A stretch of 64,000 bases of DNA from Stappia sp. MMSF_3263 (lineage in GTDB: Bacteria; Pseudomonadota; Alphaproteobacteria; Rhizobiales; Stappiaceae): NCBI RefSeq assembly GCF_030733745.1, contig NZ_JASHIK010000012.1, positions 1 through 64,000 of the forward strand, written 5' to 3'. The position numbers were made by a program, and so were the translations under genes. The notes below the pieces were generated by a model. It was not told where the DNA came from, ran no database searches, and was given only the letters and a program-made list of their open reading frames with translations. Every line of letters starts with the position of its first letter. Position 1 is the stretch's first letter. Below are positions 1 through 64,000 of the stretch, one piece after another.

Positions 1-2
1 GC

Positions 3-191
3 GCGGAGGCGGTGCTGCCGCTGGCGCGCGATGCGGGCGGCCGGCTCGGGGTTGCCGCCGGCGGGGCCTCTGGTGCGCCGCAGATCGTCTTCAACGTGGA
101 AACGCGCGACGCGGAGAGCTTTGCAAGATCGGAGGGGCAGATCGCGACAATGGTAGCCCGCGCCGTCGGACGGGGACGGCGCGGGCTTTGA
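3..191 (+). CDS. Phage/GTA tail tape measure protein, C-terminal end (partial)
   Basis: Only the last 62 codons are in the window; the frame is open at the left edge. The translated tail begins AEAVLPLARDAGGRLGV and ends in a run of arginines and leucine. This is the usual C-terminus of alphaproteobacterial GTA-type tape measure proteins, where a glutamate-valine-leucine-proline-leucine stretch is followed by a Gly-rich segment and a short basic tail. The tape measure sets tail length. Its place just upstream of the DUF2460 and DUF2163 genes fits GTA gene order. The call rests on a short fragment plus context. Confidence 0.65.
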   Translation, partial: AEAVLPLARDAGGRLGVAAGGASGAPQIVFNVETRDAESFARSEGQIATMVARAVGRGRRGL

Positions 192-229
192 CGTCGGGCC
201 CGAAGAGGAGGGGCTCGGGCACCGGCGTT

Positions 230-469
230 TCAGGCAGCGGCGAGCATCGCCGCAATCTCATCCTTCAGATGAAGGCGCTTCTTCTTCAGCTCCTCCAGCG
301 CCTCGTCGGAGGCCGGGGCAACCTGCGTCTCGACCCGGTGAATCTCGCGGTTGACCGCGTGATAGTCATCGGCGAGCCGCGTGAAATGGGTGTTTGTCGT
401 CTTCAGCGCATGCAGCGCGTCGGCGGCGTCCGGGAATTCCTCGTGCAACTCGTGGGGAACATGACTCAT
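230..469 (-). CDS. YdcH family protein (DUF465)
   Basis: A 79-residue, highly charged, helical protein beginning MSHVPHELHEEFPDAADAL. It has the heptad-like pattern and the C-terminal KKKRLHLKDEIAAML block typical of the DUF465/YdcH family, whose function is unknown. The start is chosen at 469 because a strong Shine-Dalgarno (AAAGGAGGT) lies about ten bases upstream; the longer frame to 538 has no such site. The gene is on the minus strand, in the middle of a plus-strand phage-tail module, convergent with the tape measure and divergent from the DUF2460 gene, so it is transcribed on its own. Confidence 0.85.
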   Translation of the reverse strand: MSHVPHELHEEFPDAADALHALKTTNTHFTRLADDYHAVNREIHRVETQVAPASDEALEELKKKRLHLKDEIAAMLAAA

Positions 470-571
470 GTCCGCTAGACCTCCTTTGTTGAGCCGACAT
501 TGCGCGGCCCGTGACCAGGCCGCCTTGAGCGAGATCAAACGGCATGCGTTTTACCCGGCGGGTGCTGATCG

Positions 572-1228
572 ATGACGCCGGGCTTCATCGAGGAGCGGTT
601 TCCGCTGTCGGTCGCCTTCGGCGCGAGCGGCGGGCCGCAATGGCGCACGGAGGTGGTGACGCTTGCCTCCGGCGCGGAGATGCGCAACGCGCGAAGGGCC
701 GGGTCCTGGCGGCGCTACGATGCCGGCACCGGGGTCGCCTCGCTCGCCGACCTGCAGACGGTGACCGCCTTTTTCGAGCGTGTGCGCGGCCGCCTGACGG
801 GCTTTCGTTTTCGCGATCCCTTCGATCATGCCTCGCCCGCGAGCGGGAACGCGGTCGCGGCCGGCGACTGCCTGCTGGGCGAGGGCGACGGGACGCGGAC
901 GCAATTTCTTCTCGCCAAGACCTACGGCACGGGCGCGCTCGTCCATGTGCGGCGCATCGCCAAGCCGGTGGCCGGCACGGTGCGCGTCGCGGTCGATGGC
1001 GCGGAACTCACTGAGGGGGACGACTTCACCTGCGACATGGCGAGCGGAACGGTGGTGTTGTCGGTCGCACCCGTGCCGGGCGCGGCGGTGACGTCGGGTT
1101 TCCGCTTCGACGTTCCGGTGCGCTTCGACACCGACGCGCTCGACCTCAGCCTCACCCATTTCGAAGCGGGGCGGGCGCCGACGATCCCGCTGGTGGAGAT
1201 CGACCCCTTGCCGGAGGGCGGCGCATGA
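572..1228 (+). CDS. DUF2460 (TIGR02217) GTA/phage tail protein
   Basis: 218 residues with the family N-terminus GFIEERFPLSVAFGASGGPQW, a central WRRYDAGTGVASLADLQTVTAFF segment, and the GFRFRDPFDH motif. This is the counterpart of Rhodobacter capsulatus GTA orfg12, a distal tail component. Its stop overlaps the start of the next gene by four bases (ATGA), so the tail genes are translationally coupled. The 5' spacing to the reversed DUF465 gene is about 100 bases and probably holds the promoter for this tail block. Family assignment is firm; the structural role is taken from the R. capsulatus GTA. Confidence 0.9.
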   Translation: MTPGFIEERFPLSVAFGASGGPQWRTEVVTLASGAEMRNARRAGSWRRYDAGTGVASLADLQTVTAFFERVRGRLTGFRFRDPFDHASPASGNAVAAGDCLLGEGDGTRTQFLLAKTYGTGALVHVRRIAKPVAGTVRVAVDGAELTEGDDFTCDMASGTVVLSVAPVPGAAVTSGFRFDVPVRFDTDALDLSLTHFEAGRAPTIPLVEIDPLPEGGA

Positions 1229-2118
1229 AGGAGATCCCGGCAGCTCTTGCCGAGGCGCTTGCCGGCCCCGCGACGACACTTGCCACCTGCTGGCGGCTGA
1301 CGCGGCGCGAGGGAACGGTGCTCGGTTTCACCGACCATGACCGGGTGCTTGCCTTTGACGGGACGACGTTTCGTCCCGAACTCGGCTTCGAGGCAGGCGC
1401 GACGACGCTGGAGCCCGATTTCGCGACGGGCAGTTCCGAGGCGACCGGCATTCTCGCCTCCAAGCGCATCTCGGAGGCCGATCTTTCAGCCGGCCTCTGG
1501 GATGGGGCGCGAGTCGAGATTTTCCTGGTCGACTGGACCAACACCGGGGCGCGCATGCTGCTCAGGCGCGCGGTCATCGGCGAGGTGAGCCGCGCCGGCA
1601 ATGCCTTTCGCGCCGAACTGCGCGGCCTTGCCCATCTCCTCGACCAGCCGCAGGGGCGGGTGTTCTCGCATCTGTGCGACGCCGATCTCGGCGACACGCG
1701 CTGCGCGCTCGATCTTGCGGCCGGCGGCTTTCGCCTCAGCGGAACGGTGGCGTTGGCCGACAGCGGCGACCGGCTGCGCGTTGCGGGTGTTGCCGGTCCG
1801 GCGGCCGACTGGTTCGCCGGCGGCATACTCGAGATGCTCGACGGGCCGCTTGCCGGCCTGCGCGGGGAGATTGTCTCGGACAGGGTCGAGGACGGCGTCC
1901 GCCGCATCGGCCTGATCGCTCCGCTTCCCGGCGTCCCGCAAGCGGGGGCCGGCGTCCGCCTGTCCGCTGGCTGCGACAAGCGCTTCGTCACCTGCCGCGC
2001 CAAATTCGCCAATGGCGTGAATTTTCAAGGATTCCCCCACATGCCCGGCACCGACCGGGCGCTCGCCTATCCCGAGCGCGGGGCGGCGGAAAACGACGGC
2101 GGCACGCTGGTGCGCTGA
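1225..2118 (+). CDS. DUF2163 (TIGR02218) GTA/phage tail protein
   Basis: 297 residues. The N-terminal half carries LATCWRLTRREGTVLGFTDHDR, typical of DUF2163. The C-terminal half is the phage BR0599-like domain with paired cysteines (CDADLGDTRC) and the ending CDKRFVTCRAKFANGVNFQ followed by GFPHMPG. It corresponds to GTA orfg13, a hub or baseplate-like tail component. It starts inside the DUF2460 stop (ATGA) and is followed 28 bases later by the NlpC/P60 gene. The cysteines suggest metal or disulfide stabilisation of the hub, which is an inference from the conserved pattern. Confidence 0.9.
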   Translation: MKEIPAALAEALAGPATTLATCWRLTRREGTVLGFTDHDRVLAFDGTTFRPELGFEAGATTLEPDFATGSSEATGILASKRISEADLSAGLWDGARVEIFLVDWTNTGARMLLRRAVIGEVSRAGNAFRAELRGLAHLLDQPQGRVFSHLCDADLGDTRCALDLAAGGFRLSGTVALADSGDRLRVAGVAGPAADWFAGGILEMLDGPLAGLRGEIVSDRVEDGVRRIGLIAPLPGVPQAGAGVRLSAGCDKRFVTCRAKFANGVNFQGFPHMPGTDRALAYPERGAAENDGGTLVR

Positions 2119-2146
2119 GGCGTGGTGCCGGCAGGGAGGCAGCCAC

Positions 2147-2605
2147 ATGATCACACGCGACGACATCCTGCGCGAAGCGCGGGAATGGATCGGCACGCCC
2201 TATCGCCACCAGGCGAGCTGCAAGGGCGCGGGCGCCGATTGCCTCGGCCTGGTACGCGGCACCTGGCGCGCGCTCTACGGGCGCGAGCCGGAGACCCCGC
2301 CGCCCTACAGCCGCGACTGGGCCGAGGCCGATCCACGCGAGAGTTTCCTTTCTGCCGCCCGCCGCCACATGCGCGAATGCGATCCGGCCCGGGCGGGGCC
2401 GGGGGACGTGCTTTTGTTCCGCTGGCGCGACGGCGCGCCGGTCAAGCATGCGGGCATCCTCTCTTGCGCATCGCTGACGGGCGATGCCTGCATCATCCAT
2501 GCCTATGAGGGCGTCGCGGTCAGCGAGAGCCCGCTGGTGCCCGCCTGGCGCGGGCGCATCGCCGCCGCCTTCTCCTTTCCCGGAGTGGACCCATGGCAAC
2601 CTTGA
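2147..2605 (+). CDS. Phage-type NlpC/P60 cell wall peptidase (TIGR02219)
   Basis: 152 residues. It begins MITRDDILREAREWIGTPY, then the catalytic cysteine in GADCLGL (Cys32) and the histidine in VKHAGIL (His101), with a second histidine in IIHAYEG. This is the tail-associated peptidoglycan hydrolase of GTA clusters (orfg14 position), expected to cleave peptide crosslinks during DNA delivery. There is no signal peptide, as expected for a virion component. The last 13 bases overlap the next gene, so the two are coupled. Confidence 0.9.
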   Translation: MITRDDILREAREWIGTPYRHQASCKGAGADCLGLVRGTWRALYGREPETPPPYSRDWAEADPRESFLSAARRHMRECDPARAGPGDVLLFRWRDGAPVKHAGILSCASLTGDACIIHAYEGVAVSESPLVPAWRGRIAAAFSFPGVDPWQP

Positions 2606-5600
2606 TCCTCGCGGCCGCCGGCAAGGCCATCGGCGCGGCGCTTCTGGGCAGCACCGGCGCGTTGCTCGGTCAGGCGGCCGGCGCCGTTGCCGGTCATGCG
2701 CTCGACCAGCAGCTGTTCGGGTCGAGCCGCACCATCGAGGGGCGCAGGCTCGACGAGCTTGCCGTGCAGTCCTCCACCGAAGGCGCGCCGCTGCCGATGG
2801 TCCATGGGCGGGTGCGGCTTGCCGGGCAGGTGATCTGGGCAACGCGCTTCGAGGAGGAGGTGCGCGAGGAGAGAAGCGGCGGCAAGGGCGGGGGCGGCAG
2901 CGGCACGACGGTGCGCAGCTACCGCTATTTCGCCAGTTTCGCCGTGGCGTTGTGTGCCGGGCCGGTGTCGCATGTCGGCGCGGTCTGGGCCGACGGCAAG
3001 CCGATGGACATGACCGGCATCACCTGGCGCGTCCACAGGGGCGGTGCCGACCAGCCGCCCGATCCGTTGATCTCGGCGTTGCAGGGGGAGACGCCGGCCT
3101 ATCGCCACACGGCCTATGTCGTCTTCGAGCGGCTGCCGCTGGAAGCTTTCGGCGACCGGTTGCCGCAACTGACTTTCGAGGTGATCCGCGCCGCCGGGGA
3201 GCTTGAGGATCTGGTGCGCGCGGTGACGATCATCCCCGGCGCGGGCGAGTTCGTCTATGAGCCCGCGCCCGTCACCTGGACGGTGCGGCCGGGCGTTTCG
3301 GAAAGCGCCAACCGGCAGGTGATGCATGCGCCGAGCAATTGGGCCGCCTCGATTGACGAGTTGCAGGCGCTGTGCCCGGGGCTCGAACGTGTCGCGCTGG
3401 TGGTCGCCTGGTTCGCAGACGACCTGCGCGCCGGCCATTGCACCATTCGTCCGAAAGTCGAGACGCGCGGCCGCCAGACGCAAGGGGCGATCTGGGGCGT
3501 TTCCGGGCTGATCGGATCGACAGCGCAGGAGGTGAGCCGTCACGAAGGGGTGCCGGCCTATGGCGGCACGCCTTCGGACGCCAGCGTCATCGCGGCGATC
3601 GCCGACCTCAAGGCGCGCGGCCTTGAAGTGGCGCTCTATCCGTTCCTGCTGATGGACGTGCCGCCGGCAAACGGATTGTCCGACCCCTATGGCGGGGCGG
3701 AGCAGGCCGCCCACCCCTGGCGCGGGCGGATCACCGGCGAGGTGGCCCCCGGCCTGCCCGGGACGAGTGAGGGAACGGTCGCGGCGGCAACAGAGATCGC
3801 CGCCTTCGCCGGCAGCGCCGAGCCCGCGCATTTCCTGCCGCAGTCCTCGGGCGTGCTCTACCTGGGACCGACGGAATGGTCCTACCGGCGTTTTGTCCTG
3901 CATCACGCCAACCTTGCGGCGGCGGCCGGCGGCGTCGACGCGTTCCTGGTCGGCTCGGAAATGCGCGGGCTGACGCGCCTGTCGGATGCATCCGGCCACT
4001 TTCCCTTCGTCGAGGTGCTGCGCGAACTGGCGGGTGAGGTACGGGCGATCCTGCCGGGCGCGAAGATCACCTATGCGGCCGACTGGAGCGAATACGGCGC
4101 CCATCAACCCGCGCCGGGCGAGTTGCGCTTTCCCCTCGACCCTCTCTGGGCCGATCCGGCGATCGACGCGGTCGGGATCGACGCCTATTTCCCGCTCGCC
4201 GACCGGCGCGAGGAGAACGACCCGGACGGAGAAGTCGACCCGCATGCGCTGGGTCCGCTCGCGGTGGCGGTTGCCGGCGGCGAGGATTTCGACTGGTATT
4301 ATGCAAGCGAGGCCGACCGGCGGGCGGGAACGCGCACGCCGATCACCGACGGGGCGTATGGCAAGCCCTGGGTCTACCGCGCCAAGGACATTGCCGGCTG
4401 GTGGGAGAACGCCCATGTGGAGCGGATCGGCGGTGTCGAGGCAGGCGTTTCGACGGAGTGGATTCCGCGCTCCAAACCGGTCTGGCTGACCGAGCTTGGC
4501 GTGCCGGCGATCGCCTTTGGCGCCAACCAGCCGAACGTTTTCTTCGATGCCAAGTCGTCGGAATCCGCCTGGCCGCGCTTTTCCGATGGCGGTCGCGACG
4601 ACCTCGTCCAGCGCCGCGCGCTGGAGGCCGTCATCGGTCACTGGTCGGGCATGCATCCGGATGTCGCGCCCGGTCACAACCCGGTGTCGCCGCTCTATGG
4701 CGGGCCGATGGTGGATCCGGGCCACATCTGTCTGTGGGCCTGGGATGCCCGCCCCTATCCCGCCTTTCCCGCGCAGACCGATCTTTGGGCCGATGGCGGC
4801 AACTGGCGCGCCGGCCACTGGCTGAACGGCCGCCTTGGCGGCCTGTCGCTGGCCGGACTTGTCCGCCGGCTTGCCGCCGATTTCGGCCTGCCCGGCGACC
4901 TGCTCGACTGCGCCGGCTTGCCGGGCACGCTCGACGGGATCGCCGTGTCTGGGCCGGTGCGGCTACGCGACGTGCTGGCCCCGCTCGTCGAGGCGCATGG
5001 CGCGGTCGCCGTCGACAGGGGGACGGACCTGGCGCTTGTGCCGGCCTGGAGCCCCTCGCTTGCGGATCTGGGGGCAGGGGAGATTGTCGCGGGCGCGGAC
5101 GGGCGGGCGGCGACCGGGCTGCGCCGCGCGCAGGAGGCGGAGGTGCCGGCCGAGGTCAGGATCGCGGCGCGCGATCCGGTGCGCGAGCACCGGCGCTTCG
5201 TCGTTTCCTCGCGCCGCATCACCAGCCAGATCACGGGCCAGATCACGGGCCAGATCGCCGGCAATGGCAGGCGGGTGGAGGAAATCGACCTCGCCGCAAG
5301 CCTCGATCCGGCGCTGGCGTCGAGCCTTGCCGAACGACTGCTGGTCCGGCGCTGGGCCGAGCGCGAGGAGGTGCGCTTCGCTCTGCCGCCGGGCAGCATC
5401 GCGCTGGAGCCGGGCGACGTGGCGCGGCTGGTGGCGGACCCTTTGACGGGGCAGGCGGAAACGCTGGAGCTGCGCATCGAGGCGGTGGAAGAGGGCGAGA
5501 CACGCCGCATCGTGGCGCGGTCCGTGCGCCGTCCACCGCCCTTGCGGGCACGGGCCGTTGGCGGCGAGGCGCGGCCGCGCAGCATCACTGCGGTTGCCGG

Positions 5601-6540
5601 CCGGGCCGATGCGCTGATCCTCGACCTGCCGCCGATGCCGGGCGACGAGGCGCCGCAGCAACCGCGGATCGCAGCCTTCGTCACCCCCTGGCCGGGCGCG
5701 ATCCATGTCTACCGGGCAAGCGATGGCGTGCCGCAGACGCTGCTAGCACGGGTAGAGAAACCGGCCCTGACCGGCACGCTTGTCGAGGATCTCGCGCCGG
5801 GGCCGGTCGCCGTCTGGGACCGGGCGGGGCGGATCGAGATCGAGGTGACCGGCGGCACGCTGTCCTCCGTCACCGAGGATGCGGTCCTGGCGGGCGCCAA
5901 TCCCCTGGCTGTCCTGGCGCCGGATGGCGGCCTCGAGATCGTCCAGTTCGCGCAGGCGCAGCTTGTCGGCCCGCGCCGCTACGCGCTGACCATGCTGTTG
6001 CGCGGCCAGCAGGGGACGGAGACGGCCGCCCTGACACCGACGCCGGCCGGCAGCCGCGCGGTGCTGGTCGACGAGGCGCTGACGCCGCTGTCGCTGACGC
6101 TCGACGAGATCGGCCTTGCCTTCACCCACGCGCTGGTGCCGGCGGGCCAGCCGCTCGACAGCCCGGCGCGGACCGACATCGACCACACTGCCGGCGCGCG
6201 CGGCCTGATGCCCTTCGCGCCGGTCCATGCGAGGGCGGAACGACTTTCCGGCGGCGAGGCGCGGTTCACCTGGATCCGCCGCACGCGGATCGGCGGCGAC
6301 GGCTGGCGTGAGGGCGAGGTGCCGCTTGGCGAGGAGCGCGAGGCCTATCTCGCCGAATTGCTCGACGGCGGCGACCTGCCGCTCCTGACCCGCGAGACGG
6401 AGGCGTCGGAGCTGGTGGTGACGGCGGGCGAGGAACTTGCCGCCTTCGGCGCGCCGCAGGCCGCGTTCCGGCTGCGCGTGAGGCAGGTCTCCGCCGTCAT
6501 CGGCCCGGGAACGCCCGGGACCTTCGATCTCACCGTTTGA
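2593..6540 (+). CDS. GTA TIM-barrel-like tail/host-specificity protein (orfg15 type)
   Basis: 1315 residues, the usual size of this family. Order: a Gly/Ala-rich hydrophobic N-terminus (about 1-40), a tail-fold region with VQSSTEGAPLPMVHGRVRLAG, the GTA TIM-barrel region (about 430-720, with the VGSEMRGLTRLSD and DAVGIDAYFPLADRRE blocks), a Phage-tail_3-like domain (about 790-960) and a C-terminal beta-rich portion. It is expected at the tail tip and to contact the recipient envelope. A small in-frame repeat occurs at 5227-5256 (12-base unit, about 2.5 copies, giving QITG repeats). It overlaps the peptidase gene by 13 bases. Confidence 0.92.
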   Translation: MATLILAAAGKAIGAALLGSTGALLGQAAGAVAGHALDQQLFGSSRTIEGRRLDELAVQSSTEGAPLPMVHGRVRLAGQVIWATRFEEEVREERSGGKGGGGSGTTVRSYRYFASFAVALCAGPVSHVGAVWADGKPMDMTGITWRVHRGGADQPPDPLISALQGETPAYRHTAYVVFERLPLEAFGDRLPQLTFEVIRAAGELEDLVRAVTIIPGAGEFVYEPAPVTWTVRPGVSESANRQVMHAPSNWAASIDELQALCPGLERVALVVAWFADDLRAGHCTIRPKVETRGRQTQGAIWGVSGLIGSTAQEVSRHEGVPAYGGTPSDASVIAAIADLKARGLEVALYPFLLMDVPPANGLSDPYGGAEQAAHPWRGRITGEVAPGLPGTSEGTVAAATEIAAFAGSAEPAHFLPQSSGVLYLGPTEWSYRRFVLHHANLAAAAGGVDAFLVGSEMRGLTRLSDASGHFPFVEVLRELAGEVRAILPGAKITYAADWSEYGAHQPAPGELRFPLDPLWADPAIDAVGIDAYFPLADRREENDPDGEVDPHALGPLAVAVAGGEDFDWYYASEADRRAGTRTPITDGAYGKPWVYRAKDIAGWWENAHVERIGGVEAGVSTEWIPRSKPVWLTELGVPAIAFGANQPNVFFDAKSSESAWPRFSDGGRDDLVQRRALEAVIGHWSGMHPDVAPGHNPVSPLYGGPMVDPGHICLWAWDARPYPAFPAQTDLWADGGNWRAGHWLNGRLGGLSLAGLVRRLAADFGLPGDLLDCAGLPGTLDGIAVSGPVRLRDVLAPLVEAHGAVAVDRGTDLALVPAWSPSLADLGAGEIVAGADGRAATGLRRAQEAEVPAEVRIAARDPVREHRRFVVSSRRITSQITGQITGQIAGNGRRVEEIDLAASLDPALASSLAERLLVRRWAEREEVRFALPPGSIALEPGDVARLVADPLTGQAETLELRIEAVEEGETRRIVARSVRRPPPLRARAVGGEARPRSITAVAGRADALILDLPPMPGDEAPQQPRIAAFVTPWPGAIHVYRASDGVPQTLLARVEKPALTGTLVEDLAPGPVAVWDRAGRIEIEVTGGTLSSVTEDAVLAGANPLAVLAPDGGLEIVQFAQAQLVGPRRYALTMLLRGQQGTETAALTPTPAGSRAVLVDEALTPLSLTLDEIGLAFTHALVPAGQPLDSPARTDIDHTAGARGLMPFAPVHARAERLSGGEARFTWIRRTRIGGDGWREGEVPLGEEREAYLAELLDGGDLPLLTRETEASELVVTAGEELAAFGAPQAAFRLRVRQVSAVIGPGTPGTFDLTV

Positions 6541-6570
6541 TCCGCAATTTCCAGCCACGAGGAGACGCCC

Positions 6571-7299
6571 ATGCGCATCAGCGACAGGGGACTTGCCCTC
6601 ATCGCCCGGCACGAGGGTTTCGTCGCCAGGGCCTATCGCGATCCGGTCGGGGTGCTGACCATCGGCTACGGCTTCACCATGGGCAGCCGCGTTTTCGCAG
6701 CCTACTGGCGTGACCGGCACGGACGGGCCCTGGCGCCCGGCGACCGGCTGGAACGGGCGGAGGCGGATGCGCTGCTGCGCCGGCTCGTCGACGGGGAATA
6801 TGGCGCGGCCGTCACGCGGGAGCTTGGAGAACTCCCGCAGCACCAGCACGATGCCGCCTGTTCCGTCGCCTTCAATCTCGGGCCGCGGGCGCTGCGCTGG
6901 CGCTGGGCGCGGGCGCTGAAGGCGGGCGACAGGCGCGGCGCGGCGGAGATCCTTGGCGCAAACTACAACACGGCCGGCGGCCGGCGGCTGGCGGGCCTCG
7001 TTCGCCGCCGCCGCGAGGAAGCGGCATTGCTGCTTGCAGGCGACTACGGCGATGGCGGCGCTGGAGAGGGCAACCCTGTTGCAGCGCCGGAGGCGGGGAA
7101 CCGGTCGGCCCGGGCGCGGCGCGGACTGTGGGCCTCGCTTGTCTCCGCGTTCGGTCTTGGCGCGGCGGGAATGGTGGAGAGCGAGGGGCTTTCCCCCTGG
7201 TGGATCGCCGGGGCGGCTGTCGCGGCGATCATCGGCGCGGGTGTGCTTCTGCTCGTCCGGCGGCATTGGCGCCGCCGCCGCCCGAGCCGGGCCGGCTGA
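6571..7299 (+). CDS. GH24 lysozyme (endolysin) with C-terminal membrane anchor
   Basis: 242 residues. The N-terminal 150 residues are a phage T4-type lysozyme: Glu15 in RHEGF, Asp24 in YRDP and Thr30 in TIGYGF have exactly the E-D-T spacing (9 and 6) of the T4 catalytic triad. A Pro/Ala linker follows, then a hydrophobic segment (about 205-230, WWIAGAAVAAIIGAGVLLLV) and a basic tail, so the enzyme is probably tethered to the inner membrane by its C-terminus. That is unusual for a soluble endolysin. It lies 30 bases after the tail tip gene and just before two small membrane proteins. Confidence 0.87.
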   Translation: MRISDRGLALIARHEGFVARAYRDPVGVLTIGYGFTMGSRVFAAYWRDRHGRALAPGDRLERAEADALLRRLVDGEYGAAVTRELGELPQHQHDAACSVAFNLGPRALRWRWARALKAGDRRGAAEILGANYNTAGGRRLAGLVRRRREEAALLLAGDYGDGGAGEGNPVAAPEAGNRSARARRGLWASLVSAFGLGAAGMVESEGLSPWWIAGAAVAAIIGAGVLLLVRRHWRRRRPSRAG

Positions 7300-7345
7300 G
7301 CGGCTCCCCTCACATCATTGCAAGGACGTGGAAGGAGTATCTCGC

Positions 7346-7570
7346 ATGCGCGGATGGAGAACACTTGTCGTCAACGGCCTGACGGCCGCCGGGATCGTGT
7401 CGCTGGAGGCGCTCAGGTTTCTGGGCGAGGTCGACTGGGCGAGCGCCCTCGGCCCGCACCGGGCGCTGTGGATCGTTGTTCTCGTCAACCTCGCCAACAT
7501 CGTTCTGCGCCATGTCACCGGCGAACCGGCCGGCTGGCGGCGAGAGGCGCGTCCGGGGCGGCCGCGATGA
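7346..7570 (+). CDS. Small membrane protein of the lysis-like cassette
   Basis: 74 residues beginning MRGWRTLVVNGLTAAGIVSL, with two hydrophobic stretches (about 6-25 and 40-55). It has a good ribosome site (GAAGGAG, about ten bases upstream), and its stop overlaps the next ATG by four bases. No family is recognised with certainty. Size, two membrane spans and position between a lysozyme and a holin-like gene make a holin or antiholin role possible, but that is an inference. Confidence 0.72.
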   Translation: MRGWRTLVVNGLTAAGIVSLEALRFLGEVDWASALGPHRALWIVVLVNLANIVLRHVTGEPAGWRREARPGRPR

Positions 7571-7977
7571 GCGGGTTGCTGGGGTTCCTCACCGGACCGC
7601 TGCTCAGCGCGCTGGTCAGGGCCTTCGAGAACCGCGTCGCGGCCCGTTCCGAGGCGGCGCGGATATCGGCCGATCTCGCGGGTGAGGCAATTCGCGGCGA
7701 GATCGAGGCGCGCGCCCATGCCCGCGCCGTGCTGATCGCCGAACAGGGGCATTTTTTCTCCGCCGCCCGGCTTGGGCGGCTGCTCTTCGTCCTGCCGCTT
7801 GGCCTGTGGTGGAGCGCGGTGATCGCCGATTCGGTGTTTTCCTTCGACTGGGATGTCGCCGCCCTGCCGCCGCCGCTCGATGAATGGGCCGGCGGCATCC
7901 TCCTGTCGCTGTTCCTGGTCGACGGGGTGCAGGGCGCGGTGCGCGCGGCGCGCGCGGGATTGTCCGGCAAGGGGTGA
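7567..7977 (+). CDS. Holin-like membrane protein (3TM-type)
   Basis: 136 residues. A hydrophobic N-terminus (GLLGFLTGPLLSALV) is followed by a charged helix rich in Ala, Arg and Glu, then two membrane spans (about 74-95, LLFVLPLGLWWSAVIADSV, and 108-122). This helix-then-membrane layout is that of the 3TM-type holins of rhizobial phages and GTAs. Coupling by ATGA to the preceding small protein and proximity to a lysozyme support a lysis function. The match to the holin family is by pattern only. Confidence 0.7.
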   Translation: MSGLLGFLTGPLLSALVRAFENRVAARSEAARISADLAGEAIRGEIEARAHARAVLIAEQGHFFSAARLGRLLFVLPLGLWWSAVIADSVFSFDWDVAALPPPLDEWAGGILLSLFLVDGVQGAVRAARAGLSGKG

Positions 7978-8052
7978 GCCGGCGCGAAACCCCTCAGGTT
8001 CCTGCGCGATGTGTTCATGTGCTATTCAGGCGCATCGCGATATGGATCGGGC

Positions 8053-8373
8053 ATGGTCAGGCACACACCCATATTCACCGGCACGGCGTCCGGTTTTCGA
8101 CGCGCCGCGCGGGTCCTCGCGCTGGCGCTGGCGCTTGTCGTTCCGGCGACTGCGGCCTCGGCCCAGTGCCTGAGCCAGCAGCAGGCGCGGTCTGCGGTGC
8201 AAAGCGGCGAGGCCCGCCCGCTCGGCAGCGTCGCGGGCGCCGTCAGTGGCGAGATCGTGCGCGCCGAACTGTGCCGCGAGAGCGGGCGCCTCGTCTATGT
8301 CCTGTCCGTGCTCTCGGGCGGACGCGTCGCAAACCATGTCATCGATGCCCGCTCAGGCCAGGTGCTCCGCTGA
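8053..8373 (+). CDS. PepSY-like periplasmic protein, possible FeuN analogue
   Basis: 106 residues if started at the ATG at 8053. The signal peptide (about 1-37) ends in ATAASAQ. The mature protein of about 70 residues reads CLSQQQARSAVQSGEARPLG, then a PepSY-like beta hairpin ending NHVIDARSGQVLR. Two cysteines could pair. It sits 51 bases upstream of the response regulator on the same strand. In Sinorhizobium a small periplasmic protein, FeuN, is encoded upstream of feuPQ and inhibits FeuQ. Location and size here suggest a comparable modulator, but I cannot confirm sequence homology to FeuN. Confidence 0.8.
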   Translation: MVRHTPIFTGTASGFRRAARVLALALALVVPATAASAQCLSQQQARSAVQSGEARPLGSVAGAVSGEIVRAELCRESGRLVYVLSVLSGGRVANHVIDARSGQVLR

Positions 8374-8424
8374 GGCCCGCCCGGCCTTCCCGCCAATTCC
8401 TGCCATCAAAGGACGACCGAACGC

Positions 8425-9090
8425 ATGCGACTGCTCGTGGTGGAAGACGACAAGGACCTCAACCGGCAGCTCTGCGAGGCCCTTGGCGAGGCCGGCTATG
8501 TGGTCGACACCGCCCATGACGGCGAGGAAGGCCACTTTCTGGGCGATACCGAACCCTATGACGCGGTGGTGCTCGATCTCGGCCTGCCGGTGCTGGACGG
8601 GCTGTCGGTGCTGGAACGCTGGCGCCGCGACGGCCGCGTGATGCCGGTGCTGATCCTCACCGCCCGCGACCGCTGGTCGGACAAGGTCGCCGGCATCGAC
8701 GCCGGCGCCGACGACTATGTCGCCAAGCCCTTCCACATGGAGGAGGTGGTGGCGCGGCTGCGGGCCCTGCTGCGCCGCGCGGCAGGCCATGCCAGCAACG
8801 AGATCGCCGTCGGCCCGTTCCGTCTCGACATTCGCGCCGGCAAGGTGACCAAGGACGGATCGACGATCAAGCTGACCTCGCACGAGTTCCGCCTAATCTC
8901 CTACCTGATGCACCACAAGGGCCGGGTGGTCTCGCGCACCGAACTGATCGAGCATCTGTACGATCAGGATTTCGACCGCGATTCCAATACGATCGAGGTT
9001 TTTGTCGGGCGCTTGCGGAAGAAGCTCGACAGCGACCTGATCGAGACCGTGCGCGGCCTGGGCTACCGCATCGGCGAGCCCGATGCCTGA
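8425..9090 (+). CDS. feuP: OmpR/PhoB-family response regulator, FeuP-like
   Basis: 221 residues: receiver domain with acidic pocket (Glu7, Asp8, Asp9), phosphoacceptor Asp51 in VVLDLGLP and Lys in DDYVAKPFHMEEV; then a winged-helix DNA-binding domain with LTSHEFRLISYLMHHKG and FVGRLRKKLDSDLIETVRGLGYR. The receiver segment TARDRWSDKVAGIDAGADDY is very like rhizobial FeuP, which controls cyclic glucan export in Sinorhizobium under osmotic stress. It overlaps the kinase start by eight bases. The FeuP assignment is by remembered similarity, so the symbol is probable, not certain. Confidence 0.88.
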   Translation: MRLLVVEDDKDLNRQLCEALGEAGYVVDTAHDGEEGHFLGDTEPYDAVVLDLGLPVLDGLSVLERWRRDGRVMPVLILTARDRWSDKVAGIDAGADDYVAKPFHMEEVVARLRALLRRAAGHASNEIAVGPFRLDIRAGKVTKDGSTIKLTSHEFRLISYLMHHKGRVVSRTELIEHLYDQDFDRDSNTIEVFVGRLRKKLDSDLIETVRGLGYRIGEPDA

Positions 9091-10498
9091 AACGGCGGGG
9101 CCCGAGACCGAGGCGGTGCAGGAAGCGCCGCCCGCGCCCGCTCCGCGTGGCAGCCAGCGTTCGATCGCGACCCGGCTCATCATGGTCGCGGCGCTGTGGT
9201 CGCTGGTGGCGCTCCTCGTCACCGGTTTTGTCCTGGTGACGCTCTACCGGGAGGCGAGCGAGCGCGAGTTCGACGCCCGGCTCGACGTCTATCTCAAGGC
9301 GATCATCGGCGAGATGGCTGCCGGCACGCCGAGTTCGCCCGCCGTGCCCGGCAACCTGGGCGACCCGCGCTTCGACCTGCCGGCCTCCGGCTGGTACTGG
9401 ATGGTGATGCAGGCGGAGACCGGCGAGGTGCTGTTCTCCTCCGAATCGCTGCTTGGCGACCGCCTCGAACTGCCGGAGCCCGAACCCGGCCAGGTGCTGA
9501 AATCGGTGATCGGCGGCCCGCGCTCGGCCGAACTGCGCGCCCTGCAGCGGACGATCATCTTCGGCGAGGCGGCGGCCTACCGGATCGCGGTTGCCGGCGA
9601 CACGGCCGAACTGCGCGAGCGCGAGAGCGATTTCGCCGGCCAGGTGGCGCTGACGCTGCTGGTTCTGGGCCTGGGACTCGTCGGGGCCATTTTCCTGCAG
9701 GTGCGGGTCGGCCTCAGGCCGCTGGCGACCTTGAGCGCCTCGCTGGCCGCCGTCCGGCGCGGCGACGCGCAGACCGTCGACGAGAACCTGCCGCCGGAGC
9801 TCAGGCCGCTGGCGGTCGAACTCAACGCGCTGGTGCGCTCCAACCGCGAGGTGGTGGAACGCGCCCGCACGCATGTCGGCAACCTGGCGCATGCGCTGAA
9901 GACGCCGCTCAGCGTGATCGTCAACGAGGTGCGCGGACAGGACGCTCCCTTCGCCGGCAAGGTCGGCGAGCAGGCCGAACTGATGCGCAGCCAGGTCAAT
10001 CATCACCTTGAACGCGCCCGCATGGCGGCGCAGCGCCGCGTCATCGGCGTTTCCTGCGAGGTCGAGCCGGTGCTGACCCGCCTGATCCGGGCGATGAGCC
10101 GTATCCACCGCGATCGCGGTCTCGACATCTCGCTCGAGATCAGCGCGCCCGTCCGGTTTCGCGGCGAGGAGCAGGACCTTGAGGAAATGGCCGGAAACCT
10201 GATCGACAACGCCTGCAAGTGGGCGTCCTCCCGGGTGCGCGTCAGTGTCGCGCCGCAAGGGGAGGGAGCGACGGCGGAGCGGGTCGTGGTGATCATCGAG
10301 GACGATGGCCCGGGGCTCGGCGCACAGGAACGGGCGGAGGCGCTGAAGCGCGGCCGGCGGCTCGACGAGACGGTGCCTGGCACCGGCCTTGGCCTGTCGA
10401 TCGTGGTCGACCTAGCGGGTCTCTATGGAGGCGACCTGTCGCTCTCCAGAGCCCGTGCGGGAGGGCTTGCCGCGCGGCTTGTCCTGCCGGCCCTGTGA
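9083..10498 (+). CDS. feuQ: Sensor histidine kinase, FeuQ/PhoQ-like
   Basis: 471 residues. Two membrane spans (about 32-55 and 183-205) flank a periplasmic domain with the WYWMVMQAETGEVLFSSESL block. HAMP and dimerisation regions follow with His270 in NLAHALKTPLSV, then an ATPase domain with the N box (LIDNACKWASS), G1 (EDDGPGLG) and G2 (GTGLGLSIVVDLAG). The HALKTPLS form of the H box is that of PhoQ/FeuQ kinases. Its partner regulator overlaps it. No regulated target is in view, although FeuPQ is known to control glucan export in rhizobia. Confidence 0.88.
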   Translation: MPETAGPETEAVQEAPPAPAPRGSQRSIATRLIMVAALWSLVALLVTGFVLVTLYREASEREFDARLDVYLKAIIGEMAAGTPSSPAVPGNLGDPRFDLPASGWYWMVMQAETGEVLFSSESLLGDRLELPEPEPGQVLKSVIGGPRSAELRALQRTIIFGEAAAYRIAVAGDTAELRERESDFAGQVALTLLVLGLGLVGAIFLQVRVGLRPLATLSASLAAVRRGDAQTVDENLPPELRPLAVELNALVRSNREVVERARTHVGNLAHALKTPLSVIVNEVRGQDAPFAGKVGEQAELMRSQVNHHLERARMAAQRRVIGVSCEVEPVLTRLIRAMSRIHRDRGLDISLEISAPVRFRGEEQDLEEMAGNLIDNACKWASSRVRVSVAPQGEGATAERVVVIIEDDGPGLGAQERAEALKRGRRLDETVPGTGLGLSIVVDLAGLYGGDLSLSRARAGGLAARLVLPAL

Positions 10499-10797
10499 GG
10501 GGCGCCCGGCTGCAGGTTGCAGTGCGGCGAAAATGCCCTGAACGGCAGGGTTGCGGGACGCAGTTCGGCCACAAAGGCATGTGTAACCTTGTTTCACATT
10601 CACTCGGGCCGACCCTTCCTCCCGGTTGGCGTTTCCTGCCCGATTGGCTAGATTCGGTTCCGGCGATCCGTGCGCCGGCAAGGGTGGATTGCGGGTTTCC
10701 GGCGATGTGGAGCCGGGTTGGCGGAACTTTTGATGCGGTTGCGGGTTTTGCGTGACGTGATCGATACGCAGGACGCAAACGAAAGAGGCAAGGGCGG
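10499..10797. other. Non-coding interval after the kinase gene
   Basis: About 300 bases without a credible gene. A short perfect hairpin (CCCTG-AACGG-CAGGG, 10536-10550) lies here without a following T-run, so it is not a standard terminator. The stretch is slightly less GC-rich around 10575-10660 and probably holds the promoter of the lipoprotein gene; no clear -35/-10 pair stands out. Confidence 0.4.
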
Positions 10798-11259
10798 GTG
10801 CGAGGAATGAAAGCCTTCAGGCTGGCGAGTGTGGTGGCGGCCGCGATGCTGGCAGGTGCCTGCGGCACCAGCAGCAATGTCGACAGCGGCCCGGTCGTCG
10901 TTGGCGGCAGCCTGTTCGGCAGCGCCTTCAGCGCCGCCGCCGTGCCGCAATCCGAGGCCGATGTCGTGCTTGCCGACCTGATGCGCTCGGAAGCCGGCAA
11001 GGGCCTTTCCGTCGACGACCGGCGCGCCGCCGCGACCGCCTGGCGCGGGGCGCTGCGAACCAACCGCACCGGTGAGACCGTCGAGTGGCAAAATCGCGGC
11101 AACGGCACGCGCGGGCGCGTCGTTACCGGCCCGAACTACCAGGTCAACAACATCGTCTGCCGCGACTACACGCATGTCGTCATGGTCGGCGAGACGGAGC
11201 GCTCGATGCGCGGATCCGCCTGCCTTGGCGATGACGGCGGGTGGCAGCCGATCACCTGA
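10798..11259 (+). CDS. Surface-antigen-type lipoprotein (RT0821/17-kDa antigen family)
   Basis: 153 residues from the GTG at 10798, or 150 from the ATG at 10807. The GTG has the better-spaced AGAGG. A short signal segment ends MLAGAC, a lipobox-like site. The mature part has a Gly/Ser region and then the family C-terminal domain: GETVEWQNRGNGTRGRV, NYQVNNIVCRDYTH and RGSACLGDDGGWQPI, with two conserved cysteines. Such proteins are outer-membrane-associated antigens of unknown biochemical role in alphaproteobacteria. It is monocistronic by spacing. Confidence 0.8.
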   Translation: MRGMKAFRLASVVAAAMLAGACGTSSNVDSGPVVVGGSLFGSAFSAAAVPQSEADVVLADLMRSEAGKGLSVDDRRAAATAWRGALRTNRTGETVEWQNRGNGTRGRVVTGPNYQVNNIVCRDYTHVVMVGETERSMRGSACLGDDGGWQPIT

Positions 11260-11414
11260 CGGTTCGCGCCCCGGGGGCGTTTGACCTGACGCAGGGTCGT
11301 CAAGGCCCGGCTGCCGATCCTCGGTGTTTCTCTCAATCCGTTGCCAAGATTCGATTAATCCTTTTCTGCGATGATTTCGACAGTGTGTTTTCATCCCTTG
11401 TCGAGCGCGGACTG

Positions 11415-12824
11415 ATGCCTGATCGGCACCATTTGACTGAAAAAATCCGCTCCTATCTGGATGCGTTGTCTCCGCGCGCGGTACAGACCCTGCTGCGCGG
11501 GCTCGAGAGCGCGCGTGCGCGCGGCTCCGACGACCCTCATCTCGACCTGATTCTGGGTGCCTGCGTCAGTGCCGCCCGGCGCAGTTGCGGCGTCGTCCTC
11601 GATTCCGAGCCGCGCGAGAACTGGCTGCAAAGGCTGTTCTTCGTGCCGGTCGAGGACCTGCTGCTCAGCGAGATGCTGCCGGCCAAGGAACCCGGTCGCA
11701 TCACCCGCGCCAGCCTGCCGTTGATCTGGACCTGGATCGCCCGCGACATTGCGCCCGACCGGGTCTCGGTCGCCACGGAGCTCTCGCGCCGCCTCGAGAC
11801 CGAGCCGGACGAGGTGGTGGAGATGGCCGCAAGCCTGCGCCGCCATGTCCTGCAACCGCTGCAGAAGGCTCTTGCCGAGGCCCATGCGGACGACCGCTCG
11901 CACCAGAAGATCTGCATGCTGGTGGGCGGCGAACGGGCGCTGCGCGACCTTGAGGATGTTGCCGCCGCCATCGTCGAGATGGGATGGCTCGACGCCTTGC
12001 GCGAAAGCCTGCCCGAACGGCTGACCGAATGGGACTTCAAGGCGGGCAGTCCGTCGCTGGTGCGGATCAAGGCCGTCGCCGACCGCCATCCCGATCACAA
12101 GCACCTCGTCGGTGCGATCGTGCTGAACCGGGTGGAAGCGCCTGAATCGATGCTCTCGCTTGCCGCCGCTCTTGCCGGATCCATGTCGATCCGCAAGATC
12201 GCCGCGAGCCCCTATGCGGTCTTCGCCGAGATGGCCCTGTCGGAGGTGGAGCGGTTTTCCGGCATCGCCTGCGGCAGCTGCACCAACCGGGAGCTGTCAT
12301 CGGCGATCAACGCCTATTCGCGGCTGGTCAAGGTGCTCGACCGGCAGTTCGACCTGACCGAGAAGCCGGCCTGGCAAAAACGCGTTGCCGAAACCCGCCG
12401 CGCCCTGTCGGGCCTTGTCACCCGCGAGCTCGAGGCGACGATGGGCAATATCCGCCGCGCCCTGACGGTGCCGAAGATCGGTGCCGACGGAGAGCCGGAT
12501 GTCGACGTGCTGCTGCTCGAGGAAGCGCATCGCGGCGTCATGCTCGTCAATAAGATGCGCGATGTGGCCGAAAGCCTCGCGGTCAACGAGATCACGGCGC
12601 GCACGCGCCAGGCGCTCGACCAGTCGCTGGAGATCAAGACGCGGGCGCTGCTCCAGGCCTTGTCCGAATCCAAGGGCGCCGAGCGCAAGGCGCATCTGGT
12701 TGCCGTCGATGTCGCCATCGACCTGTGCGAGGACTTCTACGGCAAGGACTACGCCGACCAGCTGCGCCGCAGCCGCAAGGCAGCGCTTACGCCGAAGACC
12801 GAGGCCAAGCAGGCCGCCTCCTGA
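11415..12824 (+). CDS. Conserved helical protein of unknown function
   Basis: 469 residues from the ATG at 11415; the open frame extends to 11241 but the upstream part looks non-coding. It has no signal peptide or membrane span. It is rich in Ala, Leu, Arg and Glu, with long predicted helices and a cysteine pair in GIACGSCTNREL (about residue 282). It begins MPDRHHLTEKIRSYLDALSP. I do not recognise the family. It lies 79 bases upstream of the cytochrome c maturation operon, on the same strand, and may be read through into it. The start has no strong ribosome site. Confidence 0.72.
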   Translation: MPDRHHLTEKIRSYLDALSPRAVQTLLRGLESARARGSDDPHLDLILGACVSAARRSCGVVLDSEPRENWLQRLFFVPVEDLLLSEMLPAKEPGRITRASLPLIWTWIARDIAPDRVSVATELSRRLETEPDEVVEMAASLRRHVLQPLQKALAEAHADDRSHQKICMLVGGERALRDLEDVAAAIVEMGWLDALRESLPERLTEWDFKAGSPSLVRIKAVADRHPDHKHLVGAIVLNRVEAPESMLSLAAALAGSMSIRKIAASPYAVFAEMALSEVERFSGIACGSCTNRELSSAINAYSRLVKVLDRQFDLTEKPAWQKRVAETRRALSGLVTRELEATMGNIRRALTVPKIGADGEPDVDVLLLEEAHRGVMLVNKMRDVAESLAVNEITARTRQALDQSLEIKTRALLQALSESKGAERKAHLVAVDVAIDLCEDFYGKDYADQLRRSRKAALTPKTEAKQAAS

Positions 12825-12903
12825 CCGGCGCGCCCGGCGCGACCCCCTGTCACAGGCGGCTTCCACTTGCGGAAACCGGCAAGGCGCGGTCTATATCCCC
12901 CTT

Positions 12904-14046
12904 ATGACGATGTGGATTGCCTTCTCCCTTCTGACCGTGCTGGCGGCGCTTGCCGTTCTCGTGCCGCTGGCCCGCTCCGGGCGCGCGCAGGCGCGCGCAG
13001 GTTCCGCCCATGACGCGGAGGTCTACAAGGCGCAGCTCGACGAAGTCGGGCGCGATCTCGACCGGGGCCTGATCTCCCAGGAGGCGGCCGTGGCCGCGCG
13101 CACGGAAATCGCCCGCCGGCTGATCGCCGCCGACCAGGCCGCGACCCGGGACGCGACCGGGGAACCGGGTGACGCCGGCCGGCTTCGGCTGCGCGTCGTC
13201 CAGATGCTGGCGGTCGTCGTCGTTCCGCTCGCCGCGATCGGCGCCTATCTCGCCTTCGGCGCTCCCGACATTCCCGACCAGCCGCTCGTCGCGCGCCTGC
13301 AGGCCTCCACGCAGGACAGGTCGCTGCCCGAACTCGTCGCCCGGGTCGAGCAGCATCTGGCGAAGGACCCGGAAGACGGCCGCGGCTGGGACGTGCTGGC
13401 GCCGGTCTATATGCGACTCGGCCGGCCCGAGGACGCCGCCGCCGCCTATGCGGCCGCGATCCGGCTGCTCGGTCCCGATGTCAACCGTGAGACCGACCGG
13501 GGCGAGGCCCTTGTGGTCGCCAATAACGGAATTGTGAGCGCCGAGGCGCATGCCGCGTTCGAACGGGCCGTGAAGCTCGATCCGGAGGCGGTCAAGCCGC
13601 GCTTCTTCCTGGCGCTTGCGCTCACCCAGGAGAACCGGCGCGAAGCGGCGATCGCCGCCTGGCAGGACCTCCTGAAGGATGCCCGCGGCGGCGAGGCATG
13701 GGCCGAGGCCGTGCGCATCGAACTGGCGAAGCTGGGGGTCGAGACAGCGCCTGCCGGCGAGCCTGTTGCCGGCCCCTCGCGCGAGGACGTAAAGGCCGCC
13801 GAGGGAATGGCGGCGGACGAGCGCGGCGCGATGATCCGTTCCATGGTAGATGGCCTCGACGCACGGCTTGCCGCCGATGGCGGCTCGACCGCGGAATGGC
13901 TGCAGCTGATGCGGGCGCTGGCCGTGCTTGGCGACACGGACCGTTTGCGCCAGGTCATTGCGCGCGCAGGCGAGGCGCTGAAGGATGATCCGGCCGCGCT
14001 CGCGCAGGTGAAGAGCCTTGCCCGCGAGCTGGGAGAGGGGTCGTGA
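12904..14046 (+). CDS. ccmI: Cytochrome c maturation protein CcmI (CycH)
   Basis: 380 residues. The N-terminal span (about 3-22, [19 protein letters not shown]), a cytoplasmic loop with [19 protein letters not shown] typical of CcmI, a second span (about 98-118), then a periplasmic TPR domain with [20 protein letters not shown]. CcmI presents apocytochrome c to the heme ligation machinery. First gene of a ccmI-ccmE-ccmF-ccmH block, the rhizobial cycHJKL order. The start at 12904 is the first of two close ATGs (12904, 12910). Confidence 0.93.
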
Positions 14047-14095
14047 CGCCCGCAAGGCCGGCGCCGCGCGGCACCGGATTGCCCGCGGGACGTGG

Positions 14096-14551
14096 ATGAA
14101 GCGAGACAGCAAGATGACGCGCAAGCAACGACGCCTGACAATGATCGCCGCCGCCGGCACCGTGCTGGCCGTCGCGGTCGGCCTGATCCTTTTCGCGCTG
14201 AACGACCAGATCGTCTTCTTCCAGAGCCCGAGCGACATCGTGGCGAAGACGATCCCCGACGGTCAGCGCATCCGCCTTGGCGGGCTGGTGGCCGAGGACA
14301 GCGTCACGCGCGGCGAGAACGCCGAGGTCCGCTTCACGGTGACGGATACGGTGGAGAGCGTCAACGTGGTCTATGTCGGCCTGTTGCCGGACCTTTTCCG
14401 CGAGGGGCAGGGCGTGGTCACCGAGGGGGTGATGAAGCCGGACGGGCTGTTTTACGCCGACAACGTGCTTGCCAAGCACGACGAGAACTATATGCCCAAG
14501 GAAGTGGCCGACGCGCTCAAGGGCAAGGGCGTATGGCAAGGCAAGGAATAA
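14096..14551 (+). CDS. ccmE: Heme chaperone CcmE (CycJ)
   Basis: 151 residues. Basic N-terminus [13 protein letters not shown], one membrane span (about 14-35), then the OB-fold periplasmic domain with [18 protein letters not shown] and [11 protein letters not shown]. Heme-binding His128 and Tyr132 are intact in [13 protein letters not shown]. It carries covalently bound heme from the CcmABCD exporter to CcmF/H. An alternative start is ATG 14114. It is 49 bases after ccmI. Confidence 0.93.
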
Positions 14552-14627
14552 CCGGCCGTCAAGGCGACCCGGGCCGGCAAGGCTGCCGGGCCGGACGGCG
14601 CCGCGACGACGAGGGAGAGAACCGGCC

Positions 14628-16604
14628 ATGATCATCGAACTCGGACATTTCGCGCTGATCCTCGCCTTCGTGCTGGCGCTCGTGCAGTGCGTCGTGCCGG
14701 TCTGGGGCGCTGTTTCCGGCGACCGGCGCCTGATGGCGGTGGCGCCGCCTGTTGCGGGAATGCAGTTCCTGCTGGTCGGGATCGCCTTCGCGGCCCTCAG
14801 CCATGCCTATGTGACGTCGGACTTCTCGGTGCTCAACGTGGTCGAGAATTCCCACTCGGCGAAACCCGACCTCTACAAGATCACCGGCGTGTGGGGGAAC
14901 CACGAGGGCTCGCTGCTGCTCTGGGTGCTGATCCTGGCGCTTTTCGGCGCGCTGGTCGCCGCCTTCGGCCGCAACATTCCGGCCGACCTGAGGGCGGCGA
15001 CGCTGGGCGTGCAGGGCTGGGTGACTGCCGCCTTCCTGCTGTTCATGCTGGCGACGTCCAACCCGTTCCTGCGGGTGTCGCCGGCACCGATGGAGGGCAA
15101 CGACCTCAACCCGATCCTGCAGGATGTCGGCCTCGCCATCCATCCGCCACTGCTTTACATCGGCTATGTCGGCTTCTCCATCGTCTTCTCCTTCGCCATC
15201 GCCGCGCTGTTGCTCGGCCGCGTCGATGCGGCCTGGGCGCGCTGGGTGCGGCCCTGGACGCTGCTGGCCTGGATGTTCCTGACGCTCGGCATCGCCATGG
15301 GTTCCTACTGGGCCTATTACGAGCTCGGCTGGGGCGGCTACTGGTTCTGGGACCCGGTCGAGAATGCCTCTTTCATGCCCTGGCTTGCCGGCACGGCGCT
15401 GCTGCATTCGGCCATCGTCATGGAAAAGCGCGGCGCGCTGAAAGTGTGGACGGTGCTGCTCGCCATCCTGACCTTCTCGCTGTCGCTGCTCGGCACCTTC
15501 CTGGTGCGTTCCGGCGTTCTGACCAGCGTCCACGCCTTCGCCACCGACCCGCTGCGCGGCACCTTCATCCTCGGCATTCTCGTCGCCTTCATCGGCGGGT
15601 CGCTGGCGCTCTACGCCTGGCGCGCGCCGCTGCTCAAGCAGGGCGGCCTGTTCGCGCCGGTGAGCCGGGAGGGCGCGCTGGTGCTCAACAACCTGCTCCT
15701 GACGGTCGCCGCCGTTTCGGTGCTGGTCGGCACGCTCTATCCGCTGGCGCTGGAGGCGTTGACCGACGAGAAGATCTCCGTCGGTCCGCCTTTCTTCAAC
15801 CTGACATTCGGGCCCCTGATGGTGCCGCTGTTGATCGCGATGCCCTTCGGTCCGCTGCTTGCCTGGAAACGCGGTGACCTTGCCGCCGTGAGCCAGCGGC
15901 TCTACGCGGTGCTCGGCCTCGCGCTTGCCGCGACGCTGGTGACCGCCTGGGCGCAGGGCACGGAAAAGATCCTTGCCGCGCTCGGCGTCGGCCTTGCCGC
16001 CTGGGTGATCTGCGGTGCGGTGGCGGAAATCCTGTCGCGGGCCCGCTTCCGCGATGTGGGGCTGTCGACCGGCCTGTCGCGACTCTACGGCCTGCCGGGC
16101 TCGGCCTGGGGAACGGCGCTCGGCCATGCCGGCATCGGCATCACGCTGCTCGGCATCGTCGCCGTCTCCGCCTTCGAGGAGGAGAAGGTGCTGACCATCC
16201 GCCCGGGCGAGAGCGTCGAGATCGGCGATTACCGGCTCGCCTTCGGCGGGCTGGCGCGGCGCACGGGCCCGAATTACATCGACGATGTCGGTCATTTCGA
16301 CATCTATCGGGGCGGTGCCAAGGTCGCCGAGGCCGATCCGGCCAAGCGTCTCTACACCGCGCGCCGCATGCCGACGACGGAAGCCGGGATCGTCACCTTC
16401 GGCCTGTCGCAGATCTATGTCTCGATCGGCGAGGTGCATGCCGACGGCGGCGCCGATATCCGCCTCTACCACAAGCCGCTGGTGACGCTGATCTGGCTCG
16501 GCTGCCTGGTCATGGGAGGCGGGGCCGTGGTCTCGCTGTTCGACCGGCGGCTGCGGGTCGGCGCGCCCAAGCCCGCTCGCCGGCAGCTGGCGGCGGCGGA
16601 GTAG
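14628..16604 (+). CDS. ccmF: Heme lyase CcmF (CycK)
   Basis: 658 residues, full length for CcmF, with about 15 membrane spans starting at residue 4. The tryptophan-rich heme-handling motif is present ([19 protein letters not shown], about 230-248), as are the histidines in the flanking loops and the [19 protein letters not shown] block. It ligates heme to apocytochrome c with CcmH and CcmI in the inner membrane. It is 76 bases after ccmE and ends four bases before ccmH, consistent with one transcript. Confidence 0.95.
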
Positions 16605-16608
16605 GGCG

Positions 16609-17139
16609 ATGCGCAAGCCTTCTCTCCTTGCTGGGTTGCGCACCCTTGTTGCCGCGCTGGCCGTGGTGCTGACGACGCTTGCCGCCGCGCCGGCACTCGC
16701 CGTCGCGCCCGATGAGGTGCTCGGCGATCCGGTCCTGGAGCAGCGCGCCCGCGATCTGTCCGCCGAGCTGCGCTGCATGGTCTGCCAGAACCAGTCGATC
16801 GACGACAGCGACGCGCCGCTGGCCAAGGACCTGCGCGTGCTGGTCCGCGAGCGGCTCGTGGCCGGGGACAGTGATGCGCAGGTGATCGACTTCCTGGTCG
16901 AGCGTTATGGCGAGTTCGTGTTGCTGAAGCCGCGCTTTTCCTGGAACACGGTGATCCTCTGGTCGCTGGCGCCGCTGGTGCTGCTTGGCGGCGGCATCGT
17001 GCTGGCCCTTGCCGCCCGGCGACGGGCGAGAGACACGGCGCTCAGGGCCGAGGAAGCCGGCACGGCCCCCGGCACGCGCCTCGACCCCGGTGAGCAGGCC
17101 GAGCTCGACCGCATCCTGGGCGCCGACGCGGAGCGTTGA
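16609..17139 (+). CDS. ccmH: Cytochrome c maturation protein CcmH (CycL)
   Basis: 176 residues. A signal peptide (about 1-31, ending APALAV), the periplasmic three-helix domain with the redox motif [16 protein letters not shown] (Cys-x-x-Cys), the [19 protein letters not shown] block, a C-terminal span (about 106-127) and a short cytoplasmic tail. It reduces the apocytochrome CXXCH thiols before heme attachment. Last gene of the ccm block; a weak hairpin follows at 17144-17162. Confidence 0.94.
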
Positions 17140-17341
17140 CGCTGCCACGACGAGGGCGTGGCGCCCCTGGCTTTTCCCTCCTCTTCACGTTGTCGTCCCG
17201 GTGTTGTGAACCGCCAGCATCTGGCGCCGCACGCCGGGCGTTCCCAACTCGTGCTGTGTCCGCCCTCGCGCCATCCGCCTGAAATGCTTTAGGCTGACCG
17301 CGCGCGCCAAGGGTTCACCAGCAGAATTTGGGAGAAGGCCG

Positions 17342-18571
17342 ATGCCAGCCAAACCGATCCGTTTGACGTTCGAGGGACATGAGGGCGCCGAGCTTGCAGC
17401 GCGGCTCGATCTTCCCGCGGGCGCGGTCCGGGCCTATGCGCTCTTCGCCCACTGCTTCACCTGTTCCAAGGACGTGACGGCGGCGCGCCGCATCGCCGAG
17501 GCGCTGACCAGTGACGGCATTGCGGTGTTGCGCTTCGACTTCACCGGGCTTGGCGGTTCGGGTGGCGACTTCGCCTCGACCAATTTCTCCTCCAACGTTT
17601 CCGACCTGATCAAGGCCGCCGCCTTCCTGCGGGAGAAATACGAGGCGCCGAAGCTTCTGATCGGCCATTCCCTGGGCGGCGCGGCGGTGATCGCGGCCGC
17701 CGCCGACATCCCCGAGGCGGTCGCGGTGGCGACCATCGGCGCGCCGGCCGATGCCGATCACGTCGCCCATAATTTCGGCGCCGATCTCGACACGATCCGG
17801 GAGAAGGGACGGGCCGAGGTGACGCTTGCCGGACGCAGCTTCACCATCGAGAAACAGTTCCTCGACGACATCTCCGCCCAAAACGTGCGTGAGCGCGTTG
17901 CGCACCTGAAAAAGGCGCTGCTTGTCATGCACGCGCCGCTCGACGAGACGGTCGGCATCGACAATGCCACGGGCCTCTTCGTTGCTGCGAAACACCCCAA
18001 GAGCTTCGTCTCGCTCGACAGCGCCGATCACCTCCTGAGCGACCCGCGCGATGCCGCCTATGCGGCAAGGGTGATTGCCGGCTGGGTCTCGCGCTATCTC
18101 GAGACGGCCCGGGAAACGGCGGCGGTCGATACGCGCGAGGGGGTGCACGTCTCCGAAACGGGGCTCGGCAAGTTCCAGTCGACCGTCGTTTCCGGCCGGC
18201 ACCGGCTGATCGCCGACGAGCCGGAGGATGTCGGCGGGCTCGACAGCGGGCCCTCGCCCTACGACTACCTCGCGGCCGCGCTCGGCGCCTGCACGGTGAT
18301 GACGTTGCGTCTTTATGCCGAACGCAAGGGGATCGCGGCCGGGCGCATCGCGGCGACCGTCCTGCATGCCAAGGTGCACGCGGCGGACTGCGAGGACTGC
18401 GCCGGGGAGATCCGCGAACGGGACGGGCGCATCGACCGCTTCGAGCGGCGCATTGCCATCGAGGGCGAGATCGACGCGGACACCCGGGCGCGGATGCTGG
18501 AAATCGCCGACCGTTGCCCCGTCCACCGGACGCTGGAGGCGGGGGCTGCGATCGTCACCCGTCAGGCGTGA
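17342..18571 (+). CDS. Alpha/beta hydrolase fused to an OsmC-family domain
   Basis: 409 residues. Residues about 1-255 are an alpha/beta hydrolase: FAHCFTCSKD loop, nucleophile Ser in LIGHSLGGAA, and a C-terminal HLLS histidine segment. Residues about 260-409 are an OsmC-like peroxidase domain with PSPYDYLAAALGACTVMTLR and a second cysteine in ADRCPVHRTLE, the two thiols of the peroxide-reducing site. An extra DCEDC cysteine cluster lies between them. The fusion is a known bifunctional class in proteobacteria; the substrate of the hydrolase half is unknown. It is a single gene with its own upstream region of about 200 bases. Confidence 0.9.
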   Translation: MPAKPIRLTFEGHEGAELAARLDLPAGAVRAYALFAHCFTCSKDVTAARRIAEALTSDGIAVLRFDFTGLGGSGGDFASTNFSSNVSDLIKAAAFLREKYEAPKLLIGHSLGGAAVIAAAADIPEAVAVATIGAPADADHVAHNFGADLDTIREKGRAEVTLAGRSFTIEKQFLDDISAQNVRERVAHLKKALLVMHAPLDETVGIDNATGLFVAAKHPKSFVSLDSADHLLSDPRDAAYAARVIAGWVSRYLETARETAAVDTREGVHVSETGLGKFQSTVVSGRHRLIADEPEDVGGLDSGPSPYDYLAAALGACTVMTLRLYAERKGIAAGRIAATVLHAKVHAADCEDCAGEIRERDGRIDRFERRIAIEGEIDADTRARMLEIADRCPVHRTLEAGAAIVTRQA

Positions 18572-18753
18572 GCGGCCCCGACCCGCGGGGCTCCACATTA
18601 CAAAAGCTTAATGCCCCCGACAGGCGGCCGTAAGGCGGCCTCCTCCATATAGGTCAGGACAGCATCGGCACGCGCTTCCCCGCGATACATGCCGGGCTCG
18701 AAGCTTCCTGACCCTCCCGGCGCTTCCGCCGGGCCTGACGTGGAGAGAGAAAC

Positions 18754-20301
18754 ATGTCGACCAAACGTATTTCCGCAACCTTTCGCCGTCTGCCGCGTGG
18801 CCGCAAGGGCGGCCTCGTCGCCGGCGCCCTGGCACTGGGCCTTGCCGGTGCGCTGAGCGCGCAGACCGTCGTGCCGGGCCAGTTCGCCTTTGCCGATCCG
18901 GTGCGCGTCGAAAGCGCCGCCCCGCAGAGCTTCGCCGCCGTCGTTGCCGGGGTGAAGCCGGCCGTTGTCAGCGTGCGGGTTCGCTCCGAGACCACGCCGC
19001 GCATGATGTCGTCGCGCGGCGGCGGCCTGCCGGGCTTCGAGGACCTGCCCCAGGACCATCCCTTGCAGCGCTTTTTCCGCCGCTTCGGCGGTGAGCCCTT
19101 TGGCGGCGAGCACGGCGAAGGGCGTGGTCAGCAGCGCGAGCAGCCGCGCCGTTACGGCACCAGCCAGGGCTCGGGCTTCTTCATCACCGGGGACGGCTAC
19201 CTCGTCACCAATGAACATGTCGTCTCCGGCGGCAGCGAGTTCACCGTGATCACCGACACGGGCGAGGAATACGAGGCAAAGCTGATCGGCGCAGACAAGC
19301 GCACCGACCTTGCCCTGCTCAAGGTCGAGGGCGAGAGCGACTTCACCTATGTCGAGTTTGCCCCCGACGCTCCGCAGGTCGGCGAATGGGTGGTCGCCGT
19401 CGGCAATCCGTTCGGCCTTGGCGGCTCGGTGACGGCCGGCATCGTCTCGGCACGCGGCCGCGACATCGGCGCGGGTCCCTATGACGACTTCATCCAGATC
19501 GACGCGCCGGTGAACCGGGGCAACTCGGGCGGCCCGGCCTTCAACGTCAAGGGTCAGGTGATCGGCGTCAACGCCGCCATCTTCTCGCCCTCGGGCGGCA
19601 ATGTCGGCATTGCCTTCGCCATTCCCGCCTCGACCGCGCAGAACATCGTCGCCGACCTGAAGAACGATGGCACGGTGGTGCGCGGCTGGCTTGGCGTCCA
19701 GATCCAGCCGGTGTCGAAGGACATTGCCGAGAGCATCGGCCTCGACAAGGCGAAGGGCGCGATCGTCGCCGAGGCGCAGGGCGACAGCCCGGCGCTCAAG
19801 GCGGGCATCCGCTCCGGCGACACGATCCTCAAGGTCGACGGCGAGACCATCGACAGCCCGCGCGACCTGGCCCGCAAGATCGCGAGCTATCCGCCGGAAA
19901 CCACTGTGACGCTGGATGTCTGGCGGGACGGCCGCGAGCAGGCGATCGAGGTGAAACTCGGCCGGCTCCAGGAAGAGGCGCGCGCTGCGGCTGTCGAGCC
20001 GACGGGCGAGAACACGGCCTTCGTCGACAGTCTCGGCGTCGAGCTGGCCTCCGCCAAGAGCGTCGGCGCGGGCGACAAGGGCGTCGTGGTGACCGATATC
20101 TCCGCCGACAGCGCGGCGGCCGAGAAGGGTCTCAAGCGCGGCGACGTGATCCTCGAGGTGGCTGGCCAGCAGGTCAACGAGCCGGGCGATGTCGCCGGCG
20201 CGGTTCTCGGTGCCAGCGAAAGCGGCCGCAAGGCGGTCCTGATGCGCGTCCAGAACGAGAACGCCACCCGCTTCGTCGCGGTGCCCGTCGCCAAGGGCTG
20301 A
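18754..20301 (+). CDS. degP: Do-family periplasmic serine protease DegP
   Basis: 515 residues. The N-terminal signal segment (about 22-40) is followed by a trypsin-like domain with His in TNEHVV, Asp in KRTDLALLK and the nucleophile Ser in RGNSGGPAF, then PDZ1 (about 295-385) and PDZ2 (about 425-510). It degrades or refolds misfolded envelope proteins. A strong ribosome site (GGAGAGAG) precedes the ATG. A convincing terminator lies 180 bases downstream. The position after ccmH and before a two-component pair matches the rhizobial degP1 locus. Confidence 0.94.
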   Translation: MSTKRISATFRRLPRGRKGGLVAGALALGLAGALSAQTVVPGQFAFADPVRVESAAPQSFAAVVAGVKPAVVSVRVRSETTPRMMSSRGGGLPGFEDLPQDHPLQRFFRRFGGEPFGGEHGEGRGQQREQPRRYGTSQGSGFFITGDGYLVTNEHVVSGGSEFTVITDTGEEYEAKLIGADKRTDLALLKVEGESDFTYVEFAPDAPQVGEWVVAVGNPFGLGGSVTAGIVSARGRDIGAGPYDDFIQIDAPVNRGNSGGPAFNVKGQVIGVNAAIFSPSGGNVGIAFAIPASTAQNIVADLKNDGTVVRGWLGVQIQPVSKDIAESIGLDKAKGAIVAEAQGDSPALKAGIRSGDTILKVDGETIDSPRDLARKIASYPPETTVTLDVWRDGREQAIEVKLGRLQEEARAAAVEPTGENTAFVDSLGVELASAKSVGAGDKGVVVTDISADSAAAEKGLKRGDVILEVAGQQVNEPGDVAGAVLGASESGRKAVLMRVQNENATRFVAVPVAKG

Positions 20302-20315
20302 CGCCAGAGGCAGAA

Positions 20316-20345
20316 CCGCGCCCGGACATATCCGGCCGGGCGCGG
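20316..20345 (+). other. Perfect 10-base hairpin after degP
   Basis: CCGCGCCCGG, a ten-base loop, then CCGGGCGCGG. It starts 15 bases after the degP stop and has no T-run, so it is more likely an mRNA-stabilising or rho-associated structure than an intrinsic terminator. Confidence 0.5.
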
Positions 20346-20478
20346 ACCGTCCCGGAGCCCTGTGTCCTTTGCCCGGTCAAGCCCCGGGAACCAGGGGATG
20401 CCGGGCTTCCGGCCGGCGGACCGGCGCGCCCGACAGGCGAGGTCCGCAATCGCCAAGGCAGCGCGCCGGAAAACCGGG

Positions 20479-20512
20479 CCCCGGATCGCGGTGACGCGGT
20501 TCGGGGTTTTTT
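20479..20512 (+). terminator. Rho-independent terminator downstream of degP
   Basis: CCCCGGATCGCG, loop GTGA, then CGCGGTTCGGGG followed by six T. The outer CCCCG/CGGGG and inner CGCG/CGCG pairs give a stable stem with a small internal mismatch. It ends degP transcription before the response regulator gene at 20668. Confidence 0.8.
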
Positions 20513-20667
20513 GACGACCGCGCATCAGTCCTGGTGCCATGCCCCGACATGATGGCGTTGAAGTCCGTTCGGTGCCCGCCAGGACGTCCGGCGAACTTCA
20601 GATTCGGGTGCCCAGGTGCTAAACGGTTCGAACGGCTTCGGCGCGGGGCCCAGACACGGAAGAGGTC

Positions 20668-21381
20668 ATGCGGATACTTATTGTCGAGGACGACCGGGAA
20701 GCGGCCAACTATCTGGTCAAGGCACTGCGCGAGGCGGGCCATGTGGTCGATCACGCCGCCGACGGCGAGACCGGCCACGAGCTTGCCTCCAGCGCGCCGT
20801 TCGACGTGCTGGTCGTCGACCGGATGCTGCCCAGGCGCGACGGCTTGTCGGTGATCTCGGCCTTGCGCGCGGAAGGCAACCACACACCGGTGCTGGTTCT
20901 CTCCGCCCTCGGCCAGGTCGACGACCGGGTGACGGGCCTGCGCGCCGGCGGGGACGACTACCTGCCCAAGCCCTACGCCTTTTCGGAACTGCTGGCCCGT
21001 GTCGAGGCGCTCGGCCGCAGGCCCAGGCAGCAGGATGTCGAGACCCGCTACAGCGTCGGCGACCTGACGCTGGACCGGCTCAGTCACACCGTGACCCGGG
21101 CCGGGCAGGACATTCCTCTGCAGCCGCGCGAGTTCCGCCTGCTCGAATATCTCATGCAGAATGCCGGACAGGTGGTCACCCGCACCATGCTGCTGGAGCA
21201 TGTGTGGGAGTATCATTTCGACCCGCAGACCAACGTCATCGACGTTCATGTCTCGCGGCTTCGGGCGAAGATCGACAAGGATTTCGACCGGCCGCTGCTG
21301 CACACCATTCGTGGCGCCGGCTACACGATACGCGACACTGGCCGCGATGCCGGCGGCGATGCCGGGCGTCCCGCTTCATGA
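20668..21381 (+). CDS. OmpR-family response regulator
   Basis: 237 residues: receiver with acidic triad (Glu7, Asp8, Asp9), phosphoacceptor Asp51 in VVDRMLPRRDG and Lys in DDYLPKPYAF; winged-helix effector with LQPREFRLLEYLMQNAGQVVTR and DVHVSRLRAKIDKDF. The TRTMLLEHVWEYHFDPQTNVIDVH segment is typical of the regulator paired with a HAMP kinase next to glnE in rhizobia. Its stop overlaps the kinase start (ATGA). The signal and targets are unknown; the location downstream of degP suggests an envelope-related role, which is only an inference. Confidence 0.9.
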   Translation: MRILIVEDDREAANYLVKALREAGHVVDHAADGETGHELASSAPFDVLVVDRMLPRRDGLSVISALRAEGNHTPVLVLSALGQVDDRVTGLRAGGDDYLPKPYAFSELLARVEALGRRPRQQDVETRYSVGDLTLDRLSHTVTRAGQDIPLQPREFRLLEYLMQNAGQVVTRTMLLEHVWEYHFDPQTNVIDVHVSRLRAKIDKDFDRPLLHTIRGAGYTIRDTGRDAGGDAGRPAS

Positions 21382-22811
21382 CGGTGCTGACAACGACCGC
21401 CCGGGTCTTCCGGACCACCGCGATCAAGCTGGCGCTGATCTATCTGGCGGCACTGACGCTGGCCTCCGGCGCGGTCCTCGTCTATCTCTCCCAGAACACG
21501 GCAACGGTGCTGCGCGACCAGATCGTCGAGACGGTCGACGCGGAGATCTCGGGTCTCGCCGACCGTTACCAGGTGGCCGGCATTCGCGGCCTCGTTGCCA
21601 CCGTCGACGCGCGCTCGCGCCGGCCGGGCGCCAGTCTCTACCTGGTCACGGATTTTGCCGCCAACCAGCTTGTCGGCAATATCGAGGAACTGGACGACCG
21701 GGTGCTGGCCGGCGAGAGCGGCGAGTTGCAGCGCGTCGTCTACACGCCGATCGGCGGCGGCGCGCAGCGCGCGGCGCTGGTGCGGGTCTTCCAGCTGTCC
21801 GGCGGGTTTCGCCTGCTTGTCGGCCGCGACCTGCAGGAGCAGCAGTATTTCCGCTCGCTTCTGGCCGAGGCGATGCGTTTCTGGTTGTTCGTGCTGGCCG
21901 CGCTCGGCCTCGTCACCTGGGTCTTCGTCAGCCGCCGCGTGCTGAAACGCATCGACGCGATGACGGCAACCAGCCGGCGGATCATGTCGGGCGATCTTGC
22001 CGAACGCCTGCCGGTGGAAGGCAGCGGCGACGAATTCGACCGCCTCGCCATCGGCCTCAACACCATGCTGACCCGCATCGAAAGCCTGATGCAGGGGCTG
22101 AAGGAGGTCTCGGACAACATCGCCCATGACCTGAAGACGCCACTGACCAGGATGCGCAACCGGCTGGAGGAGGCGCTGCGCCAGGACGCGGCAGGAGCCG
22201 GCGGCGGGGGACCCGCGCGGATGGTCCTGGAGCAGGCCATCGAGGATTGCGACGGCCTGATCCGCACCTTCGACGCGCTGCTGCGGATCGCCCGGGTCGA
22301 GGCCGGTTCCTCCGGCGCGAGCTTTGCCGAATTCGATGCCGGGGTCCTTGTTCAGGAGGTCGCGGAACTCTACGCGCCGGTCGTCGAGGATGCCGGCGGC
22401 GTGCTCGAGAGCGTCGCCGGGGAGGGGCTGGTTCTTTCCGCGAACCGGGAGCTGATCGTCCAGGCATTGATCAACCTTGTCGAAAACGCGCTCAAATACG
22501 CTCGGCAGGACGAGGGCGATGCCGTAAGGGTGGAGCTGCGCGCGCTGCGCGAGGGACTTGATATCGTGCTTGCCGTCAGCGATGACGGACCCGGCATCGC
22601 CGACGCGGACAAGGAGCGCGTGCAGCAGCGTTTCGTGCGGCTGGAAGAAAGCCGCAGCGCTCCCGGCTCAGGCCTGGGGCTCAGTCTCGTTGCCGCCGTG
22701 GCGCGATTGCATGGCGGGCGGCTGGAGCTGGCCGACGGATCGCCGGGGCTGGTCGCGCGGCTGCGCCTGCCGGCGAACCGGGAGGCGGGGGAGGCCGCCG
22801 GGCGCGGCTGA
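21378..22811 (+). CDS. HAMP-domain sensor histidine kinase
   Basis: 477 residues from the ATG overlapping the regulator stop. First span about 10-33, periplasmic sensor about 34-165, second span about 166-187, HAMP (RIDAMTATSRRIMSGDLAERL), H box with His250 in NIAHDLKTPLTRMRN, N box (NLVENALKYA), G1 (SDDGPGIADAD) and G2 (APGSGLGLSLVAAVARLH). Membrane-bound transphosphorylation partner of the preceding regulator. It ends 46 bases before glnE, so the three genes may form one transcript. Confidence 0.9.
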   Translation: MTVLTTTARVFRTTAIKLALIYLAALTLASGAVLVYLSQNTATVLRDQIVETVDAEISGLADRYQVAGIRGLVATVDARSRRPGASLYLVTDFAANQLVGNIEELDDRVLAGESGELQRVVYTPIGGGAQRAALVRVFQLSGGFRLLVGRDLQEQQYFRSLLAEAMRFWLFVLAALGLVTWVFVSRRVLKRIDAMTATSRRIMSGDLAERLPVEGSGDEFDRLAIGLNTMLTRIESLMQGLKEVSDNIAHDLKTPLTRMRNRLEEALRQDAAGAGGGGPARMVLEQAIEDCDGLIRTFDALLRIARVEAGSSGASFAEFDAGVLVQEVAELYAPVVEDAGGVLESVAGEGLVLSANRELIVQALINLVENALKYARQDEGDAVRVELRALREGLDIVLAVSDDGPGIADADKERVQQRFVRLEESRSAPGSGLGLSLVAAVARLHGGRLELADGSPGLVARLRLPANREAGEAAGRG

Positions 22812-22857
22812 AACGGACAACGCGCCTGAAACGAAAACGCGGTGGGCAACGCCGGAT

Positions 22858-25839
22858 ATGAAGGACTGGGGGGTGAACGTGGCAGAAGGCAGCAAGACGA
22901 CCGGCGGGGCCTTGCGCCTGTGCGAGGCAATCCGCATCGTGCCGCGGGCAGCCGACGGGGAGGCCGCGGCTGCGCTTCTGTCCGACCTGGCACCCGCCCT
23001 CGATACGCTGTCCGGCGACGTGGAAACACGCGAAAGGGCATCGGTCTTTCTGGCCGGGGCCCTGACCAATGCCCCCTTCCTGCGCGATCTCGCCTGTGCC
23101 GATCCCGAACGGCTTGCCGGCATCCTGACAAGCGCGCCGCAGGAGCGGGTGGACCGGCTGGTTGCCGAAGCGCGCGAGGTTGCCGGTGACGACGAGACCT
23201 CGGTGATGGCCTCCCTGCGCCGGCTGAAAAAGGACCTCGCCCTGACGCTGGCGTTGGCCGACATTGCCGGGGCGCTGGATCTCGACGCGGTGACGGGCAG
23301 CCTCAGCCGTTTCGCGGACGCGACGCTGACGGCGGCGATCCGCTTCTGTCTGCGCGACCTGGCGCGGCGCGGGAAGTTCGCCATCACGGACGAGGCGGCG
23401 CCGGAGCGTGATTGCGGCTTCGTCATCCTCGCCATGGGCAAATACGGCGCCTTCGAGCTGAACTACTCCTCCGACATCGACCTGATCGTGCTGTATGAGC
23501 CGGAACACGCGCCGGTGACGGGGGGCGCCGAGGCGCCGGTGGAATTCGTCCGCCTGACCAAGCGGCTGGTCAAGATCATGGGCGACCGGACGGCGGACGG
23601 CTATGTGTTCCGCACCGACCTGCGCCTGCGCCCCGATCCCGGCGCGACGCCGCTTGCCATGTCGATCCCGGCGGCGCTCGTCTACTATGAAAGCCTGGGC
23701 CAGAACTGGGAGCGCGCCGCCCTGATCAAGGCGCGGGCCTGCGCCGGCGACATTCCCTGCGGCGAGCGTTTCCTGAAGGAGATCGTGCCCTTCATCTGGC
23801 GCAAGTATCTCGACTATGCCTCGATCGCCGACGTGCATTCGATCAAGCGCCAGATCCACGTTCACAAGGGGCACGGCGAGATCGCGGTCGCCGGCCACAA
23901 CGTCAAGCTCGGGCGTGGCGGCATCCGCGAGGTGGAGTTCTTCGCCCAGACCCAGCAGCTGATCGCCGGAGGGCGCATCACCGAGTTGCGCGGGCGCCGG
24001 ACGCTGGAAACGCTGGCAACGCTCGCAGAGCTGAACTGGATCGCCGCCGACGCGCGCGACGAACTCACCGAGGCCTATCGCTTCCTGCGCTGCGTCGAGC
24101 ACCGCATCCAGATGGTCAATGACGAGCAGACCCACATCCTGCCGGCCGAGGAGGAGGCGCGCGCGCGCGTCTCGCGGCTGATGGGTTATGACGAGATGGA
24201 CCCGTTCGAGAGCGATCTGCGGACCCGCTTCCGCACCGTGCAGAAGCACTATTCGGCCCTGTTCGAGAACGAGCCGGAGCTTGCCTCCGATCTCGGTAAT
24301 CTGGTTTTCACCGGCGATGACGACGACCCCGAGACGCTGGAAACCCTGTCAGGGCTCGGTTACCAGCGGCCGAAGGAAGCCTGCAAGATCATCCGTGCCT
24401 GGCATTTCGGCCGTTATCCGGCGGTGCGCTCCTCCAAGGCGCGCGAGAGGCTGACGGAGCTGCATCCGGTGCTCGTCGCGGCCCTTGCCAGCACCGACAA
24501 TGCCGACCAGGCGCTGCTCGCCTTCGACGGCTTCCTGTCGAAACTGCCTGCCGGCGTGCAGCTGTTCTCGCTGCTGCGCTCCAACCCGCAATTGCTGCGC
24601 CTGCTGGCGACGGTGATGGGCGCCGCGCCACGCATGGGCGAGGTGGTGTCGAAGCGGGTGCATGTGCTCGACGCGGTGATGGACCCGGCCTTTTTCGGCG
24701 CGATGCCGACCTCCGCGGAATTCCGCGCCGGGCTTGCCCGCACCCTCGATCTCGCCCGCTTCTACGAGGACGCGCTCGACCGGGCGCGCATCTTCGCGCA
24801 GGAACAGCAATTCCTGATCGGCATGCGGCTGCTCTCCGACACGCTGACGGCGCATCAGGTCGGCGAGGCGCTGGCGCGGCTCGCCGAGAGCATCATCGCC
24901 GGGCTGATGCCCTTCGTCATGAACCACGTGGCGGAGAACCACGGTCGGCTCAACGGGGCCGACTGGGCGGTGCTGGCGATGGGCAAGCTTGGCGGACGCG
25001 AGATGACCGCGTCCTCCGATCTCGACCTCATCCTGCTCTACGAGCACGACGAGGACGTGGAGGAGACCGACGGCAAGCGACCGCTGGCGCCGAGCCAGTA
25101 TTTCATCCGCCTGACCCAGCGCCTCGTTTCAGCGCTCTCCGCGCCGACGGCGGAAGGCCGGCTCTACGAGGTCGATTTCCGGCTGCGCCCCTCCGGCAAT
25201 GCCGGTCCGCTGGCGACGCGGCTGTCTTCCTTCGAGGCCTATCAGGTGAGCGAGGCCTGGACCTGGGAGCATATGGCCCTGACCCGGGCGCGGGTGATCG
25301 CCAGTTCGGGCGCCGCCTTCAAGGAACGCATCGAGACGCATATCGGCGAGACGCTGGCGCGGCCCCGCGAGGCGGGAAAAATCGCCGCCGAGGTCGCAAC
25401 GATGCGCGCGCGGATCGAGGCGGAGAAGGGCACCAAGGATATCTGGGACCTGAAACAGGTGGCCGGCGGACTGGTCGATATCGAGTTCATCGCCCAGTTC
25501 CTGCAACTGGCGCATGCGGCGGAGCGGCCGGAGATCCTGTCGCAGACGACGGAGACGGCGCTCGAGCGTTGCCGCGATGCGGGATACCTTGCCGCCGGCG
25601 ATGCCGAGGTGCTGATCCCCGCCATCCGCCTTTATCATGCGCTCACCCAGGTGCAGCGACTGACCCTTGAAGGAGCCTTCAAGGTCGACACGGTGCCACG
25701 GGGCGTGAAGGAGCTTCTGGTGCATGCCGGAGAGGCGCCGGACTTCGCCTATCTGGAACACTCGATGGCCGAGTGCCAGCAGCGGGTCCGCGCCATCTTC
25801 GAGCGCCTGGTGGGCAAGGTCGAGATTCCGGCGGGCTAG
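22858..25839 (+). CDS. glnE: Glutamine synthetase adenylyltransferase/deadenylase GlnE
   Basis: 993 residues, full length. Two nucleotidyltransferase domains: the N-terminal deadenylase with GKYGAFELNYSSDIDLIVLY (about 195-215) and the C-terminal adenylyltransferase with GKLGGREMTASSDLDLILLY (about 710-730), joined by the GlnE linker with helices around HNVKLGRGGIREVEFF. It adds or removes AMP on glutamine synthetase according to PII and glutamine. The start MKDWGVNVAEG is chosen over the much longer open frame because upstream codons run through the kinase gene in another frame. Confidence 0.94.
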   Translation: MKDWGVNVAEGSKTTGGALRLCEAIRIVPRAADGEAAAALLSDLAPALDTLSGDVETRERASVFLAGALTNAPFLRDLACADPERLAGILTSAPQERVDRLVAEAREVAGDDETSVMASLRRLKKDLALTLALADIAGALDLDAVTGSLSRFADATLTAAIRFCLRDLARRGKFAITDEAAPERDCGFVILAMGKYGAFELNYSSDIDLIVLYEPEHAPVTGGAEAPVEFVRLTKRLVKIMGDRTADGYVFRTDLRLRPDPGATPLAMSIPAALVYYESLGQNWERAALIKARACAGDIPCGERFLKEIVPFIWRKYLDYASIADVHSIKRQIHVHKGHGEIAVAGHNVKLGRGGIREVEFFAQTQQLIAGGRITELRGRRTLETLATLAELNWIAADARDELTEAYRFLRCVEHRIQMVNDEQTHILPAEEEARARVSRLMGYDEMDPFESDLRTRFRTVQKHYSALFENEPELASDLGNLVFTGDDDDPETLETLSGLGYQRPKEACKIIRAWHFGRYPAVRSSKARERLTELHPVLVAALASTDNADQALLAFDGFLSKLPAGVQLFSLLRSNPQLLRLLATVMGAAPRMGEVVSKRVHVLDAVMDPAFFGAMPTSAEFRAGLARTLDLARFYEDALDRARIFAQEQQFLIGMRLLSDTLTAHQVGEALARLAESIIAGLMPFVMNHVAENHGRLNGADWAVLAMGKLGGREMTASSDLDLILLYEHDEDVEETDGKRPLAPSQYFIRLTQRLVSALSAPTAEGRLYEVDFRLRPSGNAGPLATRLSSFEAYQVSEAWTWEHMALTRARVIASSGAAFKERIETHIGETLARPREAGKIAAEVATMRARIEAEKGTKDIWDLKQVAGGLVDIEFIAQFLQLAHAAERPEILSQTTETALERCRDAGYLAAGDAEVLIPAIRLYHALTQVQRLTLEGAFKVDTVPRGVKELLVHAGEAPDFAYLEHSMAECQQRVRAIFERLVGKVEIPAG

Positions 25840-25900
25840 GGCGGGCTCCCATGAACGAGGAGCGTCCTGCGTCCGCCGGAACGCCTCACAGGGCGCCGCT

Positions 25901-26380
25901 TCAGGACCTGTTCAGGCCGAGCGCATAGGCATCGAGCTGATCGACCACCGTGCCCCAGCCGTCGTAAAAGCCCATGTCCTCATGCGTCTTGCGCGAATCC
26001 GTCGAGCGGTGGCGGGCGATCGCGGTGTACTTGGTGCCGCCGCCTGGTGCGTCCTCCAGCAGCAGGATCGCCGTCATGAACGGGTCCGGCGCCGGCTTCC
26101 AGCCCTCGCTATAGGTGTCGGTGAAGACCAGCTTCTTCTCGGGCACGATTTCGAGAAAGACGCCGTTGTTGGCCATCTCGTTGCCTTCGACCTCGAAGGT
26201 CGAGTTGAAGCGGCCACCGACCTTCAAGTCGATTTCGCAGGCCGTCACCTTGTGCGGCTTCGGCACGAAGAAGTGCTTGATATGCTCGGGCGTGGTCCAG
26301 CATTCCCAGACGAGCGCACGCGGCGCCTTCAGGACGCGCTCGAGAACGAGGTCTGTTTCCGGATCAAGGTCAGGTTTCAT
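25901..26380 (-). CDS. SRPBCC (AHSA1-like) domain protein
   Basis: 159 residues from MKPDLDPETD. It has the START-like fold signature of the AHSA1/CalC family: VFKAP-like VLKAPRALVWECWTTPEH, GGRFNSTFEVEG, EIVPEKKLVFTDTYSEGW and the C-terminal helix HEDMGFYDGWGTVVDQL. Its start overlaps the end of the ArsR-family gene by 11 bases, a very common pairing in which the regulator controls the SRPBCC protein. The ligand is unknown. Confidence 0.88.
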   Translation of the reverse strand: MKPDLDPETDLVLERVLKAPRALVWECWTTPEHIKHFFVPKPHKVTACEIDLKVGGRFNSTFEVEGNEMANNGVFLEIVPEKKLVFTDTYSEGWKPAPDPFMTAILLLEDAPGGGTKYTAIARHRSTDSRKTHEDMGFYDGWGTVVDQLDAYALGLNRS

Positions 26381-26717
26381 CGGATCTCTCTTTTGCAAGG
26401 TTCTCGACATAGTCGTCGAACCGGTCCAGTCGTGATTCCCAGACAGCATGCTGCTCTGCCAGCCAGTGCTCGAGCGGCTTGATGCCGCCCGCCGCGAGCC
26501 GGCAATACCGCACCCGCCCCTTCTTCGCCGTTTCGATCAGGCCGGCCTTTTCCAGCCTGGCGATGTGACCCATGAAGGATGGCAGGGCCATGGCATGGGA
26601 TGCGGCCAGCTCACCCACCGACGCCGGCCCGCGCGCCAGCCGGGCAACGATCGCCCGGCGGGTCTCGTCGCTCAGTGCCGCGAAAAGCAGGTTCAGGTCC
26701 GGATCATGCTTAGCCAT
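26370..26717 (-). CDS. ArsR-family HTH transcriptional regulator
   Basis: 115 residues: winged helix with LFAALSDETRRAIVARLARG, recognition helix region MALPSFMGHIARLEKAGLIE and wing KKGRVRYCRL. No CXC-type metal motif is present, so a non-metal signal is likely, as in other ArsR/SRPBCC pairs. It is translated first in a two-gene minus-strand operon. Inverted repeats at 26719-26738 and 26757-26776 lie exactly over its start region and are candidates for self-control. Confidence 0.9.
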   Translation of the reverse strand: MAKHDPDLNLLFAALSDETRRAIVARLARGPASVGELAASHAMALPSFMGHIARLEKAGLIETAKKGRVRYCRLAAGGIKPLEHWLAEQHAVWESRLDRFDDYVENLAKERSDET

Positions 26718-26718
26718 G

Positions 26719-26776
26719 CGCCTAACTATTATGAGGCGATGACGGTGTCAATAAAAACTTAGGAGATGAGCTAAGT
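26719..26776 (-). promoter_or_regulatory. Promoter/operator of the ArsR-SRPBCC operon
   Basis: On the minus strand a perfect TTGACA (26751-26746) lies 29 bases before the start codon. Two inverted repeats flank it: CGCCT-N10-AGGCG (26719-26738) adjacent to the start, and ACTTAG-N8-CTAAGT (26757-26776) upstream. The leader would be very short. The -10 box is not clear; CATAAT is present but too close to TTGACA. Confidence 0.45.
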
Positions 26777-26871
26777 GACGTGAGGAGGGGGCCGGGTGAT
26801 GTTTGTGAGAGGCGGGATCTGGACGCCGTCACGGGATCCGCCGGGCGCGGGCGATGCCTCATACGCAGGCT

Positions 26872-27131
26872 GTCACCCCGGCCGGAGCGCAGCGCAGAGC
26901 GGGGGCTATTCGTTTCCAGAGCGGTGGCGATGAGGTCGGGGCGGTTGCGCTGCGGTCCCGCCGCGACCTCCGGCGCTTGTCACGGCCGCCGGGGTTGCCA
27001 ATGGATCCCGGGTCGCGGCTGCGCCTTGCCCGGGATGGCGCACAAGAGGGGGCAAGGATCTGCGTATCAACTCCAACGCGCAGGAGGGCGCACTCGGGCC
27101 GCAATACCGCGTTTGCGGGGCACGGGATGAC
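26872..27131. repeat. Intergenic repeat-like element with inverted ends
   Basis: The 467-base space between the ArsR gene and the minus-strand kinase gene has no credible ORF. Within it, GTCACCCCG (26872-26880) and CGGGATGAC (27123-27131) are inverted ends with one mismatch. Inside is a perfect ATCCCGGG-N16-CCCGGGAT hairpin (27005-27036) and further CCGGGG blocks. This composition resembles dispersed non-coding repeats of Rhizobiales chromosomes. Copy number cannot be judged from this window. Confidence 0.5.
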
Positions 27132-27184
27132 GAGCCGGGGACGGAGGCCATTGGCCCCAGGTCGCTGTGAGACCGCCATCGGCC

Positions 27185-29557
27185 TCAGGCGGCGGTGACG
27201 CTCCTGGCGTCGTCCGATGCGACGGCGACCGGCATGGCCACGGTGACCGTGGTGCCCTTGCCGACGGCCGAGCGGATCTCCATCGTGCCGCCATGCAGCT
27301 TGACCAGCGACTGGGCAATGGCAAGGCCGAGACCGGAGCCCTTGTGCGTCTTGGTGAACTGGTTCTCCACCTGGACGAAAGGCTTGGCGAGGCGGGCGAT
27401 GTCGCTGTCCTTGATGCCGATGCCGGTGTCCGAGATGGCGATGGTCACGCCGTCCTGGCCCCCGGGGCCGGCCCGCGTCGCGGCCAGCGTCACCGATCCC
27501 CCGTCCGGCGTGAACTTGACGGCGTTGGCGAGCAGGTTGAGCAGCACCTGCTTCATGGCACGGCGGTCGGCCGACAGCGTCAGCGCCTCTTCCGTTTCGC
27601 AGGTGACGGAGATCGCCTTCTCCGCGGCGGCGGCGGAGATGATGCGGGTCACGTCGGTGACGATGGCGCACAGGTCGACGGTCTCGCGCTTCAGCTCCAT
27701 GCGCCCGGCCTCGATCTTCGACATGTCGAGAATGTCGTTGATGACGTTGAGCAGGTAGCGGCCGCTGTCGTGAATGTCGGTGCAGTATTCCTGGTACTTG
27801 TCCGAGCCGAGCGGGCCGAACATGCCCTGGTCCATGATCTCCGAGAAGCCGATGATGGCGTTGAGCGGCGTGCGCAACTCGTGCGAGATGTTGGCGAGGA
27901 ACTCGGATTTCGCCTGGTTGGCTTCCTCGGCCTTGGTCTTTTCCTGCGAGTACTTCTCGGCGAGCTCGACAAGCTGCTGCGCCTGCACTTCGAGCTTCTG
28001 GCGCGACTGGCGCAGGTCGGCGACGGTGGCCATCAGCCGTCGCTCGCTCTCCATCAGCTTTTCCTCGTGGCGCTTCAGCGCCGTGATGTCGGTGCCGACC
28101 GAGACGAAGCCGCCATCCTTGGTGCGTCGCTCGGAAATCTGCAGCCAGCGGCCGTCGGCAAGCTGCGCCTCGTAGGATGACGAGGGGTCGGACGCATCGC
28201 TGCCGATGGTCGGGCTTGCCGAGACGACCGTCTGGCGCGCCGCCGACATCACCTGGGCATAGGGCGTGCCGGCCTTGATCGCCGAATTCGGCAGGCTGTG
28301 CAGCGTCTGGTAGTTGGAGTTGCACATGACGAGGCGGTTTTCCGTGTCCCACAGGACGAAGGCCTCGGAAATCGTCTCGATGGCATCTCGCAGGCGCAGG
28401 TCCGCGGTGCGGCTCTGTTCGGCCAGCTGCTTCTGCTCGGTAACGTCCATGCAGATGCCGATCAGGTGCGGCTCGGCGATGCCCGGCTCGCTCTGCACCT
28501 CGGCGCGGGCGCGCAGCCACACCCAGTCGCCATTGGCGTGGCGCATGCGGAACATGCGGTCGACGGTGGTCTCGCCGGTCTCCAGCAGGCTCTCGGCCAG
28601 CTCGTAGAGGTCGATGTCGTCGGGATGGGTCAGGGCGGAGATCTCGGCAAAGCCGAGAATGTCGTCGCGCGGCTGCAGGCCGAGCATCTCGTAGAGAGAG
28701 GCGGACCAGAAGATCCGGCCGCGCGACAGGTCCCAGTCGAACAGGCCGCAGCGGCCGCGGTCGAGCGCAAGGTCGATGCGCGCCCGTGTTGCGGCGTAGA
28801 TCTGGTCGGCCTGCTCGGCGCGGGTCGCCTGGGCGAAGAAGGCGTAGATCAGCACCAGGAGCACCGAGGCGGTGCCGACGAAAAGCGTCACGTTGGCCGA
28901 AACGCTGGCGCGCCATTCGGCGAAGATCATGTCCTTCGACTGGACGAGCGCGACCATTCCGAGCCGGCCGTCGAGGTGATGGACGGTCGCATAGGCCTCG
29001 TCGTCGCCATTGGCGCCGACGGTCAGCACCCCGGCGCGGGCGCCGAAGACGGTCAGAGGCTGGCCGGCGCCAAGCAGGTCGGTGAGCGGCTGCCCCTCGA
29101 GATCGGACCGGATCGGCGCGGTGGCGACGATGTTGCCGTCAGCGTCCGCGACATAGATGCGGCGCGCGTCGCCGGTTGCCCGCGGCGGCAGGCTGTCGGC
29201 AAGGGCGGCCTGGAGCGCCGTGCGGAAGCCTTGGTCGGGCAGGCCTTCCTCGGCGCCGGAAAGACGGGCGGCGAGGGTGGTGGCGATCATCGTCAGGTCG
29301 TCGCGGGCACGCTGGTCGGTCTCGTCGTGCTCGTAGGACATGGTCAGTCCGCGATACGTGGCGAGCGTGGCGATGAAGACGATGCAAAGGATCGGGATGG
29401 CGCGACGGAAGAAGGGTTCCGCGGTGAGCAGGCGCTGGTAGGCGGGCTGCGCCAGCAGGCGGATGTGGCCCGTCAGTGACTGTGAGTCACGTTGTTTTCT
29501 GAGTAAGTCCGCGAATCGACGCGCGGACGCTGCCCCTGCAAAGGAACGCGCCATCAT
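27185..29557 (-). CDS. pleC: PAS-domain sensor histidine kinase, PleC-like
   Basis: 790 residues from the ATG at 29557. Two membrane spans (about 50-70 and 235-260) enclose a periplasmic region; PAS domains follow (about 275-385 with FDWDLSRGRIFWSASLYEML, and about 395-505 with ISEAFVLWDTENRLV), then a coiled linker, the H box ANISHELRTPLNAIIGFSE (His near 559), and an ATPase domain with DTGIGIKDSDIARLAKPF and GSGLGLAIAQSLVKLHGG. The H box is the type shared by PleC, DivJ, PdhS and CbrA, which act on DivK. Position between glnE and pepN matches my recollection of pleC in Sinorhizobium. A perfect CtrA box lies upstream. Confidence 0.8.
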   Translation of the reverse strand: MMARSFAGAASARRFADLLRKQRDSQSLTGHIRLLAQPAYQRLLTAEPFFRRAIPILCIVFIATLATYRGLTMSYEHDETDQRARDDLTMIATTLAARLSGAEEGLPDQGFRTALQAALADSLPPRATGDARRIYVADADGNIVATAPIRSDLEGQPLTDLLGAGQPLTVFGARAGVLTVGANGDDEAYATVHHLDGRLGMVALVQSKDMIFAEWRASVSANVTLFVGTASVLLVLIYAFFAQATRAEQADQIYAATRARIDLALDRGRCGLFDWDLSRGRIFWSASLYEMLGLQPRDDILGFAEISALTHPDDIDLYELAESLLETGETTVDRMFRMRHANGDWVWLRARAEVQSEPGIAEPHLIGICMDVTEQKQLAEQSRTADLRLRDAIETISEAFVLWDTENRLVMCNSNYQTLHSLPNSAIKAGTPYAQVMSAARQTVVSASPTIGSDASDPSSSYEAQLADGRWLQISERRTKDGGFVSVGTDITALKRHEEKLMESERRLMATVADLRQSRQKLEVQAQQLVELAEKYSQEKTKAEEANQAKSEFLANISHELRTPLNAIIGFSEIMDQGMFGPLGSDKYQEYCTDIHDSGRYLLNVINDILDMSKIEAGRMELKRETVDLCAIVTDVTRIISAAAAEKAISVTCETEEALTLSADRRAMKQVLLNLLANAVKFTPDGGSVTLAATRAGPGGQDGVTIAISDTGIGIKDSDIARLAKPFVQVENQFTKTHKGSGLGLAIAQSLVKLHGGTMEIRSAVGKGTTVTVAMPVAVASDDARSVTAA

Positions 29558-29669
29558 GATGGCTCCCGATGTGTCGATTTTGCCGCAAACTGAACGCAAC
29601 CGGCGCTCGAATCAACTTCATTTGAATCGCATTCGCGAGATTTGTCCAGAGTCCGCCAAGAAAAATATA

Positions 29670-29685
29670 GTTAATGAAAGCTTAA
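29670..29685 (-). promoter_or_regulatory. CtrA-binding box upstream of the PleC-like kinase
   Basis: The minus strand reads TTAAGCTTTCATTAAC, an exact match to the CtrA consensus TTAA-N7-TTAAC. It lies 113 bases before the kinase start, in the only markedly AT-rich stretch nearby. CtrA is the cell-cycle master regulator of alphaproteobacteria and commonly controls genes of the DivK-PleC pathway. Confidence 0.75.
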
Positions 29686-29810
29686 TGAAAGTGGCGCTAC
29701 GCACAACTCTTGCGAGTCCTCTGCCGCCGGCATGAGCGTGCCACCCGCAACAAGGGTGCAAGCCTCGTGCGGATGGCGGAAGGGTCTTCAGAAAACGGGA
29801 GTTTTGCGCG

Positions 29811-32456
29811 CTATTGCAGGCAGCGGTCGACGATATCGCGCATGTCGGCCGAGAGCCCGTCGTCGGAGGCGAGGCGGCGCAGGGCCGCCTCGGCATGCCC
29901 GCGACGCTCCGGTTCGAGCGCCCGCCAGGAGCGGAAAGCCGACAGGAGGCGGGCGGCGGCCTGCGGATTTCGCCGGTCGAGCTCGCGTGCAAAGTCGGCA
30001 ACATAGTCGAGCCCGGCGCCGTCGGCGCGGTTGAACTGGCTCTGGTTGCCGGTCGCGAATGCGCCGATCAGGGCCCGCACGCGGTTCGGATTGCCGGCGG
30101 AGAAGGCCGGATGGCGGGTGAGCGCGCGCACCTTGTCGAGCGTTTCGTCCCGCGCCGCGGTGGCCTGCACCATGAACCACTTGTCCATCGCAAGCGGGTT
30201 TGCCTTGTGGCGCGCCGCGAAGGAGACGAGCGCGTCCTCGTGGCCGGGCAGGGCGGCGTGGACAAGCACGTTGAGCGCTGCGAGGCGGTCGGTCATGTTG
30301 TCCGCCTGCTCGAAATGCGCCCGCACCAGCGCACCGTCGGCACCGGCCGCGCCATGGCCGATATAGTCGAGCAGGACATTGCGCAGCGAACGGCGCCCGG
30401 CAGCTGCGGCTTCGGGCGAGAACGCTCCGTCGCCGGCAAGGCGCGCGTACTCGGCGGTGATTGTCGGCGCCATCCTGTCGGAGATGGCACTGCGCACGGC
30501 GGCGCGCGCGGCGCGGATCGCCTCCGGATCGATGTCGTGCCCGATCTCGCGGGCGATGTCGGCTTCGCCCGGCAACTGCAGGCACAGTGCCCGGAAGGCG
30601 TGTTCCAGCGTGGTATCGACGGTGTTTGCCTCGATCGCCGCGACAAGCGCGTCGGGAACGTTCACCGGTTGCTGGCGCGCGACGCAGGCACTCGCCGCGA
30701 TCAGCGTATTCATCAGCACGCCCTGCAATGACGCCCAGCGGTTGAACGGGTCGCTGTCGTTCGCCGCCAGGAACAGAAGGTCGTCGTCGGCAAGGTCGCT
30801 CTTCAGCGAGACTGGTGCGGAGAAACCGCGCAGGATCGAGGGTACGGGGCGTTCGGCGATGCCGGTGAAGGTGATCGTCTGCGAGGCCTCGCGCAGATGG
30901 ATGATGTCGCCGGTGGTCTCGGCGCCCGTGACGGAGGCCGGGTGAAGCTCGCGTCCGTCCCGCCCCATCAGCGCGACGCGCACGGGAATGTGCATCGGCT
31001 GCTTGTCGGCCTGTTTGGGTGTTGGCGGCACCTGCTGGCGCAGCGTCAGGGTGAAGCGGCCGGCTTCCTTCTCGTAGCGGCTCTCGGCGCGTATCACGGG
31101 CGTGCCGGCCTGCTCGTACCACAGCGCGAATTGCGCAAGGTCGACGCCGCCGGCCTCCTGGAAGCAGGCCAGGAAGGCCTCGATGGTGGTCGCCTCGCCG
31201 TCATGGCGGTCGAAATAAAGGTCCATGCCGGCCCGGAAGGCAGTCTCGCCGAGCAGGCATTTCAGCATCCGCACGACTTCCGAGCCCTTCTCGTAGACGG
31301 TGGCCGTGTAGAAGTTGTTGATCTCGTGATAGAGGCGCGGGCGCACCGGATGGGCGAGCGGGCCGGCGTCCTCCGGGAACTGGTGCGACTTGAGCAGGCG
31401 CACGTCGGCGATGCGCTTGACCGCGCGCGAGCGCTGGTCGGCGGAAAACTCCTGGTCGCGGAAGACCGTGAGGCCCTCCTTCAGGCAGAGCTGGAACCAG
31501 TCCCGGCAGGTGATGCGGTTTCCGGTCCAGTTGTGGAAATATTCATGCGCGATCACCGTCTCGATGCCGGCATAGTCCTGGTCGGTGGCGGTGTCCGGTT
31601 CGGCCAGGACGTATTTGTCGTTGAAGATGTTGAGGCCCTTGTTCTCCATCGCGCCCATGTTGAAGTCGGAGACGGCGACGATGTTGAACACGTCAAGGTC
31701 ATAGGCCCGCCCGAACACCTCCTCGTCCCAGCGCATGGAGCGCTTCAGGCTGTCCATCGCCCAGTCGCAGGCGCCCTCGTTGCCATGCTCGACATAGATG
31801 TTGAGGGCGACGTCCCGGCCTTCGCTGGTGGTGAAGGTGTCGCTCACCCGGGCAAGATCCCCGGCGACCATCGCGAACAGGTAGCTCGGCTTGGGATGCG
31901 GATCGTGCCAGATCGCATAGTGGCGGTCGGTGCCGGGCACATCGCCCTGTGCGACCGGATTGCCGTTGCCGAGCAGCACGGGGGCATCGTTTTTGCGCGC
32001 CTCGATGCGGGTTGTGTAGACCGACAGGCAGTCGGGCCGGTCGAGGAAATAGGTGATCCGGCGAAAGCCCTCCGCCTCGCACTGGGTGCAGTAGGTGCCG
32101 TTGGAGCGATAAAGGCCCATCAGCTTGGTATTGGCGTCGGGATCGAGCTCGGTCTCCATCTCCAGCGTGAAGGGGCCGGCCGGCGGCGACGGGATTTCCA
32201 GCCGGTCCGGCGATACCCGGATCGCGTCTTCCGCCAGTACCCGGCCATCGAGCGACAGTGCCAAGAGCTTCAGCTCGTCCCCGTCGAGCACCAGGGGCGT
32301 GCCCGCCGCCGTTCCTTCCGCCGGGGTGACGGCCAGCTTCGCCCGCACCCTGGTTGCCTGCGGCGCGAGGCGAATGTCGAGATGCACGCTGGCGATCTCG
32401 TAGGCGGGCGGCCGGTAGTCCTCGAGGCGGACGGGGGCGGGTGTCTCTGGGCGCAT
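29811..32456 (-). CDS. pepN: Aminopeptidase N (PepN, M1 family)
   Basis: 881 residues, the usual PepN length. The exopeptidase motif GAMENKGLNIF is near residue 264, the zinc site HEYFHNWTGNRIT begins at 304, and the second zinc ligand glutamate lies in LKEGLTVFRDQEF. C-terminal helical repeats complete the M1 fold (DUF3458 region with TLTLRQQVPPTPKQ). It cleaves N-terminal residues from cytoplasmic peptides. The start is set at 32456, preceded by AGGAAGGAG at good spacing; the longer frame to 32552 has no such site. It ends 253 bases before the kinase gene. Confidence 0.94.
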   Translation of the reverse strand: MRPETPAPVRLEDYRPPAYEIASVHLDIRLAPQATRVRAKLAVTPAEGTAAGTPLVLDGDELKLLALSLDGRVLAEDAIRVSPDRLEIPSPPAGPFTLEMETELDPDANTKLMGLYRSNGTYCTQCEAEGFRRITYFLDRPDCLSVYTTRIEARKNDAPVLLGNGNPVAQGDVPGTDRHYAIWHDPHPKPSYLFAMVAGDLARVSDTFTTSEGRDVALNIYVEHGNEGACDWAMDSLKRSMRWDEEVFGRAYDLDVFNIVAVSDFNMGAMENKGLNIFNDKYVLAEPDTATDQDYAGIETVIAHEYFHNWTGNRITCRDWFQLCLKEGLTVFRDQEFSADQRSRAVKRIADVRLLKSHQFPEDAGPLAHPVRPRLYHEINNFYTATVYEKGSEVVRMLKCLLGETAFRAGMDLYFDRHDGEATTIEAFLACFQEAGGVDLAQFALWYEQAGTPVIRAESRYEKEAGRFTLTLRQQVPPTPKQADKQPMHIPVRVALMGRDGRELHPASVTGAETTGDIIHLREASQTITFTGIAERPVPSILRGFSAPVSLKSDLADDDLLFLAANDSDPFNRWASLQGVLMNTLIAASACVARQQPVNVPDALVAAIEANTVDTTLEHAFRALCLQLPGEADIAREIGHDIDPEAIRAARAAVRSAISDRMAPTITAEYARLAGDGAFSPEAAAAGRRSLRNVLLDYIGHGAAGADGALVRAHFEQADNMTDRLAALNVLVHAALPGHEDALVSFAARHKANPLAMDKWFMVQATAARDETLDKVRALTRHPAFSAGNPNRVRALIGAFATGNQSQFNRADGAGLDYVADFARELDRRNPQAAARLLSAFRSWRALEPERRGHAEAALRRLASDDGLSADMRDIVDRCLQ

Positions 32457-32577
32457 GGATGCTCCTTCCTGCGGCGGATATGTGCTTGCGGACGTTGCCG
32501 AGTGCCGACAATTCGACAGGGAAACCGGCGCAGCCGCATTGATACGGGTCATGTCCGCCCGGCGGGGCGGCTGGCGA

Positions 32578-33405
32578 TCAGCAGACCGTGCGGGCCATCG
32601 AGACGAAAGCCGCGGTCAGGTCGCTGGCCGGATCGGCGAGGGGCGCGACCACGGTGAAATGGTTGTCCTTGCCGCGAATGTCGAGTTCCGTGGCAACGCC
32701 GCCACGTCCCCAGGCATCGGCGATGACCCTGGACTGGCGGATGTATTCGGAGGATTCGCCCCCGCCGACCGCGGCGATGAGACGGGTTCCCATGGGTGCG
32801 GCCAGCGCCACCGGCGAAACCTCGATGGCATCCTTGCGGTCGAGGCGGAGGTTCACGTTGACCGAGGTGTCGATCAGTGGCTGCAGGTCGAAGATGCCCG
32901 AGATGGCAAGCCCGGCGGGCACGAGGCGGGGCGGCAGGCCGCGGCTGCCCCAGTCGGTGGCGAGCAGGGCGGCGGTCAGCTGGCCGCCGGCTGAGTGACC
33001 GTAGGCGACGACCGGCTTGCGGTAGCGTTCCCACAGATGCCCCGCCAGCCGGCGGATTTCCTCGACGATGTCGGCCACCCGTACCTGCGGGCAGAGCGAA
33101 TAGTTGGCCACCGCCACCGGCAGGCCATGCGCGTTCGGACCGCGCGCCATGTGGGAAAAGAACGAGCGGTCCAGCGCCTGCCAGTAGCCGCCATGCAGGA
33201 ACAGCGCGATCGGACCCGTCGCCGGCATTCCGCCGGCCGGCAGAAACAGGTCGTATTGCGTCCGTTCGCCAAGCTCGTAGGCAATGCCGGTCTGGCAAGC
33301 GGCGGTGTCGCGATAGGCGGCCGCATCGCGCGCCCAGCCTTCGATGATCGCCGGGTGCTCGGGCACCCGCGCCCGGTTGTTGTATTCGGCCTCGTAGTCG
33401 ATCAC
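32578..33405 (-). CDS. Alpha/beta hydrolase (esterase/kynurenine formamidase-like)
   Basis: 275 residues. Oxyanion motif LFLHGGYWQALD, nucleophile Ser in AYGHSAGGQLTAAL, and a late histidine in KDNHFTVV. The N-terminus IDYEAEYNNRARVPEHPAIIEGW is typical of the arylformamidase-like esterase group. It could be kynurenine formamidase in tryptophan breakdown, but no other genes of that pathway are near, so only a carboxylesterase-type activity is safe. Upstream of pepN on the same strand with 121 bases between. Confidence 0.85.
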   Translation of the reverse strand: MIDYEAEYNNRARVPEHPAIIEGWARDAAAYRDTAACQTGIAYELGERTQYDLFLPAGGMPATGPIALFLHGGYWQALDRSFFSHMARGPNAHGLPVAVANYSLCPQVRVADIVEEIRRLAGHLWERYRKPVVAYGHSAGGQLTAALLATDWGSRGLPPRLVPAGLAISGIFDLQPLIDTSVNVNLRLDRKDAIEVSPVALAAPMGTRLIAAVGGGESSEYIRQSRVIADAWGRGGVATELDIRGKDNHFTVVAPLADPASDLTAAFVSMARTVC

Positions 33406-33725
33406 CCGTCTGTGCTCCCCTCGGCGCCCCGTTCCGGCGGGTCCGGACCCTAGCCGCTACGCGGGTTCGAGTACAGTGAGAGCAGCCCGAACGGCGCAGG
33501 TTGTGCACCGGAGCGATGCTGCCCGTCATTCCCCCGGATTTGCCGTCCCGGGGTCGCCATGGCGCCGCAATCCGGCGTATGGTGTCGCCGAGGATTGCTT
33601 CGCCGGCCGGATACCCGGCGGCAAGGGCCAAGATACGTGGCCAAGATACGTGGCCAAGATGCAGGGCCAAGATACAGGGCCGGCCGGGAAAGCCGGCATG
33701 CAGGGACGAAGGGCGACAGCCACGC
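33406..33725. other. Non-coding interval with a minisatellite
   Basis: 320 bases between two divergent genes, the hydrolase and the cyclase. The left part is GC-rich with CCCGG/CCGGGG blocks (33530-33560) that may be repeat-derived. The right part carries a 13-base unit in four tandem copies (33630-33681). The cyclase promoter should also lie here, but I see no clear boxes. Confidence 0.5.
33630..33681 (+). repeat. Four tandem copies of a 13-base unit
   Basis: Units are AAGATACGTGGCC twice, then AAGATGCAGGGCC and AAGATACAGGGCC. The copies are contiguous and differ at only three or four sites. The array ends 44 bases before the cyclase start codon. A period of 13 bases, not a multiple of three, fits a non-coding minisatellite. 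It may change in length by slippage. Confidence 0.85.
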
Positions 33726-35633
33726 ATGATACGCCGGCTGAGGAAATACGGACGCGGGCGAATGCGCGGCATCTCGATGACCTGGCTGGTCGGCATCGCC
33801 TTCGGCTCGCTGGTCGGCGTGTCGATGCTGCTCGTGCTCGGCCTTGCCGTCACGGCCAACATGCGCAACACCTTTTCGCTGCTCAACGACAAGGCGGTGC
33901 TGACCACCAACGCGCTGGAGCGGCGGCTGCGCGACCATCTCGACCTGGCCTCTGGCGCCGTCGTGCAGTTGAAGGCGGTGTTCGACAACCGGTCGCTCGA
34001 CCGGGCCGCCCTCGAGACGTTCCGGCCGGAGATCCTGGCCGCCGTGCACGCCAATCCGGCGCTCGATGTCCTCGTTGTAACCAGTGTCCAGGGCGACGAA
34101 TACGGCGTCTACCGCTCCGCCACCGGCAAGCTCTGGCCCTTCCAGCGCCAGCAGGTGCCGGAGGAGGCGAAACGCTACATTCTTCCCAAGATCACCGCCG
34201 GCTCGCCGGCGACCTGGGGCCCGCTGGTGAAATCCGGCGAGGTGCTCTACGCCAATGTCACGGTTCCGCTGGCAACCGACGGCATCCTGAAGGGATATCT
34301 CACCGCCGCCGTCTCGATCGACGAGCTTGGCCGGACAGCGCGCCAGCTCGACGACGGTCCCTTCGCCACCGTCTTCATCATCGCCAACGGCAACGAGGTG
34401 ATCGCCCATTCGGACCTCGAGGATTTCGTGAGGCCGGATGGCGAGGTTCCGAAACTGCCGCTGACGGTCGACGAACTGGGCGACAAGGCCCTGATGAGGT
34501 TGGCGACCGCACCCACGCTGGAGAATTTCGAACGTGCCAGCGCCGCGGGCGTCGAGGTGCGCGATCTGGAGAGCGACGATGGCGGCCCGGACTTCCTGTC
34601 GATGACCAAGATCATCGCCGGCTACGGGCCGGGCGTTTGGACTGTGGGACAATACTATGTCGCCTCGACCATTTCACGCGAGGTGCAGCGCCTGTTCGGT
34701 TCGGCCGTCGTCGGTCTCGTCTCCATTCTCGTCGCGCTCGGCCTGTCGGTGCTGCTGGTGCGGCGCACGGCGCGGCCGCTTTCGGAAATCTCCAGGCGGG
34801 CGCAGTTTGTCGGCGATCTCGATTTCGACCGGGTCGAGCCGTTGCCGCGCAGCCGGGTGCGCGAGCTCGACCAGGTCTACCAGGCCTTCAACGCCATGGT
34901 GATCGGGCTCAAGGCGATGAACACCTATGTGCCCCGCTCGCTGTTCCGCAAGCTGATGCGGCTCGGCGTCGACCAGGCGGCGGTGGCGAGCGAGCGTGAC
35001 CTGACATTCATCTTCACCGACATTGTCGGCTTCACCTCCCTGTCGGAAAACCTGACTGCGGCCCGAACGGCGGAAGTTCTCAACGAGCATTTCGCCGTGC
35101 TCGTGGGAGCGGTCGAGGCGGAGGGCGGCACGGTCGACAAGTTCATCGGTGACGGCATGCTGGCCTTCTGGGGCGCGCCGGACGAGCGGCCCGACCATGC
35201 GATCGCGGCCGCCCGGGCCTGCCTTGCCATCGCCGCGGCCTTGCGTGAGGCGAACCGGGCCGCGCGCGCGGACGGGCGGGAGCCGATCCGCATGCGCATC
35301 GGCCTGCATTCGGGGCGCGTGGTGGTCGGCAATGTCGGGGCGCTCGACCGCTGGAACTACACGGTCGTCGGCGATGCGGTGAATGTGTGCGAGCGCCTGC
35401 AGTCCTTCGGCCGGGATGTCGCGCCGGAGGATGAGATGGTGATCCTGGCGAGCGACACGGCGATGGCCCGGATCCAGGCGCAGGCTGGCGGGCTGCTTGC
35501 TGGCTGCGCCACCCGCGTCGGTACCCACAGGCTGCGCGGGCGCAGCGAGGCGATCGCCGTCTGGCGGTTCGACGACACGGTGGCGCCCGACGAGATGGCG
35601 CCTGCGCAGGACGGCATCGAACTGGCCGGCTGA
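33726..35633 (+). CDS. Membrane adenylate cyclase with Cache-like sensor and HAMP
   Basis: 635 residues. First span about 18-40, an extracytoplasmic Cache-like sensor (about 45-310), second span about 318-340, HAMP (RRTARPLSEISRRAQFVGDL), then a class III cyclase domain from about 420. Metal aspartates are in IFTDIVGFTSLSE and IGDGMLAFWG, the substrate lysine in VDKFIGDG, and the transition-state Asn/Arg in VVGDAVNVCERLQ. So the enzyme looks active and makes cAMP on an external signal. It stands alone, with a CRP-type site directly downstream. Confidence 0.9.
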   Translation: MIRRLRKYGRGRMRGISMTWLVGIAFGSLVGVSMLLVLGLAVTANMRNTFSLLNDKAVLTTNALERRLRDHLDLASGAVVQLKAVFDNRSLDRAALETFRPEILAAVHANPALDVLVVTSVQGDEYGVYRSATGKLWPFQRQQVPEEAKRYILPKITAGSPATWGPLVKSGEVLYANVTVPLATDGILKGYLTAAVSIDELGRTARQLDDGPFATVFIIANGNEVIAHSDLEDFVRPDGEVPKLPLTVDELGDKALMRLATAPTLENFERASAAGVEVRDLESDDGGPDFLSMTKIIAGYGPGVWTVGQYYVASTISREVQRLFGSAVVGLVSILVALGLSVLLVRRTARPLSEISRRAQFVGDLDFDRVEPLPRSRVRELDQVYQAFNAMVIGLKAMNTYVPRSLFRKLMRLGVDQAAVASERDLTFIFTDIVGFTSLSENLTAARTAEVLNEHFAVLVGAVEAEGGTVDKFIGDGMLAFWGAPDERPDHAIAAARACLAIAAALREANRAARADGREPIRMRIGLHSGRVVVGNVGALDRWNYTVVGDAVNVCERLQSFGRDVAPEDEMVILASDTAMARIQAQAGGLLAGCATRVGTHRLRGRSEAIAVWRFDDTVAPDEMAPAQDGIELAG

Positions 35634-35663
35634 GCCGGTATCCGCAATGCTCCCGGTTTTTTT
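35634..35663 (+). terminator. Possible weak terminator after the cyclase gene
   Basis: CCGG repeats can pair over a 14-base loop and are followed by seven T (35657-35663). The stem is short, so the efficiency is doubtful, but the T-run is the clearest in this area. Confidence 0.35.
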
Positions 35664-35682
35664 CCAGGCGCCGTCATGCTTT

Positions 35683-35698
35683 TGTGATGCCGGTCACA
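35683..35698. promoter_or_regulatory. Perfect CRP-type palindrome (TGTGA-N6-TCACA)
   Basis: TGTGATGCCGGTCACA is an exact match to the two half-sites of the E. coli CRP consensus. It lies 163 bases before the GTG of the peptide ABC operon and 50 bases after the cyclase stop. A CRP/Clr-type regulator bound to cAMP could act here on the ABC operon. Whether this organism's regulator uses this consensus is not known. Confidence 0.6.
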
Positions 35699-35845
35699 TG
35701 CGCCTGCTGTAGCAGTGATATGTGCGTGTGGGGGCGTACGTCGGGGAAGGCACTTTCACGACAGGGCATGCCTCCTATAATGGCTCGAACAATCGCCGGA
35801 ACGGAAAGGGCGAAAGACGAGGGCGCCAGGAGGAGGGCGAACCAC

Positions 35846-37738
35846 GTGGATGTGTTGACGGTCGACGGCCTGAGCGTCGATTTCACGACCCAGGAGGGGC
35901 GCGCGCGGGCGGTGGACAATGTGTCCTTTTCGGTGCCGCGCAACCGCACCGTGGCCCTGGTCGGAGAATCCGGTTCGGGCAAGACGGTGATCTCGCAGAC
36001 GATCATGGGCCTGCTGCCGGAAAAGGCGCAGGTGAGCGGCGGACGCGTCCTTTTCCGTGACAGCGACGAGGCCGAGCCGGTCGACATCGCCGCGCTGGAC
36101 CGCAAGGGCCCGGCGCTGCGCGCCATTCGCGGCAACCGCATCGCCATCATTTTCCAGGAGCCGATGACCTCGCTCTCGCCGCTGCACACGATCGGCGACC
36201 AGATCGGCGAGGCGGCGGAACTGCATCGCGGCTGCTCGCCGGCCGAGGCGCGCGAACTGACCCGCGAGATGCTGCGCCTGGTGCGTTTTCCCGATCCGGC
36301 GCGCGCCCTGGACGCCTATGCGTTCGAACTGTCCGGCGGCCTGCGCCAGCGCGCGATGATCGCCATGGCGATGATCTGCCGCCCCTCGCTGCTCATCGCC
36401 GACGAGCCGACCACCGCGCTCGATGTCACGATCCAGGCGGAAATTCTCAAGCTGATCAAGGATGTGCAGACCGAGCTGCACATGTCCGTTCTCCTGATCA
36501 CCCATGATTTCGGCGTCGTTGCCAACATGGCCGACGACGTGGTGGTGATCTATCACGGCCGTATCATGGAGCGCGGCAGCGCCGCCGACCTCTTCGCCAA
36601 TCCGCAGCACGCCTATCTCAAGGCGCTGCTCAACGCGGTGCCGCGCTTCGGCATGGAGGCGGGCGAGCGCCTGGTGCCGATCCGTCCGATCGAGCCGCAT
36701 GCGGAAGGCTTCCTGAAGAAGGCGAGCGGACGGCCCGCATGCGCGCCCGGCACGCCGCTGGTGACGCTGAGCGGCGTGACCAAGCGCTTCACCACCCGCA
36801 AGGGCGGAATGCTCGGCGGCAGCGCGCACACTGTGCTGGCGCTCGACGACATCAACCTGACCGTCAGGCGCGGCGAATGCCTCGGCCTGGTCGGCGAAAG
36901 CGGGTCCGGCAAGACGACGACCGCCAAGGCGGTGCTGCGCGCCATCGAGATCGACGAGGGCGGGATCCGCTACGATTGCGGCAAGGGTCCGGTCGATGTC
37001 GCGAAAATGAGCGGAGCGGACCTGCTCGACTATCGCAAGCGCGTGCAGCTGATCTTCCAGGATCCGTTTTCCTCGCTCAATCCGCGCATGACCGTGAACG
37101 AGTTGCTGTCCGAACCGCTGGTCATCCACAAGATCGGCACGCCGGAGGAGCGGGCGGAGCGGGTGCGCGAACTGATGCGCCTGGTCGGCCTCGATCCGCG
37201 CTTCCTGCGCCGCTATCCGCATTCCTTCTCCGGCGGCCAGCGCCAGCGTATCGGCATCGCCCGCGCGCTCGCGCTCAATCCCGAATTCATCCTTTGCGAC
37301 GAGCCGACCTCGGCGCTCGACGTCTCGGTCCAGGCGCAGGTTCTCAACCTGCTCAAGGACCTGAAGGCGGAACTGGGACTGACCTATCTGTTCGTCAGTC
37401 ACAACCTGGCCGTCGTCGATTACATCGCCGACCGGGTCGCGGTGATGTGCCGGGGGCGCGTCGTCGAAGTGGGCGCCACCCGCGACGTGGTGCAAAACCC
37501 GCTGCATCCCTATACGCAGGCCCTGCTTGCCTCCGTTCCCGAGCCCGATCTCGGCGCGCCGCTGGATTTTGCCGCACTCGATGCCGGCCGGGCATCCGAG
37601 CCCGCCGAATGGCCGGATCCCTACCGGGTGGTCGACGGTGTCCGGCCGGTGCTGGTGGAGATGGCGCCGGGTCATTTCGTCTGCGCGCCGGGACTGGCGC
37701 CGAGCCGCCCGGCCGCATCGATGGAGGCCGCGCAGTGA
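35846..37738 (+). CDS. Fused dual-ATPase subunit of a peptide-type ABC transporter
   Basis: 630 residues from the GTG at 35846, which has AGGAGGG upstream. Two complete Opp/Dpp-type ATPase domains in one chain: Walker [12 protein letters not shown], signature [11 protein letters not shown] and Walker [13 protein letters not shown] in the first; [27 protein letters not shown] and [12 protein letters not shown] in the second. It combines DppD and DppF. It energises the uptake of peptides, opines or similar solutes. First gene of a four-gene operon; the stop overlaps the next GTG (GTGA). Confidence 0.9.
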
Positions 37739-39642
37739 CGGTCCTGCCCCCGAAAAGCTCTTTGCGTGCCGCCGTCCTTGTCGCGCTGGTGGCGCTGGCG
37801 GCGGTTCCGGCGGCGGCGATGACGCTCAAGGAAACGCCCTCGCTCGCCGACCGCGTCGGCGTCGACCTGCCGCCGGTGGCCGAGCGCGTGCCGCACGAGC
37901 CGCTGGTCGTCGACCTTGCCGCGCGCGGTCGCCAGATCGGCAAGCCCGGCGGCCAGATCGACACCCTGATCGGCCGCTCGCGCGATGTCCGCCTGATCAA
38001 TGTCTGGGGCTATGCCCGGCTGGTCGGCTACGACGAGGAGCTCGAGCTGAGGCCCGACATCCTCAAGGACTTCATCGAGGAGGACGGCCGGGTCTTCACG
38101 CTGGTCCTGCGCAAGGGGCACAAGTGGTCCGATGGCCACCCGTTCACCTCCGAGGACATCCGCTTCTGGTACGAGGACGTCGCGCTGAATGACGAGCTGC
38201 AGCCCTCCGGCCTGCCGCAATTCATGCTGGCCGGCGGCCAGCCGCCGCTCTTCGAGGTCATCGACGAGACCACGGTCCGCTTCAGCTGGGACGAGCCCAA
38301 CCCGCTGTTCAAGCCGGAACTGGCCAAGTCCCGCCCGCCCTTCATCTACCGGCCGGCGCATTACCTGAAGCAGTACCATGCCCGCTACGGCGACATGGAG
38401 AAGATCGGCAAGCTGGCGGAGGCCAAGAAGCTGAGGAGCTGGGCGGCGCTCTTCAACAAGATGGACGACATGTACGACGCCCGCAATCCGGACCTGCCGA
38501 GCCTGCAGCCCTGGGTGCGGCTCGCCGATGACAGCGAGCGTCGCTTCGTCCTGCACCGCAATCCCTACTATCACCGCGTCGACAAGGCGGGCCAGCAACT
38601 CCCCTATGTCGACAGCGTCGTGATGACGGTTGCCGACGGCAAGATCATTCCGGCCAAGACCCAGGCGGGCGAGGCGGACCTGCAGGCGCGCAACATCGGC
38701 TTTTCCGACATCACAATCCTCAAGCAGGGCGAGAAGGCGGGCCGCTTCGACACCTATCTGTGGCCGATCAGCAAGGGCTCGCAGATCTCGCTGCTGCCCA
38801 ACCTGACCGTTGCCGATCCGGTCTGGCGCAAGGTGATGCAGGACACGCGCTTCCGCCATGCCCTGTCTCTGGGCATCGACCGGGTGATGATCAACAAGGT
38901 GCTTTATCTGGGCTTCGGCACCGCCGGCAACGACACGGTGCTCTCGCGCAGCCCTCTCTTCCGTCCCGAGTATCGCGACATGTATGCGGGCTTCGACCCG
39001 GACAGGGCGAACGAACTGCTCGACGAGATGGGCCTGACCGAGCGGCGCGGCGACGGCGTGCGTCTTTTGCCCGACGGGCGGCCGCTTGAGATCATCGTCG
39101 AGGCCACCGGCGAGAGCCAGGAGGAGCTCGATGCGCTCGAACTGGTCGGCGAGACCTGGCGGGAGATCGGCGTCAAGCTGTTTCCCAAGCCGAGCCAGCG
39201 CGACATCATGCGCGAGCGCGCCTTGTCCGGCCTGATGGTGATGGCCGTGTGGTCGGGGTTCGAGAACGGCATCCCGACCTCGGAAATGACGCCGGAGGAC
39301 TTCGTGCCGGTGCGCGGCGACTTCCTGTCCTGGGCGCGCTGGGGCAACTGGTACGAGACCGACGGGCAGACCGGCGAGAAGCCCGAATGGGCGCCGGCGG
39401 TGCGCCTGATCGAGCTTTACGAGGCCTGGCTTGCCTCGACCTCGCACGAGGAGCGCACCGAGATCTGGCACGAGATCCTGCGCATTCATGCGCAGGAGAC
39501 GATCCATATCGGGCTGGTGTCGGAGGTTCGCCAGCCGGTGGTGGTGAAGAACCTGGGCAACGTGCCGGAAGAGGGGATCTACGGCTGGGATCCCGGGGCA
39601 CATTTCGGCATTCACCGGATGGATGAATTCTACAGGAAATGA
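37735..39642 (+). CDS. ABC transporter solute-binding protein (family 5, YejA-like size)
   Basis: 635 residues, starting at a GTG that overlaps the ATPase stop. A signal peptide (about 1-28, ending VPAAAM) leads into the SBP_bac_5 fold with FVLRKGHKWSDGHPFTSEDIRFWYED and FRHALSLGIDRVMINKVLYLG. It is longer than typical DppA (about 530), like the binding proteins of the YejA/opine group. It captures a solute in the periplasm for the two permeases that follow. The ligand is not predictable from the sequence alone. Confidence 0.9.
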   Translation: MTVLPPKSSLRAAVLVALVALAAVPAAAMTLKETPSLADRVGVDLPPVAERVPHEPLVVDLAARGRQIGKPGGQIDTLIGRSRDVRLINVWGYARLVGYDEELELRPDILKDFIEEDGRVFTLVLRKGHKWSDGHPFTSEDIRFWYEDVALNDELQPSGLPQFMLAGGQPPLFEVIDETTVRFSWDEPNPLFKPELAKSRPPFIYRPAHYLKQYHARYGDMEKIGKLAEAKKLRSWAALFNKMDDMYDARNPDLPSLQPWVRLADDSERRFVLHRNPYYHRVDKAGQQLPYVDSVVMTVADGKIIPAKTQAGEADLQARNIGFSDITILKQGEKAGRFDTYLWPISKGSQISLLPNLTVADPVWRKVMQDTRFRHALSLGIDRVMINKVLYLGFGTAGNDTVLSRSPLFRPEYRDMYAGFDPDRANELLDEMGLTERRGDGVRLLPDGRPLEIIVEATGESQEELDALELVGETWREIGVKLFPKPSQRDIMRERALSGLMVMAVWSGFENGIPTSEMTPEDFVPVRGDFLSWARWGNWYETDGQTGEKPEWAPAVRLIELYEAWLASTSHEERTEIWHEILRIHAQETIHIGLVSEVRQPVVVKNLGNVPEEGIYGWDPGAHFGIHRMDEFYRK

Positions 39643-39690
39643 GTGCGCGGCGCGGCGCGTGGGCGCTGCGCGGTGCTGGGGGACCGCTTG

Positions 39691-40716
39691 ATGCTCTACT
39701 ACATTGCGCGCCGGGTGCTGACGATGATCCCGACGCTGTTCGTGATCAGCCTGCTTATCTTCGTCATCATCGAACTGCCGGCCGGCGACTACATCTCCAA
39801 CCAGATCGCCGCGCTGCGCGCCGCCGGCGAGAGTGCGTCCATCGCCAAGCTGGAGTTCCTGCGCGCCGAGTTCGCGCTCGACCGCCCCTTCCTGGAGCGT
39901 TACCTGATCTGGATCGGCCTGTGGCCCGGCGTTCACGGGCTGGACGGATTGCTGCAGGGCAACTGGGGCTGGTCGTTCGAATACGAGAAGCCGGTCTCCG
40001 AGGTGGTCGGCCCGACCCTTCCGCTGACCATCGTGCTCAACACGGCGACCATCCTCTTCGTCTATATCGTCTCCTTCCCGATCGGCATCTATTCGGCCAC
40101 GAGGCAATATTCCTGGGGCGACTACGGCTTCACCTTCATCGGTTATATCGGGCTCGCGACGCCGAACTTCCTGCTCGGCCTGATCATGCTCTATTTCGCC
40201 AATCTCTGGTTTGGCCTGTCGGTTGGCGGGCTGATGGCGCCGGAATATATCGGCCAGCCCTGGAGCGTGGCGAAGGCGCTGTCGATCCTGGCGCACCTGA
40301 TCGTGCCCACCGTCGTCATCGGTACGGCGGGCACCGCGGCGATGATCCGGCGGTTGCGGGCCAATCTGCTCGATGAGCTGCACAAGCAATATGTGACGAC
40401 GGCGCGGGCCAAGGGCCTGCGCGAGGCGCGCCTGCTGGTCAAGTATCCGCTGCGCATGGCGCTCAACCCGTTCATCGCCGATATCGGCAACCTGATCCCC
40501 TCGCTCGTCTCCGGCTCGGTCATCGTTTCGGTGGTGCTCAACCTGCCCACCGTCGGGCCAGTTCTGCTCAACGCCCTGCAGTCGCAGGACCAGTTCCTCG
40601 CCGGCTTCATCCTCCTCTTCGTCGCGATCCTGACGCTGATCGGCATGCTGGTCTCCGACCTGTTGCTGGCGGTGCTCGACCCGCGCATTCGCCTCGGCGG
40701 AAAGGCCGTGTCATGA
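39691..40716 (+). CDS. ABC transporter permease, DppB-like
   Basis: 341 residues from ATG 39691. A first span (about 8-28, IPTLFVISLLIFVIIELPAGD) is followed by a periplasmic loop and five more spans. The inner-membrane coupling motif ARAKGLREARLLVKYPLRMALNPFI and the C-terminal VLNLPTVGPVLLNALQSQDQFLAGFIL are typical of DppB. It overlaps the next gene by four bases. It forms the channel with the DppC-like partner. Confidence 0.92.
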   Translation: MLYYIARRVLTMIPTLFVISLLIFVIIELPAGDYISNQIAALRAAGESASIAKLEFLRAEFALDRPFLERYLIWIGLWPGVHGLDGLLQGNWGWSFEYEKPVSEVVGPTLPLTIVLNTATILFVYIVSFPIGIYSATRQYSWGDYGFTFIGYIGLATPNFLLGLIMLYFANLWFGLSVGGLMAPEYIGQPWSVAKALSILAHLIVPTVVIGTAGTAAMIRRLRANLLDELHKQYVTTARAKGLREARLLVKYPLRMALNPFIADIGNLIPSLVSGSVIVSVVLNLPTVGPVLLNALQSQDQFLAGFILLFVAILTLIGMLVSDLLLAVLDPRIRLGGKAVS

Positions 40717-41873
40717 GCATGCGCGAGGAAACCGCTCACTACGTCAATCCGGAAGCCTTCAACCCGGCCCAGGCGGAAACGCTGTCGCCGGAGCAGGAGC
40801 GCTACTACCAGGCCTCCCAGTGGCAGATCATGTGGTGGAAGTTCCGCCGCCACCGGGTCGCCGTGTGGTCCGGCGTCATTCTCATCCTGTTCTATCTCTG
40901 CGTGCCGTTCGCCGAGCTGATCGCGCCCTATTCGCCCAACGAACGCTCCAACGACCACCTCTACGCCCCGCCGCAGACGCTGCGCCTGTTCCATGAGGGC
41001 TCCTTCGTCGGGCCGTTCGTCTACGGTTCGAAGGCCAGCATCGACCTGGAGACGGTTCGCTGGGTCTATGCCGAGGACCGGCAGGACGTGCAGCCGCTGC
41101 GCTTCTTCTGTTCGGGCTCGAAATACCGGTTCTGGGGGCTGTTCGACGCGCGCTTCCATCTCGTCTGCCCGGCCGAGGGCGGCACGCTCTATCTGCTTGG
41201 AACGGACCGGCTGGGGCGCGACGTTCTCTCCGGACTGATCTACGGCGCGCGCCTGTCGCTGACCGTGGGCCTCGTCGGCGTGACCATCTCCATCGTGCTC
41301 GGCCTTTTTTTCGGCGGGATCGCGGGCTTCTTCGGCGGGTTCATCGACAGCGCCATCCAGCGGGTGATCGAGATCCTTCGTTCGCTGCCCGAACTGCCTC
41401 TGTGGATGGCGCTTTCGGCCGCCCTTCCGGTTACCTGGTCGCCGGTGTGGATCTATCTCGGCATCACCGTCATCCTCGGCCTGCTCGATTGGCCCGGGCT
41501 GGCCCGTGCGGTGCGCTCCAAGCTGATGGCGCTGCGCGAGGAGGAATATGCCAAGGCGGCGCTGCTGATGGGCGCAAGCCCCTCGCGGGTGATCCGCAAG
41601 CATCTTCTGCCCGGCTTCACCAGCCACATCATCGCCTCGGCCTCGCTGTCCATCCCGGCGATGATCCTTGGCGAGACGGCGCTCTCCTATCTCAATCTCG
41701 GCCTGCGCCGGCCGGCCGTTTCCTGGGGCGTTTTGCTCAACGAGGCGCAGGATATCTCCGTCGTCGTCGTTTATCCTTGGCTGATGGCACCGGTCGTCCC
41801 CATTATCGTCGTTGTTCTGGCCTTCAACTTCCTGGGAGACGGTTTGCGTGACGCTGCCGACCCGTATAAGTGA
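40713..41873 (+). CDS. ABC transporter permease, DppC-like
   Basis: 386 residues. The cytoplasmic N-terminal extension (about 1-45) precedes the first span (about 48-70). A long periplasmic loop of about 110 residues follows, then five spans with the coupling motif KAALLMGASPSRVIRKHLLPGFTSHI and the ending NFLGDGLRDAADPYK. The loop is longer than in DppC and occurs in the YejE-type group, in line with the large binding protein. Last gene of the operon, 52 bases before a methyltransferase on the same strand. Confidence 0.92.
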   Translation: MSMREETAHYVNPEAFNPAQAETLSPEQERYYQASQWQIMWWKFRRHRVAVWSGVILILFYLCVPFAELIAPYSPNERSNDHLYAPPQTLRLFHEGSFVGPFVYGSKASIDLETVRWVYAEDRQDVQPLRFFCSGSKYRFWGLFDARFHLVCPAEGGTLYLLGTDRLGRDVLSGLIYGARLSLTVGLVGVTISIVLGLFFGGIAGFFGGFIDSAIQRVIEILRSLPELPLWMALSAALPVTWSPVWIYLGITVILGLLDWPGLARAVRSKLMALREEEYAKAALLMGASPSRVIRKHLLPGFTSHIIASASLSIPAMILGETALSYLNLGLRRPAVSWGVLLNEAQDISVVVVYPWLMAPVVPIIVVVLAFNFLGDGLRDAADPYK

Positions 41874-41925
41874 TGGCGCACTGCAGCACGAGCTGCGGCG
41901 ACTGAAGCCCAACAGGAAGACGAGC

Positions 41926-42516
41926 ATGTCCAAGAACGCATCGACCGCCGACGGATGGGACGAGGAATACCGGCGCGGGCGCTGGTCGTTCCTGCGCGAC
42001 CTGCCCGAGAGCGGACGGTATGGCATCATCGGCATGTGGCTGGCGCTGAACGGCTCGCTGGACAATGTGCTCGACATCGGCTGCGGCGAAGGATTGCTCT
42101 ACGAGCGCCTGCAGCCGATGGGCATCCAGCGCTATGTGGGCGTCGATCTCGCCCCGGCCGCGCTCGGCATTGCCGATGTCGATCCGCAAATCGCATCGCT
42201 GCGCGCCGGCGACCTGCACACATTCGCACCCGAGAAGGGCGAGACCTTCTCCGCCATCGTCTTCAACGAGGTGCTGCATTTCTCCGACGATCCGGCCGCA
42301 GCGGTCGCCCGCTACGTGCCCTTCCTGGCGCCTGGCGGCGTCATCGCCGTGTCGATGTATTCGCCCAAGCGGCTTGAGTCCGGCGCCAACCGGCTGATCG
42401 CGCGGTTGTGGGAAGCAACCGACGGTCCCGACTGGGACGTGCTCGACGACTACCGCCTGACTTCCGACAAGAAGAACGTCACCTGGCGGCTGCGGTTGTT
42501 GAAGCCCGCGGCCTGA
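41926..42516 (+). CDS. Class I SAM-dependent methyltransferase
   Basis: 196 residues from MSKNASTADGWDEEYRRGRW. SAM-binding motif I is VLDIGCGEGLLYERL; motif II is in FSAIVFNEVLHFSD; the C-terminal half closes the Rossmann fold with VSMYSPKRLESGANRLIARLWEATD. A small-molecule or lipid acceptor is likely. It lies 52 bases after the peptide permease but faces the end of the glycan cluster, so it could belong to either. The acceptor cannot be inferred. Confidence 0.85.
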   Translation: MSKNASTADGWDEEYRRGRWSFLRDLPESGRYGIIGMWLALNGSLDNVLDIGCGEGLLYERLQPMGIQRYVGVDLAPAALGIADVDPQIASLRAGDLHTFAPEKGETFSAIVFNEVLHFSDDPAAAVARYVPFLAPGGVIAVSMYSPKRLESGANRLIARLWEATDGPDWDVLDDYRLTSDKKNVTWRLRLLKPAA

Positions 42517-42520
42517 CGGC

Positions 42521-43321
42521 TCAACCCGCCTGTACCGGCCGGGATGGCGGCAGCAGATCGGCGATCCGCGCGAAGCGGGCGCCGGGATGCGCGGCGAGAA
42601 GCCCGAAGGTCCTGTCCAGGAAATCGAACGAGGCCTCGTCCTGCGCCAGGTGATGCGAGAGGATGCCGAGCGGTTCGTCCGGGTTGTTACGCCGCCGTGC
42701 CAGATGGAAATCGAAGCGCAGGCGTGCCGACTGCCAGCCGATGAAACGCCGCTCCTTCTTCCACTTGATCATGTCGATATGGGTCTGCACGTGGGGGAGC
42801 GCGCGCGGATGGAACTGGGTGAAGGTCGAAAGCCCGACAAGGCCGGCCTCGCCGAGCCGCGACGAGATGCGCGGCGCGATGCGGTTCCAGGGCGGCACCA
42901 TGACAGGCACGAAACGCGTCCCGAAAAGCCCCGCCAGCCGCTCGCGCCCGTTTGCGACCAAGGCCAGCGCTTCGTCCGGGTCGCGCCGCCGGCCTAGCTC
43001 CGCCGCCTTCTCGCCGCGCGCCTTGTCCTGGAAGTTGCGGTGCTCGTAGCCGTGCTGCAGGACGCAGGCGAAGCGCTCGCCGGCGAGCCTGTCCGCCAAC
43101 GCCGGCGTCGCGTCCTTCGGGATGACGGCAAGCGCCACCTCGACCCCGTGCGCATTGGCGATGGCAAGCAACCGCTCGAGTGCCGGACTCGGCTCCACGG
43201 CGTCGTCGTCGCGCCACCAGACGGGAACGAAAAGACCGCGTTCGGCGAACCAGTCGAGATGGCGGGTCAGGTCGTCGCGCCAGGTGCTGAATTCGGCGTG
43301 GGTGTCGGCGGTGCTGCTCAT
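42521..43321 (-). CDS. Polysaccharide deacetylase-family protein
   Basis: 266 residues. The first catalytic/metal motif VPVWWRDDDAVEPSP holds the paired aspartates, and the later QHGYEHRNF gives the two histidines with the spacing of the carbohydrate esterase 4 fold. There is no signal peptide, so it may act in the cytoplasm on a glycan intermediate or be a fold relative. Last gene of the minus-strand glycan cluster; its start overlaps the upstream glycosyltransferase by four bases. It is convergent with the methyltransferase, with five bases between stops. Confidence 0.85.
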   Translation of the reverse strand: MSSTADTHAEFSTWRDDLTRHLDWFAERGLFVPVWWRDDDAVEPSPALERLLAIANAHGVEVALAVIPKDATPALADRLAGERFACVLQHGYEHRNFQDKARGEKAAELGRRRDPDEALALVANGRERLAGLFGTRFVPVMVPPWNRIAPRISSRLGEAGLVGLSTFTQFHPRALPHVQTHIDMIKWKKERRFIGWQSARLRFDFHLARRRNNPDEPLGILSHHLAQDEASFDFLDRTFGLLAAHPGARFARIADLLPPSRPVQAG

Positions 43322-44472
43322 CCGCGCGCCTCCAGCGCTTCGGCGAGGAGCCCGGCTGCCCGCTCCGCACCGCCGAACCTCACCTCGATCTGCCGGCGCG
43401 GCAGGGCGAGCGCCTCGTCGGCCGCCGCCGCCAGTCCTTCCGGCGTCAGCGTTTTCTCCGGGATCGAGACGGCGCGGCCGTGGCGGGCGAGCGCGTCGGC
43501 GCGCTGCTGCTGTTCCGTTTCCTTTATCTGGGCGAAGGGAACCAGGACGGACGGCACCCCGGCGCGCAGGATGTCGAGCACCGTGTTGTAGCCGGCCTGG
43601 CTGACGGAAAGCCGGGCACGCGACAGGAGCGCGGTGAAATCGCGCCGGGCGCGCTCGACGACGACGCCGTCGCCTGCCTCGGCCGCGAGCCGGTTGAAGG
43701 TTTCCTGGTCGATGTCGTGGCCGGCGAGCAGTCGCCAGGTGCAGTCGCCGGCACGCCGCGACAGGGCACGCGCCGGGATCGCGGCGGCCAGGAGATCCGC
43801 CCCGACGGCGCCGCCGCCGCAGGAGACGATCACCTCGTCCTGGCCGTCGCGGCCTTCGGACGCGGCAACGCTGGCGCCGGTCTCGGCAAAGCCCGTGTAG
43901 CGCAGCAGGTGGGCGATGCGGTCCGCGAAGGGGAAGCTGTCCTCCAGTTTCACGAATTCCGGATCGGAATGGACGAGGACGATGTCATAGGCGGCCAACG
44001 CCCGGGTCGCCATCTCCTCCTCCTTCCAGGTCTCCTGCTTGCGCACCAGGATGTCGCGGATCGAGGCGGCAACGAGAGGCGGGCGAGGGCGTGCCCGCGC
44101 CGCCGCGACAAGCGGCTCCATCTCGAAGGCGAACGGCCGGCGGCCGAAGGGCCAGGTCTCCGTCAGAAGCAGGTCGAAATCGCGCGCCGCGAAGGCCTTG
44201 AGCGTCGCCTCGCGCCGCGATGTCTTCCAGGCGTCGTCGATCTCCGTTCCTTGCGGTGTGAGGAAGGTCTTGAAGCGGGCATCAAGCGCCCTGACGGGCG
44301 GCAGTTCGACAATGTTCAGGCCCTGCGTATCGAGCAGAGGCGGCAGCGTGTTGCCGGTGGCGAGCGTCACCTCGGTCCCGCGCGCGGCGAGCGCCCGGCC
44401 GATCGCGGCGGCGCGAAACACATGGCCGGTGCCGAGCAGGTGCTGGACATGGATGAAGGCGGATCGGGTCAT
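43318..44472 (-). CDS. Glycosyltransferase (MurG-like, GT28-type fold)
   Basis: 384 residues. N-terminal domain with the glycine-rich motif HVQHLLGTGHVFRAAAIGRAL and a C-terminal nucleotide-sugar domain with VIVSCGGGAVGADLL, DFTALLSRARLSVSQAGYNT and GVPSVLVPFAQIKETEQQQRADAL. The pattern GTGH plus SVSQAGYNT is that of the MurG/UGT superfamily. The donor and acceptor are unknown. It overlaps both neighbours by four bases, so the four-base overlaps couple its translation to the deacetylase and the next transferase. Confidence 0.85.
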   Translation of the reverse strand: MTRSAFIHVQHLLGTGHVFRAAAIGRALAARGTEVTLATGNTLPPLLDTQGLNIVELPPVRALDARFKTFLTPQGTEIDDAWKTSRREATLKAFAARDFDLLLTETWPFGRRPFAFEMEPLVAAARARPRPPLVAASIRDILVRKQETWKEEEMATRALAAYDIVLVHSDPEFVKLEDSFPFADRIAHLLRYTGFAETGASVAASEGRDGQDEVIVSCGGGAVGADLLAAAIPARALSRRAGDCTWRLLAGHDIDQETFNRLAAEAGDGVVVERARRDFTALLSRARLSVSQAGYNTVLDILRAGVPSVLVPFAQIKETEQQQRADALARHGRAVSIPEKTLTPEGLAAAADEALALPRRQIEVRFGGAERAAGLLAEALEARG

Positions 44473-45593
44473 TGCGGCGAAGCGGTAGCGCGGGCCGCGA
44501 AGTTGCGCAAGGCATGCGAGAGAAAGGCGTCGAGCCGCCTCGCGCCGGCCGCCAGCCCGTGACGGGAGAGGACATGGGCGCGCGCGGCGGCACCCATGCG
44601 GGCCGAAAGGCCGGGTGTGTCCAGCAGGCGGGCAAGGGCCGCGGCGAAGGCTTCGACATCGCCTTCGGGCGCAAGTAACCCGCTCACCCCCTCGGCGACG
44701 ACATCGGGAACGCCGAACGTGTCGCCGCCGACAATCGCAAGTCCCGCCGCCTGCGCCTCCAGGAAGACGAAGCCGAAGGCCTCGCGGATCGCCGGCCAGA
44801 CGAGAATGTCATGGGCAGCGTAGAGCGCCGGCATTTCCTCCGGTGTCAGCGCACCGGTGAAGCGGGCGCCGTGGCGGGCAAACAGTGCCTCGACCTCGGC
44901 CCGGCCAGGTCCGTCACCGGCAATGGTCAGGACGAAGGGGCGGCCGTCCAGTTTGCCGAGCGCCTCGGCAAGCAGCCGGTAGGAGGCCATCTTGGCGCCC
45001 TCTCGCATCATTCCGGCGGCCAGCAGCCGGGGAGACGCGTCGGCATGCGGCGGGATGCGCGGTGCGTCGATGAAGGGCCGTTCGTCGAGGAAGGGCGCAA
45101 GCACGGTCAGCCGCGCATCCGGCACGACCTCGGCGAGGCATTCCCGGTCGGCCCGGTGCAGGGCGGCGACCATGTCGGCGCGGTGAAGGGCGGCATCGGC
45201 GGCGGCGAAACCATGCTCCCACGCGCCAGCCTGCCGCTTCGGCGCGCGGCTCGCCTCGATCACCGCATAGGGCAGGGCGAGGCGGTCGGCAAGCGCCGGT
45301 CCGATCCAGTCCGGTGCCTTGTGATAGAGGTGATAGGTGAGGAAGAGGTCCGGCCGGTAGCCTTCCGCCTCCCATTGGCGGGCGACAGCCTCGGCCTCCC
45401 GGAGGGCTTCGCGTTCGACGGCGCGCTGCGCGTCGATACCGCCTTCCGCCCGCCAGGCACGGAACCGGCTTGCGACCCGCACCTCGTGGCCGGCCTGCTC
45501 AAGTCCCCTGACGATCAGGCGTCCCATGGTCCGGTCGCCGGAGGGGACCGGGTCGTCGAGCGGTTTCATCGGCGCGGTGAAGGCGATGCGCAT
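44469..45593 (-). CDS. Glycosyltransferase family 4 protein
   Basis: 374 residues from MRIAFTAPMKPLDDPVPSGD. GT-B fold with GDRTMGRLIVRGLEQAGHEV in the N-terminal domain and the C-terminal donor domain: TIAGDGPGRAEVEALFARHG, ARFTGALTPEEMPALYAAHD, the REAFGFVFLEAQAAGLAIVGG motif with the catalytic glutamates. Retaining transferase with an NDP-sugar donor. The alternative upstream start (to 45728) runs into the neighbour's frame. Translationally coupled to the GT28-type gene. Confidence 0.9.
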   Translation of the reverse strand: MRIAFTAPMKPLDDPVPSGDRTMGRLIVRGLEQAGHEVRVASRFRAWRAEGGIDAQRAVEREALREAEAVARQWEAEGYRPDLFLTYHLYHKAPDWIGPALADRLALPYAVIEASRAPKRQAGAWEHGFAAADAALHRADMVAALHRADRECLAEVVPDARLTVLAPFLDERPFIDAPRIPPHADASPRLLAAGMMREGAKMASYRLLAEALGKLDGRPFVLTIAGDGPGRAEVEALFARHGARFTGALTPEEMPALYAAHDILVWPAIREAFGFVFLEAQAAGLAIVGGDTFGVPDVVAEGVSGLLAPEGDVEAFAAALARLLDTPGLSARMGAAARAHVLSRHGLAAGARRLDAFLSHALRNFAARATASPQ

Positions 45594-45609
45594 GGGCCGA
45601 ACCTTCCCG

Positions 45610-46830
45610 TCAAAGCACCTTGGCGAAGCGCTGTGCCAGAAGATCGATGCCGGGGTCGGCGGAAAACCGCGCCCGCACATCCAGGCTTGCGGCAGCGCCA
45701 AGACGCGCCCGCCGTGCCGGGTCGCCAATCAGCGCGGCCAACGCCCTGGCCAGCGCGTGCGGATCGCCGGGCGGCACCAGCACGCCGGTCTCCCCGTCCC
45801 GGACCAGCTCGGGGATCGCCGAGACATTGGTGGCCAGGCAGCAAAGGCCCATGGCCTGCGCCTCCATCAGCACGTTGGGCAGGCCGTCGCGGTCGCCGGA
45901 TTTCGCCACCTTGGAGGCGAGCACGAAGAGGTCGGCGCGCGCAGCGGCCGCGATCACGTCCCCGCGCGGTTTCGCCCCGTGCCAGGTGATGCGGCCGGAA
46001 AGGCCGAGGCCTTCGGCCAGGTCCTTCAGCCGGCTGCCCTGTTCGCCGCCGCCGATATGCTCGAAATGCCAGTCGAGCCCTTCCGGCAGGCGGGCAAGCG
46101 CGGCCAGGAGATCGTCATAGCCCTTCTTCTCCACCGCCCTGCCGACGGAGAGGAGCCGAACCTGCCCATTGGCGCCGCCGTCACCCTGTCCGTGTGCCTT
46201 GCGCTGCGGGAAGGGGGAGAAGTCGAGGCCGTGATAGACGAGTTCGATCTTCGTTGGATCGGCTGCCAGCGACTTCAGGTGCTCGGCATTGACGCGGGTG
46301 CAGGTGACACCCCAGGTGGCGTCGTCGAGCTTGGTGCGCAGGTCCCAGTCCGGGCTCGTCCAGATGTCCTTGGCATGGGCCGAGAAGGACCACTTGCGCC
46401 CGGACAGATGGGCGGCGTAGCGCGCCACCGAGCAGGGCGTGTGCAGGTAGTGGGTATGGATCCAGGTGACGTCTTGGGGAAGTTCATGCGCCAGCACGCA
46501 GGCCTGTCCCCAGCGCCGTTGCCGGTTGGCATTGTGTTCGCGGGCGAAATCGGCCTCGTACAATGCGCGCGCGGCAGCGAAAGTCGGTTGTTTTTCGGCC
46601 CATCGCCGGGCCTGGGCGACGCGCGCCGGATCATCCTTGATGTATTCGGGCAGGTAGAGCACGTCGGCGGAAATCTGCCGGTGCACCTCGTGGATGAACG
46701 GATCGTAGGGACGGCGCAGCGCGACGATCAGCTGGGCGATGCCGCGCCGCTCCAGCCCCAGCATCTCCTGCGCGATGAAGGTCTCGGAAAGGCGCGGATA
46801 GCCTTTGACGACGACGGCGATGCGAGACAT
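45610..46830 (-). CDS. Glycosyltransferase family 4 protein
   Basis: 406 residues. GT-B fold: VVVKGYPRLSETFIAQEMLGLE, the central HTHYLHTPCSVARYAAHLSG and SFSAHAKDIWTS, then the donor domain with LLSVGRAVEKKGYDDLLAAL, WHGAKPRGDVIAAAARADLF and DGLPNVLMEAQAMGLC. The KGYPRLSETFI start is shared with transferases of exopolysaccharide and lipid-linked glycan loci. It lies 16 bases upstream of the preceding GT4 gene in the minus-strand operon. Donor sugar unknown. Confidence 0.9.
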   Translation of the reverse strand: MSRIAVVVKGYPRLSETFIAQEMLGLERRGIAQLIVALRRPYDPFIHEVHRQISADVLYLPEYIKDDPARVAQARRWAEKQPTFAAARALYEADFAREHNANRQRRWGQACVLAHELPQDVTWIHTHYLHTPCSVARYAAHLSGRKWSFSAHAKDIWTSPDWDLRTKLDDATWGVTCTRVNAEHLKSLAADPTKIELVYHGLDFSPFPQRKAHGQGDGGANGQVRLLSVGRAVEKKGYDDLLAALARLPEGLDWHFEHIGGGEQGSRLKDLAEGLGLSGRITWHGAKPRGDVIAAAARADLFVLASKVAKSGDRDGLPNVLMEAQAMGLCCLATNVSAIPELVRDGETGVLVPPGDPHALARALAALIGDPARRARLGAAASLDVRARFSADPGIDLLAQRFAKVL

Positions 46831-46864
46831 TCACGGATACCGGTTGAACGAGGAAGGACGTGCC

Positions 46865-48088
46865 TCAGACGGCGCTGGCGGCGGTCAGTGGACGGGAAAC
46901 CGCTGGGCGGTCGGCAAGGATGCGCTCGACCCTGTCGCCGATCACGTCGAGGCCGCCGAGCAGGTTGTCGATGCCGGCGGTGGAGGGGGGCTCCAGCCAG
47001 GGCAGTTCGGCCAGCGCGTCGATCATCTTGTCGACATCGGGATAATCATCGATCGGCAGGACCTTGAGAAGACCGATGGTTTCCGCCCGCTCCGCGCGGA
47101 TCGACTGCTCGCGTCGCGGCACGACGCGCGGCACCAGCAGCGTCGGCTTGTCGAAGGACAGGATCTCGCAGAAGGTGTTGTAGCCGCCCATGCCGACGAT
47201 CGCCTTGGCTCCGGCCATGTAGGGCTCGATGGTCGGCAGGAAGCGCAATATGTGAACATCGCGCAGATGCTCGGCGCGGGCCTGGAAGTCCGCCGTTGCC
47301 TGGGCCGGCATGAACGGGCCGAGCACGATCAGGGCCGGGAACAGGGGCTGGGCCCGCGACTCGTAGGCCCGCATCACCCAGTCGACCATCTCCACGCCGT
47401 CGCCGCCGCCGCCCGGCGTCACCAGGATATAGGGCTCGTCGTCGAAGGGCAGGGGCTCGGTGATGCGCGCGTCTTCCGGAACGTCGCGGCGCAGATAGCC
47501 CGTGTTCACGGACTTCGCATGCACCGAGGCCGGCAGCCCCATGCCTTCCAGCGGATCATGCAGGTCCGGAGGACCGTAGACCCAGATCTCGTCGTAAAGG
47601 GCATCCAGCGCCGGGTCGACATTCTTGCGGGTCCACTCCTCGCGCAGCACCGCCGGATCGTCCATCACGTCGCGCAGGCCGAGGATGAGCCGCGTGTTGC
47701 CCCGTTGCTTGAGCATCTCCAGCGTGCCCAGGATTTCGCCGCGAAGGCCGAGCGGCTCCTTGTCGACGATCAGGATGTCCGGGTCGAACACCTTGGCCGT
47801 GTGCTCGATGATCGAGGAGCGGATCGCCAGGATGTGCTCGATATTGAGCGACAGCGACAATGGCGTGTACTCGCCGTTGCGAAGCTTGATCACGCCGGGA
47901 ATGCGCACGAAGTCGACGCGCGAGCGGAATTCGAAGCTGCCGATGATCGGCGAGCCCGACAGGATCAGCACCGACATGTCGGAGAATCGGCGGGTCAGCG
48001 CGTGCGCAATCGTGCGGCACCTGCGCAGGTGGCCGAGGCCAAAGGAATCGTGGCTGTAGATCAGCACTTTCGGGGAGCTATTGATCAT
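46865..48088 (-). CDS. Glycosyltransferase family 28-like protein
   Basis: 407 residues from MINSSPKVLIYSHDSFGLGH. The glycine/histidine motif SFGLGHLRRCRTIAHALTRR and the donor-domain blocks YILVTPGGGGDGVEMVDWVM, GAKAIVGMGGYNTFCEIL and PTLLVPRVVPRREQSIRAER are of the MurG/UGT superfamily. The first gene of the cluster, divergent from the ABC exporter with 220 bases between. Together with 43318 it gives two GT28-type and two GT4 enzymes in one unit. Function within a surface glycan is an inference. Confidence 0.87.
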   Translation of the reverse strand: MINSSPKVLIYSHDSFGLGHLRRCRTIAHALTRRFSDMSVLILSGSPIIGSFEFRSRVDFVRIPGVIKLRNGEYTPLSLSLNIEHILAIRSSIIEHTAKVFDPDILIVDKEPLGLRGEILGTLEMLKQRGNTRLILGLRDVMDDPAVLREEWTRKNVDPALDALYDEIWVYGPPDLHDPLEGMGLPASVHAKSVNTGYLRRDVPEDARITEPLPFDDEPYILVTPGGGGDGVEMVDWVMRAYESRAQPLFPALIVLGPFMPAQATADFQARAEHLRDVHILRFLPTIEPYMAGAKAIVGMGGYNTFCEILSFDKPTLLVPRVVPRREQSIRAERAETIGLLKVLPIDDYPDVDKMIDALAELPWLEPPSTAGIDNLLGGLDVIGDRVERILADRPAVSRPLTAASAV

Positions 48089-48308
48089 GCCTACCCATTC
48101 GGTCAGCGTACCCGCCCTGACGCACGACCACGCATCCCCAGTAATTACCATTCTCTAGCCGCCGTGCCGGCCGGGCGCAAGAGGCGGGTGGGTCGCACAT
48201 GCGCATGTGGATCCTCGGGGGAGAGATGATATCGGCCTTCAAGCGGATGTGCGTTCCGGCTGGCGGTTTGCCGTCTCTGCGCTATGATGCCGCGAACCTA
48301 GACGCCGG

Positions 48309-50945
48309 ATGGTGAAACAGGCCCGCGACCTCATAACGCGACCGACGATGGAAAAAAGCCTTTTCAGTTTCATCTGGCGCTACAGCGCAAGACAGCAACT
48401 CGTGATCCTCTTGATCACGGTGATTGCCTATCCGGTGACCTATGCGCTGCTGGAATTGCCCAAGCTGATCGTCAATGACGCGATCCAGGGCGAGAACTTT
48501 CCGCGCGAGGTCGCCTCGGTCGAATTCGACCAGATCTCCTATCTTGTGCTGCTGTGCCTGACCTTCCTCGGCCTCGTCGTAGCCTCGAACGGCATCAAGC
48601 TGGCGCTGAATGTCTACAAGGGCCGGCTTGGCGAGCGCATGCTGCGGCGCCTGCGCTTCGAGCTCTTCCAGCGGGTGCTGCGGTTCCGCCTGCCGCATTT
48701 CAAGAAGGTGAGTTCCGGCGAGATCATTCCGATGATTACCTCGGAAGTGGAGGATGTCGGCGGTTTCATCGGCGAGGCGGTGGCCCTTCCGGCCTATCAG
48801 GGCGGCATGCTGGTCGTGCAGATCGGCTTCATCTTCATGCAGGACCCGCTGCTGGGGCTTGCCGCGATCTCCTCCTATCCGATGCAGGCCTACATCATCC
48901 CGAAGCTGCAGCGGAAGGTGGTGGTGCTGTCGCGCAAGCGCGTGCGCAATGTCCGCGTCATCGCCGACAAGATCGGCGAGAGCATCGGCGGGGTTGCCGA
49001 GATCCACGCCAATGACGCCTCCGCGTGGCATTCCGCGGATCTCTCCGAGCGGCTTTACACCAATTACAAGATCCGCTTCAAGATCTTCAACTGGAAGTAT
49101 TTCATAAAGTTTCTCAACAACTTCATGAACCAGTTGACGCCCTTCCTGTTCTACCTGATCGGCGGCTGGCTGGTCATCGAGGGGAATCTGTCGCTCGGCG
49201 CGCTGCTGGCGGTGATCGCCGCCTACAAGGACCTTGCCGGCCCCTGGAAGGAACTGCTCGCCTACTACCAGATGGTCGCCGACGTCGACGTCAAGTACCA
49301 GACCGTGGTCGAGAATTTCGATCCGGCCGACATCTATCCCGTGGCGCGCCTGACCGACGACGGCGACGGCGATCCGCTTGCCGGCGATCTTGTCATGCGC
49401 AATGCGAGTTTCTCCGGCGGCGCCGCGGGGCAGGAGGTCTTCGAGGTGTCCCTGAAGGTGGAGGAGGGCACGCATGTGGCGGTGATCGGGGTCGACGGCT
49501 CCGGTCGCTCCGAGGTGTTGCAACTGGCCGCCGGTCTTATCGGTGCGACCAGCGGCCGTGTCGAGATCGGCGGGCGCAATCTCGACACGCTGAGCGAGGC
49601 GGTGCTTGGACGCCAGATCGCCTATGTCGGTTCGTCCGTGCATGTGTGGACCGGCACCGTGCGCGACAACGTGCTCTACGGCCTGCGCCATCGCCCCTTG
49701 CGCGCCCCCGAGCGGGAGGGCGAGGCGAAGAACGAGCACGCCCGACGGCTCGCCGAGGCCCGCGCCACACAGAACCCCGACTACGACATCGAGGCGGAAT
49801 GGGAGGACCTGGACGCGGCCGGCTGCGAGGGCGCGGACGGTCTCGACGCCCGTGCGCTGGAGCTGATCGAGGCGATGGGACTTGCCGCCGACGTTTTCCG
49901 CATGGGGCTGCAATCGCCGATCGATCCCGGCCGGCATCCGGAATTCGCCGAGCGCGTGCTTGCCGTGCGCCGGGCCCTTGCCGACCGGGTGGAAGGGGAC
50001 GGCCGACTGGCGGCGATGGTCGAGCTGTGGCACATCGACCGTTTCAACAATTCCGCCAGCGTCGCGGAAAACCTGCTGTTCGCGGCCCCTTCAGACCCGG
50101 CCGTCGGCATCGACACGCTGGCCGGAGATGCCGACGTTCTGGCGGCGCTGAAGGAGACCAGGCTCTACGACAGGCTGGTCGGGATCGGCCAGAAGATCGC
50201 CGCGACGATGGTCGAGCTGTTTGCCAATGTCAGCGGCGATTCGGGGCTGCTTGGCGACTATTCCTTCATTACCCAGGACGAGTTGCCGGAGTTCGAGCGG
50301 ATCACGCGTCTCGCCCGCTCCGAGGCCGGCAAGGGCAGCCTGACACCGGCCGACCGGGAGCGGCTCATCGGACTTGCGTTCAAGCTGATCCCCGCCCGTC
50401 ACCGCCTCGGCGTGCTCGACGACGAGATGCGCGGCGAGATCGTTGCCGCGCGGTCGGTTTTCCACAAGCACCTGGCCGGCGCGCAGCAGCGTTTCGTCGT
50501 CTTCGACCGGGAGCGCTTCGTGGCGCCGATGAGCATCGAGGACAACCTGTTGTTCGGCCGTCCGCGCGTCGACCGCCGCGACGCGCGCGAGCAGATCGAC
50601 CGCCTGATCCGCGCTCTTGTCGACGAAATGGACCTGCGCCGCCCGATCGTGCGCGCCGGGCTCGATTTCCATGTCGGGGTTGCCGGCTCGCGCCTGTCCG
50701 CCGGCCAGCGCCGCCGGGTTGCCCTGGTGCGCGCGCTGATGAAGCGTGCGCCGGTCACCGTTCTCGACGAGACGGCGGCCGGCACCAGCGATGACGACAA
50801 GGCCTTGCGCGCCGCGGTTCGCGGCGAGCTGGAAGGCCGCATGCTGTTGTTCGGGGCATCGAATTTGATCGTGGCGAAGGAATTCGACCATAGTATCGTG
50901 ATGGAGCAGGGACGCCTGGCGGCGGACGGGGAGAGCGAGCAATGA
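48309..50945 (+). CDS. Aberrant ABC exporter with enlarged, degenerate ATPase region
   Basis: 878 residues. The N-terminal half is a type I exporter membrane domain (about 25-340) with spans at about 28-48, 75-95 and later. The nucleotide-binding part is over 500 residues instead of about 240. The Walker A is GVDGSGRS (about 393-400), arginine replacing the essential lysine. The Q-loop region reads IAYVGSSVHVWTGTVRDNVL without glutamine. Signature LSAGQRRRVALVRALM and Walker B VTVLDE are near 796 and 816. The H-loop histidine is absent (LLFGASNLIVAKEF). The extra residues hold two more ENLLF-type segments (near 590 and 745). A later start at ATG 48348 is possible. Transport may be altered or lost. 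Confidence 0.85.
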   Translation: MVKQARDLITRPTMEKSLFSFIWRYSARQQLVILLITVIAYPVTYALLELPKLIVNDAIQGENFPREVASVEFDQISYLVLLCLTFLGLVVASNGIKLALNVYKGRLGERMLRRLRFELFQRVLRFRLPHFKKVSSGEIIPMITSEVEDVGGFIGEAVALPAYQGGMLVVQIGFIFMQDPLLGLAAISSYPMQAYIIPKLQRKVVVLSRKRVRNVRVIADKIGESIGGVAEIHANDASAWHSADLSERLYTNYKIRFKIFNWKYFIKFLNNFMNQLTPFLFYLIGGWLVIEGNLSLGALLAVIAAYKDLAGPWKELLAYYQMVADVDVKYQTVVENFDPADIYPVARLTDDGDGDPLAGDLVMRNASFSGGAAGQEVFEVSLKVEEGTHVAVIGVDGSGRSEVLQLAAGLIGATSGRVEIGGRNLDTLSEAVLGRQIAYVGSSVHVWTGTVRDNVLYGLRHRPLRAPEREGEAKNEHARRLAEARATQNPDYDIEAEWEDLDAAGCEGADGLDARALELIEAMGLAADVFRMGLQSPIDPGRHPEFAERVLAVRRALADRVEGDGRLAAMVELWHIDRFNNSASVAENLLFAAPSDPAVGIDTLAGDADVLAALKETRLYDRLVGIGQKIAATMVELFANVSGDSGLLGDYSFITQDELPEFERITRLARSEAGKGSLTPADRERLIGLAFKLIPARHRLGVLDDEMRGEIVAARSVFHKHLAGAQQRFVVFDRERFVAPMSIEDNLLFGRPRVDRRDAREQIDRLIRALVDEMDLRRPIVRAGLDFHVGVAGSRLSAGQRRRVALVRALMKRAPVTVLDETAAGTSDDDKALRAAVRGELEGRMLLFGASNLIVAKEFDHSIVMEQGRLAADGESEQ

Positions 50946-51034
50946 CCCGGACGATGGCACCGGACACCCTGCAGTCGAACGAGGAACCGCACGCGCCCCT
51001 ACCGGCCGCACGCTTCCCGAAGGAGGACATGTGA
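50942..51034 (+). CDS. Possible 30-residue coupling ORF
   Basis: ATG at 50942 overlaps the stop of the ABC gene (ATGA) and its TGA (51032-51034) overlaps the GTG of the next gene. It encodes 30 residues beginning MTRTMAPDTLQSNEEP. It could be a tiny peptide or simply link translation of the two genes. No ribosome site of its own is needed if reinitiation occurs. Low coding evidence. Confidence 0.3.
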   Translation: MTRTMAPDTLQSNEEPHAPLPAARFPKEDM

Positions 51035-51489
51035 CCCTTGACGCGGAAGTCGATGCATTGCGGCGCGTGCCGCTGTTTCGCGGCATCGACGCAACGAAGC
51101 TGAGGCTCCTGGCCTTCATTTCCGACCGAAGTCATTTCGCGCCGGAGGAACACCTTTGCAACCAGGGGGACGAGGGCGATTCCGCCTTCATCATCCTGGG
51201 CGGGGAGGCGGAAGTCCGGGTGCGCACCGGCGACAGTGAACGCACTGTCGCACGTGTCGGGGAGCATTCGATTGTTGGCGAGATCGCGATCCTGTGCGAC
51301 GTTCCACGCACGGCCACTGTGGTGGCGGCGACGGAGATGGACGTCCTGACGATCTCCAAGGATGGTTTCCTGAGCCTTCTGAAGGAGTTTCCGGACATGT
51401 CGCTTGAGGTCATGCGCACGCTCGCGCAGCGCCTGGATCGCACCACGCAGGCCCTTGTGGCCCTGCAGTCATCCGACGGATCGGCATGA
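51031..51489 (+). CDS. Single-domain cyclic nucleotide-binding protein
   Basis: 152 residues from a GTG with a strong AAGGAGG eight bases upstream. One CAP_ED domain (about 10-130): LFRGIDATKLRLLAFI, then the phosphate-binding cassette VGEIAILCDVPRTATVV with Gly83, Glu84, Arg93 and Thr94, which fits cyclic nucleotide binding. There is no DNA-binding or kinase domain. A C-terminal helix (about 118-145) may contact a partner. It lies in line with the exporter and a metallo-hydrolase, so it probably senses cAMP or cGMP for them. Confidence 0.88.
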   Translation: MTLDAEVDALRRVPLFRGIDATKLRLLAFISDRSHFAPEEHLCNQGDEGDSAFIILGGEAEVRVRTGDSERTVARVGEHSIVGEIAILCDVPRTATVVAATEMDVLTISKDGFLSLLKEFPDMSLEVMRTLAQRLDRTTQALVALQSSDGSA

Positions 51490-51505
51490 ACGGGATGGCG
51501 GATCG

Positions 51506-52324
51506 GTGACTTTCTCCCTGAAGCTTTGGGGCGTGCGTGGATCGACCCCGACACCGGGCCCCTCGACATTGCGCTACGGCGGCGAAACCACGTCCTTCGA
51601 GCTACGCGCCGGCGACGACATCGTGCTGATCGATTGCGGGTCGGGAGCCCGCAGCCTCGGCAGCGAATTGCATGGCCGCCCGCCGCGCGCCGTCGACATG
51701 TTCTTCACCCACACCCATCTCGACCACATCTGCGGCCTACCCTTCTTCACCCCGGCCTATGACGACCGCTTCGCCATCAAGGCCTGGGCCGGGCACCTCA
51801 CCGACAGCTACGGCCTGATGGACATCATCTGCCGGATCATGTCGCCGCCGATCTTTCCGGTCGCCGCCAACAACCTGCGCGCCGTCTCCTTCGCCAACTT
51901 CCGCCCCGGCGGCCCACTTCAGCGCGACGGCGAGATCGCGATCAGCACGGTCGCCCTCAATCATCCGGGCGGCGCCACCGGCTATCGGCTGGAGCATGGG
52001 GGCAAGTCGATCTGCATCATCACCGACCACGAGCATGGCGATCCGGAAATCGACCGGGCGGTGCGCCGCTTCGTCGAGGGCGCCGACGTGATGATCTACG
52101 ATGCGATGTTCACCGACGAGGAATATCCGCGTTTCACGGGCTGGGGCCATTCCACGTGGCAAAAGGGCGTGGAACTGGCGCTTGAGGCCGGGGTCGCCCG
52201 TCCGGTGCTGTTCCACCACGATCCGCGTCGCGACGACGACGCGCTCGACGCGATCGCCGAGCAGGCCGCCGCCCGACATCCCGGCGCACTGGTCGGCCGC
52301 GAGGGGATGGTGCTGACGCCCTGA
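51506..52324 (+). CDS. MBL-fold metallo-hydrolase (WGVRGS type, possible cyclic phosphodiesterase)
   Basis: 272 residues from GTG 51506. The N-terminus has LWGVRGSTPTPG and YGGETTSFEL, the signature of a metallo-beta-lactamase group that includes cyclic phosphodiesterases such as the PhnP-like and CpdP-like enzymes. The metal site HTHLDH is complete (His69, His71, Asp73, His74), with further ligands in ITDHEHGD and VLFHHDP. Substrate is not proven. It sits 16 bases after the cyclic nucleotide-binding gene, and a cyclase follows, so a role in cAMP removal is reasonable. Confidence 0.85.
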   Translation: MTFSLKLWGVRGSTPTPGPSTLRYGGETTSFELRAGDDIVLIDCGSGARSLGSELHGRPPRAVDMFFTHTHLDHICGLPFFTPAYDDRFAIKAWAGHLTDSYGLMDIICRIMSPPIFPVAANNLRAVSFANFRPGGPLQRDGEIAISTVALNHPGGATGYRLEHGGKSICIITDHEHGDPEIDRAVRRFVEGADVMIYDAMFTDEEYPRFTGWGHSTWQKGVELALEAGVARPVLFHHDPRRDDDALDAIAEQAAARHPGALVGREGMVLTP

Positions 52325-52454
52325 GGAGAGGCTTCCCTGTCACGGCGCGGTGAGATGAAGGTCCGCTGCCCTCGCCAAGTCGTGACTTGCCGCTCCGCCG
52401 GACCTGCCGTGTGTTGATGACCTGCCGGCCGGACGGCGGAGGGAGATGCGGGCG

Positions 52455-53807
52455 ATGACAGTGGAACGCGAACCTGCGGGCGATCCGGGGCTGCCTGCTG
52501 GCGCCGCCGCAGGCGTTCCCTTGCGGGTACGCGCCGAGATCGCCGCGCGCGAGACGCAGGCCGAACGGCTGATCGGCTGGGTGCAGCTCGCCATGGTGCT
52601 GTTCTTCGCCGCCCTCTACTTGCTGGCCCCGCGTGCCGAGGGGGCGGACGGGTTCAACTTCGTGCCGCTGGCGCTGGCCGCATATTTCCTCTTCACCGTG
52701 CTGCGTGTCGCGCTGTCCTACCGGTTCGAATTGCCGGTCTGGTACCTCGTCGTCTCCATCGTCGTCGACGTGACGCTGCTGTGCGGGCTGATCTTCTCCT
52801 TCCACATCCAGTACGCGCAGCCCGCGACCTTCTACCTGAAGGCGCCGACGCTGATGTACCTGTTCCTGTTCATCGCGCTTCGGGCTCTGCGCTTCGATCC
52901 GCGCTTCGTCCTGATCACGGGTACCCTCGGCGCGCTCGGCTGGATCGCGCTGGTCGCCTATGCGGTGACGCGCGACATGGGCGAGATGTACATCACCCGG
53001 AACTATGTCGAGTATCTCACCTCCAACGCGATCCTGATCGGCGCGGAGCTCGACAAGATCATCGTCATCATCGGTGTGACGCTCTGTCTTTCGGCGGCGC
53101 TGTACAGGGGGCGGCGGATGCTCCTCGATTCCGTGCGCGACCACGCCGCGGCCGAGGACCTGCGCCGCTTCTTCGCACCGGAAGTCGCCCATTCCATCAC
53201 CGATGCCGACGAGACACTGGTCGCCGGTCGCGGCAGCCTGCGCGAGGCGGCCGTGATGGTGGTCGACATTCGCGGCTTCACCCGCATCGCGGAAACGCTG
53301 CCGCCGGCAACGGTGTTGGCCGTGCTCGCCCGTTACCAGGAAGCGGTGCTGGGCGTGATCGCCCGCCATGGCGGGCAGGTCGACAAGTTCCTCGGCGACG
53401 GGGTGCTTGCGACATTCGGCGCGGTCTCGTCAAGCGACACGGCGGCGGCCGACGCGTTGCGGGCGGGTCTGGAGTTTCCAGGGGTTTTCGCAGCTCTTGG
53501 CCCCGACCTTGCCGCACTCGGCTGGCCGGAGGACCTGCGTGCGGGCGCGGCCGTCTCGTTCGGGCCGGTAACCGCCGGCGTTGTCGGGGCGGCCGGGCGG
53601 CTGGAATTCACCGTGATCGGCGATGCGGTCAACCGCGCGGCGAAGCTGGAAGACGCCAACAAGACGCAAGGGTCCACCGTCCTGACCGATGCCGCGACCC
53701 TTGCGGCCGCAACCCTGCAGGGTTTTGACGGCGGCGCGCCGTTGCTGCGTCCCGGGCAGGCGGTTGCCGGCCTTGCCGCGCCGGTCGATCTCGTCGTGCT
53801 TGCGTGA
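52455..53807 (+). CDS. Six-span membrane adenylate cyclase
   Basis: 450 residues from ATG 52455, with GGAGGG at usable spacing; ATG 52446 is too close. About six membrane spans (roughly 40-215) with little between them, then a class III cyclase domain with metal Asp in VMVVDIRGFTRIAETL, Lys in QVDKFLGDGVLATFG with the second Asp, and Asn/Arg in VIGDAVNRAAKLEDANK. All key residues are present, so it should make cAMP. It resembles cyclases with a 5-6TM sensor. It is 130 bases after the MBL gene and may be in the same unit. Confidence 0.88.
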   Translation: MTVEREPAGDPGLPAGAAAGVPLRVRAEIAARETQAERLIGWVQLAMVLFFAALYLLAPRAEGADGFNFVPLALAAYFLFTVLRVALSYRFELPVWYLVVSIVVDVTLLCGLIFSFHIQYAQPATFYLKAPTLMYLFLFIALRALRFDPRFVLITGTLGALGWIALVAYAVTRDMGEMYITRNYVEYLTSNAILIGAELDKIIVIIGVTLCLSAALYRGRRMLLDSVRDHAAAEDLRRFFAPEVAHSITDADETLVAGRGSLREAAVMVVDIRGFTRIAETLPPATVLAVLARYQEAVLGVIARHGGQVDKFLGDGVLATFGAVSSSDTAAADALRAGLEFPGVFAALGPDLAALGWPEDLRAGAAVSFGPVTAGVVGAAGRLEFTVIGDAVNRAAKLEDANKTQGSTVLTDAATLAAATLQGFDGGAPLLRPGQAVAGLAAPVDLVVLA

Positions 53808-53929
53808 TCGGGCACGCCGGGCGCGCGGTCATGCATGCTTGACCAAATCCGTCCTTCCTGCCACCTCTTGCCACCATCCAATTCTGCCAGGCGGTGCAAT
53901 GTCGCCGGCGACACAACCGGGGAGTGAAC

Positions 53930-54697
53930 ATGAAGCTTGGGGAAGGTCTTTCCGCCGTCGTTACCGGCGGGGCATCCGGACTTGGCGCTGCAACGGCGCG
54001 CCGTCTTGCATCGGCCGGGGTCAAGGTCACGCTGTTCGACATGAACGTGGAGCAGGGCGAGGCGGTCGCCGCGGAGATCGGCGGAGCTTTCGTTGCCGTC
54101 GACGTGACCAGCAATGACAGTGTCGAAAAGGGCTTTGCCGCGGCACGCGCGCATTTCGGCGTGGAGCGCATCCTTGTCAATTGCGCCGGCATCGCGCCGG
54201 TCGCCAAGACCACCTCGCGCGGCGAGCCGCACCCGATGGACATGTTCGAGAAGGTGATCGCGGTCAATCTCGTCGGCACCTTCCGTTGCATCGCGCATGC
54301 CTCGACCGCCATGTCGGCGCTGGAGCCGGTCACGGCGGACGGCGAGCGCGGCGTGATCGTGTCCACAGCCTCGGTCGCCGCCTTTGACGGCCAGATCGGC
54401 CAGGTCGCCTATGCCGCCTCCAAGGGGGGCGTTGCCGCCTCGACCCTGCCGATCGCCCGCGACCTGTCGAAATCCGGCATTCGCGTGATGACGATCGCGC
54501 CGGGCCTGTTCGAGACGCCGATGCTGCTCGGCCTGTCGCAGGAGGTGCAGGATTCGCTCGGCCAGCAGGTGCCGTTCCCCTCGCGCCTCGGCAAGCCGGA
54601 AGAATATGCCAGCCTCGTCGCCTCGATCTGCGAGAATCCGATGCTCAATGGCGAGACGATCCGCCTCGACGGTTCGATCCGCATGGCACCGCGCTGA
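53930..54697 (+). CDS. SDR oxidoreductase, 3-hydroxyacyl-CoA dehydrogenase type
   Basis: 255 residues from MKLGEGLSAVVTGGASGLG. NAD-binding TGGASGLG, VNCAGIAP and the catalytic Ser (VSTASVAAFDG) and Tyr/Lys (YAASKGG) are intact. The ATPGLFETPML-like APGLFETPML and the ending NGETIRLDGSIRM match type 2 3-hydroxyacyl-CoA dehydrogenases (HSD17B10-like), which act in fatty-acid and isoleucine breakdown. It has its own upstream space of 122 bases with GGGGAGTG before the ATG. A tandem duplication overlaps its stop. Confidence 0.9.
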   Translation: MKLGEGLSAVVTGGASGLGAATARRLASAGVKVTLFDMNVEQGEAVAAEIGGAFVAVDVTSNDSVEKGFAAARAHFGVERILVNCAGIAPVAKTTSRGEPHPMDMFEKVIAVNLVGTFRCIAHASTAMSALEPVTADGERGVIVSTASVAAFDGQIGQVAYAASKGGVAASTLPIARDLSKSGIRVMTIAPGLFETPMLLGLSQEVQDSLGQQVPFPSRLGKPEEYASLVASICENPMLNGETIRLDGSIRMAPR

Positions 54698-54743
54698 TGC
54701 GCGGGTGCCCGGACAAGATGCCGCGCTGATGCGCGGGTGCCCG
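54689..54743 (+). repeat. 23-base direct duplication around the SDR stop codon
   Basis: CCGCGCTGATGCGCGGGTGC followed by CCG occurs at 54689-54711 and again at 54721-54743, a period of 32 bases. The first copy contains the SDR stop codon TGA (54695-54697), so the duplication leaves the protein unchanged. It looks like a recent slippage or unequal exchange. Confidence 0.8.
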
Positions 54744-54869
54744 ACAGGTCCCGATTTGGCTGAAGGTGGCCGGGCCGCGCGCGCCCCGGCCACTGTCATT
54801 CGTGACGCTTGTGCGACTCGATGTTCGGTCGTAAAGGTGAGTCCGATACTCCCTTTCCGGAAAACCAAA

Positions 54870-56240
54870 GTGGACCAAACTATCCGTCCGGCCAGTGCCG
54901 ACAGGGTTGCCAGCGCGCCCGGGTCGGACCGTCTGGTCGTGCTCGATGCGCTTCGCGGTTTCGCGGCGCTCGGCATTCTCTGGCGCAACATCTTCGTCTT
55001 CGGCCTGCCGACGGTGGCGTTCTCGCTGCCGGAGGAATGGGGCGAGAACGTCGTGTCCAATGTTGCCACCTGGCTCTACGTCGTCATTTTCGTCGATGGC
55101 ACGATGCGCGGCATGTTCTCGCTGATCTTCGGCGCGACGGCGTTGCTGCTGCTTGATCGCTACGCACGCCGACCTGGCGGGCTGCTTGCCGCGGACCTTT
55201 ATTTCCGCCGCCTGATGTGGCTGGTCGTCTTTGGTCTCGTGCATGGCTACGTGCTGCTCTGGCCGCATGACGTCCTTTATGTCTACGGCATACTGGGCAT
55301 GTTTCTCTTCGCCTTCCGCAACATGTCGGGACGGCGGCTGCTCCTGATCGGCCTTGCCATCTTCGCCGTGTCCTCGCTCAAGGACGGCACGGGCTGGTCG
55401 CTCGACCAGATCTCCAACGATGCCTTCGATGCCAGCCAGACGGAAAGCCTTGAAGGTAGCGGCGGCGCGCAACCCGGTGGCGATGCGTTGCCCGCGGATC
55501 CCGCGCCGATCGCTGCAGGGCCCGCCGAGGTTGAGACGAGCGAGACCGAAGACGAGGTCGCGATGTTCGAGGAGCTGGAGCGGCTGGCTCTTGCCGAAAT
55601 GGACGAACGGCTTGCGGGTTATACCGACCTGGTGCGCACGCTGGCGCTGGAGACTTTCCAGGAACAGACGACCCTGTTCTTCACCGATCATGTGCTCGAC
55701 GTCGGCGCGATGATGTTCTTCGGCATGGCGCTGTTTCGCCTCGGTGCCTTTTCCGGGCGCTGGACGAGCGGGCAATACGCGGTGATGGCCGTCATCGGTC
55801 TTGCGGGCGGACTGGTTCTCGGCTTTCTCATCCACGGGGCAACCGCCGTGCCGGGCTATTCCGAATGGTCGATCGGCTCGGCCGATGCCTATCTCTACAA
55901 TCTGCGGCGGCTGCTCCTGTGCCTGGGCCTGATCGGGCTCGCCAACCTGCTGGCGCGCGGCCGGGTCTCACGGACGCTGTTGATGCCGTTCACGGCGGTG
56001 GGGCGGATACCGCTCACCACCTATGTCGGTCAGACGGTGATCTGTGTTGCCCTGTTCTACGGGGTGGGCCTTGGTCTGTTCGGCACGCTGGAGCACCACC
56101 AGTTGCTGGGCATCGCCTTCGCCATCAACCTCGCCCAGGTGGTGTTCGCCTTCATCTGGCTGAAGCTGGTCGGACAGGGCCCGCTCGAGGCGCTGCTGCG
56201 CAGGCTTGTCGGCATCGGGATCGAGACCGGCAGGCATTGA
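54870..56240 (+). CDS. DUF418 family membrane protein
   Basis: 456 residues if started at GTG 54870; GTG 54837 is an alternative. Neither has a strong ribosome site. N-terminal SDRLVVLDALRGFAALGILWRNI is the family hallmark. About eight to nine membrane spans; the C-terminal half has MPFTAVGRIPLTTYVGQTVIC, the DUF418 core. An acidic, low-complexity cytoplasmic or periplasmic insert (about 185-240, rich in Glu, Ala and Pro) separates the two halves and is longer than usual. Function unknown; relatives are membrane-bound acyltransferase-like proteins. Confidence 0.87.
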   Translation: MDQTIRPASADRVASAPGSDRLVVLDALRGFAALGILWRNIFVFGLPTVAFSLPEEWGENVVSNVATWLYVVIFVDGTMRGMFSLIFGATALLLLDRYARRPGGLLAADLYFRRLMWLVVFGLVHGYVLLWPHDVLYVYGILGMFLFAFRNMSGRRLLLIGLAIFAVSSLKDGTGWSLDQISNDAFDASQTESLEGSGGAQPGGDALPADPAPIAAGPAEVETSETEDEVAMFEELERLALAEMDERLAGYTDLVRTLALETFQEQTTLFFTDHVLDVGAMMFFGMALFRLGAFSGRWTSGQYAVMAVIGLAGGLVLGFLIHGATAVPGYSEWSIGSADAYLYNLRRLLLCLGLIGLANLLARGRVSRTLLMPFTAVGRIPLTTYVGQTVICVALFYGVGLGLFGTLEHHQLLGIAFAINLAQVVFAFIWLKLVGQGPLEALLRRLVGIGIETGRH

Positions 56241-56322
56241 CGGGCGGGTTTCAGGCCGCGCGTTCTCGATGCACTGACCGGCCACCATTGTCCTGCGCGC
56301 TGGATGCCATACACTCCCAAGG

Positions 56323-57084
56323 ATGGACACAAGGGCCACGACCTCCTCGCGCTCCGTCGCCGCGGCAATTGCGGCACTGTCGCTCGCGCCGCTCGCGGCA
56401 CCTGCGGCAAATGCCTGCCCGCTGGCGCTGGTGCTTGCCATCGACGTCTCCTCCAGCGTCGACGACAGCGAATACGAACTGCAGCGTCGCGGCCTTGCGG
56501 AGGCCTTTCGCGATCCGCAGGTTGCCGCCGCGATCCGGGCCACCGGCGGCCTGCTGGCCAGCGCCTTCGAGTGGAGCGGACGCGAGCAGCAGGTCGTGCA
56601 GGCGGACTGGACCTGGCTTGAAACGCCCGAGGAAATCACCCGTTTCGCCGACAGGCTCGAGGGCACCCCGCGCAGTCATCATCGCTACCCGACGGCGCTC
56701 GGCTATGCGCTGGGCTATGCCGCGATCCATCACGGCCGCGCTCCGCGCGATTGTGCCCGCCGCGTTGTCGACATGGCGGGCGATGGCATCAACAACGAGG
56801 GGTTTCCGCCCGAGAGCGCCTACCGCGCCTTCGACTATTCGGCGATCACCGTCAACGGGCTTGCCATTGCCGGCGACGATCCCGATCCGGTGCGCTACTA
56901 CGGCGACCGCGTCATTCGCGGGCCAGGCGCCTTTGTCGAGGTGGCGCGCGGTTTCGGGGACTATGCAAGGGCGATGAAGCGCAAGCTGCTGCGGGAAATC
57001 GACGGTCCCCCGCTTGCCTTCGCGCCGGGTGAAGGACCGGCGCCGGAGTTTCAGCGGCAGTCGCGCCTCGATGAGGCGCCGTAA
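56323..57084 (+). CDS. DUF1194 (von Willebrand A-like) exported protein
   Basis: 253 residues. Signal peptide (about 1-31, ending AAPAANACP). The vWA-like fold shows the metal-ion-dependent DVSSSVDDSEYELQR motif (DxSxS) and the late DMAGDGINNEG. It is expected to be periplasmic or outer-membrane-facing and to bind a protein partner. The function of the family is unknown. Its 3' end overlaps the convergent glycine-zipper gene by 34 bases. Confidence 0.85.
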   Translation: MDTRATTSSRSVAAAIAALSLAPLAAPAANACPLALVLAIDVSSSVDDSEYELQRRGLAEAFRDPQVAAAIRATGGLLASAFEWSGREQQVVQADWTWLETPEEITRFADRLEGTPRSHHRYPTALGYALGYAAIHHGRAPRDCARRVVDMAGDGINNEGFPPESAYRAFDYSAITVNGLAIAGDDPDPVRYYGDRVIRGPGAFVEVARGFGDYARAMKRKLLREIDGPPLAFAPGEGPAPEFQRQSRLDEAP

Positions 57085-57551
57085 CGCCCGCCATGGCCCG
57101 ATCCGGTGACCGCACCGCCGGAACGGCAGCGCTCTCGCAATGTCGATGGCAACGGGGCTCCGGCCATGCAGGCGGCAAAGCCCCTGTCGAAGGCGGCCTG
57201 CCAGCGGGCTGGGTCGACCCGGTCTATGCCGTCAAGAGCCGCAAGTCCGCCGCCAAGGCGCGCACCGCGTTCGGCTCCGCCCGCACTCCAGCCGGTGCCG
57301 CGCCGGTCGCGGCCGCCCAGCCCGCCGATCACGGCGCCCTCGATCGCCGCCGCAGCGACTTCGTCGCCGTCGGGTCCGCGCGGCGTGACTTCGTCCGCAT
57401 GCCGCGCCGCCACCCGGGCGCAGGCCTCCTCGGCAGGCGCCGGCTCGGGGCCCGAATCCGCACCGGCGGGGCCGGCCGCCGGAGTCGCGAAGGCGAGGGC
57501 CGCGAGGACAAGGGTCGCGGCTCTCAGGCCGCGGGGGAAAGCCTTTCGCAT
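57051..57551 (-). CDS. Exported glycine-zipper-type small protein
   Basis: 166 residues from MRKAFPRGLRAATLVLAALAF. A signal peptide (about 1-32) is followed by EACARVAARHADEVT, a Gly/Ala-rich block with AAIEGAVIGGLGGRDRRGTG, and a C-terminal FDRGFAACMAGAP typical of small periplasmic or outer-membrane glycine-zipper proteins in alphaproteobacteria. Two cysteines may pair. It is convergent with the DUF1194 gene. The antisense frames are less convincing. Function unknown. Confidence 0.65.
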   Translation of the reverse strand: MRKAFPRGLRAATLVLAALAFATPAAGPAGADSGPEPAPAEEACARVAARHADEVTPRGPDGDEVAAAAIEGAVIGGLGGRDRRGTGWSAGGAERGARLGGGLAALDGIDRVDPARWQAAFDRGFAACMAGAPLPSTLRERCRSGGAVTGSGHGGRYGASSRRDCR

Positions 57552-57695
57552 CCTGCCAGTCTCCCGTTTCCGCGCGCTCCTCGCCCGGCACCGCACCGTC
57601 GATGCGAGCGCGTGCCAGAAAACGCCATTGAACCTATTCGGTTTCCGCTTTCCGCATGCTTAACTTGGGCGAGGCTGCATGACGGGGCTTCACAG

Positions 57696-57725
57696 AGGAA
57701 ATATTTTAGGCTTAAACTATTTCCT
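57696..57725. promoter_or_regulatory. Palindrome upstream of the Liv-type operon
   Basis: AGGAAATA-N14-TATTTCCT is a perfect 8-base inverted repeat in an AT-rich spot of an otherwise GC-rich region, 118 bases before the solute-binding gene. It has the size of a regulator-binding site. A matching transcription factor is not encoded next to it. Confidence 0.45.
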
Positions 57726-57842
57726 GGCCGCCGGGAGAGCGGGGCAGCGCCGCACGGCGCTGCGACAACGACAAGTCAAACTATCCAGATGCGCGTGCCG
57801 GGCGACAAGACCGGGCGCGGGCGGTCCTGAGGGGAGAATGCA

Positions 57843-59009
57843 ATGAAGCGTATGGTAACGGCGGCACTGGCCGCGGCGGCTTTCGGCCTTTCCGGCATGG
57901 CCGCGCAGGCGGACAGCCTGAAGATCGGTTTCCTCGCCACCTTGTCCGGTCCGCCGGCATCGCTTGGCGTCCACATGCGCGACGGTTTCCTGCTTGGCGT
58001 CAAGCAGGCCGGCGGCAAGCTCGGCGGTCTCGACACCGAGGTGCTGGTCGTCGATGACGAGCTGAAGCCGGATGTCGCCCTGACCAAGGTGCGCGGCCTG
58101 CTGGAGCGCGACCAGGTCGACATGATGGCCGGCATCGTCTTCTCCAACGTGATGATGGCGGCCTACAAGCCGATCATCGACAGCGAGACGATCTTCGTCG
58201 GCGGCAATGCCGGTCCCTCGCCGATCGCCGGCAAGGCCTGCTCGCCCTACTTCTTCACCACGTCCTACCAGAATGACCAGAACCACGAGGCGATGGGCAA
58301 ATACGCCGAGGACGCCGGCTACAAGCGCATGATCATCATGGCGCCGAACTACCAGGCCGGCAAGGACTCGCTCGCCGGCTTCAAGCGTCACTTCAAGGGC
58401 GAGGTCGTGGACGAGATCTACACCAAGCTCGGCCAGCTCGACTTTTCCTCGGAGCTGACCAAGATCGCCGCCGCCAAGCCGGATGCCGTGTTCGTCTTCA
58501 TGCCCGGCGGCATGGGCGTGAACCTGGTCAAGCAGTACGCCCAGGCCGGCCTGTCCGGCAGCGTGCCGTTCCTGTCCGCCTTCACCGTCGACGAGACGAC
58601 CCTGCCGGCGACCCAGGACACGGCCCTTGGCCTTCTGTCGGGTGCACAGTGGGCGCCGAACATCGACAACGAGGCCAACAAGGCCTTCGTCGCAGCCTTC
58701 GAGGCGGAATACGGCTATGCCCCGTCGATCTACGCCTCGCAGGGCTACGACGCGGCACGTCTCATCGACGGCGCGCTGACGCAGGCCGGCGGCAAGGCCG
58801 ACAAGGCCAAGCTGATGGCCGCCCTCAAGGACGCGCCCTTCGACAGCGTGCGCGGCGACTTCAAGTTCAACACCAATCACTTCCCGATCCAGGACGTGTA
58901 TGTGGTGAAGGCGGTGAAGCGCGCCGACGGCAAGTATGTCACCGAAACGGTCGAGAAGGTCTTCGACGACAAGGTCGACGCCTATGTCGGCGAGTGCTCG
59001 ATGAACTGA
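57843..59009 (+). CDS. Liv-type ABC solute-binding protein
   Basis: 388 residues. The signal peptide (about 1-21, ending AAQADS) leads to a type I periplasmic binding protein fold: KIGFLATLSGPPASLGVHMRDG, the VDDELKPD pocket, IVFSNVMMAAYKP and APSIYASQGYDAARLIDGAL. GGAGAAT-like ribosome site precedes the ATG. It binds an amino acid or small carboxylated solute in the periplasm. The variety within this family means the ligand cannot be named. First gene of a five-gene uptake operon; a stable hairpin follows before the first permease. Confidence 0.9.
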   Translation: MKRMVTAALAAAAFGLSGMAAQADSLKIGFLATLSGPPASLGVHMRDGFLLGVKQAGGKLGGLDTEVLVVDDELKPDVALTKVRGLLERDQVDMMAGIVFSNVMMAAYKPIIDSETIFVGGNAGPSPIAGKACSPYFFTTSYQNDQNHEAMGKYAEDAGYKRMIIMAPNYQAGKDSLAGFKRHFKGEVVDEIYTKLGQLDFSSELTKIAAAKPDAVFVFMPGGMGVNLVKQYAQAGLSGSVPFLSAFTVDETTLPATQDTALGLLSGAQWAPNIDNEANKAFVAAFEAEYGYAPSIYASQGYDAARLIDGALTQAGGKADKAKLMAALKDAPFDSVRGDFKFNTNHFPIQDVYVVKAVKRADGKYVTETVEKVFDDKVDAYVGECSMN

Positions 59010-59018
59010 TGCTGCCCG

Positions 59019-59051
59019 CCCGCCGGCACCCGCAAAGGGGCCGGCGGGTTT
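59019..59051 (+). other. Strong hairpin between binding-protein and permease genes
   Basis: CCCGCCGGC (59019-59027) pairs with GCCGGCGGG (59040-59048), with an inner CCC/GGG extension and three T after it. Such intercistronic stems often protect and raise the upstream message for the binding protein or act as partial terminators. Confidence 0.65.
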
Positions 59052-59103
59052 CGCCCGATCACGCCCCCATCGCAAAGCTTGCGCAACCGACGAGGCCGGT
59101 CCG

Positions 59104-60027
59104 TTGAGCGCCACCCTTTTTGCCGTCCAGACGCTGAACGGCCTGCAACTCGGCATCCTGCTGTTCCTGATCGCCGCCGGCCTGACGCTGGTCTTCGGCG
59201 TCATGGATTTCATCAACCTGGCGCATGGCGTCCAGTACATGCTCGGCGCCTATCTGGCGGTCGCCGCCTATGCCGTGACCGGCACCTTCTGGGGTGCCCT
59301 CGTGCTCGGCCTTGCCGGCGCGCTCGTCATAGGCCTGCTGCTGGAGGTGCTGGTCTTCCGACACCTTTACGACCGGGACCATCTCGACCAGGTGCTCGCC
59401 ACTTTCGGCATCATCCTGTTCCTCAACGAGGCGGTGAAGGCGATCTGGGGTTCGACGCCGCTGACCCTGCCGATGCCCGAGGTGCTCGACGGCTCGTTCG
59501 AGCTGATGGACGGGCTGCTCTATCCCGTCTACCGCATCGCGCTGATCGTCGCCGGCCTTGCCGTTGCCGTGCTGCTCTACGTACTGGTCAGCAAGACAAG
59601 GGTCGGCATGCTGGTGCGGGCAGGGGCCACCAACGCGCCCATGGTGGCGGCACTCGGCGTCGACATTCGCCGCCTGTTCATGCTGGTCTTCGGTTTCGGT
59701 GCGATGCTCGCCGGTTTCGCCGGCATTCTCGCCGCGCCGATCCTGGTGGTCGAGCCGGGCATGGGCGACAACCTGCTGATCCTTGCGTTCGTCGTCATCG
59801 TCATCGGCGGCATCGGGTCGATCCGCGGCGCCTTCCTGGCGGCCCTCATCGTCGGCCTTGTCGACACGCTGGGACGCGGCTTCGCGACGGACATCGCCAA
59901 GCTTGCCCTTTCGCCCTCGGCGGCCAATGACGTGGGACCGGCCATCGCCTCGATGCTGATCTACGTGCTGATGGCCGCTGTCTTGTTCTTCCGCCCCTCG
60001 GGGCTGTTCCCGGCGCGTGGCGGGTGA
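59104..60027 (+). CDS. livH: Branched-chain-type ABC permease LivH
   Basis: 307 residues from a TTG at 59104. About eight membrane spans with QTLNGLQLGILLFLIAAGLT, the cytoplasmic VFGVMDFINLAHGVQYMLGA loop typical of LivH, VGMLVRAGATNAPMVAALGVD, and a C-terminal VIVIGGIGSIRGAFLAAL. It forms the channel with LivM. The start is poorly defined, and the assignment to the branched-chain family does not fix the substrate. It follows the binding protein gene by 94 bases. Confidence 0.9.
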   Translation: MSATLFAVQTLNGLQLGILLFLIAAGLTLVFGVMDFINLAHGVQYMLGAYLAVAAYAVTGTFWGALVLGLAGALVIGLLLEVLVFRHLYDRDHLDQVLATFGIILFLNEAVKAIWGSTPLTLPMPEVLDGSFELMDGLLYPVYRIALIVAGLAVAVLLYVLVSKTRVGMLVRAGATNAPMVAALGVDIRRLFMLVFGFGAMLAGFAGILAAPILVVEPGMGDNLLILAFVVIVIGGIGSIRGAFLAALIVGLVDTLGRGFATDIAKLALSPSAANDVGPAIASMLIYVLMAAVLFFRPSGLFPARGG

Positions 60028-60034
60028 GGCGGCA

Positions 60035-61075
60035 ATGACAACGATCCCCCCGAAAACTCCTCCCCAGACGTCCCCGCAGGCGCCCGTTGAGGCCCCGGCC
60101 GGGATGGCGACGGCTCCCGTGGCGGCCTCGCGGCGCTGGACGCGCGAGACGCTGATCGCGCTCACGGCCTTTGCGCTCTTCGCCCTGCTGCCGGTTCTGG
60201 CCGCCGGTCTCGAAGACACGTTCATGGTGTTCTTCGCCATCCGCGTCATGGTCTTCGCCATTGCCGCCGTCAGCCTGTCGCTGATCCTCGGCTTCGGCGC
60301 GCTGGTCAGCTTCGGCCATGCCGCCTATCTTGGCCTTGGCGCCTATTCGGTCGCGATCCTGGCCGAGCACGGCTACTGGGACGTGACGATATCGCTGCCG
60401 GTGACGTTGCTCGTCTGCGGCCTTTTCGCCGCGGTCACCGGCGCGATCTGCCTGAAGACGCGCGGCGTCTACTTCATCATGATCACGCTGGCCTTCGGCC
60501 AGATGGCCTACTACACGGCGACGTCGCTGTCCGCCTATGGCGGCGATGACGGGCTGACCATGTGGGGCCGCACGGAAATCCTCGGCTCCGGCATGCTCTC
60601 CGATCGCACCACCTTCTACTACGTGGTGCTCGGTGTGCTGATCTTCTGCTATGTCCTTGCCCGCATGATCGTCGCCTCGCGCTTCGGCCGGGTGCTGCAG
60701 GGCGCCAAGCAGAGCGAGATGCGGCTGCGCGCCATCGGCATCGATCCCTACTGGTACCGGCTTGTCGCCTATGTGATTGCCGGCATGATGGCGGGCCTTG
60801 CCGGGGCGCTGCTCGCCAACGCCGCCGAGTTCGTCTCGCCGGCCTACATGACCTGGCACCGCTCGGGCGAACTCATCGTCATGGTCGTGCTCGGCGGTCT
60901 CGGCTCGCTCGCCGGCTCGATCATCGGCGCGGCCAGTTTCCTCGTGCTCGAGGAGCTGCTGTCCCATGTCACAGAGCATTGGCGGCTGATCTTCGGACCC
61001 TTCCTCGTCCTCGTCGTGCTGTTCGGCAAGGGCGGGCTGATGGCGCTGATCCCGGGAGGCCGCAAGAATGACTGA
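60035..61075 (+). CDS. livM: Branched-chain-type ABC permease LivM
   Basis: 346 residues from ATG 60035; GTG 60017 would overlap livH. A proline-rich cytoplasmic N-terminus (PPKTPPQTSPQAPVEAPAG) of about 35 residues is longer than in most LivM. About eight spans with LSLILGFGALVSFGHAAYLGLG, LKTRGVYFIMITLAFGQM and VLGGLGSLAGSIIGAA. Second subunit of the channel. It overlaps livG by eight bases. Confidence 0.9.
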   Translation: MTTIPPKTPPQTSPQAPVEAPAGMATAPVAASRRWTRETLIALTAFALFALLPVLAAGLEDTFMVFFAIRVMVFAIAAVSLSLILGFGALVSFGHAAYLGLGAYSVAILAEHGYWDVTISLPVTLLVCGLFAAVTGAICLKTRGVYFIMITLAFGQMAYYTATSLSAYGGDDGLTMWGRTEILGSGMLSDRTTFYYVVLGVLIFCYVLARMIVASRFGRVLQGAKQSEMRLRAIGIDPYWYRLVAYVIAGMMAGLAGALLANAAEFVSPAYMTWHRSGELIVMVVLGGLGSLAGSIIGAASFLVLEELLSHVTEHWRLIFGPFLVLVVLFGKGGLMALIPGGRKND

Positions 61076-61819
61076 GCCGATCCTCCAGCTCGACGACCTG
61101 ACCAAGGCCTATGGCGCCCTCAAGGTGACCGATCACGTCTCGATCGACGTGCTGCCCGGCGAGATCCACGCCGTGATCGGTCCGAACGGCGCAGGCAAGA
61201 CGACCCTGATCGGGCAGATATCCGGCGCCTTGCGGCCCGATGGCGGGCATGTGCGCTTCGACGGGCGCGATGTCACGGCTTTGCCGATGCATGCCCGTGC
61301 CCGTGCGGGTCTTGCCCGCTCCTTCCAGATCACGGAGATCCTGCCGGCCTTCACGGCGCGGGAAAACGTCGCCCTGGCCCTGCAGGCCCGGGCCGGCCAT
61401 TCGTTCCGCTTCCTGCGCAATGTCTCCCGCGACCGCGATCTCAACGAGCGGGCCGGCCAGTGCCTTGCCGAACTCGGCCTGGCGGAGCGCGCCGACATTC
61501 CGGCCGGCATCCTCTCGCATGGCGAAAAGCGGGCTCTGGAGCTTGCCATCGCCATTGCCTGCAAGCCCAAACTGCTGCTGCTCGACGAGCCGATGGCCGG
61601 CACGGGGCGGGAGGAGACCGACCGGCTGGTGGAGGTGCTGCAGGCGATGAAGGGACGCTACGCCATGCTGCTCGTCGAGCACGACATGAGCGCCGTCTTC
61701 GCGCTCGCCGACCGCATTTCCGTGCTGGTCTATGGCCAGATCGTCGCCACCGGCACGCCGGAGGAGATCCGCTCCAGCGCGCGGGTGCGCGAGGCCTATC
61801 TGGGCGAGGAGGCCGCGGC

Positions 61820-61823
<4 letters not shown>
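61068..61823 (+). CDS. livG: Branched-chain-type ABC ATPase LivG
   Basis: 251 residues. Walker A GPNGAGKTTLIGQ, the Q-loop after ARSFQITEIL, signature ILSHGEKRALELAIAI, Walker B LLLLDEPMAG and the H-loop LLVEHDMSAVF are all intact. It drives uptake together with LivF. The stop overlaps the livF start by four bases. Its start lies in the livM end. Confidence 0.93.
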
Positions 61824-62530
<707 letters not shown>

Positions 62531-62571
62531 GGCCGGTTCGCGGCCGGACGGCGCGAGACCGGGGAGAAGCC

Positions 62572-62949
62572 ATGCGGGAAAGCGCCAGCGAGCGGATGCG
62601 GATCGTGGTCTGCGCGACCTGCGCTCCCGACAAGGGCGGCGAGGGGGGCGAGACGTTTCTTCGCACCCTGCGCGAGGCCATTGACCGGGACGGGCTGGGC
62701 GATGCCGTCGACCTTGCTTCAGCCGACTGCATGGGCGCCTGCGCCGAGCCGGTCTCGCTCGCCCTGCAGGGCGAGGGGCGGGCCAGCTACCTGTTTTCCG
62801 GTGTTTCGCCCATGGAGGATGTCGCCGACATCCTCGCCACCTGCCGGGAATATCTCGCCGCGCCCGGTGGCTGGATTGTCGATGCGCGCCCCTGTGGACG
62901 GCTGCGCCTGTGCCTGAAGGGCCGGATCCCGGCCTTGCCGCGCGACTGA
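62572..62949 (+). CDS. DUF1636 family protein (ferredoxin-like, metal-associated)
   Basis: 125 residues from ATG 62572 (GGGGAGAAG ribosome site). Cysteines in VVCATCAPDK and ADCMGACAEPV resemble a thioredoxin-like ferredoxin with four cysteines that could hold an Fe-S or other metal. DUF1636 proteins often accompany cobalt/cobalamin uptake genes. A CbtA-like gene on the opposite strand 600 bases away fits that. It also follows the Liv operon closely and may be transcribed with it. Confidence 0.85.
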   Translation: MRESASERMRIVVCATCAPDKGGEGGETFLRTLREAIDRDGLGDAVDLASADCMGACAEPVSLALQGEGRASYLFSGVSPMEDVADILATCREYLAAPGGWIVDARPCGRLRLCLKGRIPALPRD

Positions 62950-62962
62950 CGGCAGCGTCCGC

Positions 62963-63484
62963 CTATTCGACCGTCACTGTTTGTGCCGCCCGCAAAGGCG
63001 TGTCGTCGATGGCGAGGGCGCGGTGGTCGTTGGCGTTCAGGCTCACCTCGATGGTGTTCTCGCCGGACGGCAATGCGGCAATGTGGAACCATTCGCTGTA
63101 GTGGCGGGCAACCTTCTCACCGTTGACATAGACATGGGCATGGCCCTCGCCGGCGACATGGGCGCCGCTGGCATGTTCGGGCGCGAAGCGGAAATTGCGC
63201 GTCCCGATCCGCAGGTTCCAGCCCGACATGGGGTCCGGCATCACCGCGATATCGAGGGCGGGTGCATCCGGTCCGGCGGCCAGGGACAACATCTCGTCGT
63301 GGCCGTGCATGCCGTGCCCTCCCGGCATTGCCGCATGCGCTCCGCCTTGCGGGGCTCCGCCGTGATGCGCGGGATCCGAGTGGTCGTGGCCGTCGATGGC
63401 GACATTGCTCGTCGCGGCGACGGTGAAGCCGATCCCGGCGCCGAAAAACAGGCCGAGAAGGAGCATGGGGATGGAGCGGTCCAT
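62963..63484 (-). CDS. His-rich membrane-anchored protein
   Basis: 173 residues. An uncleaved signal-like span (about 5-25, PMLLLGLFFGAGIGFTVAATS), a His/Gly-rich stretch (about 33-65, with HDHSDPAHHGGAPQGGAH and GHGMHGHDEM) that could chelate metal, and a beta-rich C-terminal domain with NFRFAPEHASGAHVAGEGHA, HVYVNGEKVARHYSEWFHI and VSLNANDHRAL. Family name not known to me. Convergent with DUF1636 and in the same direction as CbtA, so it may deal with cobalt or copper in the periplasm. Confidence 0.82.
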   Translation of the reverse strand: MDRSIPMLLLGLFFGAGIGFTVAATSNVAIDGHDHSDPAHHGGAPQGGAHAAMPGGHGMHGHDEMLSLAAGPDAPALDIAVMPDPMSGWNLRIGTRNFRFAPEHASGAHVAGEGHAHVYVNGEKVARHYSEWFHIAALPSGENTIEVSLNANDHRALAIDDTPLRAAQTVTVE

Positions 63485-63582
63485 GGCTGCCGTTCAGATG
63501 AAGGTCAGTGGGAAGACCGGGCACCGCACGCGGTGAGATGCCCGGTCGCCGGATCGGTTGCACCCGGGTCAGGCCGTCCGTC

Positions 63583-63999
63583 TCAGGCCGTCCGGGGCAC
63601 GCTTTCCGTTGCCGTCTGGCTCGACCAGAAATGGCCGGCGAAACAGCCGACCAGGGCCCAGGCGGCCATGCCGACGCCAAACGCGCGCGCGGCGAAGAGC
63701 GCGCCGAGCTCGGTCGGAACCGGTCCGGTGAAGACCTCCGGTTCGGGAGCTCCGATCACATGCGGCGCGAGCAGCAGCACCGCGGCGATGCCATAGGACG
63801 CCCAGTTCCGCACGAAGGCAATCAGCCACAGGGCGACGCCGGTGGCGGCGACGGTGGAGAACCACCAGACCTGCCGCGCATAAACGTCGGCCGCCGCCAC
63901 GCCTGGAACTTCCGGCGCCAGTGTGAAGCCGGGCGCGAGATGGACGGCGATGAAGCCGGCGATGCCCCATATGATCCCGGTGCGGGCCGAGATCACGGC
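63583..63999 (-). CDS. cbtA: CbtA-like cobalt transport membrane protein (partial)
   Basis: The last 139 codons are in the window; the frame is open at the right edge, and the GTG at 63996 is probably internal. Membrane spans at about GIIWGIAGFIAVHLAPGF, STVAATGVALWLIAFV, YGIAAVLLLAPHVIGA and AAWALVGCFAGHF. The PHVIGAPEP motif and the GFTLAPEVPGVAAADVYARQ loop are those of CbtA, a cobalt transporter subunit often under cobalamin riboswitch control. The 5' part and any CbtB lie outside the window. Confidence 0.8.
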   Translation of the reverse strand, partial: AVISARTGIIWGIAGFIAVHLAPGFTLAPEVPGVAAADVYARQVWWFSTVAATGVALWLIAFVRNWASYGIAAVLLLAPHVIGAPEPEVFTGPVPTELGALFAARAFGVGMAAWALVGCFAGHFWSSQTATESVPRTA

Positions 64000-64000
64000 A

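Follow-up and report, generated by a model that had tools for sequence, protein, structure and literature searches.

A family of degenerate ABC exporters in Alphaproteobacteria with a triplicated nucleotide-binding-domain segment and a linked or fused cyclic-nucleotide-binding domain

We describe a family of alphaproteobacterial ABC exporter homologs in which the catalytic residues of the ATPase have been lost, a segment of the nucleotide-binding domain (NBD) occurs in three copies, close relatives are under purifying selection, and a cyclic-nucleotide-binding (cNMP) sensor domain is linked or fused to the exporter; the comparisons reported below establish each of these features. Our preferred reading, to which we assign a probability of about one half, is that the exporter is catalytically dead and that its NBD has been turned into a platform coupling it to a cyclic-nucleotide sensor, with a glycan as the probable cargo. 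With the ATP-burning parts lost, the segment that contacts the membrane half tripled, and a cyclic-AMP-type sensor linked, this widespread protein may take its cue from a signal molecule and no longer be powered by ATP. The ATPase is the defining feature of ABC exporters, and a large, selected family that keeps its membrane-facing parts, although none of its aligned members has a complete ATP site, provides a natural test of NBD roles beyond ATP burning.

RESULTS

The window, i.e., the whole stretch of 64,000 nucleotides of Stappia sp. MMSF_3263 DNA that was analyzed, carries a pseudo-ABC exporter gene on its plus strand (48309..50945) with an ATG start and a frame open over all 878 amino acids. 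An N-terminal transmembrane domain (TMD; residues 14-337, 48348..49319, +) precedes a degenerate NBD with a triplicated helical-subdomain segment. Pfam ABC_membrane (PF00664) matches residues 77-303 with 64.8 bits against a cut-off of 28, and ABC_tran (PF00005) matches at 71.8 bits, split over two stretches of which 379-477 scores best. With both domains matched, the product is, on this evidence, an ABC exporter by descent.

An earlier note on this DNA, made from the letters alone, claimed a Walker A motif with arginine for lysine, loss of the Q-loop glutamine and the H-loop histidine, and retention of the signature and the Walker B glutamate, all of which is borne out. Sequence and family alignment place the Walker A as GVDGSGRS (residues 394-401; 49488..49511, +), which departs from GxxGxGK[S/T] by R400; serine stands at position 442 (by alignment) in place of the Q-loop glutamine and at 851 in place of the H-loop histidine. 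The signature, located likewise, is RLSAGQ (residues 795-800; 50691..50708, +), its LSAGQ one letter different from LSGGQ, and the Walker B VTVLDE (residues 816-821; 50754..50771, +), variable across the family, retains both the Asp and the catalytic Glu (LDE). The distance of about 300 residues given by the note from Walker A to signature needs correction: the R400-S797 interval is ~397 residues, far from the ~100 of an active ABC ATPase. About 297 of these are extra, because the canonical interval from the Lys to the signature Ser is 100-101 residues in 30/30 control exporters (the best 30 loci of 110 matching genomes).

Three copies of one segment lie in this interval. Copy 1 (residues 436-538; 49614..49922, +) holds the canonical place after Walker A and comprises the Q-loop strand lacking its Gln, TVRDNVLYGL, a linker, and helices up to GL. 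Copy 2 (residues 566-629; 50004..50195, +) consists of VELWHIDRFNNSASVAENLLFAAP plus helices and is followed by a conserved tail (residues 630-722; 50196..50474, +) that includes YSFI..DELPE and FKLIPARHRLG and matched no family in a Pfam search. Copy 3 (residues 725-789; 50481..50675, +), formed by RFVVFDRERFVAPMSIEDNLLFGRP and helices, runs into the signature. The motifs thus follow one another as TVRDNVLYG (450-458), SVAENLLFA (584-592), and SIEDNLLFG (742-750), with the Asn kept in 97/101, 101/101, and 101/101 aligned members, respectively.

Profile-profile comparison of segments from 101 family members related copy 2 to copy 3 at 98.2% (E 3e-14), copy 1 to copy 3 at 91.0% (E 1e-6), and copy 1 to copy 2 at 91.9% (E 7e-7). 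The remaining 18 segment pairs stayed at or below 4.4%, apart from copy 1 against the adjoining core at 78%, two segments that by construction have 10 identical residues in common. When profile columns were shuffled 100 times for each copy pair, no shuffled profile scored as high as the real one, a result that, together with the profile-profile scores, rules out a chance motif. By these comparisons, the "ENLLF" segments are three genuine copies of a unit made up of the Q-loop strand and the beginning of the helical subdomain of the NBD, in keeping with the earlier suggestion that the segment after the Q-loop had been copied three times in order. The copied unit exceeds the motif, extending over the strand, the Q position, the ENLLF helix, and further helices as far as the GL turn that precedes the X-loop.

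The family is present in 140/386 alphaproteobacterial genomes sampled and also on pSymB of Sinorhizobium meliloti. Our alignment of 101 members, a subset of the family matches, was drawn from loci L001 and L009-L137 with a phmmer score of at least 300 and a span from residue 30 or earlier to at least 840; identical middles were removed, truncated, interrupted, or TMD-only matches were dropped, and the S. meliloti loci (L138-L139) lie outside it. The insert occurs in 101/101, where positions 400 and 800 are separated by 371-472 residues. Homologs with an intact Walker A and a normal NBD length, named in the earlier note as evidence that would count against it, do not occur among these near-full-length members, a choice of matches because of which a short relative would be missed. 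The shorter relatives met in family searches were all truncated, interrupted, or TMD-only. For the TMD-only relatives, neither a canonical nor a family NBD profile detected an NBD in the fetched DNA, and 5/6 of them are nested inside the family in a tree that sets the exporter TMD apart as a separate clade, distant from the canonical control (members in the first 50 rows thinned to 1 in 4, plus the window protein; controls 1 in 4).

Whole-NBD dN/dS is 0.04-0.16 in 7 pairs of Stappia-group orthologs with dS of 0.14-1.04. Such low values denote purifying selection among close relatives and, thus, an NBD that is not decaying in the Stappia group. They rule out a recent pseudogene in the window and, together with the same architecture in 101 distinct members, a sequencing or frameshift artifact.

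Across the family, the ATPase site is complete in 0/101 members, and 60/101 have none of the four features Walker A, Q442, Walker B, and H851. A Walker A with K and S/T occurs in 5/101, none of them with the full set (e.g., L103 and L104, with GKS and DE); Q442 is present in 8/101, the Walker B D and E in 17/101, and H851 in 22/101. All six catalytic residues are found in 30/30 canonical exporters of the same class, a control built from a single family with a single protein of the Stappia genome as its seed (best 30 loci of 110 matching genomes). The conservation gradient is reversed relative to this control. Mean pairwise identity in the family (1500 sampled pairs) is 0.56 in the TMD, 0.57 in the X-loop/signature, and 0.46-0.51 in the repeat motifs, falling to 0.35 and 0.29 in the N- and C-terminal RecA parts; the non-repeat helices and linkers, at 0.34-0.38, are not above the RecA parts. 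The corresponding control values are 0.49 (TMD), 0.58 (RecA N), 0.70 (RecA C), and 0.79 (X-loop/signature); being the best 30 of 110, the control leans to close relatives, yet its TMD identity is below that of the family.

A gene for a 152-amino-acid cyclic-nucleotide-binding protein, the proposed sensor subunit, lies downstream of the exporter (51031..51489, +). It matches PF00027 with 72.5 bits, and its phosphate-binding cassette VGEIAILCDVPRTATV looks intact, including the putative phosphate-binding Glu and Arg, as expected for regulation by a cyclic nucleotide. A cNMP-binding domain follows within 900 bases on the same strand in 90/101 members, counted by the position of the domain match with the window locus entered directly as adjacent; it is fused in 10, where the C-terminal extensions carry it by Pfam in 10/10 tested, and absent in 1 (L116, in 2870 bases downstream). 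Among 104 domain matches, i.e., all distinct ones at E 1e-6 in the loci then fetched and possibly including a few Crp-type proteins, the cassette retains Gly in 104, Glu in 98, and Arg in 104. The conserved Glu and Arg are those that we take to bind the phosphate.

Farther downstream, all on the plus strand, are a metallo-beta-lactamase-fold (MBL) hydrolase ORF (51404..52324), a 453-amino-acid class III nucleotide cyclase (52446..53807), the proposed signal source, and a short-chain dehydrogenase (53894..54697) that is syntenic in close relatives. The MBL ORF, whose true start is probably later than 51404, matches RNase Z models and the NF041851 model of a cyclic-nucleotide-degrading phosphodiesterase, all below cut-off. 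Cyclase and MBL hydrolase are not constant neighbors of the exporter across the family. On the minus strand, four glycosyltransferases form a cluster divergent from the exporter: a GT28_C-like enzyme (46865..48151) and, by domain match and neighborhood comparison, two group 1 enzymes (45610..46830 and 44469..45728) and a GT28_C, MurG-like enzyme (43318..44472). The neighborhoods of several divergent members yielded no glycosyltransferases. A DUF2334/polysaccharide-deacetylase-like protein (42521..43321, -) is a weak match (E 0.02, below cut-off). Opp-type importer genes (35684..41873, +) specify a double ATPase, a family 5 binding protein, and two permeases, and a relative of the importer ATPase is linked to the cluster in 13/21 wide windows.

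Structure prediction reached low to moderate confidence, with a mean pLDDT of 55.8 for the full-length AlphaFold2 model. The NBD-only model (68.2), too uncertain for superposing the three copies, shows ABC NBD likeness around the insert, and Foldseek matched it to exporter NBDs with a target TM-score of at most 0.66 (TAP1, 5eum) and an rmsd near 12.5 A, and hence with only general NBD likeness.

DISCUSSION

The earlier note had left two options. A new ATPase architecture is unsupported: no alternative catalytic set is seen, and conservation is close to its lowest in the RecA parts. The sequences lend good support to a regulated pseudo-transporter, with a complete site in 0/101 aligned members and a cNMP domain adjacent or fused in 100/101. 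We propose that the exporter descends from an MsbA-like half transporter, probably acts as a homodimer, and has an NBD without an ATP cycle, so that transport would proceed independently of ATP hydrolysis. In canonical exporters, the coupling helices lie opposite the Q-loop and X-loop. That coupling-helix-facing surface (Q-loop strand, ENLLF helix, and helical subdomain) would have been duplicated to three copies and retained, and these copies would combine with the X-loop and the signature helix into a coupling platform. The adjacent or C-terminally fused cNMP protein may dock there and switch the TMD upon binding cAMP or cGMP from the neighboring cyclase, and the MBL hydrolase may switch this signal off. 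A glycan or glycolipid made by the divergent four-glycosyltransferase cluster is the probable cargo. Several observations weigh against this reading: the signature is partly retained, the window protein has LSAGQ and the Walker B D and E, L054, L103, and L104 come closer to an ATP site than most members, L116 has no cNMP domain nearby, the cyclase, MBL hydrolase, and glycosyltransferases are inconstant neighbors, and the non-repeat helices and linkers are conserved no better than the RecA parts. A bolder version, which we offer tentatively, has ATP abandoned as the driver altogether, the protein serving as a cyclic-nucleotide-gated conduit or flippase, the NBD as an adaptor between membrane gate and cyclic-nucleotide sensor through its tripled TMD-facing subdomain, and one branch having lost the NBD.

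The signature and X-loop, among the best-conserved NBD parts (S797 in 67/101, Q800 in 88/101, and G793 in 101/101), could instead denote half of a heterodimer, lent in trans to the intact Walker A and B of an ordinary exporter to make one working ATP site. Exporters with one degenerate ATP site are a precedent, and 110/114 genomes sampled encode an ordinary exporter like those in the control (E 1e-60). We nevertheless judge this arrangement unlikely: signature G799 is kept in just 36/101, a search of 21 wide windows with a single canonical exporter as query (E 1e-10; 20 of the windows cover ~3 kb of DNA downstream and ~14 kb upstream) revealed no second exporter gene, the TMD clade is far from the canonical control, and relatives with no detectable NBD exist.

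The P-loop glycines invite another alternative, in which ATP is bound and left unhydrolyzed, and ATP and the cyclic nucleotide jointly set the open or closed state. G394 is kept in 85/101 and G399 in 91/101, and the lysine is mostly replaced by arginine (57/101); partial retention of the signature along with Gly399 makes ATP binding or a heterodimeric site possible. Such a switch is improbable, however, given that position 401, which presumably coordinates Mg, is S/T in only 36/101 and E or D in 50/101, that position 400 is Ala in 13/101, and that no conserved substitute site is seen. Linkage to glycosyltransferases and to the cNMP protein, and again the NBD-less relatives, would also suit a protein that is no longer a transporter and serves as a membrane scaffold or receptor, organizing the glycosyltransferases and reporting the cyclic-nucleotide level. 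We give this idea little credence: the whole TMD is among the best-conserved parts, which would fit a preserved translocation path, and the 21 wide windows, searched with the one canonical query, revealed no other exporter that could handle the cluster product. An ordinary active exporter with odd residues, slow but real hydrolysis, and repeats as mere spacer is very hard to sustain, for even though the window protein has the Walker B D and E and member L054 (Walker A GKT, DE, and His) misses only Q442, the full set is found in 0/101 members versus 30/30 controls (best 30 of 110), and the repeat Asn is nearly invariant, unlike in a spacer.

A dead exporter with its NBD recast as a coupling platform has partial counterparts among known systems. 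Like the MsbA/ABCB-type (type IV) half exporters, including NdvA/ChvA, the window protein has an ABC_membrane TMD followed by an NBD, and its best NCBIfam match is MsbA_lipidA, at 167.8 bits well short of the cut-off of 602. Unlike them, it has lost catalytic residues and has ~297 extra residues, two more segment copies, and a cNMP partner. ABCG5/G8, TM287/288, SUR, and CFTR have, like this family, lost canonical catalytic residues, but one of their ATP sites stays competent; in this family, none of the aligned members has the full set, and no partner gene turned up in the neighborhood. CFTR, a repurposed ABC exporter, uses the exporter fold for gating. HetC of Nostoc, one of the ABC exporters with a fused cyclic-nucleotide-binding domain, is reported to need this cNMP-type domain for function; the domain bound ppGpp, and protection by cAMP was not significant (PMC10986499), which weighs against a cyclic nucleotide as the ligand in the family described here. 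In HetC, the domain is N-terminal, a C39 peptidase is present, and the catalytic ATPase Glu is required (PMC10986499). The family described here differs in that its cNMP domain is separate or C-terminal and its ATPase is degenerate, and the window protein has no Pfam match to the C39 peptidase typical of HetC and PCAT at E 0.1.

If the cyclic-nucleotide link is real, this family would provide a bacterial counterpart to CFTR-type repurposing, would give second messengers a direct output in Alphaproteobacteria, S. meliloti among them, and would open a way into an uncharacterized glycan cluster. A search of the open-licence literature with narrow word combinations found no paper on the family. 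Among the 40 matches listed by a plasmid search, the 4 that name the gene say "ABC transporter ATP-binding protein", a label that is a naming trap for these genes.

The exporter and its ATP site

The protein encoded at 48309-50945 on the + strand (878 residues) combines, according to Pfam, an ABC exporter transmembrane domain (TMD) with an ABC ATP-binding domain (NBD), the latter split into two separated stretches. The residues singled out in the earlier note were borne out: the Walker A lysine is replaced by R400, S442 stands in place of the missing Q-loop glutamine and S851 in place of the absent H-loop histidine, while the signature (LSAGQ) and the Walker B glutamate (LDE) are retained. The roles assigned to individual catalytic residues are those of general ABC knowledge. 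The distance from R400 to the signature serine is 397 residues; since this interval is 100 to 101 residues in 30/30 canonical exporters, the protein carries about 297 extra residues. The "about 300" residues previously placed between Walker A and signature thus hold as an excess but not as a distance.

This exporter belongs to a family. At E of 1e-40 or better, 46 of 61 relatives had a match, as did 140 of the 386 class genomes and 24 of the 299 phylum genomes; 23 of these 24 fall in the same class as the window, and the remaining one is a TMD-only piece. Among plasmids, 336 records matched, 261 of them over 80% or more of the query; many come from Rhizobium and Sinorhizobium, and S. meliloti 2011 pSymB is among them. 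In CP050512, one annotated S. meliloti record, the gene is labelled "ABC transporter ATP-binding protein" and is followed by an annotated "Crp/Fnr family transcriptional regulator." Among the best 25 of 156 matched NCBIfam models, none reached its cut-off, the top match being MsbA (167.8 bits versus a cut-off of 602). Two relatives in one genus (L129 and L130) have the exporter gene interrupted, with the pieces in different frames.

Loss of the ATP site and conservation across the family

Catalytic residues were counted in 101 near-full-length members, all distinct: 5 have K400 together with S/T401, 8 have Q442, 17 have D820 together with E821 and 22 have H851; no member has the complete set, and 60/101 have none of these four features. 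As judged from these residues, the family as a whole has lost its ATP site. Contrary cases are L054, which is without Q442 only, and L103 and L104, which retain GKS and DE. The repeat-motif asparagine is kept in 97/101, 101/101 and 101/101 members for copies 1, 2 and 3, respectively, and G793 and R808 are each kept in all 101.

In the canonical control, all six catalytic residues are kept in 30/30 proteins and conservation of the NBD exceeds that of the TMD. Within the exporter family, conservation is high in the TMD (0.56), the X-loop/signature (0.57) and the repeat motifs (0.46 to 0.51), and low in the RecA parts (0.35 and 0.29); other helices and linkers of the repeats (0.34 to 0.38) are as low as the RecA N-part. 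Whole-NBD dN/dS was 0.04 to 0.16 in seven pairs of Stappia-group orthologues and shows constraint rather than decay in this group; the RecA C-part alone reached 0.29 in one Stappia-group pair.

A segment present three times

The suggestion that the segment after the Q-loop had been copied three times was supported by comparing profiles cut from the 101-member alignment. Copies 2 and 3 (residues 566-629 and 725-789) matched at 98.2% (E 3e-14), copy 1 (residues 436-538) and copy 3 at 91.0% (E 1e-6), and copies 1 and 2 at 91.9% (E 7e-7). The remaining 18 segment pairs scored at most 4.4%, except copy 1 versus the adjoining core (78%), which share 10 residues by construction. None of 100 column shuffles per copy pair reached the observed score. 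At the sequence level, then, the three segments of the NBD are repeats.

The alignments start at the strand before the Q position (just after it when copies 1 and 2 are aligned with each other), continue through the motif [S/T]hxxNhh[F/Y]G and the helices after it, and end at the GL turn before the X-loop; in canonical exporters this unit is the side of the NBD facing the TMD. Copy 1 occupies the position of the segment in an ordinary NBD and copy 3 runs into the signature; between them sit copy 2 and its family-conserved tail of about 93 residues (50196-50474; YSFI..DELPE...FKLIPARHRLG), for which Pfam matched no family. In an NBD-only model of moderate confidence, the ENLLF motif of each copy forms a short helix with further helices after it, and a strand precedes it in copies 1 and 3.

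Relatives without an NBD

Stand-alone exporter TMDs of about 400 residues, without a detected NBD in the fetched DNA, are encoded at L118:4943-6181, L119:4868-6091 and L121:4831-6027, in loci that contain multicopper oxidase, cupredoxin or PCuAC copper chaperone genes. The Pfam ABC membrane domain barely exceeded its cut-off of 28 (33.3 bits for L118, 29.2 bits for L121) and was not matched in L119; the window TMD matched all three strongly by phmmer (240 to 255 bits). Neither a canonical-NBD search nor a family-NBD profile found a match in the fetched DNA of L118, L119, L121, L113, L123 and L124. In the TMD tree, five of these six solos form one clade beside L077, inside the family (90/85, branch unstarred). 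L124, a 314-aa protein (L124:4913-5854, - strand) beside an ORF that looks LysR-like by eye, sits on a long branch outside the family. Nesting of the solo TMDs is likely, but short of certain because the tree warns of long branches.

A linked cyclic-nucleotide-binding domain and a proposed mechanism

In 90/101 members, a cyclic-nucleotide-binding (cNMP) domain is encoded on the same strand no more than 900 bases downstream of the exporter gene; another 10 carry it as a C-terminal fusion to the exporter itself, and in L116 none was found in 2,870 bases downstream. Pfam detected PF00027 in 10/10 C-terminal extensions tested, a set that differs from the 10 fused members by including L098 (protein identical to L095) and L102 (outside the 101) and lacking the fused L096. 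Across 104 distinct domain matches, the phosphate-cassette residues are kept (Gly and Arg in all 104, Glu in 98), and a cyclic nucleotide or similar ligand is therefore expected. The window also encodes a class III cyclase and an MBL-fold hydrolase. Window-like cyclases (>300 bits) lie near L134, L146, L147 and L149, outside the window's taxonomic family; the linkage is not general, none being present in the flank of L018 and L019, two of 13 close relatives.

Most likely the exporter fold is retained as a gate or flippase, in which the NBD would act as a non-hydrolyzing adaptor with a tripled TMD-facing module and the cNMP protein would provide the switch. CFTR, SUR, TM287/288 and ABCG5/G8 are comparison systems for such an exporter. 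The main competing reading is that the protein pairs with an ordinary exporter as a heterodimer. Partial conservation of the signature favors this, but 21 wide windows revealed no partner exporter (20 genomes, one of the same genus as the window, plus S. meliloti pSymB). The closest published case that we met is HetC, which has a cNMP-type domain; that domain bound ppGpp and is required in vivo, but the ATPase glutamate of HetC is essential (PMC10986499).

Neighborhood and possible cargo

Divergent from the exporter in the window are four glycosyltransferases and a DUF2334/deacetylase-like gene, past which lie an Opp-type importer and a methyltransferase (35684-42516). Near the exporter, 13 of the 21 wide windows contain a relative of GTb, the second glycosyltransferase, and 13 contain one of the importer ATPase, which suggests a glycan or glycolipid cargo that would be made, exported and perhaps recaptured. 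A DUF418 membrane protein encoded after an SDR gene (54606-56240) is kept in several close relatives.
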